From positions 106,547,602-106,611,601 of the forward strand of contig CM068826.1 of assembly GCA_028554795.2 (NCBI GenBank): a DNA stretch of 64,000 nt. The letters are read 5' to 3'. Source of the DNA: Sinohyriopsis cumingii. Taxonomy: Eukaryota > Mollusca > Bivalvia > Unionida > Unionidae. Positions 1-64,000 of the stretch are shown here, one piece after another. Each line of letters begins with the position of its first letter. Positions within the stretch are counted from its first letter, which is position 1. The translations under genes and the position numbers were made by a program. The notes below the pieces were generated by a model, which was not told the origin of the DNA, searched no databases, and saw only the letters and a list, made by a program, of their open reading frames with translations.

Positions 1-190
1 AAAATATATTATTTTAGTAAATAATATCATTGTGATTTACATTATTTACTATAATAACATATTTTTGTTTGAATTTATGCCAAAATGTTTTCTTTCAAAA
101 CTTTCATAAATTTTATGGCTGTGGAATTGGACGTTTGATTATTTACAGTAGATATTTCTTGATATTCATAATATATCTGTATTTTTCTAG

Positions 191-303
191 GTCATCCATC
201 ATGTCTGCAGTTCACTCCCAACATGATAATCTCTGTTAAGAAGTATCCATGGCAGTGCATAGAGTGCAAATCTTGTGGATTGTGTGGAACCTCGGACAAT
301 GAT
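191..303 (+). CDS. DPF2: DPF/d4 family double PHD finger protein, internal exon
   Basis: This coding exon is flanked by a pyrimidine-rich acceptor ending TTTTTCTAG and a GTAAGT donor. Read with one base from the preceding exon it gives GHPSC..., then WQCIEC and [12 protein letters not shown]. That is the end of the first PHD finger and the start of the second in the d4/DPF (BAF45) family. The family supplies a histone-tail-reading subunit of SWI/SNF (BAF) chromatin remodellers in the nucleus. Visible zinc ligands are the His and Cys of GHPSC and the CxxC pairs of WQCIEC and CGLC. The exon ends on a complete codon and joins 7842-7923 in phase 0. Upstream exons (N-terminal 2/3 domain, C2H2 finger) lie outside the window. 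The family call is firm. The symbol is by family only, since invertebrates usually carry a single ortholog of DPF1/2/3. Confidence 0.9.
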
Positions 304-411
304 GTAAGTAAAAATGGATATTAATAAATTATTCATTCTTATGTCAGCTGACCAGAAAACCCATCACACTGTCAAATTAGACTCCATAAAGAAGCCAATA
401 AATTAGGGATC

Positions 412-730
412 ACTCTCTTGGCCTAGTAGTTAGAATGTCCGCCTTGGATCCGGGAGGTCGTGAATTTGATCCCCGGCCAAGTCATACCAAAGGCTTACAA
501 AAATGGTACTAACAGCTGCCTCGCTTGGCGCTCAGCATTAAGAGGTTAGTGTTAGGACTGGTCGGCCTGGTGTCAGGATAATGTGACTGGGTGGGACATC
601 ATGCTACATGTCTGCAGCATGATACCCCAGTGCTAGACATCACTATAAACTGTCACTCTGCAGACATCATAGTGATATGACTGAAAAATTGCTAAAGCTA
701 TGTTAAATATCCAAATCACATGCACACGCC
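412..730 (+). mobile_element. tRNA-derived SINE copy
   Basis: The head resembles a tRNA promoter. It has a GGCCTAGTAGTTAGAATG A-box-like segment and, about 30 bases on, GGTCGTGAATTTGATCC in the place of a B box. A non-tRNA body of about 250 bases follows. A true tRNA is excluded because the acceptor and anticodon arms do not fold into a cloverleaf. It sits inside the DPF intron. The exact 3' end is uncertain; I place it near the ATATCCAAATCACATGC stretch. Confidence 0.6.
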
Positions 731-3700
731 CAATAAATTAGTCCTTTATTCATTTGGATGGAAAGAAATTGTTAATAATCTTTTTCCTGTTAATCTGGAA
801 ATATTTATTGCTTCTACTGAAATAATTTTTTATCAGTCTTTGCTTTTTATCTCACATTTGCCAAAAGACTTCAGAAAAAAATTCCCACTTTTGGCCTGAC
901 TTTCCAAATTACAGCAATATGGTAATCAATTAGTAATTTATTGTGGAACATGTTAATCTTAATACCGTTACTCATCCATGCTTCATTGCAGTGACTGCTG
1001 AAACAGTTTTGTTACAAAGTAGATTGGTTCTCACTGGTTTCTGCAATGCATTTATGGAACGTGTGCAAATACCATATTTCTTTAAGAAGTATTTTGTACT
1101 GTTGTTGCCCTAGTTTTAAAGTCATATATGCTAACCATGATGGTTCTGGCATAATGACAGTGATGTGATACAGCACACGAATTGAGCGCATCATCATGCT
1201 CATTCAGGAATTGAAGAATCTGTGGCCTTAACGATCATTGAGCAAAAGTTAGACATGTAGAGTAGTTAATGTGAACATTGAATATAAATAATTTGTCAGT
1301 ATATTTTGTGTTTGTAATCTACTTCTAATCCACGTAGATTTTGCCTGTTTGTGTCAAGAATTTTGACCAGCTGCAGAACCAGCAAGTTAGTTGTAAAAAT
1401 AAATTTACATTTTACATACAGATTACTGTAGTTATGGCATGTAATATATAGATTACACTTTTAAACTCAGAATAAGCTTTTTTGCAACTTATTAGCAATA
1501 ATTATGCCACAAGTATTAAAAAAATTACCCTTAAAATATGGATTGGAGGCTTTCAAACAAAATCTGCGGAGAAATGATAGTTGCCAAAAAATCTGGATAA
1601 ATAGTTCATTCGTGTTTGATTTGGATCCAGGTTTCATATTAGAAATACTAAAATTAGTCAGGGAACCAAACTAACTTTACAGCAGCACCCCCATATGCTT
1701 TAAACTGCACTTATTTGTTCATGCAAAGTGTCTGCATGATCAAACTGTTGATTATATAATTTTTTTTAAAAATGGTGTCCTGAAGGTGATGCATGTTTAA
1801 GACGAATGGGAAAATAAGCTTCAAGAAAAATGTTAATAATCAACACAGAAGAATAGAAAGAAGTATTCAGATTCTTGTGTATAAAAGCTGGAAAGGACAC
1901 AATTACATTTATTGGACATCACATGCCAATTTGAGCATGTCTCATGGCAGGAGATATGATTGCCATCATCATGTGAAATGGAAAAAGAATTTACAAGAAT
2001 TACATCAAGCTGAGAGATAACAACAAGCCATTGAGTTGCATAGGGTTTTGGAACTAAAGTTTGTGCAACTGTACTAGTAGTAAATAAAGTCTACATGTAC
2101 TTTACAGTTGAACATAATGTTTATCATTGCAGTGTTGAACTTTTAATTACATTTTCCAGCTTTATGATAGCAGTTATTGATATTTTGTTACACTGTACTG
2201 AAAATTGGTCAATCTTATAAAAAATAATCAACTGCCTTACTGAGACGTATTCGTCAGGGTTGGCAGGTCTGGCACTCTGCAAGACAGAAGTTCTTCTTCA
2301 AATACATTACCTAATCATAATACCTTGGGAAAACTATTTTTACCTCACATATCCAGTTGTCCCAGGTTAAAATTTTTACCTAAAAATAGCTAAAAGTCAC
2401 CTGCCCACCTAGGTTATAGTTAGAGTGATCTCCCCTTGATACAGGGATTGAAAGCAAATCCCACAAATATCTCAGCTACTACAGGAGTGAAAGGCACACT
2501 TACTATATGTTATTGCGGGGAAGCTGGGAGGGTTTGTGCAGTAAGTGTTATCACAGAAACATTTTACTAGAAAAAGTTTCTTCTTCAAATACATTACCCA
2601 ATCATAATACCTTAGGAAAATAGTTGGGAGGTGGAGGGAAATGCATCCCCTTTCCCAGGAGAGACTCTCTCTGGTCCCATAAAGTATATAAGACAGCTTC
2701 TAGATAACCCTTCTGGAGAATGTATTCCATAGGTCATCTTGAAAATCTTATCACTACTCCTCTTAAAGGGTTAGTTGCATTGACATAAGTGTTACACTAA
2801 AACACTTCTCACTGTAGCTGTTCCTAAATAAAAATGATGCCAATGTGACCTCCCAGAAGTGGAAAAATCTTATAACACTTCCTTGTGTTAATTGGAGGGT
2901 GATACAAACATAAAAAAGAAAAGAATCTTCTTTCTTGCAGAATACAGTTATTCATGTATTAAAATAATGCTGATCTAACCCCCAAAATGGATACTTTCAT
3001 GGCCATTCATTGTAGCAGTAGGTTGTTTATTCTAAATAAAAATGGTGTTCATCATGGCATTATAGTGACCATACTGAAAATTTTGTTTTGGGATATTACT
3101 CTTGCATGAATGTTGGCACTGACATGGGACATTCCCAAAAACACTTATTGTATTAATGGTTCTGGATGAAAATTCTTCAGATCTGACCTTTTGTGCAGGA
3201 ATTTTGGAAACCAGATCTAACCGATTCAAGTGAATTTGGACAGACTTTGTATCTTGTTACGTTCCAGTGAACAAGTTGATAGCACTCTGACATTGATTTT
3301 AATGTCAGAAGTTTTGACTGTTTTTTTCTTCAGCTTTATGTGTTCTTGATGACACATGTAGGAATGGATTTTTTTTCAAATCAAGATTGGCTTTATATCT
3401 GATGAATATCTTGAATGATACCACTTAAATATCTGGGTTTTTTATATATAAAAAGGTAATGTATATTATTGTAGATTTAGCCAAACTTGGCACCAAGCTT
3501 TGTCAAATTGACCTGGGTGTTCACCAAGAGACTAAATGAAAATGATCCTGGTCTAACCTCCAGTATATCCACCATGGTGACCATCTTGAACATTTTGTTA
3601 TTGATACTCTTCTGAAGTGATGCTCTTAAAAAATATGAATTATAGATTTAGCCAATTTAGAACCAAACTTATTAATATCAACATGAGGTTTTGATCAGAA

Positions 3701-4299
3701 GGCTGTTTTAGATGTATAGTGGGTCCCATCATCTTAGCCAAGGGTCTTCAGTTCACCTTGTGCCACATCAGTTCATGGCATATGTATTTAAGGAACAGCA
3801 AATGCCTCTTGCAGAACCTGTAGCAAACAAATTCTGTTGACTGCTCAGACAGCTCATTATGCAACCTGTTAGGTATGCAAAAAGATAACTTCCAAAATGC
3901 TCACTTGTATTGAATGAAAATAAATACTTGTGTAAAATGTTTAAATACAAGAAAAGTAGATGCAACTTGTGTCATTGTCTATGTAGTTATTCTTAACTTC
4001 CTAACTGTCTTCCTTGGTAAATGTAGCAAAGAGATCTGATTGGCTCAGTTTATTTCATTTGCCTCCAATTACCAGAACAACATGTTCAGTTTTGGCTAGC
4101 TACATATGCTAGTGGTTGATGTAGAATGAAGTGGATCGACAATTCTCGGCTGGCAAAGATGAGCTTGTTCTAAAGAAAATGGTTCTGATCTAACCTCCAA
4201 TATATCTGCCACGGTGGCCATCTTAAAATCTTGGTTTCACTACTTCCCATGAATGGATGATGTTATTGATATGGGGTTTTCGCTCAGAAAAACATTCTT

Positions 4300-4548
4300 A
4301 TGATGTCGAGTGGCCGAGTGGTCTAAAGTGCTCTCCGTTACAGATCACTGCCATCTCACCTCTGTCTGCATAGGTTTGAGTCTCGGATTCAGCCAGTGTG
4401 GGTATGTGAGAAAGCTTGCCAGTAGCTTCTTGAGGGTCGGTGGTTCTTTCTGGGGATTTCCCGGGTTCTTCCTCCACCATTAATACTGGCCGCCATGTAT
4501 AGCCTATCGTGTGCTGAAAATGGCGTTAAACCATACAACAACAACCTC
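4300..4548 (+). mobile_element. tRNA-Leu/Ser-like SINE, copy 1
   Basis: It begins GATGTCGAGTGGCCGAGTGG, a strong A-box of class II (Leu/Ser-type) tRNA. It has a long variable-arm-like stretch and then GGTTTGAGTCTC as a degraded B box. The body ends in GGCGTTAAACCATACAACAACAAC, a SINE-type tail. A closely similar copy lies at 55680-55892. This type of tail is common in molluscan SINEs (recollection, not searched). Confidence 0.7.
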
Positions 4549-6948
4549 AACTCTTATGATGTCTGGTTAGTCCTAAATGACAATTGTCACCTTTGGATAT
4601 CCAGTTTATTTGCAATGATGGCCATCTTGGCAATCATTTTTAGCTACTTCTCCTGAGCAGATGATCATATCAGCATTGGAATTTCAATAAAAATGGCACT
4701 GAGTTGTGGTAGCCATCTTGAAAATCATATCACTATTCCTCTTGCAGGGATATTGATATGGAGATTTAACCTCCATAAATTTTAAAGAAAAGGTAAAGTT
4801 ACTTTTCCAAACTGAATTGAGATACCAATATTTTTTTATAAAGATTTCTTGCAGTATGTAGTTAAAAATGTATGAAAATACTGCTAATTTAACCTCCAAA
4901 ATGGCTGCCTTGATGAGCATCCAGAATGATGGTCTTATTGACATGGGGTTTACACTAAAACACTGTTATAGTAATATGTAGATGGTAAATAAAACACCTG
5001 CCACTTACACTATGTTTTGTCTATGTGCTCATCACCAAAGGGAGCTGATGATGATACAGCCAACAAACTAAGTCATTTAGTTATTAAAAGTGCATATGTA
5101 TGATCTGTTTTTATTATAAAAAAATACAATATTATTTACAGTTTTAGCCAAACTTAACATCTGCTCTTTCTTGACATTGTTTAAGAAAAGTTGAATGATT
5201 TTCTGTTGTTATGTATATCTATATTATGTGTGCTATTTGCATGATAATAGTTTGTAAGGGTTATTTAGCTAATAACGTTTTTAAACTAATTTTCTATATG
5301 ATTGTATATTTACACTTTAAAGAAGAGGTTATTCTTGTAATCATAAAGCATAGATTCATTCATTGATTCAAGACTGAGTTGTACTCATATCCAAGTAAAC
5401 ACACATTTTCTGACTTAAGCACATGATTTCTTTAAAGGACAAGCTGACCTAATTTTAATTGGTTCAGTGTTAGATCACCTGACCTTTTTTATGAGTTTGG
5501 ATCATTCTTGAATGAATCTTCATCTTTCATTTGTATCGGATATTAGTTTTCTGTATAAGAGATGTTTATTTAATAATTAAGTATTCCTAGTATTAATTTC
5601 GGTCTTTGGTGATATTTAGCTGTATTAAATCGAGAAGATTCATTTAATTGATTCGGTCATTCATTTTGATTACAAAGTGCTCGGATTACTTGGAATTTTT
5701 GCTTTGGAATTTCCGTAAATTCATTTAAAGACATTTTTTGATTATATCATCATGATTTATCAGAATTATTGGTACATCAGTGCAGTATTGAACATTATTT
5801 GGAATACCACTGGAACTCATTTCAATTACTGGTTACTTTTAGACTTGATTGAACATTTAGGACTATTTAGGAATTCATTCACCATACTGTAAGTTATTTT
5901 TAATTTTCATTTTGTATTTTCAATTTGACTAAATCATGTTGGTTTTAGCACTTTTTTTGTTTCTTAGTTTAAGACCAAAGAGTTGTAACATTATCTATAA
6001 TATCAGACTCGATATTAATGGCCACAATTATTATGTGAACATAATTAACTCTGGGACTTTTGCTACCAAATTTGTTACAATGGATTTCACAAGAACATCA
6101 GATACAGTTTCCATACTTAGGGTGTACTGAAGACAAAGAAATGGTCTCTTATTGGATTCTTGGAAATTCCTTTTGTCCATTGGCGTGTTAGACCCATTGA
6201 GGGATGCTTGTTAGAGCTTAACTTTTAACAGGTGCTGTATAGCCAGGGTTGTGCTGACATGCTCTTAAACCCGATACATATAAGTTCCACTTTTCACATT
6301 TTTAGCAAATATTTTCCACTGGAAAATATAACAAGGAATATTGTATATACTTCACTTTCAGATGATGTGAGAGTTTTCTATAATAACAATAGTATCTTTT
6401 TTACTCTCAGTTTTGAAGTATTTTGCAATGGGCTGCATACATTATGCACATTGTTTTTAACAAAATTTAATAATGTAATTTATTTATACTATAAAATATA
6501 ATGTCAGTTTTCCAGTACTGCAATATCTGAAACTGTCACATATATATCCATACTGCAACACCTGCAGGTAATTTTCTTTGGGAATATTACACCTACTGTC
6601 TTAATATACTCTTTGGGAATATTACACATATTGTCTTAACATACAGGATTCCGTATTCACTCAGATATTCCACACTTGGAACATCAGTTGCTGTAGCGCA
6701 TACTCCACTTTCAGAAGATTATGTGTAACATTTTAAACATAATAATTACTGTCTTTACTTATTCCTGATTAGGAATTTTTGTGATGAGCGTAAAAATTAA
6801 ACTTCAGTATTCCAGTATTGGAATTTTCAGGTCCAGGTATATTTTTTGTTTTATAAAACTATCATAACATTTTATAAACTAGTGTGGCAGTAAGTTTTCT
6901 TGTATGAAGGCTTTAAAATGTTTAAAAACGATTTAGATCAGCAGCCAA

Positions 6949-6949
<1 letters not shown>

Positions 6950-6979
<30 letters not shown>
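6950..6979 (+). repeat. (TTA)n microsatellite
   Basis: About ten uninterrupted TTA/ATT units within the first DPF intron. Confidence 0.95.
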
Positions 6980-7841
6980 TAAATTTTAAAAAGTCCTTTG
7001 CAAAAGTGGCAGAGCAGAATTTAACCAAATTTGATACAAGCAGCATGGTTTAAAGTCCTTTTAATTTAACACAAATGATGCTGATCTGCCATCAGATATG
7101 GCTAACATTCTAAAATCTGAGAAATCTTGAAAACTTTTTGGCACCAATGAACATAAATATAGAAAGGTTTGACAGAGAGAGATCCTCCAACTAAATGAGA
7201 TTTTCTTGGCTAATTTCTCTTGCATTTTGCTTGTAGCTATATGTCAGCTAGTGAACGAATCTTTGTCCCACTTGTATCTCTTGATTTGTTTAAATTTGGA
7301 TTCCTTTGCACTTTTCATGGTGAAAGGCTTAAGCTTAATGGAAAGATGCATCACTTCCTGTCACAATACTGCTCACAGAAAAATGAATCAGCTATATTTG
7401 TATTTGTACATATATTGTTCTGTGAGCCCAAGTGATGACATTATGTCTGTCATCCTGGCATAATTACTTGAATAGCTGAAATTGGCCGACATATATGGCT
7501 CTGGATTCATTATGTAGATGTATTTCTCCATACTTATACTGACTTTTTTCATTGATGAATAGTTGAATAGTAACATTAAACCAATCTAAAGCAGCAGTCT
7601 ATATTGTATGTGAGAAAAGTGATCTCTGAAGATGAATGGTGGCAGATTAAAGGTTCTTGTTGTTTATTACAATAATTTAGTTTTCAGCACCTCCAGAAAA
7701 GGGGGAAAAACAGTTGTTGAAGACAGGTGATTAGTTATAATATAGGTGATCTTTATTGCTGGTTTAATTTTACTTAGCTTGTATGTGAGGTGGTTTTCTC
7801 TTTGTTTCACAGTAAGATGATATTTTTGATATTTATTTCAG

Positions 7842-7923
7842 GACCAGTTGCTTTTCTGTGATGACTGTGACCGAGGTTATCACATGTACTGCCTCAACCC
7901 TCCCCTCAATGAGCCCCCAGAAG
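7842..7923 (+). CDS. DPF2: DPF/d4 family double PHD finger protein, PHD2 exon
   Basis: The exon follows an acceptor ending TTTATTTCAG. It encodes [17 protein letters not shown] followed by [10 protein letters not shown] and one base of a Gly codon. It carries the CDDC and H-x2-C ligands of the second PHD finger, the part that in the family engages modified and unmodified histone H3. The donor is GTTTGTATT, weaker than the GTAAGT of the previous exon. The last bases of the exon together with this donor are the founding unit of a 43-bp tandem array that fills the first 280 bases of the intron. It splices in phase 1 to 12844-12911. Confidence 0.92.
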
Positions 7924-8202
7924 GTTTGTATTCTCAATTTTTCTCCCCTCAATGAGCCCCCAGAAGGTTTGTATTCTCAATTTTTCTCCCCTCATTGAGC
8001 CCCCAGAAGGTTTATATTCTCAATTTTTCTCCCCTCAATGAGCCCCCAGAAGGTTTGTATTCTCAATTTTTCTCCCCTCAATGAGCCCCCAGAAGGTTTG
8101 TATTCTCAATTTTTCTCCCCTCAATGAGCCCCCAGAAGGTTTGTATTCTCAATTTTTCTCCCCTCAGTGAGCCCCCAGAAGGTTTGTATTCTCAATTTTT
8201 CT
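7900..8202 (+). repeat. 43-bp minisatellite made from an exon-intron junction
   Basis: Seven head-to-tail copies of a 43-bp unit (CTCCCCTCAATGAGCCCCCA, GAAGGTTTGTATT, CTCAATTTTT). The first copy straddles the end of the PHD2 exon and its 5' splice site. Each unit repeats the last 24 exon bases and the GTTTGTATT donor, so GT donors recur at 7924, 7967, 8010, 8053, 8096, 8139 and 8182. The third copy is GTTTATATT. The unit length is not a multiple of three, so use of a downstream donor shifts frame unless the number of extra units is divisible by three. Confidence 0.93.
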
Positions 8203-9607
8203 TTATTCTTTTCTTTTAACTTTTTATGTTATGTCTGTTTTTCAGCAGGTTTCTTTCGCAGTCAGAACTTGTGATGGCCATAATTTTATATATGGTGGTC
8301 TTTCAGGTGGGTGAATTAAGAGGAAACCACTTATTAAGGGTTGGTGAACCAATTACCAATATTCTGAATAAGGAATCGAAATTAGAATGCAATAAAAATT
8401 CAGAGGAAGTATTACCACCATGTTCATTGTTTGACATGTTAGTTAAAGTATTATCAGCACGTCTTTCTATTCCATATTCTTGGGACAAGAGAACAGTGGA
8501 ATATTCTTTGAAAAATGTATCAGTGTTTAGTCACTATTTTGTTGCATCATTCATTTTTTGAGAATACAGTCAATTTTGCATGTTGTGAATATAAAAGAAT
8601 CTCTCCATTGAATACATTACCTGATTACATTAATCTTCGGAAATATACATAACATAATCATGGAGAAAAGCCAACAGACAATAGAAATTAAATTTACATA
8701 ACATTTGTATTGGTGATGAATAAGAGAGATATTTTTAATATTCAGCAGAGAAAAGGAAGAAATGGTTTTATGAAATCCTGTAAATTCTTATTGACCCATG
8801 GAGCATGAATCCCTTTAAGTGACTCTTGTTTTTTCTCCATGCCTTCCAATCAGACTCGATCCAAGCCCCACAACCCCATTTATCTGCATGTAGGCACCAG
8901 GCTTCATTTTCATCAGAACTGATCAACCATTGTGTCATGAAAACAAATATGGGAACCAAGTTGTTTCAGAGGGACTTAAAAACTACATTCCCATACATGC
9001 CAACCATTATGCTTTTGGCATAATCATTAGTTTTTATTTAACTTATGCTTTACCCATGTCCATATATGGACTATGCTTTTTCAGTATACCCTTCTCCTCC
9101 CAAAAAGATTAATAAGTTGTCTCTTTTTTTATTAAAATCTCGTTAATCCCACAGATCATATTCTAGAAAAGTCAGTTTCTGTGTAACTAAGACATAAGAG
9201 TACATCTGTCCGTAGACTTGCATGCACTTTCCTAACATCATTAATATGTTCTGTTTATAGCAGCTGTCCTTTATCCAAGAAACATGCTGGTTTCTTCTTT
9301 CAAATCTTTGACCTTGGATTCATTGTTATAATTCACATTTGTTAGAGGACAACTCTATAGTACAATATTGTTCATGTCTAATGGCTTGTGTACAAGGGTA
9401 CAATTGACCTGCATGTACTTTCCTAACACTTATCATTTTTTTTTTATAGCAGCTGTATGGCATAGTTCAGAGAAAACCGACTGGTTTTCTAATTTTGAAT
9501 CTTTGCTCTCAGATTCTTTGTTTTGATTCATATTTGGTACATAACCAGTCTGTAGTTATATGGCACTAAATGTTAGGTCAAATGTATCCTAAAAGAATCC
9601 TCCAAAG

Positions 9608-10088
9608 GTGTTCTATGATAATGTTAGAGATTATTATGCTACTGCCTGTGATTACATGCTCCAGAAATTCCCATATGTGGATGAAGTGCTTTTAAATGCT
9701 TCAGTTACGGATGTAAATGAGAGACAGTCAAAAAGCTTTAAGTGTAAGATTCTTTGTCAAGGGATATCCCTTTATATTGTCACCTTTGTCTACCTTGGAT
9801 CATCTGGAAGGAGAATTCCTGAAGTATCAAGTTGGTATTCTACCTGACAATGTACTTAATGCATTTAGAGTTGATGTGCAATGGCACCCTATTTCCCAGC
9901 TGAAAGATGCAGCCACCGGAAGATATAAATTTCCTCTTTATCAGGTTATGAAAGGAGTATTGGTTCTTTACCATTCTAATGCTGAATGTGAGAGGTTGTT
10001 CAGTATTGTTAACAAAAATAAACCGGAAGTCAGATCCATGCTTAGTAACCCAGTGTTTAGTGCTCTACTGGTCTGCAAAACATCATAG
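9608..10088 (+). pseudogene. hAT-type transposase remnant (C-terminal dimerisation domain)
   Basis: Two overlapping plus-strand frames carry pieces of one protein. The first (from 9608) gives MFYDNVRDYYATACDYMLQK. The second (to 10088) gives FPLYQVMKGVLVLYHSNAEC followed by ERLFSIVNKNKPEVRSMLSN. The 'HSNAxxERxFS...NK...R..L' pattern is the hallmark of the hAT C-terminal dimerisation region of transposases and host genes derived from them. A frameshift near 9720-9760 separates the frames, and the catalytic RNase-H-like core upstream is not recognisable, so this is a fossil. It lies sense-oriented inside the DPF intron. Confidence 0.72.
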
Positions 10089-10774
10089 CTGGTACAAAGT
10101 GTTTTGAATTGCAACATGACAGTCTGTTGCTTTCTAAAGCTAAAAGTACTACATATGAAAACATGAGGCACTAAATGAGGTAAAAAAATCCAGAGGGGTA
10201 AATAAGTCATTTTGTACATATGTTCCTTTAATTTTTTTTAGCATGTTATATGTGGATTACTCTTTTTCTGCTTGCATTACTCTTTTCGTCCACATGGATT
10301 ACACTTTTGCCTCAGCAGGGGTTGTAGTCCGAGTTTCCTCTAACCCTTGCCACCCCTTTTTTGTTATTTGGACATTTATGTTGGTGTGTAGTTTTGGAGA
10401 TTGTCACATGAGCTAGAAGGCACTCCACATAGAAGGTGTTTGAAGGGATGAGATATAATTTTATCAGCTGGTTGCAAGGACAAAGCAGTCATTACCATGC
10501 AAACCTCAGATCCTAAGGTAGTTAAATTCTTTCTCTGGTTTTTTGTGGAGAAGAATTTGCTGCTATATGATCAAGGATTGCCATTCCATGATTATGTTTG
10601 GACTTGTTGATAAGAATTGGCCCAGGTCATTTACCCTGTTCCCCAGATGAAGCCTTTCCAGGGTTCCAACTCTGATATCTTTGAGTCTTTGTCTAGAACA
10701 TTCACTGAAGTTATTATTGTTTAAGACATGAATTTTGATAGTCCTTGCTTCAGTCTGCAGGATGAGTGAATTGC

Positions 10775-11100
10775 ATGCCTTGTGTGGACCCAAAATATCT
10801 CTATTTCATTCATATGGTTCAATCATCCTCATGATGCAACCATGCTTTGTAGTTAAGATGAGGTTGCTGCCATTTTGTAATAACAAAGTGATGATTTGCT
10901 CATCTTCTGCAATTGATCCTTCAAAAGAGGTAGCTTTTCATGCCCTGTATGTGGACCCAAACTATCTCCATTACATTCATAAAACAGTTCAGTCATCCTA
11001 GTGATGCAACCAGGTTTATAGTTAAGATTAGGTTGCTGCCTGTGTGTAATAAAAAATTGATGGTTTGTTCATCATCTGCAACTGATCCTTCAAAAGTGAC
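10775..11100 (+). repeat. Tandem duplication, period about 167 bp
   Basis: Two diverged copies, each with GACCCAAA(A/C)(T)ATCTC, then GTTGCTGCC, then GATCCTTCAAAAG. The same markers recur 167 bases apart (10787 and 10954). Open frames through it are not conserved in pattern and are not called as genes. Confidence 0.8.
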
Positions 11101-11516
11101 AACTCTGCAGAATCCAATTTCTGCTTTTGAATGCTACTTGAAACACGCAACACATTTGATGGGCCCAGCAATGGCCCTTTCTTCTGGTCAATATGGAAGG
11201 CATAACTTGGCATCATGGCTTAAGTGGATGATCTGATCAACATATTCTGACATTTCTCAGAATCAGATACACCTCACGAAAGTTTCTGCTGATGAGATTT
11301 GAACCATCTCTGTGAGCCTCACTTTCATTTGCAATAGTTTGATTTGGAATATCATTTAGGCTGTTGGCTCATATGCAGTTGGCCATCTCAGACTTCCTTC
11401 ATGATCAAGCATTGTAACTAAATCTGTTGAGGACAATAAACAGCTTTTTCAAATGATGCTGTTTGCTTTTCTGTATAAATGACCTTTATTTTTGATATAA
11501 CCAATCTAAAAAAAAA

Positions 11517-11693
11517 CTGTTAAAAGCATTACTCATCGAAAACTATTAAAAACATTACTCATCGAAAACTATTAAAAACATTACTCATCGAAAACTATTA
11601 AAAACATTACTCATTGAAAACTATTAAAAACATTACTCATCGAAAACTATTAAAAACATTACTCGCTGAAAACTATTAAAAACATTACTCCAA
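11517..11693 (+). repeat. 26-bp minisatellite, about seven copies
   Basis: The unit is CTATTAAAAACATTACTCAT plus CGAAAA. Copies are near identical, with single changes in the fourth (ATTG) and sixth (CGCTG) units. It is intronic. Confidence 0.93.
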
Positions 11694-12339
11694 GAAGTTA
11701 CAAATCAGTCCACATGACCCACATGTTTAATGAGCTACAGTTCAGTTTGCATTTTATCATCTATTGCTGCATTGATGACTATGGTATCAGGAAAACGACT
11801 GCATCCTGAAATTACTCTCTGAACTAGTTGCCATTTTTGTTCTGGAATACATGGAAAAATTTTATGCATCTTAATTGTTGTGCTGAATAGACTCATTCTA
11901 ATTAGTGATACTGTCTCTTATACTGGTCATTATATTGAAAATATTTGGATTTAAATTTATACAACTTCTTTCCAAACGTGTATTATGGTTCGCAGTAAAA
12001 GCAAAAATAATGGAGATAGTACTTTAGCTGCCTAAGCTGCCAGAGTTAAATAATGCGAATTAAACAGTAGCCTGTCAATTTAACACAGGTTTGTATAGCA
12101 ATCTGTTGCAGCACTGTATAACAGTATATTGCAGTCTGAAAATACTAGTTACTATAATGTCAAGTTTCCTTCAAGCATTTACATGCTTAGAACACATAAT
12201 ACTCAAGGGCAGGTTGTTGAACACTACTTTTTTACCATTGAGCAGTTGTTGCATCTTGTAAATGCATTAGTTAAATTGACGGATAGTCCTAATCTGAATT
12301 AATATAACTAATTATGAGCTTTGAAAGGACAAGTGTGTG

Positions 12340-12345
<6 letters not shown>

Positions 12346-12419
<74 letters not shown>
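12346..12419 (+). repeat. (TA)n microsatellite, about 37 units
   Basis: A pure TA tract preceded by GTGTGTATGTG. The long IYIYIY reading frames across it are artefacts. Confidence 0.97.
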
Positions 12420-12422
<3 letters not shown>

Positions 12423-12843
12423 ATCTTCTTTCTCAGAAAAGTGTTCAGTATCTTAAGAAAGGTATTGAATATAGTATTGAATATATTGAAGTTTTTGCTA
12501 CATTTTTATGCTGTAACTGATAATACTGATGTTTGCTTCATCAGCTCAATTTGGATAGTGTTATGGCTCCTAAGAATTAATTATATCTTCAGCATAGTTA
12601 CAAGAACCATTCAAAATGTTCTTATGTAAAAACATTGTTTTTATTCATTTATTCTCATTATAAAGAGTTATGATCCCCAATTATTCATCTTCCTCACTTT
12701 ATATTCAGAATGGGAACATGACTTCAGATTGAGTAGAACTTTTTTAGGGAATATTGGACTTAGTTAGAGTTCTTGTGTTCTTTGCAATGTATCAATCACT
12801 CATAGTTCTACTTTCTAAGTTGTAAACTTTTTTAAAATTTTAG

Positions 12844-12911
12844 GAAACTGGAGTTGTCACCTGTGTATTGAAGAGTTCCATGGTGGCAAGAAACCTCCAG
12901 GCATGCAGTAG
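12844..12911 (+). CDS. DPF2: DPF/d4 family double PHD finger protein, terminal coding exon
   Basis: After an acceptor ending AAAATTTTAG this exon completes the split Gly codon and reads GNWSCHLCIEEFHGGKKPPGMQ, followed by TAG. CHLC supplies the last two zinc ligands of PHD2, so both fingers are complete across the three exons and the gene appears functional here. The tail after the finger is very short (about 13 residues) and differs from the longer basic tail typical of vertebrate DPF2. Either this is the true C-terminus or an alternative 3' exon exists downstream; transcripts would decide. Confidence 0.88.
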
Positions 12912-13455
12912 AAGTCAGAAAAGATGGGGAACAATGAATTTACCTAATTGTCACCAAACTAGTGTTGTTATTTCTAATAGACAAGAATCTTACACATGGT
13001 TTGTATAAATAGGTCATAAACACTCTCCCCATTTTCTACAAAATGTCTGAAAATGTACCTTAAGCAAAATGGCTGGCTGTGGGGAAACAGTGATGCAACT
13101 TGCAACTGACATTATGTTCTTCTAACCATAATATTTAGCTGCATACAGAGAACAGAACAAAAACCTAAATAATACCTTTTTTGGCACAGCAGAAAAATTG
13201 CATAATTAGTTATGCTAAACATTTTTATTGTTATGTGTTTTTTTTATGTGCATCAATAGTGCAAACTGAACTTTGCTTTCTCCTTGAGTCAAAGCCAATC
13301 TGGTTTATCATGGGCAATAACTCTGTCCATGTTGGTCTGCCACAGATTACTAATAACTACCAAGTATCTCATATTCATTGGCACATGGCTTACATTATTT
13401 CTACTAATGACAGTTTACAATTCTTGAGTTCTTGAAATCCAAAATAAAATAAATG
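12912..13455 (+). other. Probable 3' UTR of the DPF gene
   Basis: Sequence after the TAG stop has no coding signal. The first clustered AATAAA-type signals downstream are the overlapping AAAATAAAATAAATG at about 13441-13455, a plausible cleavage region. Further AATAAA motifs occur near 15340 and 17153, so a longer 3' UTR is possible. The extent is inferred from motifs only. Confidence 0.45.
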
Positions 13456-14109
13456 TAACCAAAATTTTAAGTTTTCTGCACTTGTCAGATAAGGTACCAC
13501 ACACTTCCAACATACTAAATCTTTTCATGTGACCCTTTCATCCTTTCATTTGTAGGAATGGAAAAATATAATTCTTCTTTTGATTTTATATTTAATTTAT
13601 AAATCAGAATTTGCTGACCAACAGAGGTGGTGCATTATATTGTATATAAAAGGGACAGCATTAAACTGTGTCAGTATTTTGAGTTATTACTCCATTGAAT
13701 GCATTATTTTGCATACTGAATACTTAGATATGCATAGAATGGCCAGATTTGAGTGAATTGATGCATGTATTTGTGCCTGTTGGTGAATTAATTTAAATTT
13801 CATTGTTAATTTTTAGCCATATTGATTGAAGATCAGAAGAGCTTTTGTGATGATTCATGCCCATCATCAGATTGTTAGCACTGGTTATCCTGTTTCTCTG
13901 ATACTACATGGAGTATGGTTATGAAACAATGCACATGTTTTCATCCTGTTGTCTAGCGACTCAGACATTCTGTATGGATGCAGTTATGGCCATCTTAAAA
14001 TTTTTGTTACCACTGCTCCTGAATAGATGATCACATCAGCATGGGTTGTTCAATGAAAAGAAAAAAACTGCATTAGATATATGTCTAGTCCCAATCTGAT
14101 TGCCAACAT

Positions 14110-14600
14110 GGCCACCATGGCCTCCAGACTGAGGTTCAATCCTCATGGGAATGTCTCGGGGTTAAGGACTACCCTAGAGGCAAATATCAGTTAGGTATAT
14201 GCGTTTGTCTGTCCTTGCCAAACAAGTATGTACATGGTTATCGGGTGGGAATCTTGAGAACCTTAAAGCTCTGTCCCATGGTCTGAAACCCTTGGGGATT
14301 AAGGATGGATCCCAGGACCAATGTCATTTGCTTGTATAAATATATCTTTTTGTGCCTGGTAAATGTATTTGGTTATATGGTTGGAATGACAATAGTTTCC
14401 ATCTTCAGGGGCTGAATTCCAGGGCTAGGGATGGACTCAGGAGTTAGTCAGTTGTGTGTATAAATTTGTTTTTTCATGCCCAGCATCTGTCACTACGGTT
14501 GTTGGGTGGAGATCTCAGTAGTTTCTATGTTGTAACTCAAAGGCTAAGTTCTTGGCAGGTAGGGTAATACCCCAGGACATCATCTTGGAGTTGTAATCTA
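14110..14600 (+). repeat. Degenerate tandem repeat, about 125-bp period
   Basis: Four weakly similar units each carry a block like GGGGATTAAGGATGGATCCCA or GGGCTAGGGATGGACTCAGG. Each is followed by TAAAT.TGTTTTT.TGCC and a GTTGTTGGGTGGAGA-like segment. Identity is low, so boundaries are approximate. Confidence 0.5.
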
Positions 14601-15043
14601 AGAGAGGCTGCAGCTTCATGAGCTTGTGTAATTTATTACTTTGTAATCAATTACAATTCATTGGTTTGCCAGCACCTTCTTTCTGCCAGGTACTAGTAAC
14701 AGCCCATGTTTTAGGCAAATGTGTTTACTGATTGTACCATTTAGTTTCAGTGATATGTCCATTAATGTTAGTTAAAATTAATTAAGTTGATACATATATG
14801 CCCATTTGTATGAAGTAGATGTGTCCATCTACCTATGTTTATGATTTCAAAGAAGACTACATTAAGGTGCAAGTGATGCTATAAACAACGAAAATTAGGA
14901 AACTGGCGTAAAAGTACTTTGGTTTGAATAGGTCATCATTACAAAATTACATTTGCTATCTAAACAGTTTGTCACTGAATCAAATTTACATGTCAGTAAT
15001 GTCACCATCATATATGTCAAGATCTGGGCACTGATGAGGATAT

Positions 15044-15298
15044 GCCTAGTGCATTATGCTTTTATAAATGCCAAATGCTTATTCAAATTGCATTAGGGCA
15101 AAAGAAGTGTAATGATGCCTCAACATATGCCTGGTACATTATGCTTTTATAAATGCCAAATGCTTATTCAAATTGCATTAGGGCAAAAGAAGTGTAATGA
15201 TGCCTCAACATATGCCTGGTACATTATGCTTTTATAAATGCCAAATGTTTATTCAAATTGCATTAGGGTTAAAGAAGTGTAATGATGCCTCAGCATAT
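15044..15298 (+). repeat. 85-bp tandem repeat, three copies
   Basis: GCCTGGTACATTATGCTTTT and AATTGCATTAGGG recur exactly 85 bases apart (15044, 15129, 15214), with a few substitutions in the first and third copies. Confidence 0.93.
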
Positions 15299-18200
15299 GC
15301 ATATGTAGTTCTGATGTACAAGTCTGATGTTTACTGAAATAAACCTGTGATCATATTTCCTCTAGTATTGAGTAGAGATCATTAACCTTGGTGGTGGTGT
15401 TACTGATACCCGAGGCTATGAAAGCAAAGAAGCCTGCACTGAAATAGAAATTTAATAGATCCAGACTGGGTTTTGAAATAGAAATTTAATAGATCCAGAC
15501 TGGATTTTGGCAGACACAGCTTACAAATCTCAATGCTGGCCCTGGATGATACCTCTATTGTAATTTTTTTAATTCATTGTCATTGTAATCATGGCATCAT
15601 TTTTATGACATTTTGTAATAAGTACTTCAACAGCATACTGTGATTAGTAGGCCCATTTGTAATAAATGCTGCTTGAGTTGATATGAAAAGGTGTTTACTC
15701 TGACACTGTATTTTATCCATGCATATGTACATTTGGGGATCCATGTTGGGTATTGAGCACTTGTCTACAGAAAAAAGTAATTTTGATCAGATCTTTTTTT
15801 TTTCTGGATTGTTCTTCTGTTTAAAATATTATGTTCCTCAGACATTCAAACTTTATATCAACCAAACTTGTTTATCCAGACTTCTGTTTTTTAAAATATT
15901 TTTGCGTTTCTAGAAGAGCCATAGCAACAGGCTTCTTCTTTATATGTATATGGAAATGCATAAAAGTAAGTTTCCATACAGTTAAGTATTTATGTATTCA
16001 GGAGACACAAACGCGTGTAAATAACTCGTCCAGTAACACATCTAAGTACAGTCATAATAGATGATCTTTGTATTTCATCAGATTAGTATGGGCATAATGA
16101 ATGTTTTGACGCAAGACTGAACTTAAAGGTTCCAGTTCATTTTCATGATCTTTCACAGTTATTTATTGTCATAAATTATCAGTTTTTTAGATACTTACTC
16201 CAAAGTTCTTTCTTTGAAGTTTCTGTATACCTTCCCAGTGAAATGAGGTTCAGATTCTTAATTTATTCCGATGGTAGTTATATGGGTTTTGCATTTCCAC
16301 ATTACATATATTTAACAACAAGAAACATAATTAACATATTGTTTAGGGTAACTCTGTTATTCAGTCTGTAATTATACTCTTGTTTATAGTACATGCAGTT
16401 GATAAATCTTCTGCTTAAAAACATTTTTAAGGGTAGAATTGTAGAGTACAGATATTTTTCAATTATCCTTGCATTTATGTGTAATTATTTCTAATTTATC
16501 TCACTGCTAATTTCATTACCATGTCCTTAATATTGTTTTCTTTTCATGAAGTACTCAGAAAAAATTCTTTTATTATTTGCTTAAAAAGTAGAATCAGTAG
16601 TTTTGGATGCAGAAATCTTGATGATGCCATCTTCTCATGAAGTATTCTGGAAGTACTTTCAATTTTTGTCAAGTCTAGTTAAAGTGGAGTTGACAATTTT
16701 GAAAAAAGTAAGAAGAAATGCTGAACATATGTTTATCACAGTAAGGAAGAAAACTTGTGAAAATGTTTGTGTGGAATTGTCTGTGCGACATCTTATAGAC
16801 GCATAATATGCAAGTGTTTATGTGTTTTTTCATATAGCTCTGTATTGTGTAAAATCATGAGTATTCAGTTGTTCTCATTCCTTGAAAATAAATCTTTGGT
16901 ACAGAATATTGGAGTAGTATGTCTGGTACAGAATATTGGAGCAATATATTTGCAGGAGAATTACTGCATATTTTTGCCTCTATATATTGCCAGACAAAAA
17001 TATTTGATAATCTGAACATCATTATATCAGGTTCATTACTAAAATGTCATCAGGTTTTTATATAATTTATGTCTTTTTTTCTATGTGACATTGCAAATGT
17101 TTTCTTTGAAATTGTCCACATAAATATGCAGTACTTGTATATGAGATATGGAATAAAGGCCTGTATAAATGACAGCGTTGAATTTATTCAGTCGTGTGCA
17201 TTTGTATTTTCAATTCTGTGACTAGAAGACGCAAATCCTGGAACAGGGAGTCTTTAAACTGTTGTGTGAGTGGACTACATAATGCTTTCAATACCCAGCA
17301 ATTTGCAAAAGCAAACCAGGTTTTCTTAACTGGTATATTTATACTGTTCAGCTCATTATTGTCACTGTTATTTATAATTACATGAAATTAATATTTAAAT
17401 GATGGAAACGATTAAATGATATTTTAATGAACAAGAAGTACAGAAAGCAAAACAACTGATGTTAGAATTGAAAAACTAAAAAATCCAGATCATAAAAAGG
17501 AACCAGTATTTGTTGCATAGAATAGCTATGGAACATAATTTTATTTGTGGGTTACTCATTGAAGATACTCAGATATTAAAACAACCTTGCTGTAACCTAC
17601 AATAACGTTTAGTAACCTTAATTTATTTACATATTATTTAGATTTCTGTTACACGAAAATATTATAAAAGGTCTTACCGTTTTCCATTTTTAGTTTTTTT
17701 CTTCTTCTTCTTCAAATTGTTCCTTCTTTGGTTGTGTCTTATTAATATAAAAAAATGTGTAGAAGGTTTGCTACACTGTCAGAACCTATAACATTGTGTC
17801 CTTTGAAAGATACATCATCATCACCTGTAATATATTGATGATGTAAATTTCTTTGAAAAATATATAGATAGAAATTTTATGTTTTACAAAAGTCCATCAG
17901 GGGCAAAATCCATTATTGGTCCTATTTTTTATTTCCAAATAAGAAATCTCTATTTTCCAAATCTTCCAAACCATACTATAATAAGCTTGAGTTGTATTAT
18001 TTATAATTTGTTGGTTCATCTCTTTGCAACTCTTTTAATAAGAAATTCTCCAAAATCGATATAGAAAAAGATGAGCAGGCTAACTGTTTTAATATTTCTT
18101 TAGTATGTTTACAATTTCGAATAAATCTTTGTAAAATGCTTTGAAAATACATTATTCATACCTCTCTGAAACGCGTACATAATATTAATGAAGATATACA

Positions 18201-20425
18201 TGTGCACTCCAATGTGGCAGTTTTAAACCTATCATTTGTAAGCCCTATAAAACAAAAAGTGCACTTCAGACCCCCCTCAGAAAATGATCACCGATTGTTT
18301 TAGAGTTGGTTTAGAGGGTCTTTTTTATATCTACTTGTGAGCAGATTGTGTTTCTGCAAGATCTGGGATATTAAGCAGTTTCACATTGTAGGTTTTGCAT
18401 GGCTTTCAGTGTTGGAAGGAGAAGATCCAAAAAGATGATTCAGTGTATTTCAAAGTTTTTAGTACAGCTGTAATTTCTGCTGTGAAGTGGAGGATTCATT
18501 CAGTAACAGACTATGTATGGTACTATTGCAAAGGCTTCTCAAACCTCGTCATTTTATAGTGGTGTATAGCCATGATAGAATGCTGTTTTCAATGAATTTA
18601 CACTGAAAAAGGTGAGTATCTGTTGAGGACTTTTTGTACTTGCGAAAATCAGACACTATTTTGGGGGGATATTAATAACCAAGGTGGTGGTTTTAGAAAA
18701 TAGAATTTTGCAACATTAATTTTTGTTGTTTCTCTGTGTACATGAATTAGCTGGCCAAGAGGTGAAATGAAATATGATTTCTTAGTGTAACAGGTTTGGT
18801 GTTTGATCCTAAAGACTACATTATATTCTGGATTAGATTACTCGTGATGTTTATTGATTGTTCGTTTGCTTCAACACAGAGACTTCTAAAGGGGAACTTG
18901 TAAATGCACTCAAAGTCGGAGTCCCTAACATAATATTGGATAAAGCATCTGCAAGTTTAGGTCTTAAGATCTGTACAACCAAGGCAAGACCTTCTGATTT
19001 GCAACCCTTATCTGTGTTTGCCACGACCTGTATTAAATCCATTGCTTTTTTATTTTATTTTTTTTTTAAATTGTCCCTCATGTATCTAATATGTCGAAGG
19101 AAAGTTTGTTTACTCTAGAAGATAAGTCCTGAAACATTGGTATCCTCTCCAACTGGAATGATTGAGTTTTTTTGTCAATCTGAATCCAGTGTAATCAGTA
19201 GAAGTACAAATAAAGAGTTCTCGAAAAGTTATGCTCGTTTTTTTCTGTCCATTTTTAAACTCCGTTTAGGCGTATATGTAACTGACGTACAATAGAATGC
19301 ATACTCACTGATCTATAACAGAAAAAAATGTCGAAATAATTATCCTCTAATTCCAGCATTAAAGCATTTCACTGTGAAGAGAATTTTCATGTTGAATAGA
19401 GTGACTAATAATTACATTGCCTTGAGGTATATCCATTTATAGTCCAGTCGATCAGCCCCACCCCTTCAAAAAGCATTGTGCAGTAAGCCTGTAACAAGAT
19501 TTAAACAAACCCCCAAAATATTAAACAACTCAAATCCGAGCATGGGAGCCTTCTTCTTCCCATGATTCTATTTGCATAATTTTAATGGTTCGTCCCTTTA
19601 ATTTGGACTTGACTCCCCACCAAAATAAAAAGTCCATGCTCCAAACCTGATTTGATACTGATGGACGACCTCAAATCATCTGTCTTATTAAGATAGCGAG
19701 GATGGGGTCTGCTTTATCAATCTAGTCCATATTCTGATTTGAGATTTCAAATTCATTGTTGAGTGTACACATTAGTTTACCCCAGAATCAAGTGCCTGTG
19801 GTTGAAAAAATGGCAATGATATGCTCATAGTTTAAGAAAGCTTCCCAAATAGTGCTTTGACGTTAAAATTTTAATGTACATAAAATAAATCCCTCAATTC
19901 AGAGCTGAATAAAATGAATGAACAAACATCCTTTCGCCAAAAATAAACAAAAATGTTGACAGCAATCTATTTTTGATAAAGTTAATACATGTATTTGCAT
20001 TGTACTGGAAGAATGTCCAAGGTGAGTAAATCTTACTGGAATACATTTATTCAGATCTTATAAAACTTTGGAGGGTCATGATTTAAAAAATATTTTGACA
20101 TGGAAGAAACAAATTGACCATAATTAGATAGCTACTGAAAGATATAACGAACATATATGATCTTCAAAAACAGACGTTGCACAGTAAAGTGGATGTTTTT
20201 GAAAACGTGGCGAAGACAAAGAAATATATGGAAGACTGACACTGTGCAATGACATCTGTAAAGGTTACAGAGAGATCGTAATAATGAAATACACAAAAAT
20301 AATCAAAAGATTAAAAAACTAATGTTTCATTTCAAAGCAAAAGTTAGTGACCTGAATAACTAGTTAATGACACTCTTTAACAGCCACTCTGAGCTGCAGA
20401 AGAAGAATGATTAAACAGTTAACTA

Positions 20426-20810
20426 ACAAGACAAGGAAGACGGAAGGGCAAAATAAATGTAATGGAACTCTATGAACATAACTTACAACAAGACAAGGGA
20501 GACGGAATGGCAAAATAAATGTAATGGAACTCTATGAACATAACTTACAATTTATGTATTGCTGACTTGAGGGAAAAGATGAAAACATCGCTAAATTTTT
20601 TACAGACATCATCTAATAAGGTGGACAAATCTAAAAGCACAGACAAAAGGAATGTTGTTGGAGACGTTGCAAGTAATACTGTTAGTATTCGCAAAAAAGG
20701 TGGAAGGATAGAACGAGCGATAAACGATTTCAATGACTTGTAACAAATGTTGACATAATGGATAAAATGAGCGATAAAACGATTTCAGTGACTTGCAACA
20801 AACGTTTAAA
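20426..20810 (+). repeat. Local direct duplications (62 bp and about 60 bp)
   Basis: A 62-bp segment beginning ACAAGACAAGG and containing AAATAAATGTAATGGAACTC occurs twice at 20426-20549. A second diverged duplication (GAGCGATAAACGATTTC, GTGACTTGCAACAAA) lies at 20712-20810. A 69-codon frame between them (20534-20743) has no recognised motif. Confidence 0.75.
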
Positions 20811-21897
20811 ACAGACAGTTGCAGTTAAAACTAAATTAAAGAAAATTCATGCTTTAGAAATGATTATTTTAAACAGAAACAAGTGAAAACAGAAGCATTC
20901 AAAACTGATTTCAACACAAAAATGGGTATACAGGTCTTAGGGTATTCCTATTGATGAACAAACAAATCAATAATACTTTATCAAGGATCTGGAAGAGAAA
21001 CTAAAACGATGACTGGATGTATCATGCGTTACAACATTCAAATTAGTGAGAGATGCCCAGATGTTATAAATTTAAATGCTAATTTTTTTTTGTGCAGACA
21101 GAAGGTGCTTATATTCAAATCTTTAAAAAGAGTTTTGAACGTCCAATATTTTTAAAACTGAAATTTACCTCAAGGAATAAGTTAACACTTATGGATTTAA
21201 ATGCTCCATTACCTTTTGCTGAATACAAGTTATTATATCAATATGTTAAAGATCAGGCACAACATATATACTGAACCACAACATATATACTGAACCATTA
21301 AGAGTTATGTTTTTATACAGATTTTCACATAGGCTTAGCAAAAAATTTTTATCTCTTACACTGTCATGGAGAAACAAGGCTTCATTCAAGGTGCAAGGAA
21401 AGACCATATGCATGGTCATTTCAGAAGCATACAAAAATGTCTTAATCCGTCACATCATTGCATCACATAAACTTATACAAATATTTTCCTGAGATAAACA
21501 TTCCATGTTTGCACACCAAAGCTAAGTCCATATATTATGATAACATTAGGCAGTTTCTTTATGTCGTGTGATATGGATAACAAATGAGATGCTGACAATG
21601 TCAAAAAATACTTCGGTAGAATACTGGTTAAAGACATTATCATATCTTACGAAAGCGATGATCGTTTTAAGTTCAGTAACTACAATATCTTCCGGACATA
21701 CAAAAATTGGACTGATTTTAACTTTTGATTCATTTCAAGCATTCAATGCATCCCCACTTTATTCTTGTCAACATTTGGTTGTAAAAAGCATGACATTTTT
21801 TCAACATTCCTTGTTTCGTTCTTGTCGTTTACGTAATAAAGGGTATTGCTTGTGTTACTTCATCTGAAATATTTCAGTAGCTAACACCAGAAACTTC

Positions 21898-21988
<91 letters not shown>

Positions 21989-22860
21989 AATAATAAAGTG
22001 TGTATGATTATATATATGCATGTCCATTTATTGTCGACAAAGGCTGACTTTAGGAAAGAACAATCCGTGTTCGTTCGCTTAAGCCAAAACGTTGTCAAAA
22101 TAGCGAAGCCAAAACCTAAACACGATATACTTAATTCTTTTTTGTTTTCAACTCGTACCCTTTCCTGATAGTTGTTTTAGTATCTCATTCTCTCTAATGT
22201 TCTTCCTTTCTCAAAAAGAGTTGTTTCAATCGACTTTTGTATATATTTTTCGTATTACATTATGAATGATAGCCCTCAATTTAAAACAAATCATCAATAT
22301 TGTTGAGCTTTCTAATAGCATTATGTTCTAATAATTCATTGTAAATCAATTTTTCATTAATAGCTTATGCGACAACACCTATTAGCATTGCATTAACACA
22401 AGCAAACGGTACAGGAGCAATTTTGCCTTTAACTTATTCCCGTGAAACCAACTCACATATACCAGCAGAAACTGATTCCATCCCTGCCTCCACGCAATTC
22501 AAAACTTTATATCCTAATTTGTATTTATTTATATTACCTTTACAGTTGTCGATCGCTCTAATCAAATAATTTTTAATCTTAATTTCGAAAGTCTCAAGTT
22601 GATTCCCTTGTCCACAATGACTTACAATGGTTCTATGTCTGATAGTGGCTTTATCCATAGTGGACATGGTTTGTCTGTAACAGTGTAACACTTGGTTTCT
22701 TTTGATCCATAGCTCTGCTTTTTATATCAAGGAAACTGACAGATTATATATAAATCTTGCTGCGTTTTTATATAAAAAATCTGGATAATTTTTTGCTGTT
22801 GTTGGTTTGTTGTTTCTTTACGTATGTGTAGGAGACTTACTGACAGTGGATGTTGCACTA
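20811..22860. other. Unassigned AT-rich DNA with a long AT microsatellite
   Basis: The block includes a pure (AT)n tract at 21902-21986. Frames at 21092-21274, 21307-21492, 21568-21867 and 22434-22691 show no conserved residues or domain pattern. A small direct repeat ACAACATATATACTGAACCA occurs at about 21258 and 21278. No gene is supported. Confidence 0.55.
21902..21986 (+). repeat. (AT)n microsatellite
   Basis: About 42 uninterrupted AT units. Confidence 0.97.
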
Positions 22861-22865
22861 TACAC

Positions 22866-23152
22866 ACGCGCACGCTCCGCGTCCATACTCTGCTTGAAAA
22901 GGGCACAGGCGTATGCACCACATCCGTACTCAACCTGAAAAGGGTTTATGCCTACGCTCCATGTTCGTACGCTGCCTGCAAAGATCACACGCGAACATTC
23001 CACGTTCGTATTCCACCTCGAAAGGGCACAGCCGTACGCTCCGCGTCCGTACTCTGCCTGAAAAGGACACAGTCGTACGCTCCCCGTCCGTACTCTGCCT
23101 GAAAATGGCACAGGCATAAGCTCTCCGCCCGTACTCTGCCTAAAAGGGCACA
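22866..23152 (+). repeat. 41-bp GC-rich minisatellite, about seven copies
   Basis: The unit is CGCTCCGCGTCCGTACTCTG plus CCTGAAAAGGGCACAGTCGTA, with diverged first copies. It is markedly richer in G+C and CpG than the surrounding DNA. Both strands stay open through parts of it because stop codons are rare in the unit. The 41-bp period shifts frame each copy, so a coding role is unlikely. Confidence 0.93.
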
Positions 23153-26100
23153 GTAAATATTTGCTTTGGCAAACCTTTTATTGAAGACAAATTTTGACTG
23201 TAAAAATTCTTTCAGGTAGTCAGTCATTGGCTAAAAGAAAGTGGAATAATTTGCATTACAATTTCTTCAAAATCCGTGCTTGATAGTAGAACGTTTGTAA
23301 ACCTCAATATTTTTTTTTACAAGAAAACACTCTACACAGCAGCATGAGCAGAGCTGAATGTTTAGTGGTAAATTATGTTAATATTTTGTTTGGTTTCAAT
23401 TGACATTTCTCTACTGATAAATGCTATTTATTAGCACAACAAAATGTAAAGCATTTTAGCAACTTAAGTTTGACTGTGTCTTTAGCGGACGTTGCTTTAG
23501 CACGGTTTTCCTTTTGAAGATAGTTTTATTAATCTTGTCTGGTAAAAGTTCTCTTCCTCCACCCCATAAAATATGGGACGAAGCAAACGGAAAGTTTCCT
23601 AGGGTAAGTTTACTTTACGGATTGATGGTTAAAAGTATGCATTGGAAAAGCTTAAAATACAGAAGCTTCTATGGGCGTATCACAGACGTCTCGCCTACTT
23701 AAGACAATACCAACACCATCACTGCCAGAAAGAAAAGAAAACATTTTTCTAGATTTACCACTGTTGTGATTGCAGCATCTTGTGATGATTTAAATTCTTG
23801 TTTTTCTTTCTCTGAAGACTGCTCTGTGATTTTTTAAACTTCCTGTAAACGCTTCTGACAAGTTAAACTCGACGATGGTCTTTTGGATTTCGTGAAGTAA
23901 ATCTCAGGTTCTTTGGCGAACGTGTTTCCATTTTGATTTTTACGTTGTTTTCGTTCCATTATTTGTGCAGAAGTTCAGCATTATAAACACAAAGCGGTTC
24001 GAAGGTGATAAAGATGTCCAATGTAAGCTGACTTCCAGTGTTACGTTGAATAGCGAAAAATAATTTAAAATTAATTGGGAAAAACATTAAATGATGGATT
24101 CCAAGTCGTGCTGAAAACAGAAAGACATAAAAAGTTGCGCACAACCAAAAACAGAAAGGTATGAAGAAATAAAACTACTACTTAAAATAAAAAGTTAAGA
24201 AAATGGGATGCTGAAAACAGAGAACGGTTAGAAAAATGCATAAATGAACACACACACACACACACAACAAAGAAAAGAAAAATACAAACAACACAATGAT
24301 GAAAATGTATGATCAATTCAAATCGAGTCATATCTTTACCTGCACTGAGACAAAACTTAAAAAGTGATACTGAAAATGTTAGGTCTACTGTCAATTCACT
24401 TCCACCGAAGGTAGATAAACTTCACAAAACTTGAACTGCTAGTGAAAACGAAACTTGAAATGCTAGTGAAAACAAAACTTGAAATGAAAACGAAAAGTTG
24501 AAACCTGTAAAGTACGAATAGTCTTTTATTTCACCCCTGACATAAACCTAAGTTCAGAACACCGAACTTTGTACGGTAAGGGAGCGCTCTACAGATATGA
24601 CGAACTTCTGAGGGAGTGACAGGTATAAGGTGAAGATGTTTGCATTTGCAATGGATAGAATGTTGGCATACCTCTATGTTATTTTCATGTGATGTGGCTG
24701 AAATGGTTTTGGATATTGTACTTGTGGAAATTATACATGATAGAAACACGCAGCTAACAAATTGGCTTCTCCCATGTGCTCGATACATCAGCCTGAATTA
24801 GTCTAAACGATACTATTGTATATTTAATTTGTATTGTTTGTTGGCTTTTCTCAATAATTATATGTTATGTATATCTGTCTTTTACCAATGGAATCCACTT
24901 GGAACTTCATACATTTAGACTTGTGATAGAACGTTTAGGACAGTTTGGATTTAAGTCAAAATACTGAGTTCTTTTTAAATTTTCACTTTGTATAAATTAT
25001 TTGTTGAATTTTAAAGAGTTAGTTGGTTTTCGCTTTTTCTGTTACCTAGTTTAAGACCATAGAGTCGTAACACTGTCTTGAGCAGTTATAAAAATACGGT
25101 AATAAAATTTGCCAGACTAGACAACACAGCTTCTGAAAGTGGAATGAATGAGTTACAAAATACAATTTACCGCTTAAGTCCAGAAGTGAAAACAGTCAAG
25201 CTGATCTGGCAGTCTTTTGGAAGTCTCACATCTGATGCAAGGCCAAGCTGTATATTCTATAACTCAAATTATACCATTTAATCATACCCAAATATAAACG
25301 GATTAAAAAGTTATTTGTAAAATGCCTAAGACAGACAGTGTCTTGTTTTAAACAAGCAGTATAAACAGTCAGGAGAACATGGGATTTTTTTTCTTTAAAA
25401 AGGTAAACCCACTGAAAAATACAAAACTGTAGAGTGCCACCATAATCGTGTTCTCCCCTTTTTATTTTTTTTTTAATTTTTTTTATTTTTTTTTTATTTT
25501 ATTTTTTTTTGTAATAAATCAGAAAAACCTCGGATTTTCCCGTCAAGTTGAGAATGAAACCTAGGATTAATTCGTCGCCATTGAGAACTATATTCTGAAC
25601 TAACTTTGTCGAAATGGAACAGTACGACGGCAGAGAGAGAGATACAATCACAATAGGAACAGTTTTTTGGTGCTTTGCTTTGGTAACATATGCAGTGCAC
25701 ACCGCTAGAGGCGATTCGCCAAGCACATCAAATGCATATGTATTCCTACAAAACACTTCCGAGGTTATTTTCACATGTCCGAAATGGGCGAGCGATGGTC
25801 TGATTGTTGTGTTAAGAATTATTATAGGCAAACTTCATACGTTCTGTGTTTTTCAGAACCTGTCACGCCTTTCTAGGCATTATGGGATTCCAGATTCCAT
25901 GCAAGATTTACTTACCTCCGACAATGAAAATCTTAACGTTTAAAACTACGCACCTCTGAAACTGAAGATTGACAAAGGAAGTGCTCAAAAAAGAACAGGC
26001 AATGAACACGCTTGGCACAAAAAACATGCTAACACATTCCTTTTACAAAGAATTATGTTTAGTTTAAACTCAAAAAACAGATATATGAGTGATCTTAGCA

Positions 26101-27110
26101 CGGCATGAAAATAAATCCATGTAATGGGGTCAATCGTTAAGAACTAATTTTTTTTTTTTTTTACTGTTAACATACAAACGTGACCTTCAGATTTGATCGG
26201 CGTATGGATAATATCCAAAACTGGATAGTAAATCGGCAACGGTGCAAAGTGTTTTTAAAGTTTTGGAACCCTGGTCCTCTCTCCGTTGACCGACGCTCTT
26301 AATTTCAATTTTTTTTTTAACGAGTCCCTGTCAAAGACAGTATCACTTGGAACATTTCGGTAGTTATCTGGTTTAGCGAATGCTAAAAGTATTTACTATA
26401 ATGAGACTCAACACTATCGATTTCCAAGTTTTGACCATGTAAACCTATATTGAGTGTGCACTTAGCAATTATTCTTATTAATGTAGGTTGTTAGTCGCAA
26501 TTATGCAAACTGATGTGTAGGTTTGTGCTATTCAGTTGAGAAATACAGTTGCCCCTGCAGGCTCATTAATGCCAGGCTTATTTGGATCATTTATACAGGT
26601 AATCTAGACTGTGTGAAAAACGTATGTAAATGCGACATATAAATTGTTTAAAATATGCCATTTCTCATCGTGCAACGTCGAGCTGTTCAAAACTGCGTTC
26701 AGGTAAACAAAACTCCATTTCATCTGAGATAATGTCGTAGTTTTGCATGTACATTTAATCGTACAATATTTTCAAAGCAGATGATTCACCTTTGTACAAA
26801 ATTAAAATAGTTTATTTTATTGAGAAATAATACAATACTATCACTAAAAACTGTGGAACCATGGCCCGTGCATTGTAGAGTCTTTAAAGGGGCGGATCGT
26901 TTCTTCTTCTTCTAATTAAATTTTATTTTATTCGTTCTTGGTGGGGGCGAGAGAGTGCGTGGGCATAGACAAATAGGCGAGGGATCTGTGGGACTGAAAC
27001 TTCAACAGAAAAAAATTCTCACTGAGGCTCTTGCATTTTAAGCGTTTTCAGAGCATACATTTAACCATCTAACTAAAGAAAACTTACTCTAGGAAACATT
27101 CGGGTTGTTT

Positions 27111-27166
27111 TCACACACACACACACGTATGTATGTATGTATGTACGTACGTACGTATGTATGTAG
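27111..27166 (+). repeat. (CA)n followed by (GTAT/GTAC)n
   Basis: ACACACAC runs into GTATGTATGT and GTACGTACGT units. The GTAC part is self-complementary. Confidence 0.93.
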
Positions 27167-27692
27167 TGTTTTAACTGACGACCCAGGATAACCGGGTGAT
27201 TTCTACCACATGCGATGGGGTCGATGATGCTTCCAAGTGGACTGGCTCCTAGACATTAGCATCATGATCGTCTCTTTTCGATGCGAATCAAATAATTTAA
27301 ACTCTCTGAAAGAGACTGTGGGTATTCGTAATGATAATTCCCAAAATGTTATGTGTTTTGCAGACGAACATCCGGCAAGATGTTCAAGAACAGACTCATG
27401 ACAATGGAAACGCTTGCAGCTATTAAACATTTATTAAGCATTTATTCCAACTGCTGACTGTTGTTTTAGTAAAGGCTCGGTTGCCGAATGTGTCATAAAA
27501 GTACTTACACCTGCGTACGTACATTTTGGCTCCGACCGCCCAAGACATAGTGAAACCATTCATGACCACAATACAGATACTACAATGAAAGAGCAATAAT
27601 GAAATACACAATGAGGAAGAACCAGACTATTCAGCCAGGAGATTACATTAATCGACAGTAACAAAATTCATCATTGTTTTGATACATTACAA

Positions 27693-27694
<2 letters not shown>

Positions 27695-27749
<55 letters not shown>
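27695..27749 (+). repeat. (TC)n-(TA)n compound microsatellite
   Basis: About 14 TC units pass directly into about 13 TA units. Confidence 0.95.
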
Positions 27750-27753
<4 letters not shown>

Positions 27754-28599
27754 CATATCCATATGCACACCAACATAGAAATACATGTAGTTATACAAGC
27801 CCCGACAAATGATTGGCCAACTAAACCCATGTGACCACTACGGGGCAGTTCAGTTGGCCCTTCCGGGCTCTGCTCACTATCATAACAGAGTAAGGTATAA
27901 TAAAAAATAAAAAAAGAGACCTAACCTTATTACACCACTCATAAATGTACATACGCAGGGGTAAGTAGTTTTATGGTTAGGTATTTGTTTATAACCCGAT
28001 GGACAGCAAGACTGAGGAGGCAGATTATTGAATGACACTGCAAGGTGAGCTTTTTTAGAGTTCAGCATTTGGGAAGAAATAATAACATACTCCATGATTG
28101 TTGCTGCAGGCTACTTTTAGTGACTTCAGTATATATTATATATGGAAATAAAACATACGTCAAGTCAAAAGGTATACAAATGCATATCAAAGTTACTGCT
28201 ATAATGGCATAGCTCCTCTATGCACACTTTATACATTCTTTAGCCTTACTTTACATACATAATGAAGCTCAAGTGCTTGAAAGTTTGGGCTCCGACCGCC
28301 ACAGCACAGTGAGGGCCAGACACATCCAGCGCTCTATGTGTAGCTGAAAAATGGAAAAAAGAAAAAAGGGGGAATACCTGCAGCACTCAAGCAAAGCAAA
28401 CAAGCATGGAAGGAAAAGAAAGCATACGAATCAGATAATGCCGAATTGTGCACCCCATATTATCGCGAAAAGGGTGTATATTACATGTCTCAGAACGCCA
28501 CTGGAAGAATGTGTTGCAAGATGGTCACACCTTCGATGAACCCATGTGAAGTGCTGTTAAATGAACTCATATGAAGTGCAGTGCCCGTTTGATGTGGAC

Positions 28600-29825
28600 G
28601 GCTGTATCGCTCTGTGCACCCACGAGACCTGGAAAAAGAAGAATTGGAAAGCAGAACAAGGCAGTAGGAAGTGATATGATGATGTGTACAACAACGGAAG
28701 TTAGCACTAAATTACAAATTGGAAATTATATCGCTCAGGCGTATACATTTCTTAAAGGTATCGGACCTCCAACTACCCAAGACAACTCCACAGTTGTAAA
28801 TATTGACGCAACACGTGGACAGGGCACTGGTCTTGTACTGTTTGGGGCACGACACTTAGGCCAAAAAGGGTACCCTTGGAGTGTTTGTAATGTGTAAACT
28901 GGACAACTAAGCCATCGTCACTGATCCGAACATGAGAGAACTGAAGCAAGTTTGGATTGCTGCAATCAGACCGTCTAACGTTCATTTCACGTACCTGCAG
29001 AAATGCATGAAATGCAAGAAGAAACATAGATTTAAATAGAACCGCGCGAAAAGCATTGTAGGTAAATGTCGGCAAGACTAGAACGAGTTTTTGTAGCATA
29101 CATTTATCAATTTGTAGGCTGGCATCTGTGTGCGGTAAATGTTTATGAAGTGTTTGCAGGAGTGTTTTTTAATAAGAAAGGAATTTGGTTGGATCAGGGA
29201 TATTTTGTAGTTTGTGCATATAGCAAATAGCCGAGACATAGGTAGATATAGCTGATGGTGCATAGTGTTTTTCAAAAAGATACGAAATAAAAAGTGCTAA
29301 ATTGGTACTTGAAACCGGGAAAGTGCTGTGGAGTTTTAAAGCGGTTGAAAAATCGATGTAATGTTTCCAACTGCGCCTGTAAGATTCTACCGAAGATGGA
29401 GAAAGAGATTGCTTATTGATGATATGAACTAAGGCCATGTTATTAGTATGGATGTTAATACAATGGTTAGCAAGCAAAGGCCCCCATATTTGAATAGCAA
29501 AGACAACAGGGTAAAGTTCAAGTAGAGTAATATTTTTCTCTTTCCACTCCTCATTCGAAACCCCATGAAACCATCTAGAGCCTAGAACAGCCCCATAGGC
29601 CACAGTACTAGCTGCGTCAGTGAAGAGATTCAGTTTGTCCGAGTTCAACCAGCGATCTGCTAAGAAGAAAGAGCGACCATTGAAATCCTGAAGAAACCGA
29701 TTCCACAAAATCAAATTAGATTTTACTGCTTTGTTGAGTCGAATGTGGTATTGGGCATGTGGAACTCCTATTGTGAGACCAATGAGTCGACGAAAGAATG
29801 CTCGTCCTGGGAGTACCACGCCACA
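28600..29825 (-). pseudogene. DIRS-type retroelement remnant (RNase H + tyrosine recombinase)
   Basis: The 216-codon minus-strand frame 29819-29169 begins with an RT/RNase H connection (GRAFFRRLIGLT). It has RNase H features: LFTDAASTVAYGAV and the Glu of ITLLELYPVVFAI, while HTNN stands where TDN is usual. It then passes into the N-terminal core-binding part of a tyrosine recombinase (SVESYRRSWKHYIDF ... YAPSAISTYVSAI). The frame at 29099-28773 continues into the catalytic domain (LAFHAFLQVREMN). There the usual catalytic Arg context LRxGE reads LQVRE, so that Arg appears lost. The RT palm is absent. DIRS elements use reverse transcription plus YR integration. The copy is 5'-truncated and frameshifted. 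Confidence 0.72.
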
Positions 29826-29847
29826 AGCAAAACTGAGCGTACCAATT

Positions 29848-30185
29848 ATGGACTGATCAACTTGATAACTGGTAGAGCGAAGTGGAAGTATCTACTTCAT
29901 AACTTGTAATAATAGATTCAAGTGATCCATGATGAACTTGATAACTGGTAGAATCAAGTGGAAGTATCCACTTGATAATTTGTAATAATAGCACTAGAGT
30001 CGAGGGAGAGCACAAACTCAAGAAAGGAGGAGTCACGTGATAGACAATGAATTTGAAAACTGCTAGAGTCACACGGACCCACCTGATAACTTGACATAAC
30101 AGCAAGCAGATCTGAACTTGCAAACTCCAAAAATATAAAACCAATAGATGCACGTGTAACTTGAAAACTGATAGAGTAAAGTAGA
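29848..30185 (-). repeat. Degenerate tandem repeat between the DIRS remnant and the Polinton-like element
   Basis: AACTTGATAACTGGTAGA and AAGTGGAAGTATC(T/C)ACTT recur about 80 bases apart. Weaker copies (GAATTTGAAAACTGCTAGAG, AACTTGAAAACTGATAGAG) extend towards 30180. It could belong to the 5' end of the DIRS element or be local satellite. Confidence 0.6.
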
Positions 30186-30221
30186 GATAGTTGGAAAAAC
30201 TTGGCGATCCAGCATTCAGAG

Positions 30222-30502
30222 AGCAGCAGAGATGGTGAACAGACTACTTGCTGAAAGGTCCATTTTTGAAAAATAAAGCTTTTTACAAAAAATGAAAATA
30301 AAAAGTCAATAATGCCAAACATAAACCTCTAACAGCAACCGAGAGTTTCTCTAATTGGGTTAGTTTATTTTGTTACTCCATCTTTTGTCGTTTGTTTTTT
30401 TCAAAATTTTTGTGTGTTTTTGTTTACCCATCGTGATACTTATTTGTGGTTGCACCCTCACTACTGTGGTATTGTGCGAGTAATTAAATCATTATTATAT
30501 CA
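30222..30502 (+). repeat. Left terminal inverted repeat of the Polinton-like element
   Basis: The reverse complement of 44675-44956 matches this segment along its length. Examples are GAACAGAC, GGTCCATT, the long identity GAGAGTTTCTCTAATTGGGT with TAGTTTATTTTGTTACTC, CACTTATTTGTGGT-like text and GAGTAATTAAATCATTATTA near the inner end. The outer part has decayed more than the middle. Confidence 0.9.
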
Positions 30503-30507
30503 GTCTC

Positions 30508-31114
30508 TCAACCAAATATTTTATCAAGACTTATACGATATTGCGATCGAAGATCATGTAAATTTATTGTTATAAATCCGTGTGGAGCAGATTGTGCTTT
30601 TGAAAAGAAGTTTTTGAACTTAATCATATCCATGTCTCCATTACACCAAGTCTGATGAATATTTCTCAAAGTATGTGTATCGACTCCATTGAACACAACC
30701 AAAAATATTAGTTATCTCTGATCAATTTAGATATTTGTGTATATCGCTGAGTAACATAAATCACGTCTGTGTTTTTGTGTCTGCCTCGAGAAAATATCCG
30801 AGCTGGATTTGATTGTTTATCCAGCATCACATCATCGTATACTACGAGATTATTAATAATCCATCGAGGTCAACTACAGATGAGGCTTCATCAATATCGG
30901 TAATAAAATTAATACTATCATTGCCATCCTCGTCCAACAATTTTGAGTTTTCATTAAAATCTTTAAGTACATCGTAATATCTCTGATCATCAACTGACGG
31001 AGCTAATAAATACAACTTATCCCATTTGAGCCATCTCATTATCAGATTAGGTAATAATTGCGTCTCACCAAACCTAGATGGATCTATGATAATTGCTCTA
31101 CCACCACCTAACAA
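30508..31114 (-). pseudogene. Packaging ATPase remnant (FtsK-HerA/A32-like)
   Basis: Three minus-strand frames carry successive parts. 31114-30842 gives IIIDPSRFGETQLLPN, a Walker A in which the expected Gly-x-Gly-Lys-Thr reads with Glu at the Lys position, followed by KLYLLAPSVDDQRYYDVL. A shifted frame around 30842-30715 gives VVYDDVM (Walker B) and SRGRHKNTDVIYVTQRY, the Gln-containing sensor region typical of viral packaging ATPases. 30702-30508 is the C-terminal part. This family pumps genome into preformed capsids. The N-terminus is missing where it meets the integrase head to head at about 31.12 kb. Confidence 0.7.
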
Positions 31115-31124
31115 AATTCAGCAT

Positions 31125-31905
31125 GCACATTTTTGATGTCAGCACTCCAAATGAAGTTCATCAGGCAGATATTTTTTTATCACACGAAACTATTAGAATT
31201 GGTAGACGTCAATCACGTACATACAAATACACGTTGTCAAGTAGATATAAAGAAGCAGAACTACTATCAACTGAAACAGCAGCTGAAGTTGTATCTGCTT
31301 TTGGACGAATTTATCAACGAGGACCCTTGCGAAAGTCACAGTTGTTATAGGTTGATCCTGGTAAGGAATCTCTTAGTACAGTATCATCTCTGATGAAAAA
31401 ACATAACGTCAAAATTAGACGAGTATACACAGCAATTCATCGTGATCAGGCAATTGTTAAAAGATTTAATTGAACACTTGCTGGGCGATTGTTTAGATAT
31501 CAATGTGCGAAGGAAATAATTCAGAAAGATATGAGATCTCACGAATGGGTTGAAAGATTATCAAGTGTGATAGCTGCCTTAAATAATGAAATTACTAGTG
31601 CAATTTATATGAAACCCATTAACGCAATTAAAAAAAAAACCAATACAACGATATCACGTTTCAAAACAACCAGTATTAGATAATGTGACTGTCATATATT
31701 TATATGATCCTGGTGAACTTGAAGTTGGTTTTTAAAAAAGGGCGACTGATCCTATTTGGAATATACGACACATACCATTTCCAGCGTGGTAAGATCTACG
31801 GGTAGACCTGCAATCTACAGATTAGATTCAACTGCTCCTCAATGTGGATTTGAATGTGAACAAATATAAGTAATTCCCGAAGACACACAATTACCACCGC
31901 ATTCA
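31125..31905 (+). pseudogene. Retroviral-type (rve) integrase remnant
   Basis: This is the only major gene of the element on the plus strand. 31128-31350 gives STPNEVHQADIFL and SSRYKEAELLSTETAAEVV. Across a stop, VDPGKESLSTVSSLMKKH gives the second-Asp region. DQAIVKRFN has Lys where the D,D-35-E Glu is expected. WVERLSSVIAALNNEITSAI and, in another frame, YDPGELEVG and RATDPIWN are the C-terminal portion. The segment that should hold the first catalytic Asp (before SSRYKEA) looks deleted. In Polintons this enzyme inserts the linear genome into host DNA; this copy cannot be active. Confidence 0.75.
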
Positions 31906-32265
31906 CTTTTGTAAACTAGCAAATCGACGTCGATTACATTCAAGACAGATCAGCATGGTTGATAATATCCGCGATGAAACGTAAACTAGTATTAGGAGCC
32001 GGTAATTAATCAACCGATCACATTTTCGCGAGTGTTACCAAGATTACTATTAATTCTATCTATGGTAAATTGTCTTGGATTATTAGTTGAATATTACTGT
32101 GTTACAGCTTGCACAATTATTATTTTGCTGTTTTTTAATGTCATAATGAATTCAACATCGTGATCAAAGTCGCGCTTACTTTTTTTGTCACACTGTTTAT
32201 AACGAATTAAAAAAATTCTTACTATTTCATCGTTAGTTTCCTGAATTAGATTATTTTTTTCTTAG
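31906..32265. other. Intergenic gap between integrase and helicase remnants
   Basis: The stretch lies between the convergent 3' ends of the plus-strand integrase and the minus-strand helicase. It is AT-rich, with no open frame of note or recognised motif. Confidence 0.5.
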
Positions 32266-33200
32266 AGATCTATGATAACTCTCCGCAGCTGAGATATTCT
32301 TCTGACTCGAGACACTGCGAGATAAACTAAATTTGACCATCTGATACGATCATCGACGATCCAAACATTTCTACCAGAGATGGTTAAGAATCGTCATTAC
32401 GTATCCTAGCGCCCATGGAGTTCTGTTCATAGTTAACGCGCTCTCAACAACAATGACAGGAACTAAAACAATATCATTTAACACAAGAGTTTGTTTCTCT
32501 GACTATCCTGGTATATCAACGTCGATGTTTTGTCGTCGAGTATCTGCTGATCTATAACACAATGGTACAGGTAGATTCGAAAATTTTTCTTTATGTAACA
32601 TAAATAATTGTTGTTGAAGTGTATTACGAACTATCTTTCTCCTTGCAACTATCAAATCAGCTGGTCTCCATAAATTGAAAAAAATTGTTTATAGGAGTTT
32701 CTGAAATTATTTCACACATTATTTCACATTGAATTTTATTCGGTTGTAGTCTGATTAATTTCTTAAGCTCTCTTAATTCTAGATAAAGCGCTCTGTGATC
32801 ATGAGTTATTTTTTCATAATAATTCACAAGTTTTTTCAGCCATTTATGTGGAGACAATCCAACAAAGATGGTGGTTGACCATGATCACCATACATTATCA
32901 TATCAGTATTTTATGTCAATAACCAATCAAGAAATATTTTTAACGTTTCTAATGAAACGGTGCATATTTTATCCCAAACAATAATCCTTGGAATATATTT
33001 CTCGCCCATTCGTTCTTGAGTCCATTTATATCCCTTCCATCGAAAGAATTTGTGATAAGTGTATTATTTAATATTTCTTTCTTTCATTTCTCTTCTCTGT
33101 GTGTAGGTGTTAATACAACTATATCAAAATTCCGAAATAATTCAATCACACGAGTTGTTTTACCAGAAATTCCAGGCCCATTGAGAGAAACTGTTTTATG
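32266..33200 (-). pseudogene. SF1 DNA helicase remnant
   Basis: Read on the minus strand, SF1 helicase motifs appear in order. They are GPGISGKTT (Walker A, about 33.16 kb); IPRIIVWDKIC (Walker B, with Lys at the catalytic Glu position, about 32.98 kb); MYGDHGQPP (motif III, about 32.88 kb); a conserved HDHRALYLELRELKKLIRLQ block in 32857-32657; WALGYVMT; and in a further frame YLAVSRVRR (motif VI, about 32.3 kb). At least two frameshifts and several stops interrupt it. It lies directly 3' of the polymerase remnant on the same strand, about 130 bases after the last polymerase frame. That suggests a fused or co-transcribed polymerase-helicase replication module. Confidence 0.75.
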
Positions 33201-33299
33201 TCTAGCAACAGAATCATATACCGGTGGCGCAGATGACAATTTTAATATTATTTTTTTAGGTAATAAATATCCTTTTTTTCAACGTCGGCGGATTCAGAA

Positions 33300-34420
33300 T
33301 AATTAAGTATATTTTCTTGTTTAATTCTCCATTCACCCCATGATGTATAAGTGCCGATATGTAGTTGTACTAGCAATCCTGTATTTTTTTTTATTGATAT
33401 AAAATGAATCCGTAGCGACTCTGACAGCAAATTCAGAAACTCTATTTATCGTCGATAATAGATTTATCAAAATGTACGCGAGCATTGAAGATCTTAAATG
33501 AGTATACTGCAGTGACTCAACATCAATATAATTCACAGTCGTACCTAATTTAGTTCCGTCTGATGAATTAACATTACTTCGACTTATAAATGTGTTTCTA
33601 TTCGTTGTATCAACAATTATAAAATCGAGATAAGCAACATATATAATCAATCTTGGACAATGTCGTTTATGATCATATGATCCTCCTTGCTTGAATTTAC
33701 TGATTATTTTTTCTGTCAAGATATTTTGCGAATTCATTCTCAAAATCAGTCATATCAGGATTTTCATCATTAGAATATTTCTTTTGTTGTGGTAACCAGA
33801 CTTCTTTCTGCGGACGATATGATATAATTGCTTCACTTACAATCAAGGATATAAGTATTTTTACATGGAGCATATACCGTAATAATATTGTTGGTGCCCA
33901 CATTTTTTCTGCAAGATCTTCGGCAAACTTAAATGACTCGATACAAGCGAATCCAGTCAGGTCAAAATCTGGTAATGGTCCATTTATCGATACTCTGGTC
34001 ATCTCGTGTGTTGGATGTCCAAATCGCTCAAAATACTTAGAACACTCTCCCATTCCAAGAAACATGCAACCTTATCAACCGAGATAACGTCTTTATAATC
34101 GCATTTGGTATTCAATAATCCACCGTGTCCGTATTCGACACAACTCGATATTATATCATTGAGAAAATCAAACCTCGTAGGCTTCCACGAATTTTTCTCT
34201 CTAGCGAAATGAGCCGCGACAGGTGGAATCGTAAAACAATTATCGAGCAATTTTTCATGATCGTTGGTGTATTTTGACGCTTGATTTTTCATTTCTTCGT
34301 GGAGAGATTCTGTGTCATAAATATCTCCATTAGGTTGTAAAAACTGATCATAGTTTCCATCATCTGAACTCTGAAATAACCATACTGATACGGGTTTGTT
34401 CTTGATAATCTAGAATATTA
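33300..34420 (-). pseudogene. Divergent family-B-like DNA polymerase remnant
   Basis: Overlapping minus-strand frames (34292-33999, 34065-33697, 33743-33333) give KFAEDLAEKMWAPTILLRYM, EAIISYRPQKEVWLP, RLIIYVAYLDFIIVDTTNRN and HLRSSMLAYILINLL. They then give VRVATDSFYI, where ATDS occupies the place of the DTDS metal-binding motif C of family-B polymerases. An upstream part (LFQSSDDGNYDQFLQP, about 34.38-34.33 kb) precedes it. It is followed by the SF1 helicase on the same strand. The family-B call rests mainly on the TDS motif and gene context. The protein is clearly unlike the second polymerase at 52.7-55.67 kb. Confidence 0.6.
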
Positions 34421-34850
34421 TGGGTAATATATCCATCAATTTGATGAAATCAGATTTTTATTGAGAATTAGATAATATTTTTAAGTCGATCAAATTTAAT
34501 ACAAGGATGTGCATAATTCAGAATGAGATCTCTATCACACGTAATCATAATATTATGTTCTCGCTGCAATACATTTAATTTTTCCTGTGTCTACAAAACA
34601 TTTTTATTGCCGTATTCATCAATAATTATATTAACACTAAATTGTTCTGCCCTGACTGGGGGCAGTGTCAATATTGTTCTGACGGCATTTTCAAGAACAT
34701 CTTTGTTGTGTATAAAAACTCAGATGTTGGTACATTATATAATACCTCTTGATTAAAGGTACACGGCCATACTCCAACATTTTCATATTTATATCAGATT
34801 TGCATTACATGATTAAAGATAGTTATACTCGCACAAAAAAAAAAATAATT
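34421..34850 (-). pseudogene. Degraded upstream part of the polymerase region
   Basis: Fragmentary minus-strand frames continue upstream of the polymerase remnant with no clean motif. They would correspond to an N-terminal or exonuclease region by position only. Confidence 0.25.
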
Positions 34851-37140
34851 ATCAAGTGTAAAGAAGAAATAATAATTTAATTACTCGAAATAGAAGTATA
34901 CAACGCTGTTACTTCCCTTAGTTATGATTTCCCGCCTATAGAGGACGCAACCGGAAAGGACGTACATTTATGCCTACAAGACACGCTTCTTGTTGTCGAA
35001 AAATAAAACACTATAAACTATGGATAAGGAATATTTTAGATGAAACTAATGAAAACTAATTTACTGTACAGCCTTATATCGGTATGCGTGCACAACGCAC
35101 TAGATTGTGTCGCTTTGAAAACTGTTCCATTGTTTCAATTTATTTTGAAAATTCTCGTTAATACAGGTAAAAATAATCAATGCTGGCATCCCTGTGTCGG
35201 CAGACTTTATAAAAAAAAAAGATGAAAGAAATCGGCACACTTAAAGAATCCAAAGGAACCAAACTTGACTTCCTTTTCTCGGCCGACTTCAGAAGAAAAA
35301 ATCGGCACACTAAAAAGATACCAAAGTCAAGTTTTCGAGTGGGCTTGCATTGTAATAAAATAACCTATGTATTTGATATCCTGTCGGTAAGTTTAAGCAA
35401 TGAGTTTATTGCTTCATGCCAGTTGTGTTTGTCATTCGGGCTTCTATTTGTTTGCCATATGTAATCATAATTGATGTTTGCAATCAAAAAGATTATCATT
35501 TGCACTCACATTGAATGTATTTTAAAATAATGATTTATTTTATTTGCGAGACACCGACTTATAGTTAACCTGGATACAATACAATCTGGCTCAGTTTGCA
35601 ATAAGTAACTTATCATACGTAAATGGCAGGTGCCTTCAAGCAGTCGGGTGATACTTTCGTCTCATTTGCGATTGTATTATTTGACATAAGCGATACACAC
35701 TACACTAAGGATACGTAGGCAAGCCGGCATCCGCCACATATACGGAGTTCGTGGATATATATTTTTTAAAAATAATTCTCGCATGATGAAAAAGAAGGAA
35801 TATATGATAACAATGCAAGGTTAATTTCTTCATTTTATTTTCAAACAAGCGTATGTTTATCAATTTATTTTGTACCGTGAGTGTGTGTGGGGGGGGGGCA
35901 CAAATTAAGCACAAAAATATTTCCTTTCTAATTTGTACGGAATAATGGAGCAAATATGATTGACGATATCGACTAGTAATGACAAGATTTCAATTTACGC
36001 GCGCAAACACTAAGACAACTAGAAAAATAAAAACAAACAATATAATTAACTGGTAAGAGCTTCATATTGCAGCAACTAAATACTGACAAAATGCTCAACA
36101 TTATTCTCTCTCTCTTTCTCTCATGTGTAATCTAGTATGTCTTGTATGCAGCTGTGTTACAACGTGAAGCCTAAAATTAAGTATATTTGTTATAATATCC
36201 CATGAACACTACCCTTAGCAAAATGTATACGTATTATGTAGAATGTTACCTGTTACATATTTTTGTTTTATAAATGATTATTGATAATTTGACCGGAAGA
36301 TTTAAACTGAGAATGTCGTTGTGCAGATGCATATAACTTTTAGCATAAAAAAGTATATAAATATTTTAATTAGAACAAGCAAGATATGTCAGTTTGTGTT
36401 TTCTCTCATAAATATGTACGTTTGAAGTATGAATATTTTCTTTCAAAGAATATCAAAAGAGTTTGTTTAAATTTAGTTTTTTTCTTCCTAAAACCTATCT
36501 TGCATATCATCCACTTTTTGTTAAAGAAAAAGAAAGTACTAAATATTGTTAAGTTTGGCCGAATTGTATTTCGATTTGGGCCGAATTGTCTTTGGGCCGA
36601 ATTGTCTTTGGGCCAAATTCACTGTAATCCGGCATAAACGATACAACTTTCCCATCCCTCCCCTATTCGATCCCACAGATTAAATGCACCTTTTTTATGG
36701 TAAATATGGTTTTTCGGAAAAAGAAAGAACGCTTTTTCCCATCATCACTCTTTTGGTTACATCCGTATGCAACACACACCATATTTGCTGTACAAAAGCC
36801 CGATCGTACGCTATATCACATAGAAATTTACGTGGGGAAATTAAGCACTTGAATGGCTAGGTTGAATAGAAGGGATAAATGTATGCCATATCCGGTTTTG
36901 GCACGCGGAAACTTCCGATTGTTTACGGAGATTGCCTAATATTTTTTTCATTTTATAAAGCGGAGTTTTAAGTCTAATTAAACATTTTTATGGTGTGCAT
37001 ACATAACCAATGCGTTCTGTTTATAACTATAATAATATCACACGTTTGTATAATATAGGTGGCCGGTGGCCTTTAAATAATTAATTTGTAAAACACCAAC
37101 TTCGACTCTACAAAAGTATCTTTATAATTAAAAATCGTTA
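34850..37140. other. Non-coding block inside the Polinton-like element, possible later insertion
   Basis: The minus-strand coding decay stops near 34.85 kb and resumes near 37.15 kb. The block has different character: less uniformly AT-rich, with TTACTTCCCTTAGTTATGAT near the left edge. A 25-base-scale repeat (AAATCGGCACAC(T)TAAA) occurs at 35228 and 35299, and GGGCCGAATTGTC is repeated at 36580-36615. No transposase or terminal inverted repeat is seen, so its nature is open. Frames at 35222-35464 and 36386-36637 show no motif. Confidence 0.4.
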
Positions 37141-37149
37141 AGATTGGAC

Positions 37150-38571
37150 GTAGAGATTTATATTCAAATTTCGTCACTTAGATCAAGCAAGTGTCCGAAT
37201 TGGTCGGTAAGGTTGAAATTTATTCGTGTTAATAAATTATTGTGACAACACAGATAAACCGGATTAATCGGTTCTTGTACAATCAAATATCCAGGAGGAA
37301 CTTGAGGTGAAAATGAACACAAAATATATCCTTGTGGAGCTTGACTGGATTCTTCAAGTTTTATTGATAGCTACCGTCAATTACGTCACATACAAGATTA
37401 ACTGCAATAGTTGAAGTTATATTAACAATTCCTGGTGAAATATGACGGCCTTCACCATGCTGATTTTTGTTATGTTTGAGAATTCTGCTGGCGGATTTAG
37501 TTTTGTCCATGATTCAACAATTATAGGAAATTGTTCATTGAAAAGATCGTTGACTGATTTTTTAGTTCATCAGTTTTAAATTCTGGGTACAAATTTTGGT
37601 AAATCTGCTTCGGTTATTTTATAACGCTTAACAAATAGTTGTTTACGGTTTTTAGGAAGGCTATATCGTCCGAAGATTACAGACTCAATAATAACTAAAT
37701 TGACATACTCAAGGTCTGATGTAACTTGATTCAGATGTTGTATTGTTTCAATGATTTGTTGTTTTACGTCGTCATTGTAGTATTGTATGATACTAGAAAA
37801 TAAATTTTGTAGAGTATTGAATATAGTTTGATGTTCATTATTAATTTTTTAGCACATAAATTAATAAATTCTTCGTTGGAAGTTTCAGTAAAACTAAATA
37901 AATTTTCTCCTGTTCGGATAGTAGGAACACTAACAACATTTTTGATAGTAGGTAAAACTTTTGGTTTGCCAAAAACTTTTTGATCATATTCAAAAGTATG
38001 ATACACATTACTCCACGGATATTCTTTTCGATATTCTGTAGGTTTAAAAAAATTCCTATCTGTGATAAAATAATATCGTTTTGGTTCTGGTGGCCGATGA
38101 TATTCTGGCGGAATTTCTGACCAACCTAATACAAATTTGATTGACGATTGATAAATATCTACAACATAATCTGGTGAATTTATTTATATCGCAGCTGATA
38201 AGTTGGTTCGTGGACAGTGATAGTTATTTTTGATTATATATTTAATTCTGCACTGAAATTCATCGTTGATTTGTTCGATTTGATAATTACCCGTGGGAAT
38301 ATCGACAACTTGCCAATCGGGAGTTCCATCATCTTTAATTCTTATTTGCAAATACTAGTGAATTATATGTTGGTAATCCACCAAATGATTTTGATCTGAT
38401 ATTTGGCCAGCTGTAATATATTCGTAACTGCGCTAGCGCTATTTCTTTCGCTAAAATTGCAGTTAGAAAGTTAATGCTAAATTCAGGATTAGTTGTGCTT
38501 ACCAATATCATTTTTAGTTTTTGACGGAGTTTATTAACAACAATATGTTCTGGTAACTTGCTCGGCGTTGA

Positions 38572-38574
<3 letters not shown>
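37150..38574 (-). pseudogene. Putative virion structural protein remnant
   Basis: The minus-strand frame from 38574 begins MSTPSKLPEHIVVNKLRQKL and contains IALAQLRIYYSWPNIRSKSF. A shifted frame continues WQVVDIPTGNYQIEQIND and INSPDYVVDIYQSSIKFVLG, then EYHRPPEPKRYYFI. 38006-37764 gives YHTFEYDQKVFGKPKVLPTI. The 'YSWxNI...IPxGNYxxxxIN' pattern resembles a family of structural proteins in invertebrate virus-like elements (recollection). The exact role, penton/minor capsid or attachment, is uncertain. Confidence 0.5.

Positions 38575-38617
<43 letters not shown>
38572..38617 (+). repeat. (ATT)n microsatellite
   Basis: About fifteen ATT units immediately upstream (minus-strand sense) of the start codon of the structural-protein remnant. 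Confidence 0.95.
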
Positions 38618-38619
38618 TC

Positions 38620-39060
38620 AATCAGACATAGATTCTATCACAGTCATTACTTCCTTGTAAATTCCAATAATCTGTGTAAATTCAAAATCTGATATTATCC
38701 CATCGCCGAGACTCGATGACAACAACGAAGATAACATAGAATATGCCAACGTCGATGCGTGTAATTTTATTACATATTCATGCAATTTTGTGTTTGTACA
38801 TGTACATATCTTTTGGTGATGATGTTAAGAAGACCAACAATTGTTGTTGCAACTGAAACACAAATTGTTATAATTGCTGGCTATGTCAGTATTATTGTTG
38901 ATAGCAATACACCTGTTCCAGCGACAACAGCAGACGCCGAATACACAATTATGTCAACAACAACTACACGTTTGTGATATTTGTTTACTTTTACTGTATG
39001 CTCGTCAACGATATTTTTCAGTTTGCTTTGCCATTCACGTGACTGCTTGTATCTAAAACG
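38620..39060 (-). pseudogene. Membrane-segment protein remnant
   Basis: A minus-strand frame near 38.99-38.86 kb gives VKVNKYHKRVVVVDIIVYSA followed by SAVVAGTGVLLSTIILT, a basic stretch leading into a strongly hydrophobic, membrane-like segment. It lies between the fibre-like and structural-protein remnants. It may be the C-terminus of the fibre-like protein or a separate small membrane protein. Both ends are obscured by stops. Confidence 0.35.
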
Positions 39061-39213
39061 TTGAACGATTATCGTTGAGTGGTGACCATAATGCTTGTCC
39101 AGACGCTACTGAATGCTACACTATTGGTATTTTTTTTATGTCGGAGAGTTTAATATCGACGGCTGGTGGACTTCCAAAAAACTCATTAATGTTTCTGTTT
39201 CTACGAAAACTCA

Positions 39214-39620
39214 TCAACAATTGTACAATTGTACATGATTAGAATAATCAGTTCTAAATGAGATCATTTCATTATTAACTGAAACTAACGAGTTCATCAT
39301 TGGAAGGATGAATTTCTTCGTTACAGCGTCATTGTCTGATTCTGGTTCTCCAAGATCAGTAATTTTATTTTTTAACATATTGAGAGAACCAATCATTGTA
39401 TCACCGGATATTTTAACTCGACCACGAATATTATCTGATATCGTTGACAAAGTAACACCGGTTTTAATTTTTCCATTACTATCAAACACAGCTACGCTAT
39501 TTTCAATTACTCCGTTAATTCTCTCGACAATATCTTGCAATGAAAGATTACTCGTTTTTAATTTCCCTTGCTTATCCTGAAATACAACAACTTCGTTTGG
39601 ATCTACATTTAATAATTCAC
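39214..39620 (-). pseudogene. Fibre-like protein remnant
   Basis: The 108-codon minus-strand frame (39540-39214) contains VKISGDTMIGSLNMLKNKIT and DLGEPESDNDAVTKKFI. The 'GDTMxGxLNMxxxKITxLGxPxxxxDAVTKKFV' pattern is a widespread shaft/base motif of phage and virus fibre proteins. It has also been seen in eukaryotic virus-like elements. A short stretch upstream in another frame (NEVVVFQDKQGKLK) extends it. It is probably a receptor-binding or spike protein; no head domain is visible. Confidence 0.6.
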
Positions 39621-39749
39621 ATATTCATCACTAATCTGTTTACTCACGTTTTCATGGGTTATTCTGTCGGTTTATTATTTTTGTTTAGAAGAAGATCTTC
39701 CTTAAATATCAACCATTATCCTTTAAGATCTGTTTAAACGACGGACCGT

Positions 39750-40210
39750 CTACTTGTATAATCGTGTACGACTTTATGGGGTGGTATTTTTGATGATGAC
39801 ACAGCGTCGAGTACAGCAATTACTTCACGGACTCATTGGCGGATCTGTTATTGTCTGTGTTGGTAATGTTGAATACCAGACTGCAGTTTTTATAGAGTTT
39901 GCCCAGTTTAAAAATTGTTTTGGTGGAGCCAACCCATATGAATCAAAATAAATAAATCCACATGGATCAGCTTGCGTATGCAACCCAGTGAGTACCAGGG
40001 CCGGAACTTTTATCGAAATTAATAATACCTGTTTCAATTGTATTTGCTTGTTTTAGTAATTTGTCATGCATAAAATCACCTCTAAAATTTATAATATTTA
40101 AATTTTTAACATACTCAAGGAAATCAAAATTTGACATAGGAAGAATCAACGAAGTTTCCCTGGAAGTCTCAGACCTTTTCCGTAACAATGAAGGGTTCCT
40201 GGTTCTCACG
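39750..40210 (-). pseudogene. Adenovirus-type cysteine protease remnant
   Basis: 40209-39967 ends with GIINFDKSSGPGTHWVAYA, with the catalytic His in GTHWVAY. A shifted frame (40037-39825) gives CGFIYFDSYGLAPPKQFLNW, with the Asp of FDSYG, then KTAVWYSTLPTQ. This spacing is characteristic of the adenain/Polinton maturation protease that processes capsid proteins. A frameshift lies near 40.0 kb. The nucleophile Cys region expected about 40-50 residues later is not recognisable, so the enzyme is dead or truncated. Confidence 0.75.
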
Positions 40211-41050
40211 GAATTGTTTATGAGTTATATCATTATGTATATGTTGTCAAAAATGTACTCGGGTTTTGTTGCCGCGTACAGCGTCACCCGAGGATGTTAT
40301 ATCTTTTCAGCTCTAGTTATTTCGAAATGCTGATCGAAACTCAAATCATGCTGCATGTGCAAATTGCCTGCAGCGGAAAACCCTAAGTACCTAGCTGCGC
40401 ATATCTGTCACAGCTAGTATACATATAGAGCAAATTCTCTATAAACGAATTACATTACGACGAGTCTTGTCAGGAAGCTTACTCATTTACCGGAACAAAT
40501 CTCCAGCTGTAGAGGTAATGAAATTTAAGTATTCTTTATTACTATTCGTTTTATATGACATAATTGTTTCATGCCTTAGATGTTTTAGATTTTATTCTAA
40601 ATTCTACAGAGAGTCAATATCTAGGTTATACAACGCCATATTATAAATACTATAGCCTGGTTCGAGTTAGCTATTTGTTGTAACTGAACAGACAAATTGA
40701 ATTTAATTATACGCTTCATGCATTGAACGATTAATGTTAATGTAATGGATAAAGAATTCATGTGCGCGCATGCGCAACATATATCAATGCAGAAGTACTT
40801 AACCGTGTCATATGTACAACACGGTTTGGTTGTTATAATTTTAGCTGCCTTATACATGGTTTGATGTGGAGTCACAGAACTCTGTTTGGTTTTCTCGTGA
40901 CGTGTACGCTGTGTCTGGTGACGTTGGTTCGGAAGAGTGTACTGGTGTTCTCGATGTGAGGGACCAGGGCTTCGCGATCATCGGGTCTGTGTTGAATTTG
41001 AGGACTCTCGAGGGATCCTTCAACAGACTGAGAGGGGCGGACCATGCGTT
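40211..41050. other. Spacer between protease and minor structural remnants
   Basis: No confident coding signal is seen on the minus strand here. Frames at 40762-40959 and 40866-41075 on the plus strand carry no motif. The 40860-41050 stretch is richer in G+C than its surroundings, so it may be foreign to the element. Confidence 0.4.
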
Positions 41051-41057
41051 ATATAAC

Positions 41058-41400
41058 TCATACACAATTCCGTGACACTAGTAATCTTAGACCTCTTCCC
41101 TTTTTTATAGAAGTTTTTATTCCTTGTCCTGTTGCTTTCTTTAATCCATTCCAGAAGCAGTTCCAACAGCACCAAGTGCAGCTGCTTTTGCAACATGTGG
41201 GGCTGCAGCGGCTATTAACGTTCGTATAGCCACAAGAAGTTGAAATATACCGCTTGTTTTGAGTCTTTAACTGTACCAGCAGAAAGATTAAGTCTAACAC
41301 TGGAGTTTGATTGTTTGACGTCATTGAAATGCCTGAACTGACGTTCTGACAATGATAGTTTATTTTGACCACCTGTGATCTGATCTTTTTTGGTGATATT
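41058..41400 (-). pseudogene. Small basic/hydrophobic virion-protein remnant
   Basis: In one minus-strand frame (about 41.39-41.24 kb) the text reads LSERQFRHFNDVKQSNSSVR and LNLSAGTVKDSKQAVYFNFL. A frame at about 41.23-41.15 kb gives RTLIAAAAPHVAKAAALGAV followed by GTASGM. The annotated-length frame ends KKATGQGIKTSIKKGRG. The Ala/Gly-rich hydrophobic stretch plus Lys-rich tail is reminiscent of membrane-active or core minor virion proteins. Function is inferred from composition and position next to the capsid gene. Confidence 0.4.
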
Positions 41401-41466
41401 TTTATTCCACAGGGTTTTTTTTGGGCTGATTTTGATTGAAGTTTTTTAATCTGACCATATATGACA

Positions 41467-42820
41467 TTATAAATATCGTGAGCAATTTATAATTATGTTT
41501 TCTACTGGAGCGTCAATGACATTCATTCGTCCACCAAAACCTTCAAGTAACATTGATTTATCACTGAGTATAAGTGCGATTGCTCTGTAACCATCAGCAG
41601 GTAGTCGAGCTACACGAGCTCGAAAATGTATATCAACTACAGATTGTCTGAGTAAATCTAAATGTTCCAGCGAAAAGTAATAGATTGGATATAGTGTTGT
41701 GAAATCCCGCTGAAATATTTGTAAATCACTATCTATATTTTGATCACGTCCCATGAATGTCATCAAACGATGATATGCATGTGCAGCATGATTTTAATCA
41801 AAATTTAGCAAAACTTCTTCAGATGGTTCTTGATGCCCGTTTATACTCAAAGCAACTTCAGAAGTTCCAAGTATGCCAAATACCATTGGAATTTGCTCCT
41901 GTGAATTTCCCTGAAAAGCAATAAATATATGTCTTGGTGCAGAAACACCTTGCTGTGATGCAATATGCCATGTAAATAACCCAGCAGCATTACTTTGGAC
42001 ACTATCTATATCCATTGTCAACCACGATAATAATGATTTACCACCTGAATTCATAAAAGCAAGTAGTTTTTTTTCTTCTTCAGCAATTGACGGAATCAGT
42101 ACTGGCATAAACAGTGACAGTTTTGTTAATATTACTTTACCATCAGCAACAGCGTTTGGTCCCCAGATTGCATCATTGTCAGTAGCTTTTATTACAAGTT
42201 CAACTGTGTGCTTAGCTCCAAAAATAACTTTTTCTAACAGTTCTGCAAATCCAAAGATATGTGACAATAGAATCACACATGAAAAATTTTCTTCTCCATT
42301 TAACATTGATCTACGTGCGGGAAATCCCAGGTTGAAATTGTCATTCATCGATGCAACTTCAGTTCCAGCTGCATTCATTCTTACATTGTTATTCTCAGAC
42401 TGATCAGTGGTATCCTTTGCAAACATCATTGACGGACCAGCTGACCCCGAGTAATCATCGCTATATTTTGCAAGGCCAAGTACTGTTGTGGCAACGTCAA
42501 CAGCGTTCTGGCATATTTCAATATTTCTTCCATCGATTATGCATATAGCACTGTTAAATAATGCCATAATACCATTGTTAACCAAACCAGGTCTATCAGC
42601 AAGTCCCTATGGTGTATCATCTGCTTTTATAAGTCAACCTTCTACTTCAATAAATGCTTCATCAGGTAAGAAGTATCTGCTTGTATCTTGAACTTGTATT
42701 TCATTTCGTCCACGTTGATTTGGTACACGTGCGTCATAAGAATAATATTGACAATCACGCACAGATTCGTCTTTAAGAACTGGTGAGTCCATGTCAAACG
42801 CTGGATCCCCATACGTCTAA
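41467..42820 (-). pseudogene. Candidate major capsid protein (double jelly-roll type) remnant
   Basis: A minus-strand coding region of about 450 codons lies in three pieces. About 42.82-42.59 kb gives RYFLPDEAFIEVEG and ADDTP. The 263-codon frame 42585-41794 gives MVNNGIMALFNSAICIIDGR and LGFPARRSMLNGEENFSCVI. 41766-41467 gives FQRDFTTLYPIYYF and RMNVIDAP. An N-terminal 'conserved strand, then NN...LFxxxxxxIDG' layout, the length and the position beside pX-like and protease genes fit a Polinton-type MCP. The call is structural inference, not a residue-level match. There are two frame breaks and several in-frame stops. Confidence 0.5.
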
Positions 42821-42949
42821 ACAATTTTATTATAATTGTTATGTCTAACACGAATACCACTTCCTGCTATTAAACTTGCTGTTATAGTTTTTTTTTTCTT
42901 TTTCTGGCTGAGGTATATCAGCTAACTCTGTTAGTTTTTGATTTGCTGC

Positions 42950-43302
42950 TTGATTTATTATTTGACTGACTTTTGCAGGCATAATTCAGTGCTTGGACGT
43001 GTAATTTCCTGTAGTTTTACTGGCTGTGGTTTTCTTCGTATAAATCGTGCTAATCTATCTTTGATTGCTGAAGATGTTTTACTAGTAAGATTACCAATAT
43101 CACTGATACCTTTATCTTGAATAACGTCAATAGCTTTCATTCCTAATTATTTTGCAATTGGTATTGCTTTTGGAGCTATTCTCTTAAATAAACCTTGCAG
43201 AACATCACCTAGTCCATCTCCGTAGATCGCTTTGTATGTTGGCAATCCCGAATTTATTATTCTGACCATTACAGGTCCACGTTGAGCATTATGTACAATC
43301 AT
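42950..43302 (-). pseudogene. pX-like minor virion protein remnant
   Basis: The minus-strand frame from the ATG at 43302 reads GDGLGDVLQGLFKRIAPKAI, then, after one in-frame TAA near 43.15 kb, GMKAIDVIQDKG and AIKDRLARFIRRKP. The Gly-Leu-Gly start, a 'LFKRxxPxAxxxxKxxG' hydrophobic-basic helix and a later Arg/Lys-rich stretch are typical of the pX-like proteins of adintoviruses and Polintons. It sits immediately 5' of the candidate capsid gene, as expected for a virion module. Family assignment is by pattern. Confidence 0.6.
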
Positions 43303-43339
43303 TTTTTTATTTATTAATCAGCCCACTGATCTACTTATT

Positions 43340-43830
43340 CTCAATCGCTGTAATAATCATCAGCAATTGCATTAATGAGAGATCGATAAACATTAATATC
43401 CATAATACCGCCTGTAAATAATCTTCGACAAATATCAGATATTTTATTAATAATGTCTGGAGAATTATTTCCATCTCGTTTTCCTCCGATCAGAATTTCT
43501 AATCGTTCAACATCAGAAAGAACATTGTTAGGACAAGTAATAAGGCCACTTCCTTGAGTAACAAAACCACTTCCACTCGCACCTGGAGGTGTGCCACCTT
43601 CTGTTTCTCTTTGCCTTACGTACTTTCTAAATTGATTAAAATTCCTGTCGTCATCGTCAGCAAGTTTATTAGTAAATATGGAATATACATCTTTAACCTA
43701 ATCATCTTTTGTTTTCCAAGATCCAGTATAATCAGATTTTGCTTATTTTTCAGTTTGATTGCATCCCTGTGCGGCAATATCTACTGCGTCATTGTATTTT
43801 GATCCCATGATTCTGGTTAAAACCACTAGT
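43340..43830 (-). pseudogene. Unrecognised virion-module protein remnant
   Basis: A fairly open minus-strand frame gives GGTPPGASGSGFVTQGSGLI, NNVLSDVERLEILIGGKRDG and ICRRLFTGGIMDINVYRSLI. It looks like genuine decayed coding sequence (hydrophobic/charged periodicity, consistent frame). I do not recognise the family. It lies between the pX-like and the 5'-most frames. Confidence 0.4.
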
Positions 43831-44449
43831 TGTATATTTATTCTTAATATCAATTACTTGTAGAAATTGTGATTTAGGAAATTGTAATTTAAAAGATTGT
43901 AGTTGAGGTTGCTTTTGAATTTTTTGTGTTTTAAAATTTTTTGGTTTTTGTGGCTCAGGAATTTTTGGTTTTTGTGGCTCAGGTTGAAAAATTTGTGGCT
44001 CGTGTTGAAATTGTTGTTCACGTGACTCTTAAATTTTATTTACTTTTTCAATATATTCTTGATATATTGGATCATCATTTCAAGCCTCTTTTTTGTTGTA
44101 ATATATACGATATATCTATTTAAATTTTTTATCAACATTTACACAAGCATACTCAGGCTTTAAATATTTAGACTTTTGAAGAAAACCTTTCAATGCAGTA
44201 CGAGGTAATTCTTCCTCTGTAACAATTTCTTTATTAGTAAGTTTTTCAATAACACCTTTTCTAATTTTTTTAGTCAATGCAATATTATTTTTATTACTTT
44301 GGGTTTTGATGCAAGATCTTTTTTATTTCACCAATATCTTAAAATATTTATTCTTCTCTACCAGGAAATTGAGCAGCAACTATTTCACCTGGAAGATCTC
44401 TTAAAATCTTTTATGTTTGCTTAGTTCTTCTTGCTATCTTTTCAGTTTG
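43831..44449 (-). other. AT-rich decayed coding stretch
   Basis: Many short minus-strand frames are interrupted by stops. A repeat of Thr/Lys-rich triplets (plus-strand TTTTTGGTTTTTGTGGCTCAGG occurs twice near 43950-43980) suggests a former low-complexity linker. No family is recognised. Confidence 0.3.
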
Positions 44450-44671
44450 CTAAGCCGTTTGTTTTAAAGTTGGAAGAAGACCTACGGTAGCTTCTGCAAC
44501 TCTTTCAGTAACTTTTGTAACAGGTTTAAATGATTCTTCTGTATCTTCTGTAAATTCAACTTGAGATTCCTGACGTTCTTGCAGTTTTTGTCTAACAGCA
44601 TCACGAAGAGGAAGATATTTTCTAATTGCTTCTAATCTTTCTCGAGCTAATCTAGCAGTATAAGATTCCAT
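44450..44671 (-). pseudogene. First frame inside the right terminal repeat, unrecognised
   Basis: A 73-codon minus-strand frame begins MESYTARLARERLEAIRKYL immediately inside the right inverted repeat. It is charged and helix-prone (LRDAVRQKLQERQESQVEF), suggesting a coiled coil. By position it is the first gene read from this end. No family is recognised. Confidence 0.4.
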
Positions 44672-44674
44672 TGT

Positions 44675-44956
44675 TGATATAATAATGATTTAATTACTCA
44701 CACAATACAGCAGCAGAGAGGGTGCGACCACAAATAAGTGTCATGGTGGGCAAACAAAAACACACAAATTTTGAAAAACACAAACAACAAAAGAAAGAGT
44801 AACAAAATAAACTAACCCAATTAGAGAAACTCTCGGTCTTTTGTTGGAGCTTTCGGTTTGACGTTGTTGACTTTTTATTTTTATTTTTCGTAGAAAGCTT
44901 TGTTTTTTTTTTTAATGGACCTTCCAGCGAGCGGTCTGTTCGCCCTCTCTGCTACA
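44675..44956 (-). repeat. Right terminal inverted repeat of the Polinton-like element
   Basis: Reverse complement of 30222-30502. GAGTAACAAAATAAACTAAC and CCAATTAGAGAAACTCTC (44797-44834) are perfect partners of the left repeat. Its outermost bases read, inwards, TGTAGCAGAG versus AGCAGCAGAG on the left. Confidence 0.9.
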
Positions 44957-45199
44957 CAGAGTGTAGCTAATGTATGCACTGTAGAACTGTAGTGCCAAGG
45001 GTGTACCGATGCTGATTAATATTTTGCCAAACTAAAGGAATGACGCTCCAGAAATTTTTACTTGAATTAGACACTGTTAAGGACAAGCTGGAAAACGTAT
45101 CGAAAAGCAATAATTATATATCATGTGTTAATATAGAGTGAAATAATGTAGGAAACGGAAGGAAAATGCAAGAATATTTAAGGAAAAGAAACAAATACG

Positions 45200-45268
<69 letters not shown>

Positions 45269-45689
45269 GAACTCAATGGCTTCAGTCTTATAATCTAAGT
45301 TACACATTTTCTTGCAAGCAGTCATGATTACACCCCTAAGTGATTTGTACAAATACCATTGCTCTTTGTTTGACAAGTGCTCTCCATCTGCCCGGAATTT
45401 ATCCCTGCAATCCTTGATTTCGACGAGGAAAGGAAATTTACCATTGTGTTTCCAGAATGTCATCTATGGATAGGAAGTGACTTCCGTCCGCAGATCTCCA
45501 TACACCGACCATGCGAAATAATTATAAGGTGTATGACCACCACGTATGAACGTGGAAGCATCTGGCATAATACAATTAGTTTGACATGGTACTTACGATG
45601 TAATTGTCAGGCAAGCGAAATCAGTTTGAAGGCTAATGCGTGGGGTCATTATAAAGGCTCAGTTCCTGAACGTGTCATAAAAGGATAGT
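44957..45689. other. Flank right of the Polinton-like element
   Basis: The flank contains the (TA)n tract 45202-45264. A minus-strand stretch at about 45.47-45.27 kb (FWKHNGKFPFLVEIKDCRDK, NKEQWYLYKSLRGV) has protein-like composition but belongs to no family I know. It could be a decayed exon of an unknown gene. Nothing else is seen. Confidence 0.4.
45202..45264 (+). repeat. (TA)n microsatellite
   Basis: About 31 TA units. The IYIYIY frame across it is an artefact. Confidence 0.96.
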
Positions 45690-45697
45690 GCCGATGG

Positions 45698-46047
45698 CAG
45701 TGGCGTCGCTAGGGGATGCGGGGGGTGCGGACCGCACCGGGTGACACCATTTCAGAGGGGTGACACCAAAATGAAAAATTGCAAATTTTACAGAGCACAC
45801 ACTGCTCGGTCTAGTCGGATTTCATAAGCGGATAACCGATCATAGTTAAATACATGACTAGCAGGCACAGCAGTGGCGTCGATAGGGGGATGCGGGGGGT
45901 GCGGACTGCACCGGGTGACACCATCAGAGGGGGTGACACCAAAATGACATTACTAAGGATTCTGTAAGGTCTGTTACGGAAGGAGGACCATGGGGGTGAC
46001 ACCATGAGCTACCGCACTGGGTGACACCAACCCGAGTGACGCCACTG
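45698..46047. mobile_element. hAT-like MITE with perfect 8-bp target-site duplication
   Basis: The ends are CAGTGGCGTCGCTAGGGG on the left and, as reverse complement on the right, CAGTGGCGTCACTCGGG. CAGTGG-type ends and 8-bp duplications are features of hAT superfamily elements. The flanks 45690-45697 and 46048-46055 are both GCCGATGG, an exact 8-bp duplication. There is no transposase inside. A second left-type end (CAGTGGCGTCGATAGGGGG) starts at 45871, so the element is internally duplicated or nested. Confidence 0.88.
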
Positions 46048-46055
46048 GCCGATGG

Positions 46056-47180
46056 CACGGCATGGTTTTATTTTACATTTATCTACTGTTAGTCTTTTGA
46101 AATTAATTTGCTTGAAAGTTATCACGCTAGCACTCAGTGTAGATAGAAATAGTCCCAGCTTAACAAATAAATTCCATTGAAGTCACTGAAACCGTTTTAT
46201 ATCAGGCGATCAGCTTTAACTTCATTCTGGAAACCGTCTAAATAAACTATCAGTAGAAAGCCGGTAACAAATGACATCAGAGTAAAAATTACATCAAAAC
46301 AATGGCTTGAAAATTTTCCTCATTCAAACATTTTCAAAAGTTTTAATATGTCTTCTCTATGTGTTTCTCGCCCAATTTTTGCAGCACTTTCTGTCAAATT
46401 GTTATGCAAAATTAGCATACAAACTGTTCACATAATACAAATAAAATTTTAGTTAAGTATAAATTTTGTCCATTCAAGGACTATTTCATTCTTTAAAGTA
46501 AACAGTGCTTGGGGCTCCTTGGCGACATTCAGGTTAGAAATTATAAATCAATGAATGAAATTACCAAGTTTTGTGCATTTTTAATATCCTTGGTGCTTGA
46601 TTTGCTTTGAATTTGAATCGGAGTATGGGTGGGTGGGTAGATGGATGGGTGTACAAACAAACAGGAGGGTGTGGGAATACGATAGTTTAAAACACTTTTC
46701 TTGTGACTATTTCTACTTCCATCCCTGTGGCTGTTTCTGTAATCGTTTTTTTTTTCTTTAATCGATCCTTCAAGGATTGTAATCATTGTTCTAAGCGTGA
46801 CATCTAGGATTAGGAGACGACACTTAGGATTAGGAGGTAGATATAGTGTCAATTGTTTGTACGAACTATGTAGTTCCATTCAGCGTTTGTACAAAACTAA
46901 AACTGAACTACCTCCTTCCATAATATAAAAGGGTACAAGTGTGATGTCTTTCAAGAAATGTGTGTCCTTTTCTAATCTTTTTCTTCATCATCTCCTCACT
47001 CTTTCTATATAGGTCCAGCAGTCGATTATTCGGAACTCTTTAAACATACCGAGTTTTTCATGCACAGATAAAGTGTTGGTGGTTATGTCTTTGCATGTAC
47101 TGTTCATAAATTTTCTTCACTGTATTGGCTGATAAACGAAATCCAGTAAAGGTAGTCATTAACACACGCACCACATATCG
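46056..47180. other. No gene seen
   Basis: AT-rich sequence with a GGGTGGGTGGGTAGATGGATGG-like simple tract near 46627. The 112-codon minus-strand frame at 46541-46879 has no motif and includes a Pro-rich low-complexity piece translated from that tract. Confidence 0.5.
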
Positions 47181-47184
47181 TCCA

Positions 47185-48155
47185 AAAATCAATTTTTTTG
47201 TTGTTGAATTTAATTATAGTGGCGTGCGCACAATTGTGCATGTGCCACTTTTTTCTGACTGCACCGCAGCCTGCTAGTTGTTCCTGGGGAAGGGGATGGT
47301 GTCACCTCCCCCAGGCTTTTATGGATTCAAGGAACCCTGATAGTTTGGCCTCAATCTGTGGGTCCATAAAGATCCCTACAGTTGAATGGTTGGCTGTCAT
47401 TAGTGGGAAGGAGAGCTCGGGAACGGTCCTGCTTGCTTTACATCGCTGGTTTCTTGTTGCATTTGCCTGGTGTTACTTGCGATTTTTTATTTTTTTATTT
47501 TTCTTTCTTCTTAAAAATGTTCTAAAAGGAGGGGGGATGTTCTATGCTGTTTATAGAGGTTCTTAGTAGAAATCATGTATGAAGAGAGATTTTCAAGGTT
47601 ATTATGGTATTACTAGTCGAGGTGTTTAGGGTGTGTTTCCTACGTTATGTTATTTATAAGTTTTTAGATATTACCTCTTTAAGTTATTTATTAATTAATG
47701 TTTTTAGAGATTGAATGTTATTTATACTTTCTTTAGCAAGAGACCGGAGTCCTAGCCGATTACACGGTTCGTTAAGGACATCTAGGACCGGAATCCTAGC
47801 TGATTACTCGGTTCGTTAAGGACATCTAGGTCATCCGATTTTGGACCTCAACAATGAACATTTAACTTGTCTCTGACTTGAGGGTAAACAGGAACAAAAT
47901 ACTGTAATATCACAAAAGCCATGTCACCTAGATTGTCACCTAGATTGTGTGCCATATGCATGTGTATATGCGTGTGTGTGTGTGTGTGTTTTTCTTTTTT
48001 ACTTTCTCTGTAGATTATATTTATTATCCCTAGATTGTCTGATAACCAGAAATGTTTGATTGTAAGGTGACCCTGGGATGGTTCCCCGACCCATTGGTCA
48101 ACTTATTACGGGGTTAATAAAAAAAAAAAACTAAGCTATAAAAAAAAAAAAAAGA
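47185..48155 (+). other. Possible plus-strand retroelement 3' end with A-rich tail
   Basis: This block ends ACGGGGTTAATAAAAAAAAA followed by CTAAGCTATAAAAAAAAAAA, a tail expected of a plus-strand retroposon. It contains a 58-base-scale direct repeat (ACGGTTCGTTAAGGACATCT at about 47776 and 47811) and a (TG)n tract at 47972-47989. The frame 47198-47566 shows no motif. It abuts the 3' region of the minus-strand LINE, so it may instead be that LINE's 3' UTR read antisense. Confidence 0.35.
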
Positions 48156-48299
48156 TTTTGCGGTTTCCTTAGTTTTTTATAGGTGCTTCGTAAGTGAATT
48201 ATTTATTAATACTTTTATAAAATTGAATGATATGTTATGGGTTTTTATGTGGTGGCTTCTAAATTTATTTAGCTAGTTACTGGGTCTTTTGGTTTTGTG

Positions 48300-51200
48300 G
48301 GCATAATAATAATATTTTGTTCCTAAGTCCTGCTGAGTCTATGAACTGATTTATATTTTTATATGCTGATTGTTTATTTTTATCAGAGTCCATAAATAAC
48401 TCTGGGTATGTGTGTGGTGATCCAATCTCTTTTTGGATTTTGATAAATATTTTCCGAGCGGGTTGATATTTTGGGCATATATTGAATACGTGGTGTGGAT
48501 CTTCGGTGGTGTGGCAGTTAAAGCAGTTAATGGTTGTTGGTCTGGGTCCTATAAACCTTCCAAAACTGCTTGCTAGTTTAGTTTTTCCAGTTATTATCCT
48601 GTTTATGGTTTTCTGTTTTAAATAGGTACCCTTAGGTAGCTGTATGTTCCTATCTACGTTTTTTTTGGTTTCATGGTGCTTTTACCTTTCGTGGAGGAGT
48701 TCCAAACATCTTGCCATGTTTGGTCTATATATCCTTGTGCGAAGCTTATTGCTTCTGTAGAGCTATAGTTAAGCTTGATAGAGTTTTGACCTCCTAGTTT
48801 GGTTTTTGCAACTTTGTCTGCTGTTTCGTTGCCAGAGATTCCAATGTGCGACGGTATCCACATGAGCTCGACTAATTGATGTGCTGTGGTAATATCGTCG
48901 ATTAATTGGCATGCTCTGTCGAAGAATTGTTCCCTAGAGTGTGTATTGCGATTTTGGATCGATTTGATAACGCATAGGGAATCGCTTATAATGACTGCTT
49001 TAGGTATTTGGTTGTCTTTGATCCATTGTAGTGATTCAAGTATAGCCCAGAATTCAGTGGTGTAAATGGAGCAATAGTCAGGTAATCTGGATCCTGTTTG
49101 TATATTGAATTCAGGGATGACTATTGCTGCTGCTGTTCTTGGTGGGTTGTTTGTTTTTGATCCATCGGTATATATTTTAACATAGTCCGGGTATTTTTGG
49201 TTGATTTCGTTTACCAGTACAGGTTTTAGTAAGTTTTCTTGTCCTTCTTTATTGCCTAATTTGGTAGCTTCATTGTTAATCCTTAGTGGTTTTTGTAACC
49301 AGGGTGATTTGTTCTGGTCTGTATTGTTTGTTACCTGTTTTTTTTAGTAGAGGTATCTTTTCTCTTAGTTCAAGGATTACTTTGCCACTTGGTGTGATGG
49401 GTATGATTTTGGGTTTGAAGACAACTTTACACTTATTTATAGCTATTTTGGTGGGATGGTTGTCTGGGTGGGTATCTAATCGAATGGAGTATCGGAGGAG
49501 CAGTTCTTGCCTACGTAATGTTAAGGGTAGTTCTCCTGTTAGTGTTTGTAGTTCTTCTGATGATGTTGAGGGGAGTGTTCCTGTGCATAATAGTAAGGCT
49601 TTTCTCTGGATAGTGTCAAGTTTTTGTAGTACAGGTTGCTTAGCCGAGTTATATGCTTGGCAACCGTAATCCAGTTTTGATCTAATTAGGCTTTTATATA
49701 TCGTGAGGAGGGTTTCCTGGTTGGATCCCCAGTCAGTCCCTGTGATGCTCCTGAGTAAATTAAGATCTTTGTTACAATTCTGGGTGAGTTGTTCAATGTG
49801 CTGTTTCCATGTGAGGTAGTTGTCAAAGAACATTCCTAGGAATTTTACTACTGTTACGTATTTGATTAATTGATTTTGTATATAGAAGTTTGGATAGACT
49901 AGGTTGTTATTTCGTTTGGGGGTGAATTTGATTGCCACAGTTTTTTCATGAGATATTTTGAAACCCCATTTGTCCGCCCATCTCCCTATGTTGTCTAGGT
50001 TCTGCTGGATTTCTTTAACTACTGTGTTATTGGCAGGATTTCCATTCCTCCATATGCCACTATCATCTGCAAATTGTGACAAGTTTATTTTTGCGGAGGC
50101 TGCATTGAGGTCAAGGTCGTTTACCATTAGGTTAAATAGTAAGGGACTTATTACACTGCCTTGCTGTGTTCCATTTTCAAGTGAAAATTCTTCCGAATGG
50201 GTGTTGCCTATTCTTGTGGTAATTTTCAGGCCTGTGAGGAAATCGCTAATCCAGTTGAACAAGCGTCCAGTTATTCCAAATTGGTTTAATTTGGCCATTA
50301 GTCCATTGGTCCATACTAGGTCGAACGCTTTTTCTAGGTCTAAAAAAACCGCTATGAGGTTGCGATCGGTTTTCCTATGTGCGTTAAAAGCGAGTTTGAT
50401 GTCTGTTTCCAATCTGAGAAGTTGGTCAGTGGTGGACCGTTTGTTCTGAAAGCCACATTGATTTATGGAGAGTAGCTTATTGGTTTCTAGGTGGTGTTTT
50501 AACCTATTTGCGATTATTGTCTCCATTATTTTGCAAATATTGTTTGTAAGGGAGATGGGTCGGTACGAATTTATGTTGTTGGGATCTTTACCTAGTTTGG
50601 GGATTGGTATTACTATGGCCTGTTTCCATTTGGTGGGTAGTTGGCCTTTATCCCATATCTTATTAAAGAGTTTGATTATGGCTATTGTTATACTGATAGG
50701 TAGTTTTTTGTAGATAATGTAACCTAACTGATCCTTACCAGGGGATGTTTCGTTTTTGGATCGTAGGGCTATCTTCCATTCATGTACTGTGGTGTCGCTA
50801 TTTAGGTCCTTGGTCTTGAAACATTTGAGGTTGGGTTCCCTCCATTAGTTTTTTGTGTTCTTGAAAGTTTCTGGTGTGATTATTGTTGCTACTCATGTTC
50901 GAAAAATGCTTCGCTAGGAGGTCTGCCTTATCTTTATTTGTTATGGCATTTTTAATTTTTGGAGCTGAGGTAGTTGCTTTCCCTTTTATGGCTTTTATCT
51001 TGTCCCATATTTGTTTTGAGTTTGATTTTAGACTCAGTTTAGAGCAAAAGGTTTGCCATAGATTAATTTTAGCAGTTTTTATAGTTTGTTTTAGTGCTTT
51101 TTCTTTATCTTTATATTGCTGGAAGTAGATAGAATTTTTGGTGCGTTTATATTTATTTAAGGCCCGTTTTTTTTGTCTTTATGTGCTATAGTGCACTGTT

Positions 51201-51430
51201 TAGTCCACCATGGTACAGGGTTTTTATTTTGGATATTAGTTGTCTTTGGTATGCATCGGTTAGCTGCTTCTATAATTGTGTCTGTTATGTTATCATAATA
51301 CATGTCAATACTTGGGCTTTCTAAGTTATCTGGATTTACTCTAGCTAGTAATAATTGGAATTGGTCCCAGTCTGCCTGTTGGTACCTCCATTTAGGTGGG
51401 GTTTCGTTTGGAACATCAATGAAATCCCAT
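48300..51430 (-). pseudogene. I-clade LINE ORF2, copy 1 (RT + RNase H), 5'-truncated
   Basis: The 416-codon frame 50526-49276 carries reverse transcriptase motifs: FLDLEKAFDLVWTNGL, GTQQGSVISPLLFNLMVNDL and FADDS (intact catalytic Asp pair). Upstream in other frames are PIPKLGKDPNNINSYRPISL (about 50.63-50.57 kb) and an endonuclease-RT linker (PWWTKQCTIAH, about 51.2 kb). Downstream is RNase H (KIYTDGSKT, TTEFWAILESL, ISDSLCVI, WIPSHIGISGNETADKVAK) and a CFNCHTTEDPHHVFNIC zinc-type tail at about 48.51 kb. RT plus RNase H plus Cys/His tail defines the I/Nimb-like clade. The copy begins inside the linker after the endonuclease, and frameshifts occur at about 50.53 and 49.28 kb. Confidence 0.85.
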
Positions 51431-52650
51431 CGACTTACGTAATTACCTCTTTTAAAAGTTGTGAGTAATTCACTAAATCTTGAACGCTGTCATTGACTTC
51501 TTTCCACCGAATTCGTTGTAACAATGAAGACACAAGTCTTCATAGGGAGCTTTTATATCCTCGTAGATTTTTTATGTGAATGTCCTAGTATTTCCCAATA
51601 ATCATTTTTCTTTTACTGTGGAAATACTAACAGTTAAAAATTTTAGAAATAATACTGTTTTTGTGTTTTACATGAATCTTGACAAACTCTCTGTAAGCGT
51701 ATCTTCATCGCTTCAGTATTGGATTCTGCATGTGCACCGCTCCAGTATTAAATTCTGCATGTGCACCGCTCCAGTATTAGATTCTGAATGTGCTCTTTGA
51801 AACTATCCATTTACACGAATGGCATTTTTGATGACATATTCACACATTTGCCAAATGGAATTTGCTGGTAAAGCATAAGGAAGAAATACATCCACTATCT
51901 CACCACACACATCATACGTCGTGAAGGACTTTCGAATCGAGGCGAAACTTCTTTTAAAAGTTGTGTAATCCTTTCATTTATAAACTTTTTTTCCTGGTTT
52001 TCGTCCCACCGAATCATAACTATCACTGCAAAACTGGATATATAAGTGGTCACATTCAAATTCTTACATGCTCTGAAGAGTAGTTGATCAATGCCTGACC
52101 AATTTAACATTTTCAAACTAATCAGCTTTTAATAGTATTCAAATACCAATGTCGTAATCAAAAAGTCCATGTCGTAAAGGATGCAGTTGTTCTTTGCGGT
52201 TTGCTTCAAACTGTATAAACTCTAAGTATAAGCTTTCTCGCGGGTCCTAAGATGAACGAGAAACTCTCTCTTCTAAAGTTCACACGAGGATAATAATCAT
52301 GACCCACCAATGAAATATAGCGACAGCACGAACACCATCTGAAATGCTGTGGTAAAGCTGAATCGTTCCCGCCATTCGTGGATCTTGACGCCACAACTAA
52401 AACACCGCACTCATTGTCTCATATAGACAAATCATGTTCGGGCTATAGTTAGAGTAGTAGACAATCCATCAAGTTCTTTAGGCCAAATCCTGAACGTCTT
52501 CAATCGACTTTCAAAATTACAATATACAGGCAAAGCAGCATGTGATGTATATTATTCTTTGATTTGTAAATGGCATCGCTTTCGCTAGTATAGCGGCAAG
52601 GTCGTGCTGCATCGCTTAAATGTCGCCAAATATGGCATCCATTTGGTCGC
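51431..52650 (-). other. Decayed coding region 3' of the second polymerase, unrecognised
   Basis: Minus-strand fragments such as WSGIDQLLFRACKNLNVTTY and VMIRWDENQEKKFINERITQ with LLKEVSPRFE (52116-51895) look coding. A related piece (IRWKEVNDSVQDLVNYSQLL) lies at about 51.51-51.45 kb, right at the LINE border. A 29-bp tandem repeat lies between (51705-51795). By position these may be the 3' neighbour of the polymerase pseudogene. No family is recognised. Confidence 0.4.
51705..51795 (+). repeat. 29-bp tandem repeat, three copies
   Basis: CCAGTATTAAATTCTGCATG and TGCACCGCT recur at 29-base spacing (51713, 51742, 51771), with substitutions in the outer copies. Confidence 0.88.
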
Positions 52651-53477
52651 AAGGTATATCGTCACATTCAACTTCGTTCAACTTGTAGTCCACAGTATGT
52701 CCATAAAACTGTTAGTGTCCAATTCAATATTATCAGTGAACATTTGTCGTCAAAATAATCTGTCTGTACTGGATCTCTCTCGATTTTGTACTGGAGATCG
52801 GCGTGTCCTTGAGATAACAATGTGTGGTCGGGACGTTACACACGTTTCTGATAGACAAACTGATATACTTTTTGAAAGGTCGACCGACGATTTGGTGATT
52901 TTGCAAACTTACAATGTTGTGAGAATCATTGTTTTCACACGAAAGTCTTGTCCTTGTTCTGACTTCATGGCCTCTTTTAAGAAGCAAAATGATCACTTAC
53001 TGGAACGATTGTTCAGTATCAGTAATTTTTACTTTACATTTGGTATGGAGTTCTCCTTGTTTGTCTCGGTGCAACCCATAATTTTTGGGTCCATCACAGA
53101 CAAACCTCAGAAAGTGTATTTAAGATGTTAATCGTTCCAAGCTTCTATAACGTTAGCATTTGATGTATTGGTAATAGCTCCAGAGCGATCGATGTGCATG
53201 CATGTATCGATGTCAAAGTAAAGAACTCGATTTCCTAAAGGTTCCAAAACAGAATACATTTTTATCAAACGGAAATTGGCTATCACATACGCTGCAGCGT
53301 TGACATTACCAAATTCATCTATGGCTGCAAAACTGTGACTTCTTCTTAATTCACCAAGAACAAATCTTTACGTATGACGTCCACGTGTTTAAAATATTTT
53401 CCTTTATTATCGAGTGGAAAGTATGGATCTGCCAAGTATTCCGTCTTTGGCAATATCGAACGTTGAGCCAATTTTCT

Positions 53478-53560
53478 CAAACAAGGAAGACATTCATGTG
53501 CAAAGTAGTGTTAAATTGTTTATTTAACACTACTTTGTACATTAAGGTCTTCCTTGTTTG
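53478..53560. repeat. Near-perfect hairpin (38-base arms)
   Basis: CAAACAAGGAAGAC...TTAAA on the left is matched by its reverse complement TTTAA...GTCTTCCTTGTTTG on the right, around a 7-base loop (TTGTTTA). There are only about three arm mismatches. It interrupts the polymerase pseudogene and looks like a fold-back duplication. Confidence 0.88.
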
Positions 53561-54179
53561 TTTTTGCCCCAAGTCTACGAATATAACGTCTTCGAAGGAT
53601 CTATACCTCTTTGTTTTCTTGAGAGGAAAATCAAAACAGTAGTCGCTAGATTCCTGCTTAATTTTAGAACTTCATTGACGTAGCCTGTACAAAATGCCAT
53701 CATTGGAGTCGATGTCAGCGTCTTCTCTGCACTGCTCTGTAGTAGGAAAGTGTTAAATTCAGTCTACTTTAAAGAGTTGATACCAGTGATCGAGAGCACG
53801 AAACTCTTCGAAACTAACTGACGTTCCTGTCAAGGCTCGTTTTTTACCATTGTGGCGACAAGGCTGGTCTGATACTTGTATCACCACAGGTACGATATAA
53901 AGGAAACGTCAGTTTTATGTCGGATTGACGAGGTGAAACAGGATTGTGCATGTTCGTCCGTGGTAAAACGTTGCATTTGATCAAACCTTCATATCGGTGA
54001 GTGTGATACACTTCGATGCTTTCTTTAAAACGTTCAGGGTGACCAGTTGAGAATTAGGCGTATTTGCACACCTAATGATACAGTGGAACACATGTTAATG
54101 TATTTTAATTTATCTCGATTAGATCCACCCACTTCGTACAGCGTGTAGCGTTGGTTCGACGTCCCAATAAATTATCACG

Positions 54180-54943
54180 TGGATTCAAAGATCCTCCACA
54201 TGGTAATCTTCGGAAATGCATTTAAATTCTTGATCAGCTTTCAAACATTTATCGTATTTGTGTTCCCACATTTGTATCACTTGGTTGTCCTTGCCTTCCT
54301 AAACAAATGTGATATGCAGCCCACTGTAACCAGGGCAACACAAAGTAACACTTCATATAGAAATAGCAAAATGTCACTACAGGACAATAGATGACAGGAC
54401 AGTTGAAACCTAGACTGTGGTTTAAGATGTGGTAATGAAAATCCCGTGTCTGAAAAGGGAAGCGCCGAGAACTAGGCAGGGTGGGAGGAAGCAGACTTTT
54501 GGCTTTTCGCATATAAATATTCAAAGAACTTGTCAATACCCAGAATAGCAGAATTTTGAAGAATTTGTCCACTTACAGTAATAAAGCTTTTAATTATAGA
54601 AATACCATTGTATATTTAGATGTCTTGTAAATATTTTGACTAATCTCTACTTTAAAATGAATATAAATTACATAACTTCTGGTTTCCTCTTAATATTATT
54701 ACCTTTAATGTTGCAAATATCTCTTTCTCCCTACTGAGATATCTTGCAAATTAACCTGCTTACGTCATTTTCATTGATCCGCATATGAGTCCATATGTTA
54801 TTTACTTTCTTACTATGTTTCGTTGTATATTTTATGCTAATATGATAATGCTATCTAGTTGTGCATTGTATTATCCGCCAATCAAGTCAGGCAATTGAAA
54901 AATGTATCCTCATGGTCCATATGTGCTATTGAAATGAATAAAA

Positions 54944-54974
<31 letters not shown>

Positions 54975-55010
54975 CGTACAACCCTTCCATGTCGAACTCT
55001 GAGTAAGAAA
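54180..55010. other. Non-coding insert within the polymerase pseudogene
   Basis: The polymerase frames are lost here. The stretch has no domain pattern and ends with a (TC)n tract (54944-54974) preceded by AATGAATAAAACTCTC, a tail-like junction that suggests a retroposed insert on the plus strand. Its left edge is not defined. Confidence 0.4.
54944..54974 (+). repeat. (TC)n microsatellite
   Basis: About fourteen TC units following AATAAAACTCTCTT. Confidence 0.94.
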
Positions 55011-55679
55011 AGGAATTTTTTTCTTCTTCAGGTCTCCTTGAGTCAAAGAGGTACGGCTTCCATTAAATAAACATCCCTAAAATTCGTACATTATCTTTTG
55101 GTTTTCTAAAATCCCAACCATCTACAGAAAGATTTCCAATTTTTCTTGTCTGCATCGTTTTCAGCAAGTTGTATCCACTTACCTTCAGTTTCAGACAAGT
55201 AACATAGTGAATATTGAGGTTGTATGATGACTAGTTTGTTCTCGGGGATGAACTTTTCTCAATACAATAAACTATGCGCTTTGGCAATAGTCGAAACTTC
55301 CTTTAAGAGATCTATACCTATGTGATCCAGAAATAATTGTCGTAATTTTCCACAACATCGTCGTAAAATGCCGACATCGGATCGACAATTTATCAACATA
55401 TTTTCTTGATAATCATGAGAATCTGACGTGTCAAGTTGGTGCCAAACAAAGAAAGCTTCTCGTTGTTCTGTGTGCATACCGTCATGGTCGCAGTAACGTA
55501 CCTCAGGCAAATGCGGCAAAACAGCGTGTTGATTAGTTTCGGTATTCGAGAATGGTGGAAAATAGCCCTTAGCCATTTCTGTCCTTCCAACGTTTGAGAC
55601 ATCCTACTCAAAGTCATAACCAAATAACCCATGCAATTTTTTAATTGCAGGCTACCCACTTTCATATAAATGATTTTAG

Positions 55680-55892
55680 GTGCCCCGAGTGGCCGAGTGG
55701 TCTAAAGTGCTCACCGTTCCGGATCACTGCCATCTCACCTCTGTCTGCGTGGGTTCGAGTCTCAGGCTCGGCTAACGTGGATACGTGAGAAAGCGTGTCA
55801 GTAGCTTCTCGTGGGTGGATGGTTCTTCCCGGGGTTTTACAGGGTTCTTCCTCCACCAGTTATACTGGCCACCATGTATAGGCTATAGTGAA
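55680..55892 (+). mobile_element. tRNA-Leu/Ser-like SINE, copy 2
   Basis: It starts GCCCCGAGTGGCCGAGTGG (A box) and has GGGTTCGAGTCTCAGGCTC (a nearly canonical B box) about 60 bases later. It closely parallels the copy at 4300-4548 through GTTCTTCC(T)CCACCA and ACTGGCC(A/G)CCATGTATAG. It lies directly upstream of the second polymerase pseudogene and lacks the GGCGTTAAAC tail of copy 1. Confidence 0.7.
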
Positions 55893-56779
55893 GGGGCAAA
55901 TTTCTGGCGATCAATGAAGTGCACATTAACTTGGGCCAGAGAACAATTAATTAGATTTATGGGGACAGGCGCGTACCAAATCGCCATATTGCCATGATCG
56001 GTAATGTCTTTTAGAGGGGAGCTTAAGTATTCTTAATTAAACGATCGTTTATTTAGCCAACAGAAGACTGGTGGAGACAAAAGCTAACTTTGATTCCATA
56101 GCGTAAATGTCAGGATTGAAACATTCCAGAATACTGTTACTCAAACTATAAGGTCAAGTTGACCATGACTTTTACGGCAGATATATTTGATTCTGATTGG
56201 TTACGCTAAGTTAAGAGCGCGTCTTTCACATGAAACTCTTTGGGCATTAAATATTGTCTTCATCGAAATTCACATCAGTCTAAGCTTTTCTGCAAGAGAA
56301 AAGAATTATTAGAAGACTGCGAGAGTAAATTTGGGAGAAATTCTCTCGTAAAACAGTTGTCCAAAAGGACTATTGTCGAGGAAAACGGACGAACAAATTT
56401 GGTGGTAGAAGCGAGGAACGCTTGAAAACTTAAAGGGAGAAAATAGATCCTGTGACATTATCTCTGAGACGTATTCTGATACGTATCATGTGACGTATTA
56501 TCTCTGAGACGTATTCCGAGACGTATCCTGTGACGTATTATCTCTGAGACGTATAGTGAGACGTATTATCCTGAGATCCAGGTATCTGTGAATCTACATG
56601 CTACGCACAGAGTTGAGAGCCGAAGGAGGCAAGACAGAGGGAAGTCGAAGGAATAGCTACAGTGGAAGTAGAGTGAACCGGAGAAGCAGGTTTTGCAATT
56701 GTACAAGGCATTGACTTCGATTGTACACTCGATCCTATGAACTAATTCTATCAGTAAAATAGACCAGCTACTTTATATA
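55893..56779. other. No gene seen; contains a 40-bp tandem repeat
   Basis: The stretch holds TATCTCTGAGACGTATT-type units (listed separately). The short frame 56240-56425 has no recognised motif. It ends at the broken 3' border of the second LINE copy. Confidence 0.5.
56451..56575 (+). repeat. 40-bp tandem repeat, three copies
   Basis: TGACGTATTATCTCTGAGAC recurs at 40-base spacing (TCTCTGAGAC at 56461, 56501, 56541). Internal ACGTAT half-units make it partly self-complementary. Confidence 0.9.
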
Positions 56780-59700
56780 TGTGGCAGGTCTTCAATGGTT
56801 TTGCAGTGATAGCAATTGATATTAACCGGCTTGGGTCCTAGATGTTTGCCAAAACTTCCTGCTAATTTTGTTTTTCCGGTTACGATGCGATTGATAATTG
56901 TTTGGTCCAGGCTGTTCACTTTGGGTGGTTTGATAGACATATTGGTTTCTTTTATAATGGAGTAGAGTATCCTGCCTTTGGTAGTGCAGTTCCAGTGCTC
57001 CTGTCATTTCTGGCTAATATAGTTTCTTGTTACGCTTTGGGCTTCTGTTATGCTATATCTGAGTGGGGCAGGGTTAGCGTTCCCTAACAAGTTTTTGCGA
57101 CTTTGTCGGCTAGCTCATTACCAGGGATTCCTATATGCGAGGGTATCCACATGAATTCAACTATCTGATCCGCTGTGGATAATCCCTTAAGCATATAAAA
57201 AGCTCTAGCCAAGAATTGTTCTCTTGATTTGGTGCTGTGAGATTTGATGGATTCTATTACACTAAGTGAGTCACTGATGATAACTGCTTTTGGAACTTTT
57301 TGGTCTTTAATCCATTTTAATGATTCTATTATTGCCCAGAACTCTGTGGTGAAAGTAGAGCATTGGTCTGGTAATCTGGATCCCATTTGTATGTTGAATT
57401 CTGGAATAACCACTGCAGCTGCTGTTCTGGGGGGTTCAGTTGTTTTGGATCCGTCTGTGAAAATTTTTACGAAGCCAAAGTAGGTATTTTGTATTTCCAT
57501 TGCTACGATGGTTTTGAGTTTAGATTCTTGTTCCAATTTGTTTCCATAATTGGTGACTCTAGTGATGATCCTAGGGATAGGGTTTGTCCAAGGGACGGGG
57601 TCAGGGGAGTGAGTGTACTCTTCTTGTAGAGCAAGAGTTGGCAGCTTTTCCCTGAGTTCTATGATTTGTTTTCCACCGGGTGGGTTAGGAACTAGTTTGC
57701 GGCTAAACGGTTTGTTGCATTTGCTAATGGTTACTTTTGTAGTAAGCGAGTCGGGGTGATTTGTTAATCGATTGGAGTATCGGAGGAGCATTTCCTGTTT
57801 TCTTATTTTTAATGGCAGTTCACCGGTGAGGACTTGAAGTTCGTCCAAAGATGTCGATGGTAGAGTGCCAGTACAAACAAATAATGCTTTCCTTTGGATG
57901 GTATCCAGTTTGTTCAGTAATGTTTGTTTCGCTGAGTTGTAAACTTGGCATCCATAATCTAGCTTCAACCTTATAAGTGATCTATAGATGGTTAATAGTT
58001 TTTTTTTTATTGGATCCTCATGTTGTCCCTTTAAGATTTCCAAAAAAATTAATATCTTTATTGCAATTTTGAATTAGTTGTTCAATCTGGTGTTTCCAAG
58101 ATAGATGCTTATCGAAGAACATACTTAGGAATTTTACCACCTTAGTATATTTGATTAGCTGGTTTTGAATATAGAAGCTGGGGTAAATTATCTGGTTATT
58201 GCGTTTAGGGGAGAAGATTATTGCTATCGTTTTTTCATGTGAGATCATAAAACCCCATTTATCCGCCCATCTCCATATGTTATCTAGGCTTTTCTGGATT
58301 TCTTTGACTACTTGGTTGCTAGCAGGGTTTCCTGCCCTCCAGATACCGCTGTCGTGAGCGAATTGGGAAATGTTAACCCGTTTTGTCGCTAGGTTGAGGT
58401 CAAGGTCGTTAATCATGATGTTAAATAGTGTAGGACTGAGTACACTCCCTTGTGTGGTACCATTTTCAAGGGGGGGGGGGTATTCTTTTGAGGTGGTGTT
58501 TCCTACTCTGGTGATTATTCTGCGACCTGTTAGGAAGTTTTCGATCCAGTTAAACATGCGTCCAGTAATTCCGAAGTGGCTGAGTTCTGCAATCAATCCT
58601 TTGGTCCAGACAAGATCAAACGCTTTTTCAAGGTCAATGAAGACTGCTATAAGTTGTCTGTCTGATTTTCTTTTGGAGTTGAAAGCAAGTTTGATATCGG
58701 CTTCTAGTCTTAAAAGTTGATATGTGGTAGAGCGCTTGTTACGGAAGTCACATTGGTTTTCTGATAGAGTTTGTTACTTTCTAAGTGGTTTTTTAATCTG
58801 TTGGCTAGGATTATTTCCATCATTTTGCATATTTTATTAGTGAGGGACATGGGACGATACGAACTAATATTATTAGGGTCTTTACCTGGTTTAGGGATTG
58901 GGATGACAATTGCTTGTTTACAGCTGAGTGGTAGCTTTCCACTTCGCCAAATTTGATTGAGCAGTTTTATAATAGTCATTGTAATGTTGTTTGGAAGATT
59001 TTTGTATATGATATATCCAATTTGATCTTTCGCAGGTGAGGTTTCGTTTTTAGACCCTAGCGCTATTTTCCATTCGTATAGGGTGATTTCGGAATTTAAG
59101 TCTGAGTTCTTGAACCCTAAGTCTTTAAAGAGGTTAGGAAATGTGGTTTCAGCTTTCTGTACGTGTTCTTGGAAGTTCCTGGTGTGATTGGGTATTACTG
59201 CTCATTGCCGAGAAATGGTTAGCAAGTAGGTCACCTTTGTCATGATTAGTTGTAGCATTTTTCAGCTTAGGTGTTAAGTTGATAGCTTTCCCCCCGGATA
59301 GATTTTATTTTATCCCATACTTGTTTAGAGTTAGATTTGAGGTTCAATTTGGAGCAGAAGCGTTGCCATGTTTTTTCTTTGGCTAGTTTTATGATCCCTT
59401 TAAGGTGTTTTTCTTTGTCTTTATATTGGATGAAATCTATTGAGTCTCTTGTTCGCTTATGTTTTTTTTTATTGTTATCTCTATGTGCTTTTTAACATTG
59501 ATCATTCCACCATGGTACCGATTGTTTAGTTTGAGTGTTTTTTTTTTTTTTTTGTGTGGATATATTTAGGGTAGCTGCATTATGTATAGTATTAATTACA
59601 TTCTCATGTAATATTGTTATATCTGGGTCTTCGAGCTCTTTGGCATTAATAGCGGCTAGTATGTTTCTAAAGTCATCACACTCAGCTTTATCATATCTCC

Positions 59701-60460
59701 ATTTGGGTGGGGCGTCATGGGGATTGTGCTGAACTGATATTTGGAGGGAGATTATGATGGGGAAATGGTCGCTACCTAATGCGTTATCTTGATCAACCCA
59801 CCAGTTTGTAAGTTGGGCTAGTTTGGGTGCGCATATAGTAAGATCGATTGCTGAGAGGGAGCCATTCTCAGGATTAAGTCGAGTTTTAGACCAATCATTG
59901 AGTATGGTTAGGTTTGATTCAGCAATCCACTCTTCAATTAATTTGCCTCTTTTAACCCTTCTACTTTCTCCCCATAGTTCATTGTGAGCATTGAAGTCGC
60001 CACAAATTATATGGTTTCCAGACTGGTTAGGGTAGATTTGTCGATAAGATTCTAAGTTGATTGGGTTGTCATTGCCCCCTGGGTCATATATATTAGTTAT
60101 TATTATATTATTCGATCCAATGTTGACTAATACAGTTTGAATTTCAATTTTGTTATTTATGTCTATTGGCATTGGGATCGTTAATGTTTCAGAGTAGAGC
60201 AGGGAATCAATTAGAAATATTGCAACTCCTCGTCATCCTCCCTTTTTCCCATTGCTACGACTTTTGAATATGCCTGATGAGTATCCGGAGATTTTGGGTA
60301 TATGTTTTGGATTCTCTGGTAAGTGTGTTTCGTGGAGGCAGATTATGTCAGGTTTATTGATTGCATTAATGATTTTGTGCATTAGTTCAGGTAAGTTTTT
60401 GGATAGGCCCCTGCAATTCCATTGCCAGATAGCAAGGTTCTTTTTAGTTGTGTTATCCAT
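56780..60460 (-). pseudogene. I-clade LINE ORF2, copy 2 (endonuclease + RT + RNase H)
   Basis: The APE-type endonuclease spans 60460-59492 in two frames: AIWQWNCRGLSKN, ICLHETHLPE, HIICGDFNAHNELWGE and LGSDHFPIIISL. RT follows in 58979-58018 (IPIPKPGKDPNNISSYRPMS; GTTQGSVLSPTLFNIMINDL; FAHDS, where the first catalytic Asp of FADD is His). RNase H is in 58043-57084 (KIFTDGSKT, TTEFWAIIESLKWI, ISDSLSVIESI, WIPSHIGIPGNELADKVAK). At least four frameshifts or stops separate the parts, including one after SNGKKGG. Unlike copy 1 the 3' tail is missing: similarity ends at about 56780 within the Cys/His tail. Confidence 0.88.
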
Positions 60461-60709
60461 TGAGATTGGTGGTGGTTGTGGTTATGAAGATGGTCTGAGG
60501 AGCAATTGTGAGTTTAGCATGATAATGTTTGGTAACACATGAGTTTAGGTGTTCTATTATGTTTTCTAATGTGTGTGTGTGTGGGGGGGGTCTGGTGCTG
60601 TTAGATTTAATTATCTCTTTGAACAGTTCAATCCAAATCTGTCATGTGATGATGTTTTGATAACTTTGGTTGGGGATGGGGATGACTTTTTATGTTGTTG
60701 CTGGTATTG

Positions 60710-61195
60710 TTATGGCTTTGATTTTTTTCCTGATTGCATTCCTTGCTGATTTGGTTTCAGATTTTTGTACAGTTTGGGGCGGATTAGTTTTTTGTGGCGG
60801 CGAATTTTGTTTTGTTGTGATTGGAGTTCAGAAGTTAGGTGACTTCCTTTGTTCCAGTTTGATAGAAGTTGTGTTGCTGTTATAAGTTGTTTTTGTTTTT
60901 TTGTTGCTGCCTGATACGTCAAATGTTTGGCATTCATGAGGTTAATTAATTTATTTTCTTTGATAGTAAAGAGGCATTCAGATGCTCTGGGGTGGTGTGG
61001 TTCTCTGCAGTTGGGGCATTTGATAATTCTCTTTTTACATGCCTCTCTTTGTTGGCCCCCGCATACATATCTGTATCGACATTTGTTGGCGTTGTGTCCC
61101 CAATGTTGATAGTTGGTGCAAAATCGGGTTTTGTTGACAAAAGGTTCTAGTCCGTGTCTATGGGCAGCCGTCGCCGCCAAAATTACATTAATCAA
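60710..61195 (-). pseudogene. LINE ORF1 (gag-like zinc-knuckle protein), truncated
   Basis: The 161-codon minus-strand frame carries CCHC knuckles: RFCTNYQHWGHNANKCRYRY, where one Cys of the first knuckle is Tyr, and CKKRIIKCPNCREPHHPRASEC. A Lys/Gln-rich tail (ATKKQKQLITATQLLSNWNK) follows. It is the RNA-binding ORF1 of the same LINE and lies upstream of the endonuclease in the same orientation. The N-terminal half is missing because the satellite at 61.2 kb begins abruptly at its 5' edge. Confidence 0.75.
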
Positions 61196-62030
61196 ATGAT
61201 CTAGTATGAAATCAAATGATTTAACCTAGCAAATGAAATGATCAATCCAGATTCCAAATGATGTAGTGTCACATGAAATGATTTAACGAACGAAACCGAA
61301 TGATGCTTTTAGATTTCAAATGACGTGGTATTAAATGAAATGATGTAGAGTGAAATGAAATGATTTAACCCATCAAACGGAATGATGAATTCAGATTCCA
61401 AATGATGTTGTGTGATATGAAATGATGTAGCATGAAATGAAATGATTGAACCCCAAAAATGAAATAATGAATTCAGATTTCAAATGATGTGGCGTTAAAT
61501 GAAATGATCTGGCATTAAATAAAATGATTTAAAGAACAAAATGGAATGATGATATATGCTTCCAAATGACGTGCTATTAAATAAAATGATGTAGTCTAAA
61601 ATGAAATGATTTAACTCAACAAATGAAATCATGAATTTAAATTCCAAATGATCTGGTATTAAATAAAATGATTTAAAGAACAAAACGGATTGATGAAATC
61701 TGCTTCCAAATGATATAGTATTAAATGAAATTACGTAGTATGAAATAAAATGATTTAACTCAACAAATGAAATGATGAATTCAGATTCCAAATGATGTGG
61801 TATTAAATTAAATGATTTAAAGAACAAAATGGATTGATGAAATCTGCTTCCAAATGACGTAGTATTAAATGAAATTATGTAGTCTAGAATTAAATGATTT
61901 AACCCAAAGAAAGAAATGATGTATTCAGATTCCAAATGATCTGGCATTAGTTGAAATGGTCTGAAGAACAGAATGGAATGATCAGCTCATATTCCAAATG
62001 ATGTGGTATTAAATGAAATGTATAGAATGT
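61196..62030 (+). repeat. Satellite with alternating 63/82-bp units (higher-order period about 144 bp)
   Basis: CAGATTCCAAATGATGTGGT and AATGAAATGATTTAAC recur throughout. The word TTCCAAATGA is spaced mostly 82-84 or 62-65 bases apart, giving a dimer of about 144-145 bp. The 144-base dimer is divisible by three, which keeps a 150-codon minus-strand frame (61947-61495) open through repeated SFNTTSFGSRFHQS and ISFVELNHF-like text. That frame is a by-product of the repeat. Confidence 0.88.
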
Positions 62031-64000
62031 AAACGGTCTGATCAAAGTGTAAATCAGCTAGCGTAAATCCAAACAAACACAGGGGGGCGCTGTTAGGCAG
62101 ACTTACAATCGACAGGCGTATTTGCAGAATTCGGTTGAGATTTTTGCAGACGACATTTAACAGCTAAGGTTAGTGTTTCTTCTCATTTGATATAAACAAG
62201 AACTGTGTTTTCCAATCAGGATAAAGTGACTATCCACATTAATGAATGTCTGTGTGTATTTTATTTTAAAATCTTCCTTGTACTGCACGAGTTTTCAATG
62301 CTTCATCTCAGCTAGAACTATCAGCTTAGGAGATTAAATCTTCATCGTATTTGATCAATAGTAATTACCATGTTTAATGACCTAACGTAGCATACGCACT
62401 AAACCAACAATTTGTTGTCCGCAACTTTTTGTATGTCTCATGTTACCGGCCTTACGTACATAGGCATTATTCGTCCAAGTTCTGTATGTAAGAGATCTTC
62501 TTTTTCCTCCATTTAATCTAGTTTGCATTAACATATTACTGCTGTGTGTTTTTTTTCCTTTTAGTTTTCTTCTGGGAGATCGAATATAATTTTATTAGAA
62601 ATCATGATTCGCGACTCTTAGTGCATTTGAAACACCACACTCCTTTCCAAATGTATTGAAAATGGGGGGTGGGGGTGGGGGGTGGGCTTAGTCATACATT
62701 TTGAAAGACTAATACGTGAACAATAAACAGTTGCCTTCTTGGAGTGTTTATGGCGAAGAAGAAACACAGATCATGCTTGAATAAACCCAAAATTTAGCTA
62801 ATGATGTATGAAAATAACAACGAAAGGCGATGGATTCTATCAAATTTTTAAAAATAAAACAGCATCACCGATTTGTAAGTGATACCCTTAGGGTAATACA
62901 TCAACGTTAATAAATCGTCATATGTGTGTTCTAGTATAGATCAAAACTTCCGTTGCTTTCTCCCCGAAAAGGGATTGAAATTTTCCATCAGGCGGACGTG
63001 ATGGAAAAAATGTTTGTTAGAGTGGATATTGTCATCAGTCTGTCGTCATGCCCATATTGAGATCGTCTAGGGGAAGAGATGTCATTTTTGTTTATTTATT
63101 GTCATTAGTTCTCAACTGGACGGTTGCAGAATTCTTTCATAAAATCTCATTGGCGTGCCACTTCTGAGTGGCTTGTTCACTGTAGAGTCCTGTTTCCGTT
63201 TACTATTATGTCACAAATTGTTTTATTTCTTTATTTCTATATTTTACCTTTTTTTTTTCTTCTATTGTATTACAGTTGCAAGACTCTCACTTTCGGGGAG
63301 TCCTGCTCCTGATTTTCCATTTTTCAAATATTTTGTTAGGTATGTAGTTATATATGAGCCAAAGTGGTCACGATGACATTGTTATTAATTACATCAACTC
63401 ATGTGGGTTCTTTTAGATAGCAAGCTTCGGTTGCTTTTGCCCTGGGATGGGATTGAAATTTTTCCGTCATGCGGACGTGATGGAAAATATGCAGATCAAA
63501 AGAGTCTCTGGTGTAATTTTACTAGGCACCTAAGACGGCTTTTCAGAGACAATATGATTTTTTACTTTGTTTCTTTGTAGGCATGATAAGGAAAAAAAGT
63601 TGGCTAAGTTTCATTAGCTCTTGTTTTGCCCTGTGTTTAATAATTATTTTGTATTTTTTGGCTCTATTTCCTGGTCATTTACTGCTAATTCTCCCCTGTG
63701 GTATTTAATATGAATTACTCGTATGTGTCCTTATGTTAGTCCCTTCTGTGTTAACCGTTTCTCATTACGTTGCAGGTTTATGTGGGCACGCTTTTCGGTC
63801 TTGTTTGGTAATTTAATCACCGCCTGCTGTCTTCTATCTGTCATCAGCTGGCGGGATTTCGGTCCAGTTTCTCCCGCACTTTGTTTTAGAGGAACGGTAA
63901 ATCTCTCTGTCTGAAATTAATTTCTAATAGTCTGGTTTAACGAGTCTATTTCGGCTACATTTGTTTCAAATGCCGAAGTCGGGTCCTTGTCTGTTGGTTG
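62031..64000. other. No gene seen; G-quadruplex motif and paired repeats
   Basis: Contains the G-run cluster at 62664-62686. It also holds two copies of a block (GGGATTGAAATTTTCCATCA, GGCGGACGTGATGGAAAA) at about 62960-63008 and 63435-63489. Frames at 63124-63376 and 63723-63914 have no conserved pattern, although the former is rich in hydrophobic residues from T-rich DNA. Confidence 0.5.
62664..62686 (+). other. Potential G-quadruplex
   Basis: Four runs of 6, 5, 6 and 3 G separated by single T loops, the tightest class of intramolecular G4 pattern. Confidence 0.85.

Follow-up and report, generated by a model that had tools for sequence, protein, structure and literature searches.

Canonical Mavericks/Polintons show a 6-bp target-site duplication, and Tlr1 has terminal repeats. 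In the sections of the literature drawn on here, Tlr1 of Tetrahymena thermophila is described as carrying an RVE integrase, a packaging ATPase, both capsid proteins and a helicase (PMC4642659, PMC11071308). The Tlr1-like helicase is a pPolB-S1H fusion found in Tlr1, polinton-like viruses and transpovirons, the cited section naming a ciliate, marine algae and the transpovirons of mimivirids (PMC11071308). Replicases of this type, most of whose known examples belong to viruses and mobile elements of unicellular organisms, have been discussed as an evolutionary link among polintons, polinton-like viruses and transpovirons. According to the cited part of another study, cnidarian capsids alone among those of metazoans fell outside the main Maverick-Polinton cluster (PMC10120064). 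HelPol, finally, is said to bear a remote similarity to PolBc and Pol-delta in a section of its report that mentions no helicase domain (PMC11071296).

The locus described here lies in a 64-kb stretch of DNA, the whole of which is called the window below. We conclude that it is very probably a dead, integrated linear dsDNA virus of about 14.7 kb that belongs to the polinton-like assemblage (Preplasmiviricota) and has a Tlr1-like pPolB-S1H replicase. Such a virus would have carried inverted terminal repeats at the ends of its linear genome and replicated it with one fused protein, in which a protein-primed family-B polymerase palm is followed by a superfamily-1-type helicase. An A32-like ATPase would have packaged this genome into a double-jelly-roll (DJR) capsid, which an adenain-like protease would have matured, and a retrovirus-type integrase would have put it into host chromosomes. 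Decay after insertion would then have brought the repeats down to 85% identity and left stops and frameshifts in the genes, and a MITE-like element would have landed between the pX-like region and the protease-like one. The integrase, protease and ATPase roles in this scheme, like protein priming, helicase activity and virion formation, are what we infer.

Boundaries and state of the element

An earlier note on this DNA had placed a TIR-bounded, Polinton-like integrated virus at 30222-44956, with inverted repeats of about 281 bp. Self-alignment bore out the repeats: 30225-30502 and the reverse-complemented 44675-44953 agree at 239 positions and differ by 37 mismatches and 5 gap positions. The outer limits given in the note each lie 3 bp beyond those of the element, which, with inverted repeats at both ends, spans 30225-44953 and measures 14,729 bp. 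Together with the capsid profile described below, the repeats support the view of an integrated Polinton-like virus; terminal inverted repeats are also a feature of canonical Mavericks/Polintons. Comparison of the element with the window at the DNA level gave no match beyond that between its two repeat arms, and neither Rfam matches nor a tRNA were found in the window. The flanks carry DIRS-like and LINE retroelements.

A chance mosaic or fold-back, in which unrelated repeats enclose unrelated coding fossils, would agree with the lack of profile matches for several of the named genes and with the missing target-site duplication. We consider this reading hardly credible, since the repeats reached a local score of 348, whereas none of 200 shuffles of the left arm scored above 31, and since matches to relatives of the capsid and the replicase were confined, within the whole window, to the stretch between the repeats. 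When six-frame pieces of at least 18 residues, 494 of which lie in the element, were compared with 67 collected capsid and replicase proteins, 11 pieces from 28000-47000 matched at E ≤ 1e-3, all of them within the element and eight at 1e-16 or better. The three pieces that had served as queries are bound to match; the eight best include five that were not queries. Extending the scan against the collected proteins to the whole window added no matching piece outside the element, and the 11,282 pieces obtained from 20 codon-block shuffles gave only 5 weak match rows, the best of them at E 1.2e-4.

Near the element ends no exact repeat of 6-8 bases was found, only matches of 4-5 bp; the target-site duplication may have decayed, because the copy is old. 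The terminal repeats have diverged by 15%, and an insertion date based on this divergence was dropped, there being no known clock for the host. None of the capsid, polymerase-helicase and integrase-like frames runs uninterrupted, and no target-site duplication was found for the MITE-like insertion (Table 1). Because these three frames are broken, a MITE-like insert lies inside and no target-site duplication was found, the copy is dead and cannot be active.

Table 1. Features of the element, in window positions.
Feature	Position	Strand	Basis or remark
Left terminal inverted repeat	30225..30502	+	85.05% identity to right arm, 281 columns
Packaging-ATPase-like frame piece	30711..30869	-	Pox_A32 19.2 bits, cut-off 22.8, E 9e-4
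Possible N-terminal ATPase piece, degenerate P-loop	30845..31117	-	by eye; Pfam: no match
Integrase-like (rve type) frame, three open pieces, stops between	31093..31680	+	motifs by eye
Possible C-terminal helicase piece, motif-VI-like YLAVSRV	32265..32393	-	by eye; Pfam: no match
Putative helicase piece	32374..32502	-	collinear with L001:2599-2712, E 2e-6
Putative helicase piece	32506..32688	-	collinear with L001:2398-2553, E 1e-10
Putative helicase piece	32660..32884	-	collinear with L001:2266-2361, E 7e-9
Putative helicase piece, motif-II-like box WDKIC (YDEVC in P0052)	32914..33063	-	P0052 residues 229-275 64%, E 2e-21; L001:2059-2202
Putative helicase piece, Walker A (GPGISGKTT)	33087..33278	-	P0052 residues 166-215 58%, E 6e-17; L001:1844-2002
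Polymerase palm piece, motif C (VATDS)	33336..33749	-	P0045 68%, E 1e-49; P0052 E 4e-35
Polymerase palm piece past motif A	33700..34071	-	P0035 65%, E 1e-48
Polymerase piece up to degenerate motif A	34002..34409	-	P0038 54%, E 5e-17; L001:853-975
Candidate minor capsid / penton region, several pieces	37167..38634	-	by eye; three pieces in Pfam, no meaningful match
Fibre-like open piece	39217..39624	-	by eye; Pfam: no match
Adenain-like protease pieces	39712..40224	-	motif GPGTHWVAY by eye
MITE-like insertion, 870 bp, 25-bp inverted ends (96%)	40206..41075	.	between pX-like and protease-like pieces
DJR major capsid protein, three open pieces, one frame, stops between	41470..42816	-	PF21738 and relatives
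pX-like small hydrophobic/basic protein pieces	42961..43317	-	by eye; Pfam: no match
Right terminal inverted repeat	44675..44953	-	aligned as reverse complement to left arm

Capsid gene and neighbouring frames

A capsid-like frame had been proposed for this element, and the profile search confirmed it. The three minus-strand pieces (42637-42816, 41797-42606 and 41470-41793) all lie in one frame, and the largest matches the double jelly roll-like Pfam family PF21738 at E 4.1e-10 and 39.8 bits, the curated cut-off being 27. A DJR major capsid protein is expected of a Tlr1/polinton-like virus. A protein search with the largest piece returned 34 homologs at E ≤ 0.01 among 958 candidates, P0001 being 70% identical to the window capsid, and the two smaller pieces, which were not queries, are 81% identical to P0017 and P0032. 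Full-length relatives exist in public data (e.g. P0005, 470 aa). A PDB sequence search with the capsid piece and the capsid profile gave no match.

Three of the capsid relatives carry a species name, and all three come from freshwater mussels: P0008 and P0033 lie on 165- and 141-Mb contigs of Sinanodonta woodiana and P0027 comes from Potamilus streckersoni (contig of 5.5 Mb), with identities to the window pieces of 47%-77%. Given these names and the retroelements of the flanks, we take the host to be, presumably, a bivalve or another mollusc, though viral genes are an unreliable guide to the host. With these related capsid fragments, the distinct and thinly described invertebrate lineage suggested by the earlier note is possible. 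The viral contig collection yielded no relative in tblastn searches with capsid, protease, polymerase, integrase and ATPase pieces, nor with the capsid alignment A2, the polymerase alignment A3 and alignment A9.

The remaining frames fared less well. The proposed ATPase frame does match Pox_A32, but below the cut-off. Integrase remnants had been listed among the genes; an rve-like frame can be recognized by eye, but it lies on the plus strand, opposite to the rest of the element genes, and its pieces had no Pfam integrase match, nor did the first piece have a PDB match. We tentatively take 31093-31680 to be an rve-type integrase from its motifs, and the protease-, fibre-, pX- and minor-capsid-like pieces were presumptively named in the same way. 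Profile searches gave no meaningful match for the protease, fibre-like and pX-like frames, whose motifs were seen by eye, and no protease match to the protease pieces was found in Pfam or PDB. The earlier description of protease-, fibre-, pX- and minor-capsid-like genes is thus plausible but unproven. Several further matches were taken as chance, namely a protease piece as DKCLD in Pfam (below cut-off), one PDB match of a protease piece to a protein that is not a protease, and weak unrelated Pfam matches at E 0.02 to 0.2 (37579-37848 and three other pieces).

The polymerase-helicase module

Polymerase and SF1 helicase frames had been reported between the ATPase and capsid regions. From the stretch at 32.1-34.4 kb, eight polymerase/helicase pieces, all but four smaller ones, were submitted to Pfam and gave no match, but pieces of both parts strongly match public relatives (Table 1). 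A protein search with 33700-34071 found 10 relatives among 11 candidates, and one with a two-row alignment (33336-33749 and P0037) found 31 among 321; eight were common to both searches, so that the replicase relatives P0035-P0067 comprise 33 distinct proteins. Those seen are uninterrupted fragments (including P0052 and P0053), with no complete fused protein among them, and none begins more than some 50 residues ahead of motif A. Farther upstream, BLAST of 34.5-37.1 kb, where the vOTU and N-terminal TP-like domains of a Tlr1-like module would lie, against the collected proteins gave no match.

The order of the two parts is given by P0052, encoded on a 1.4-kb contig, in which motif C (VRVATDS), a P-loop (GGKGKTT) and the YDEVC box stand in one frame of 276 residues; in P0047 and P0064 the frame spans motif C to the P-loop. 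The same order holds for the matches of window pieces 33336-33749, 33087-33278 and 32914-33063 to P0052, and the last two of these pieces had not been used as search queries. In addition, positions 853-2712 of L001, the only locus from the scan of the genome contig collection, run collinear with eight window pieces that lie between 34409 and 32374. L001, itself broken, is a 3152-bp contig in a Diapherotrites (archaeal) MAG, probably eukaryotic or viral DNA binned there by mistake. At E ≤ 0.01, 18 window pieces matched it. Nine of these lie on the minus strand at 32374-34409, eight being counted as the ninth (32952-33083) overlaps 32914-33063 in another frame; five lie on the plus strand of the same region, four as antisense shadows and one (32150-32233) out of order; and four lie outside the polymerase-helicase region and were taken as chance (E 1e-4 to 0.008). 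Because P0052 is a single frame and the window pieces are collinear with P0052 and L001, polymerase and helicase are, judged from sequence, one gene with the polymerase first.

A protein-primed family-B palm and a helicase fused C-terminally to it mark the Tlr1-like pPolB-S1H. The structure predicted for the palm of a relative resembles phi29 polymerase, consistent with a palm of this kind and with putative protein priming, and the C-terminal fusion is found in the single frame of P0052. The helicase would be of the SF1 class, as suggested by the P-loop, the DE motifs and a sub-threshold AAA_19 match. PDB sequence searches with P0052 and the fusion alignment A10 gave no match, Foldseek against viral models gave weak polymerase matches only (best E 0.027), and the structure model of the P0052 fusion was unusable (pLDDT 44.9).

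These results bear on the possibility that the element is a canonical, adintovirus-type Maverick/Polinton with a stand-alone, exonuclease-bearing pPolB, alongside which an unrelated helicase was acquired or inserted. Its terminal repeats, DJR capsid and animal-looking setting would suit such an origin, as would the rve-like frame and the protease-like motifs seen by eye. We nevertheless judge it quite unlikely, as palm and P-loop share one frame in the relatives and are collinear in the window, where a stand-alone pPolB is not seen, and as the first Asp of motif C is replaced in all 17 relatives that have the motif among the 33 scanned (16 Ala, 1 Thr), the window reading VATDS. Moreover, no Pfam family-B polymerase match was obtained for the submitted window pieces or for the five of the 33 relatives submitted.

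Still less likely is a module of the OmPLV type, with an SF1 helicase N-terminal to an exonuclease-keeping polymerase, or another polymerase such as HelPol. These, too, are polymerase modules of an uncommon kind in small dsDNA viruses, and OmPLV, in the cited part of its description, likewise joins an SF1 helicase to pPolB (PMC12721341). The order in the window and its kin is, however, polymerase followed by helicase, and the modelled palm of the relative is phi29-like, whereas HelPol is likened to PolBc and Pol-delta. A Tlr1-like pPolB-S1H is the preferred reading.

Comparison with known systems

The replication module had been called unusual for a Polinton. It does depart from canonical Polintons, but a helicase beside the polymerase is not new, being known as the Tlr1-like fusion; what could be novel is its occurrence in an animal lineage. 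Among the matches listed (titles and starts of abstracts) there was no report of a Tlr1-like fusion in an animal, and we do not claim that it is unpublished. We tentatively propose, as a realistic possibility, that animals, at least bivalves, might host their own lineage of integrated viruses with an rve-type integrase, a DJR capsid and a Tlr1-like pPolB-S1H replicase, which would form an animal Tlr1/polinton-like branch apart from Mavericks and adintoviruses and of which less decayed relatives in public assemblies may be active. The presence of the module, alongside terminal repeats and a DJR capsid, in a genome that looks animal would widen the range of its hosts to Metazoa. Such a find would also allow the published idea that loss of the polymerase exonuclease accompanies gain of a helicase to be tested in animal viruses, for which the uninterrupted fragments P0052 and P0053 offer a starting point.

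HelPol, in the cited part of its description, is another exotic polymerase of animal-associated small DNA viruses (PMC11071296), and in OmPLV, according to its cited description, the two domains stand the other way round and the exonuclease is retained (PMC12721341). With Mavericks/Polintons and adintoviruses the element shares TIRs, a size of about 15 kb, a DJR capsid and rve-like, protease-like and ATPase-like frames, but its polymerase appears fused to a helicase whereas theirs is a stand-alone pPolB. The gene set described for Tlr1 in the cited sections is seen or suspected here as well, the integrase by eye; unlike Tlr1, the element has an adenain-like protease motif, also seen by eye. 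Closest of all is the Tlr1-like pPolB-S1H, with which, by the cited part of its published description rather than by Tlr1 sequence, the putative replicase shares a protein-primed palm in first place, an SF1 helicase in second and a motif C without the first Asp (PMC11071308), here in a genome that looks animal.

Unmatched interior and a MITE-like insertion

The MITE-like insertion within the element has inverted ends of 25 bp that are 96% complementary, and no target-site duplication is visible around it. A stretch of ∼2.6 kb, also lying within the element (window 34500-37100), showed no match to any of the 67 collected capsid and replicase relatives and contains a 16-bp tandem repeat at 36575-36619. 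A later insertion or the N-terminal portion of the replicase may account for some of this stretch.

Repeats in and around the element

Features in the window; the limits of both non-LTR remnants are ends of open pieces and not of the elements
Feature	Window position	Strand	Characteristics
DIRS-like retroelement remnant	28776-29891	-	immediately left of the element
MITE-like insertion	40206-41075		870 bp
Non-LTR retrotransposon remnant 1	48280-51489	-	reverse transcriptase and RNase H domains
Non-LTR retrotransposon remnant 2	57087-61225	-	reverse transcriptase, RNase H and endonuclease domains

The DIRS-like remnant includes a single open piece (29172-29891, minus strand) with RNase H-like and phage-integrase SAM-like domains, each scoring slightly below the Pfam cut-off, and is accompanied by a 62-bp direct repeat at 29854-29991. 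Farther away, an open piece at 9717-10085 (plus strand) looks by eye like a hAT transposase C-terminus and had no Pfam match. A long degenerate tandem array of an AAATGAT-type unit, with periods of 20, 62, 82 and 144 bp, occupies 61193-62020.

A replicase relative in an archaeal bin

The Tlr1-like polymerase-helicase has a relative, itself broken, at positions 853-2712 of L001, a contig binned in a metagenome-assembled genome of Candidatus Diapherotrites. This contig is probably misbinned eukaryotic or viral DNA.
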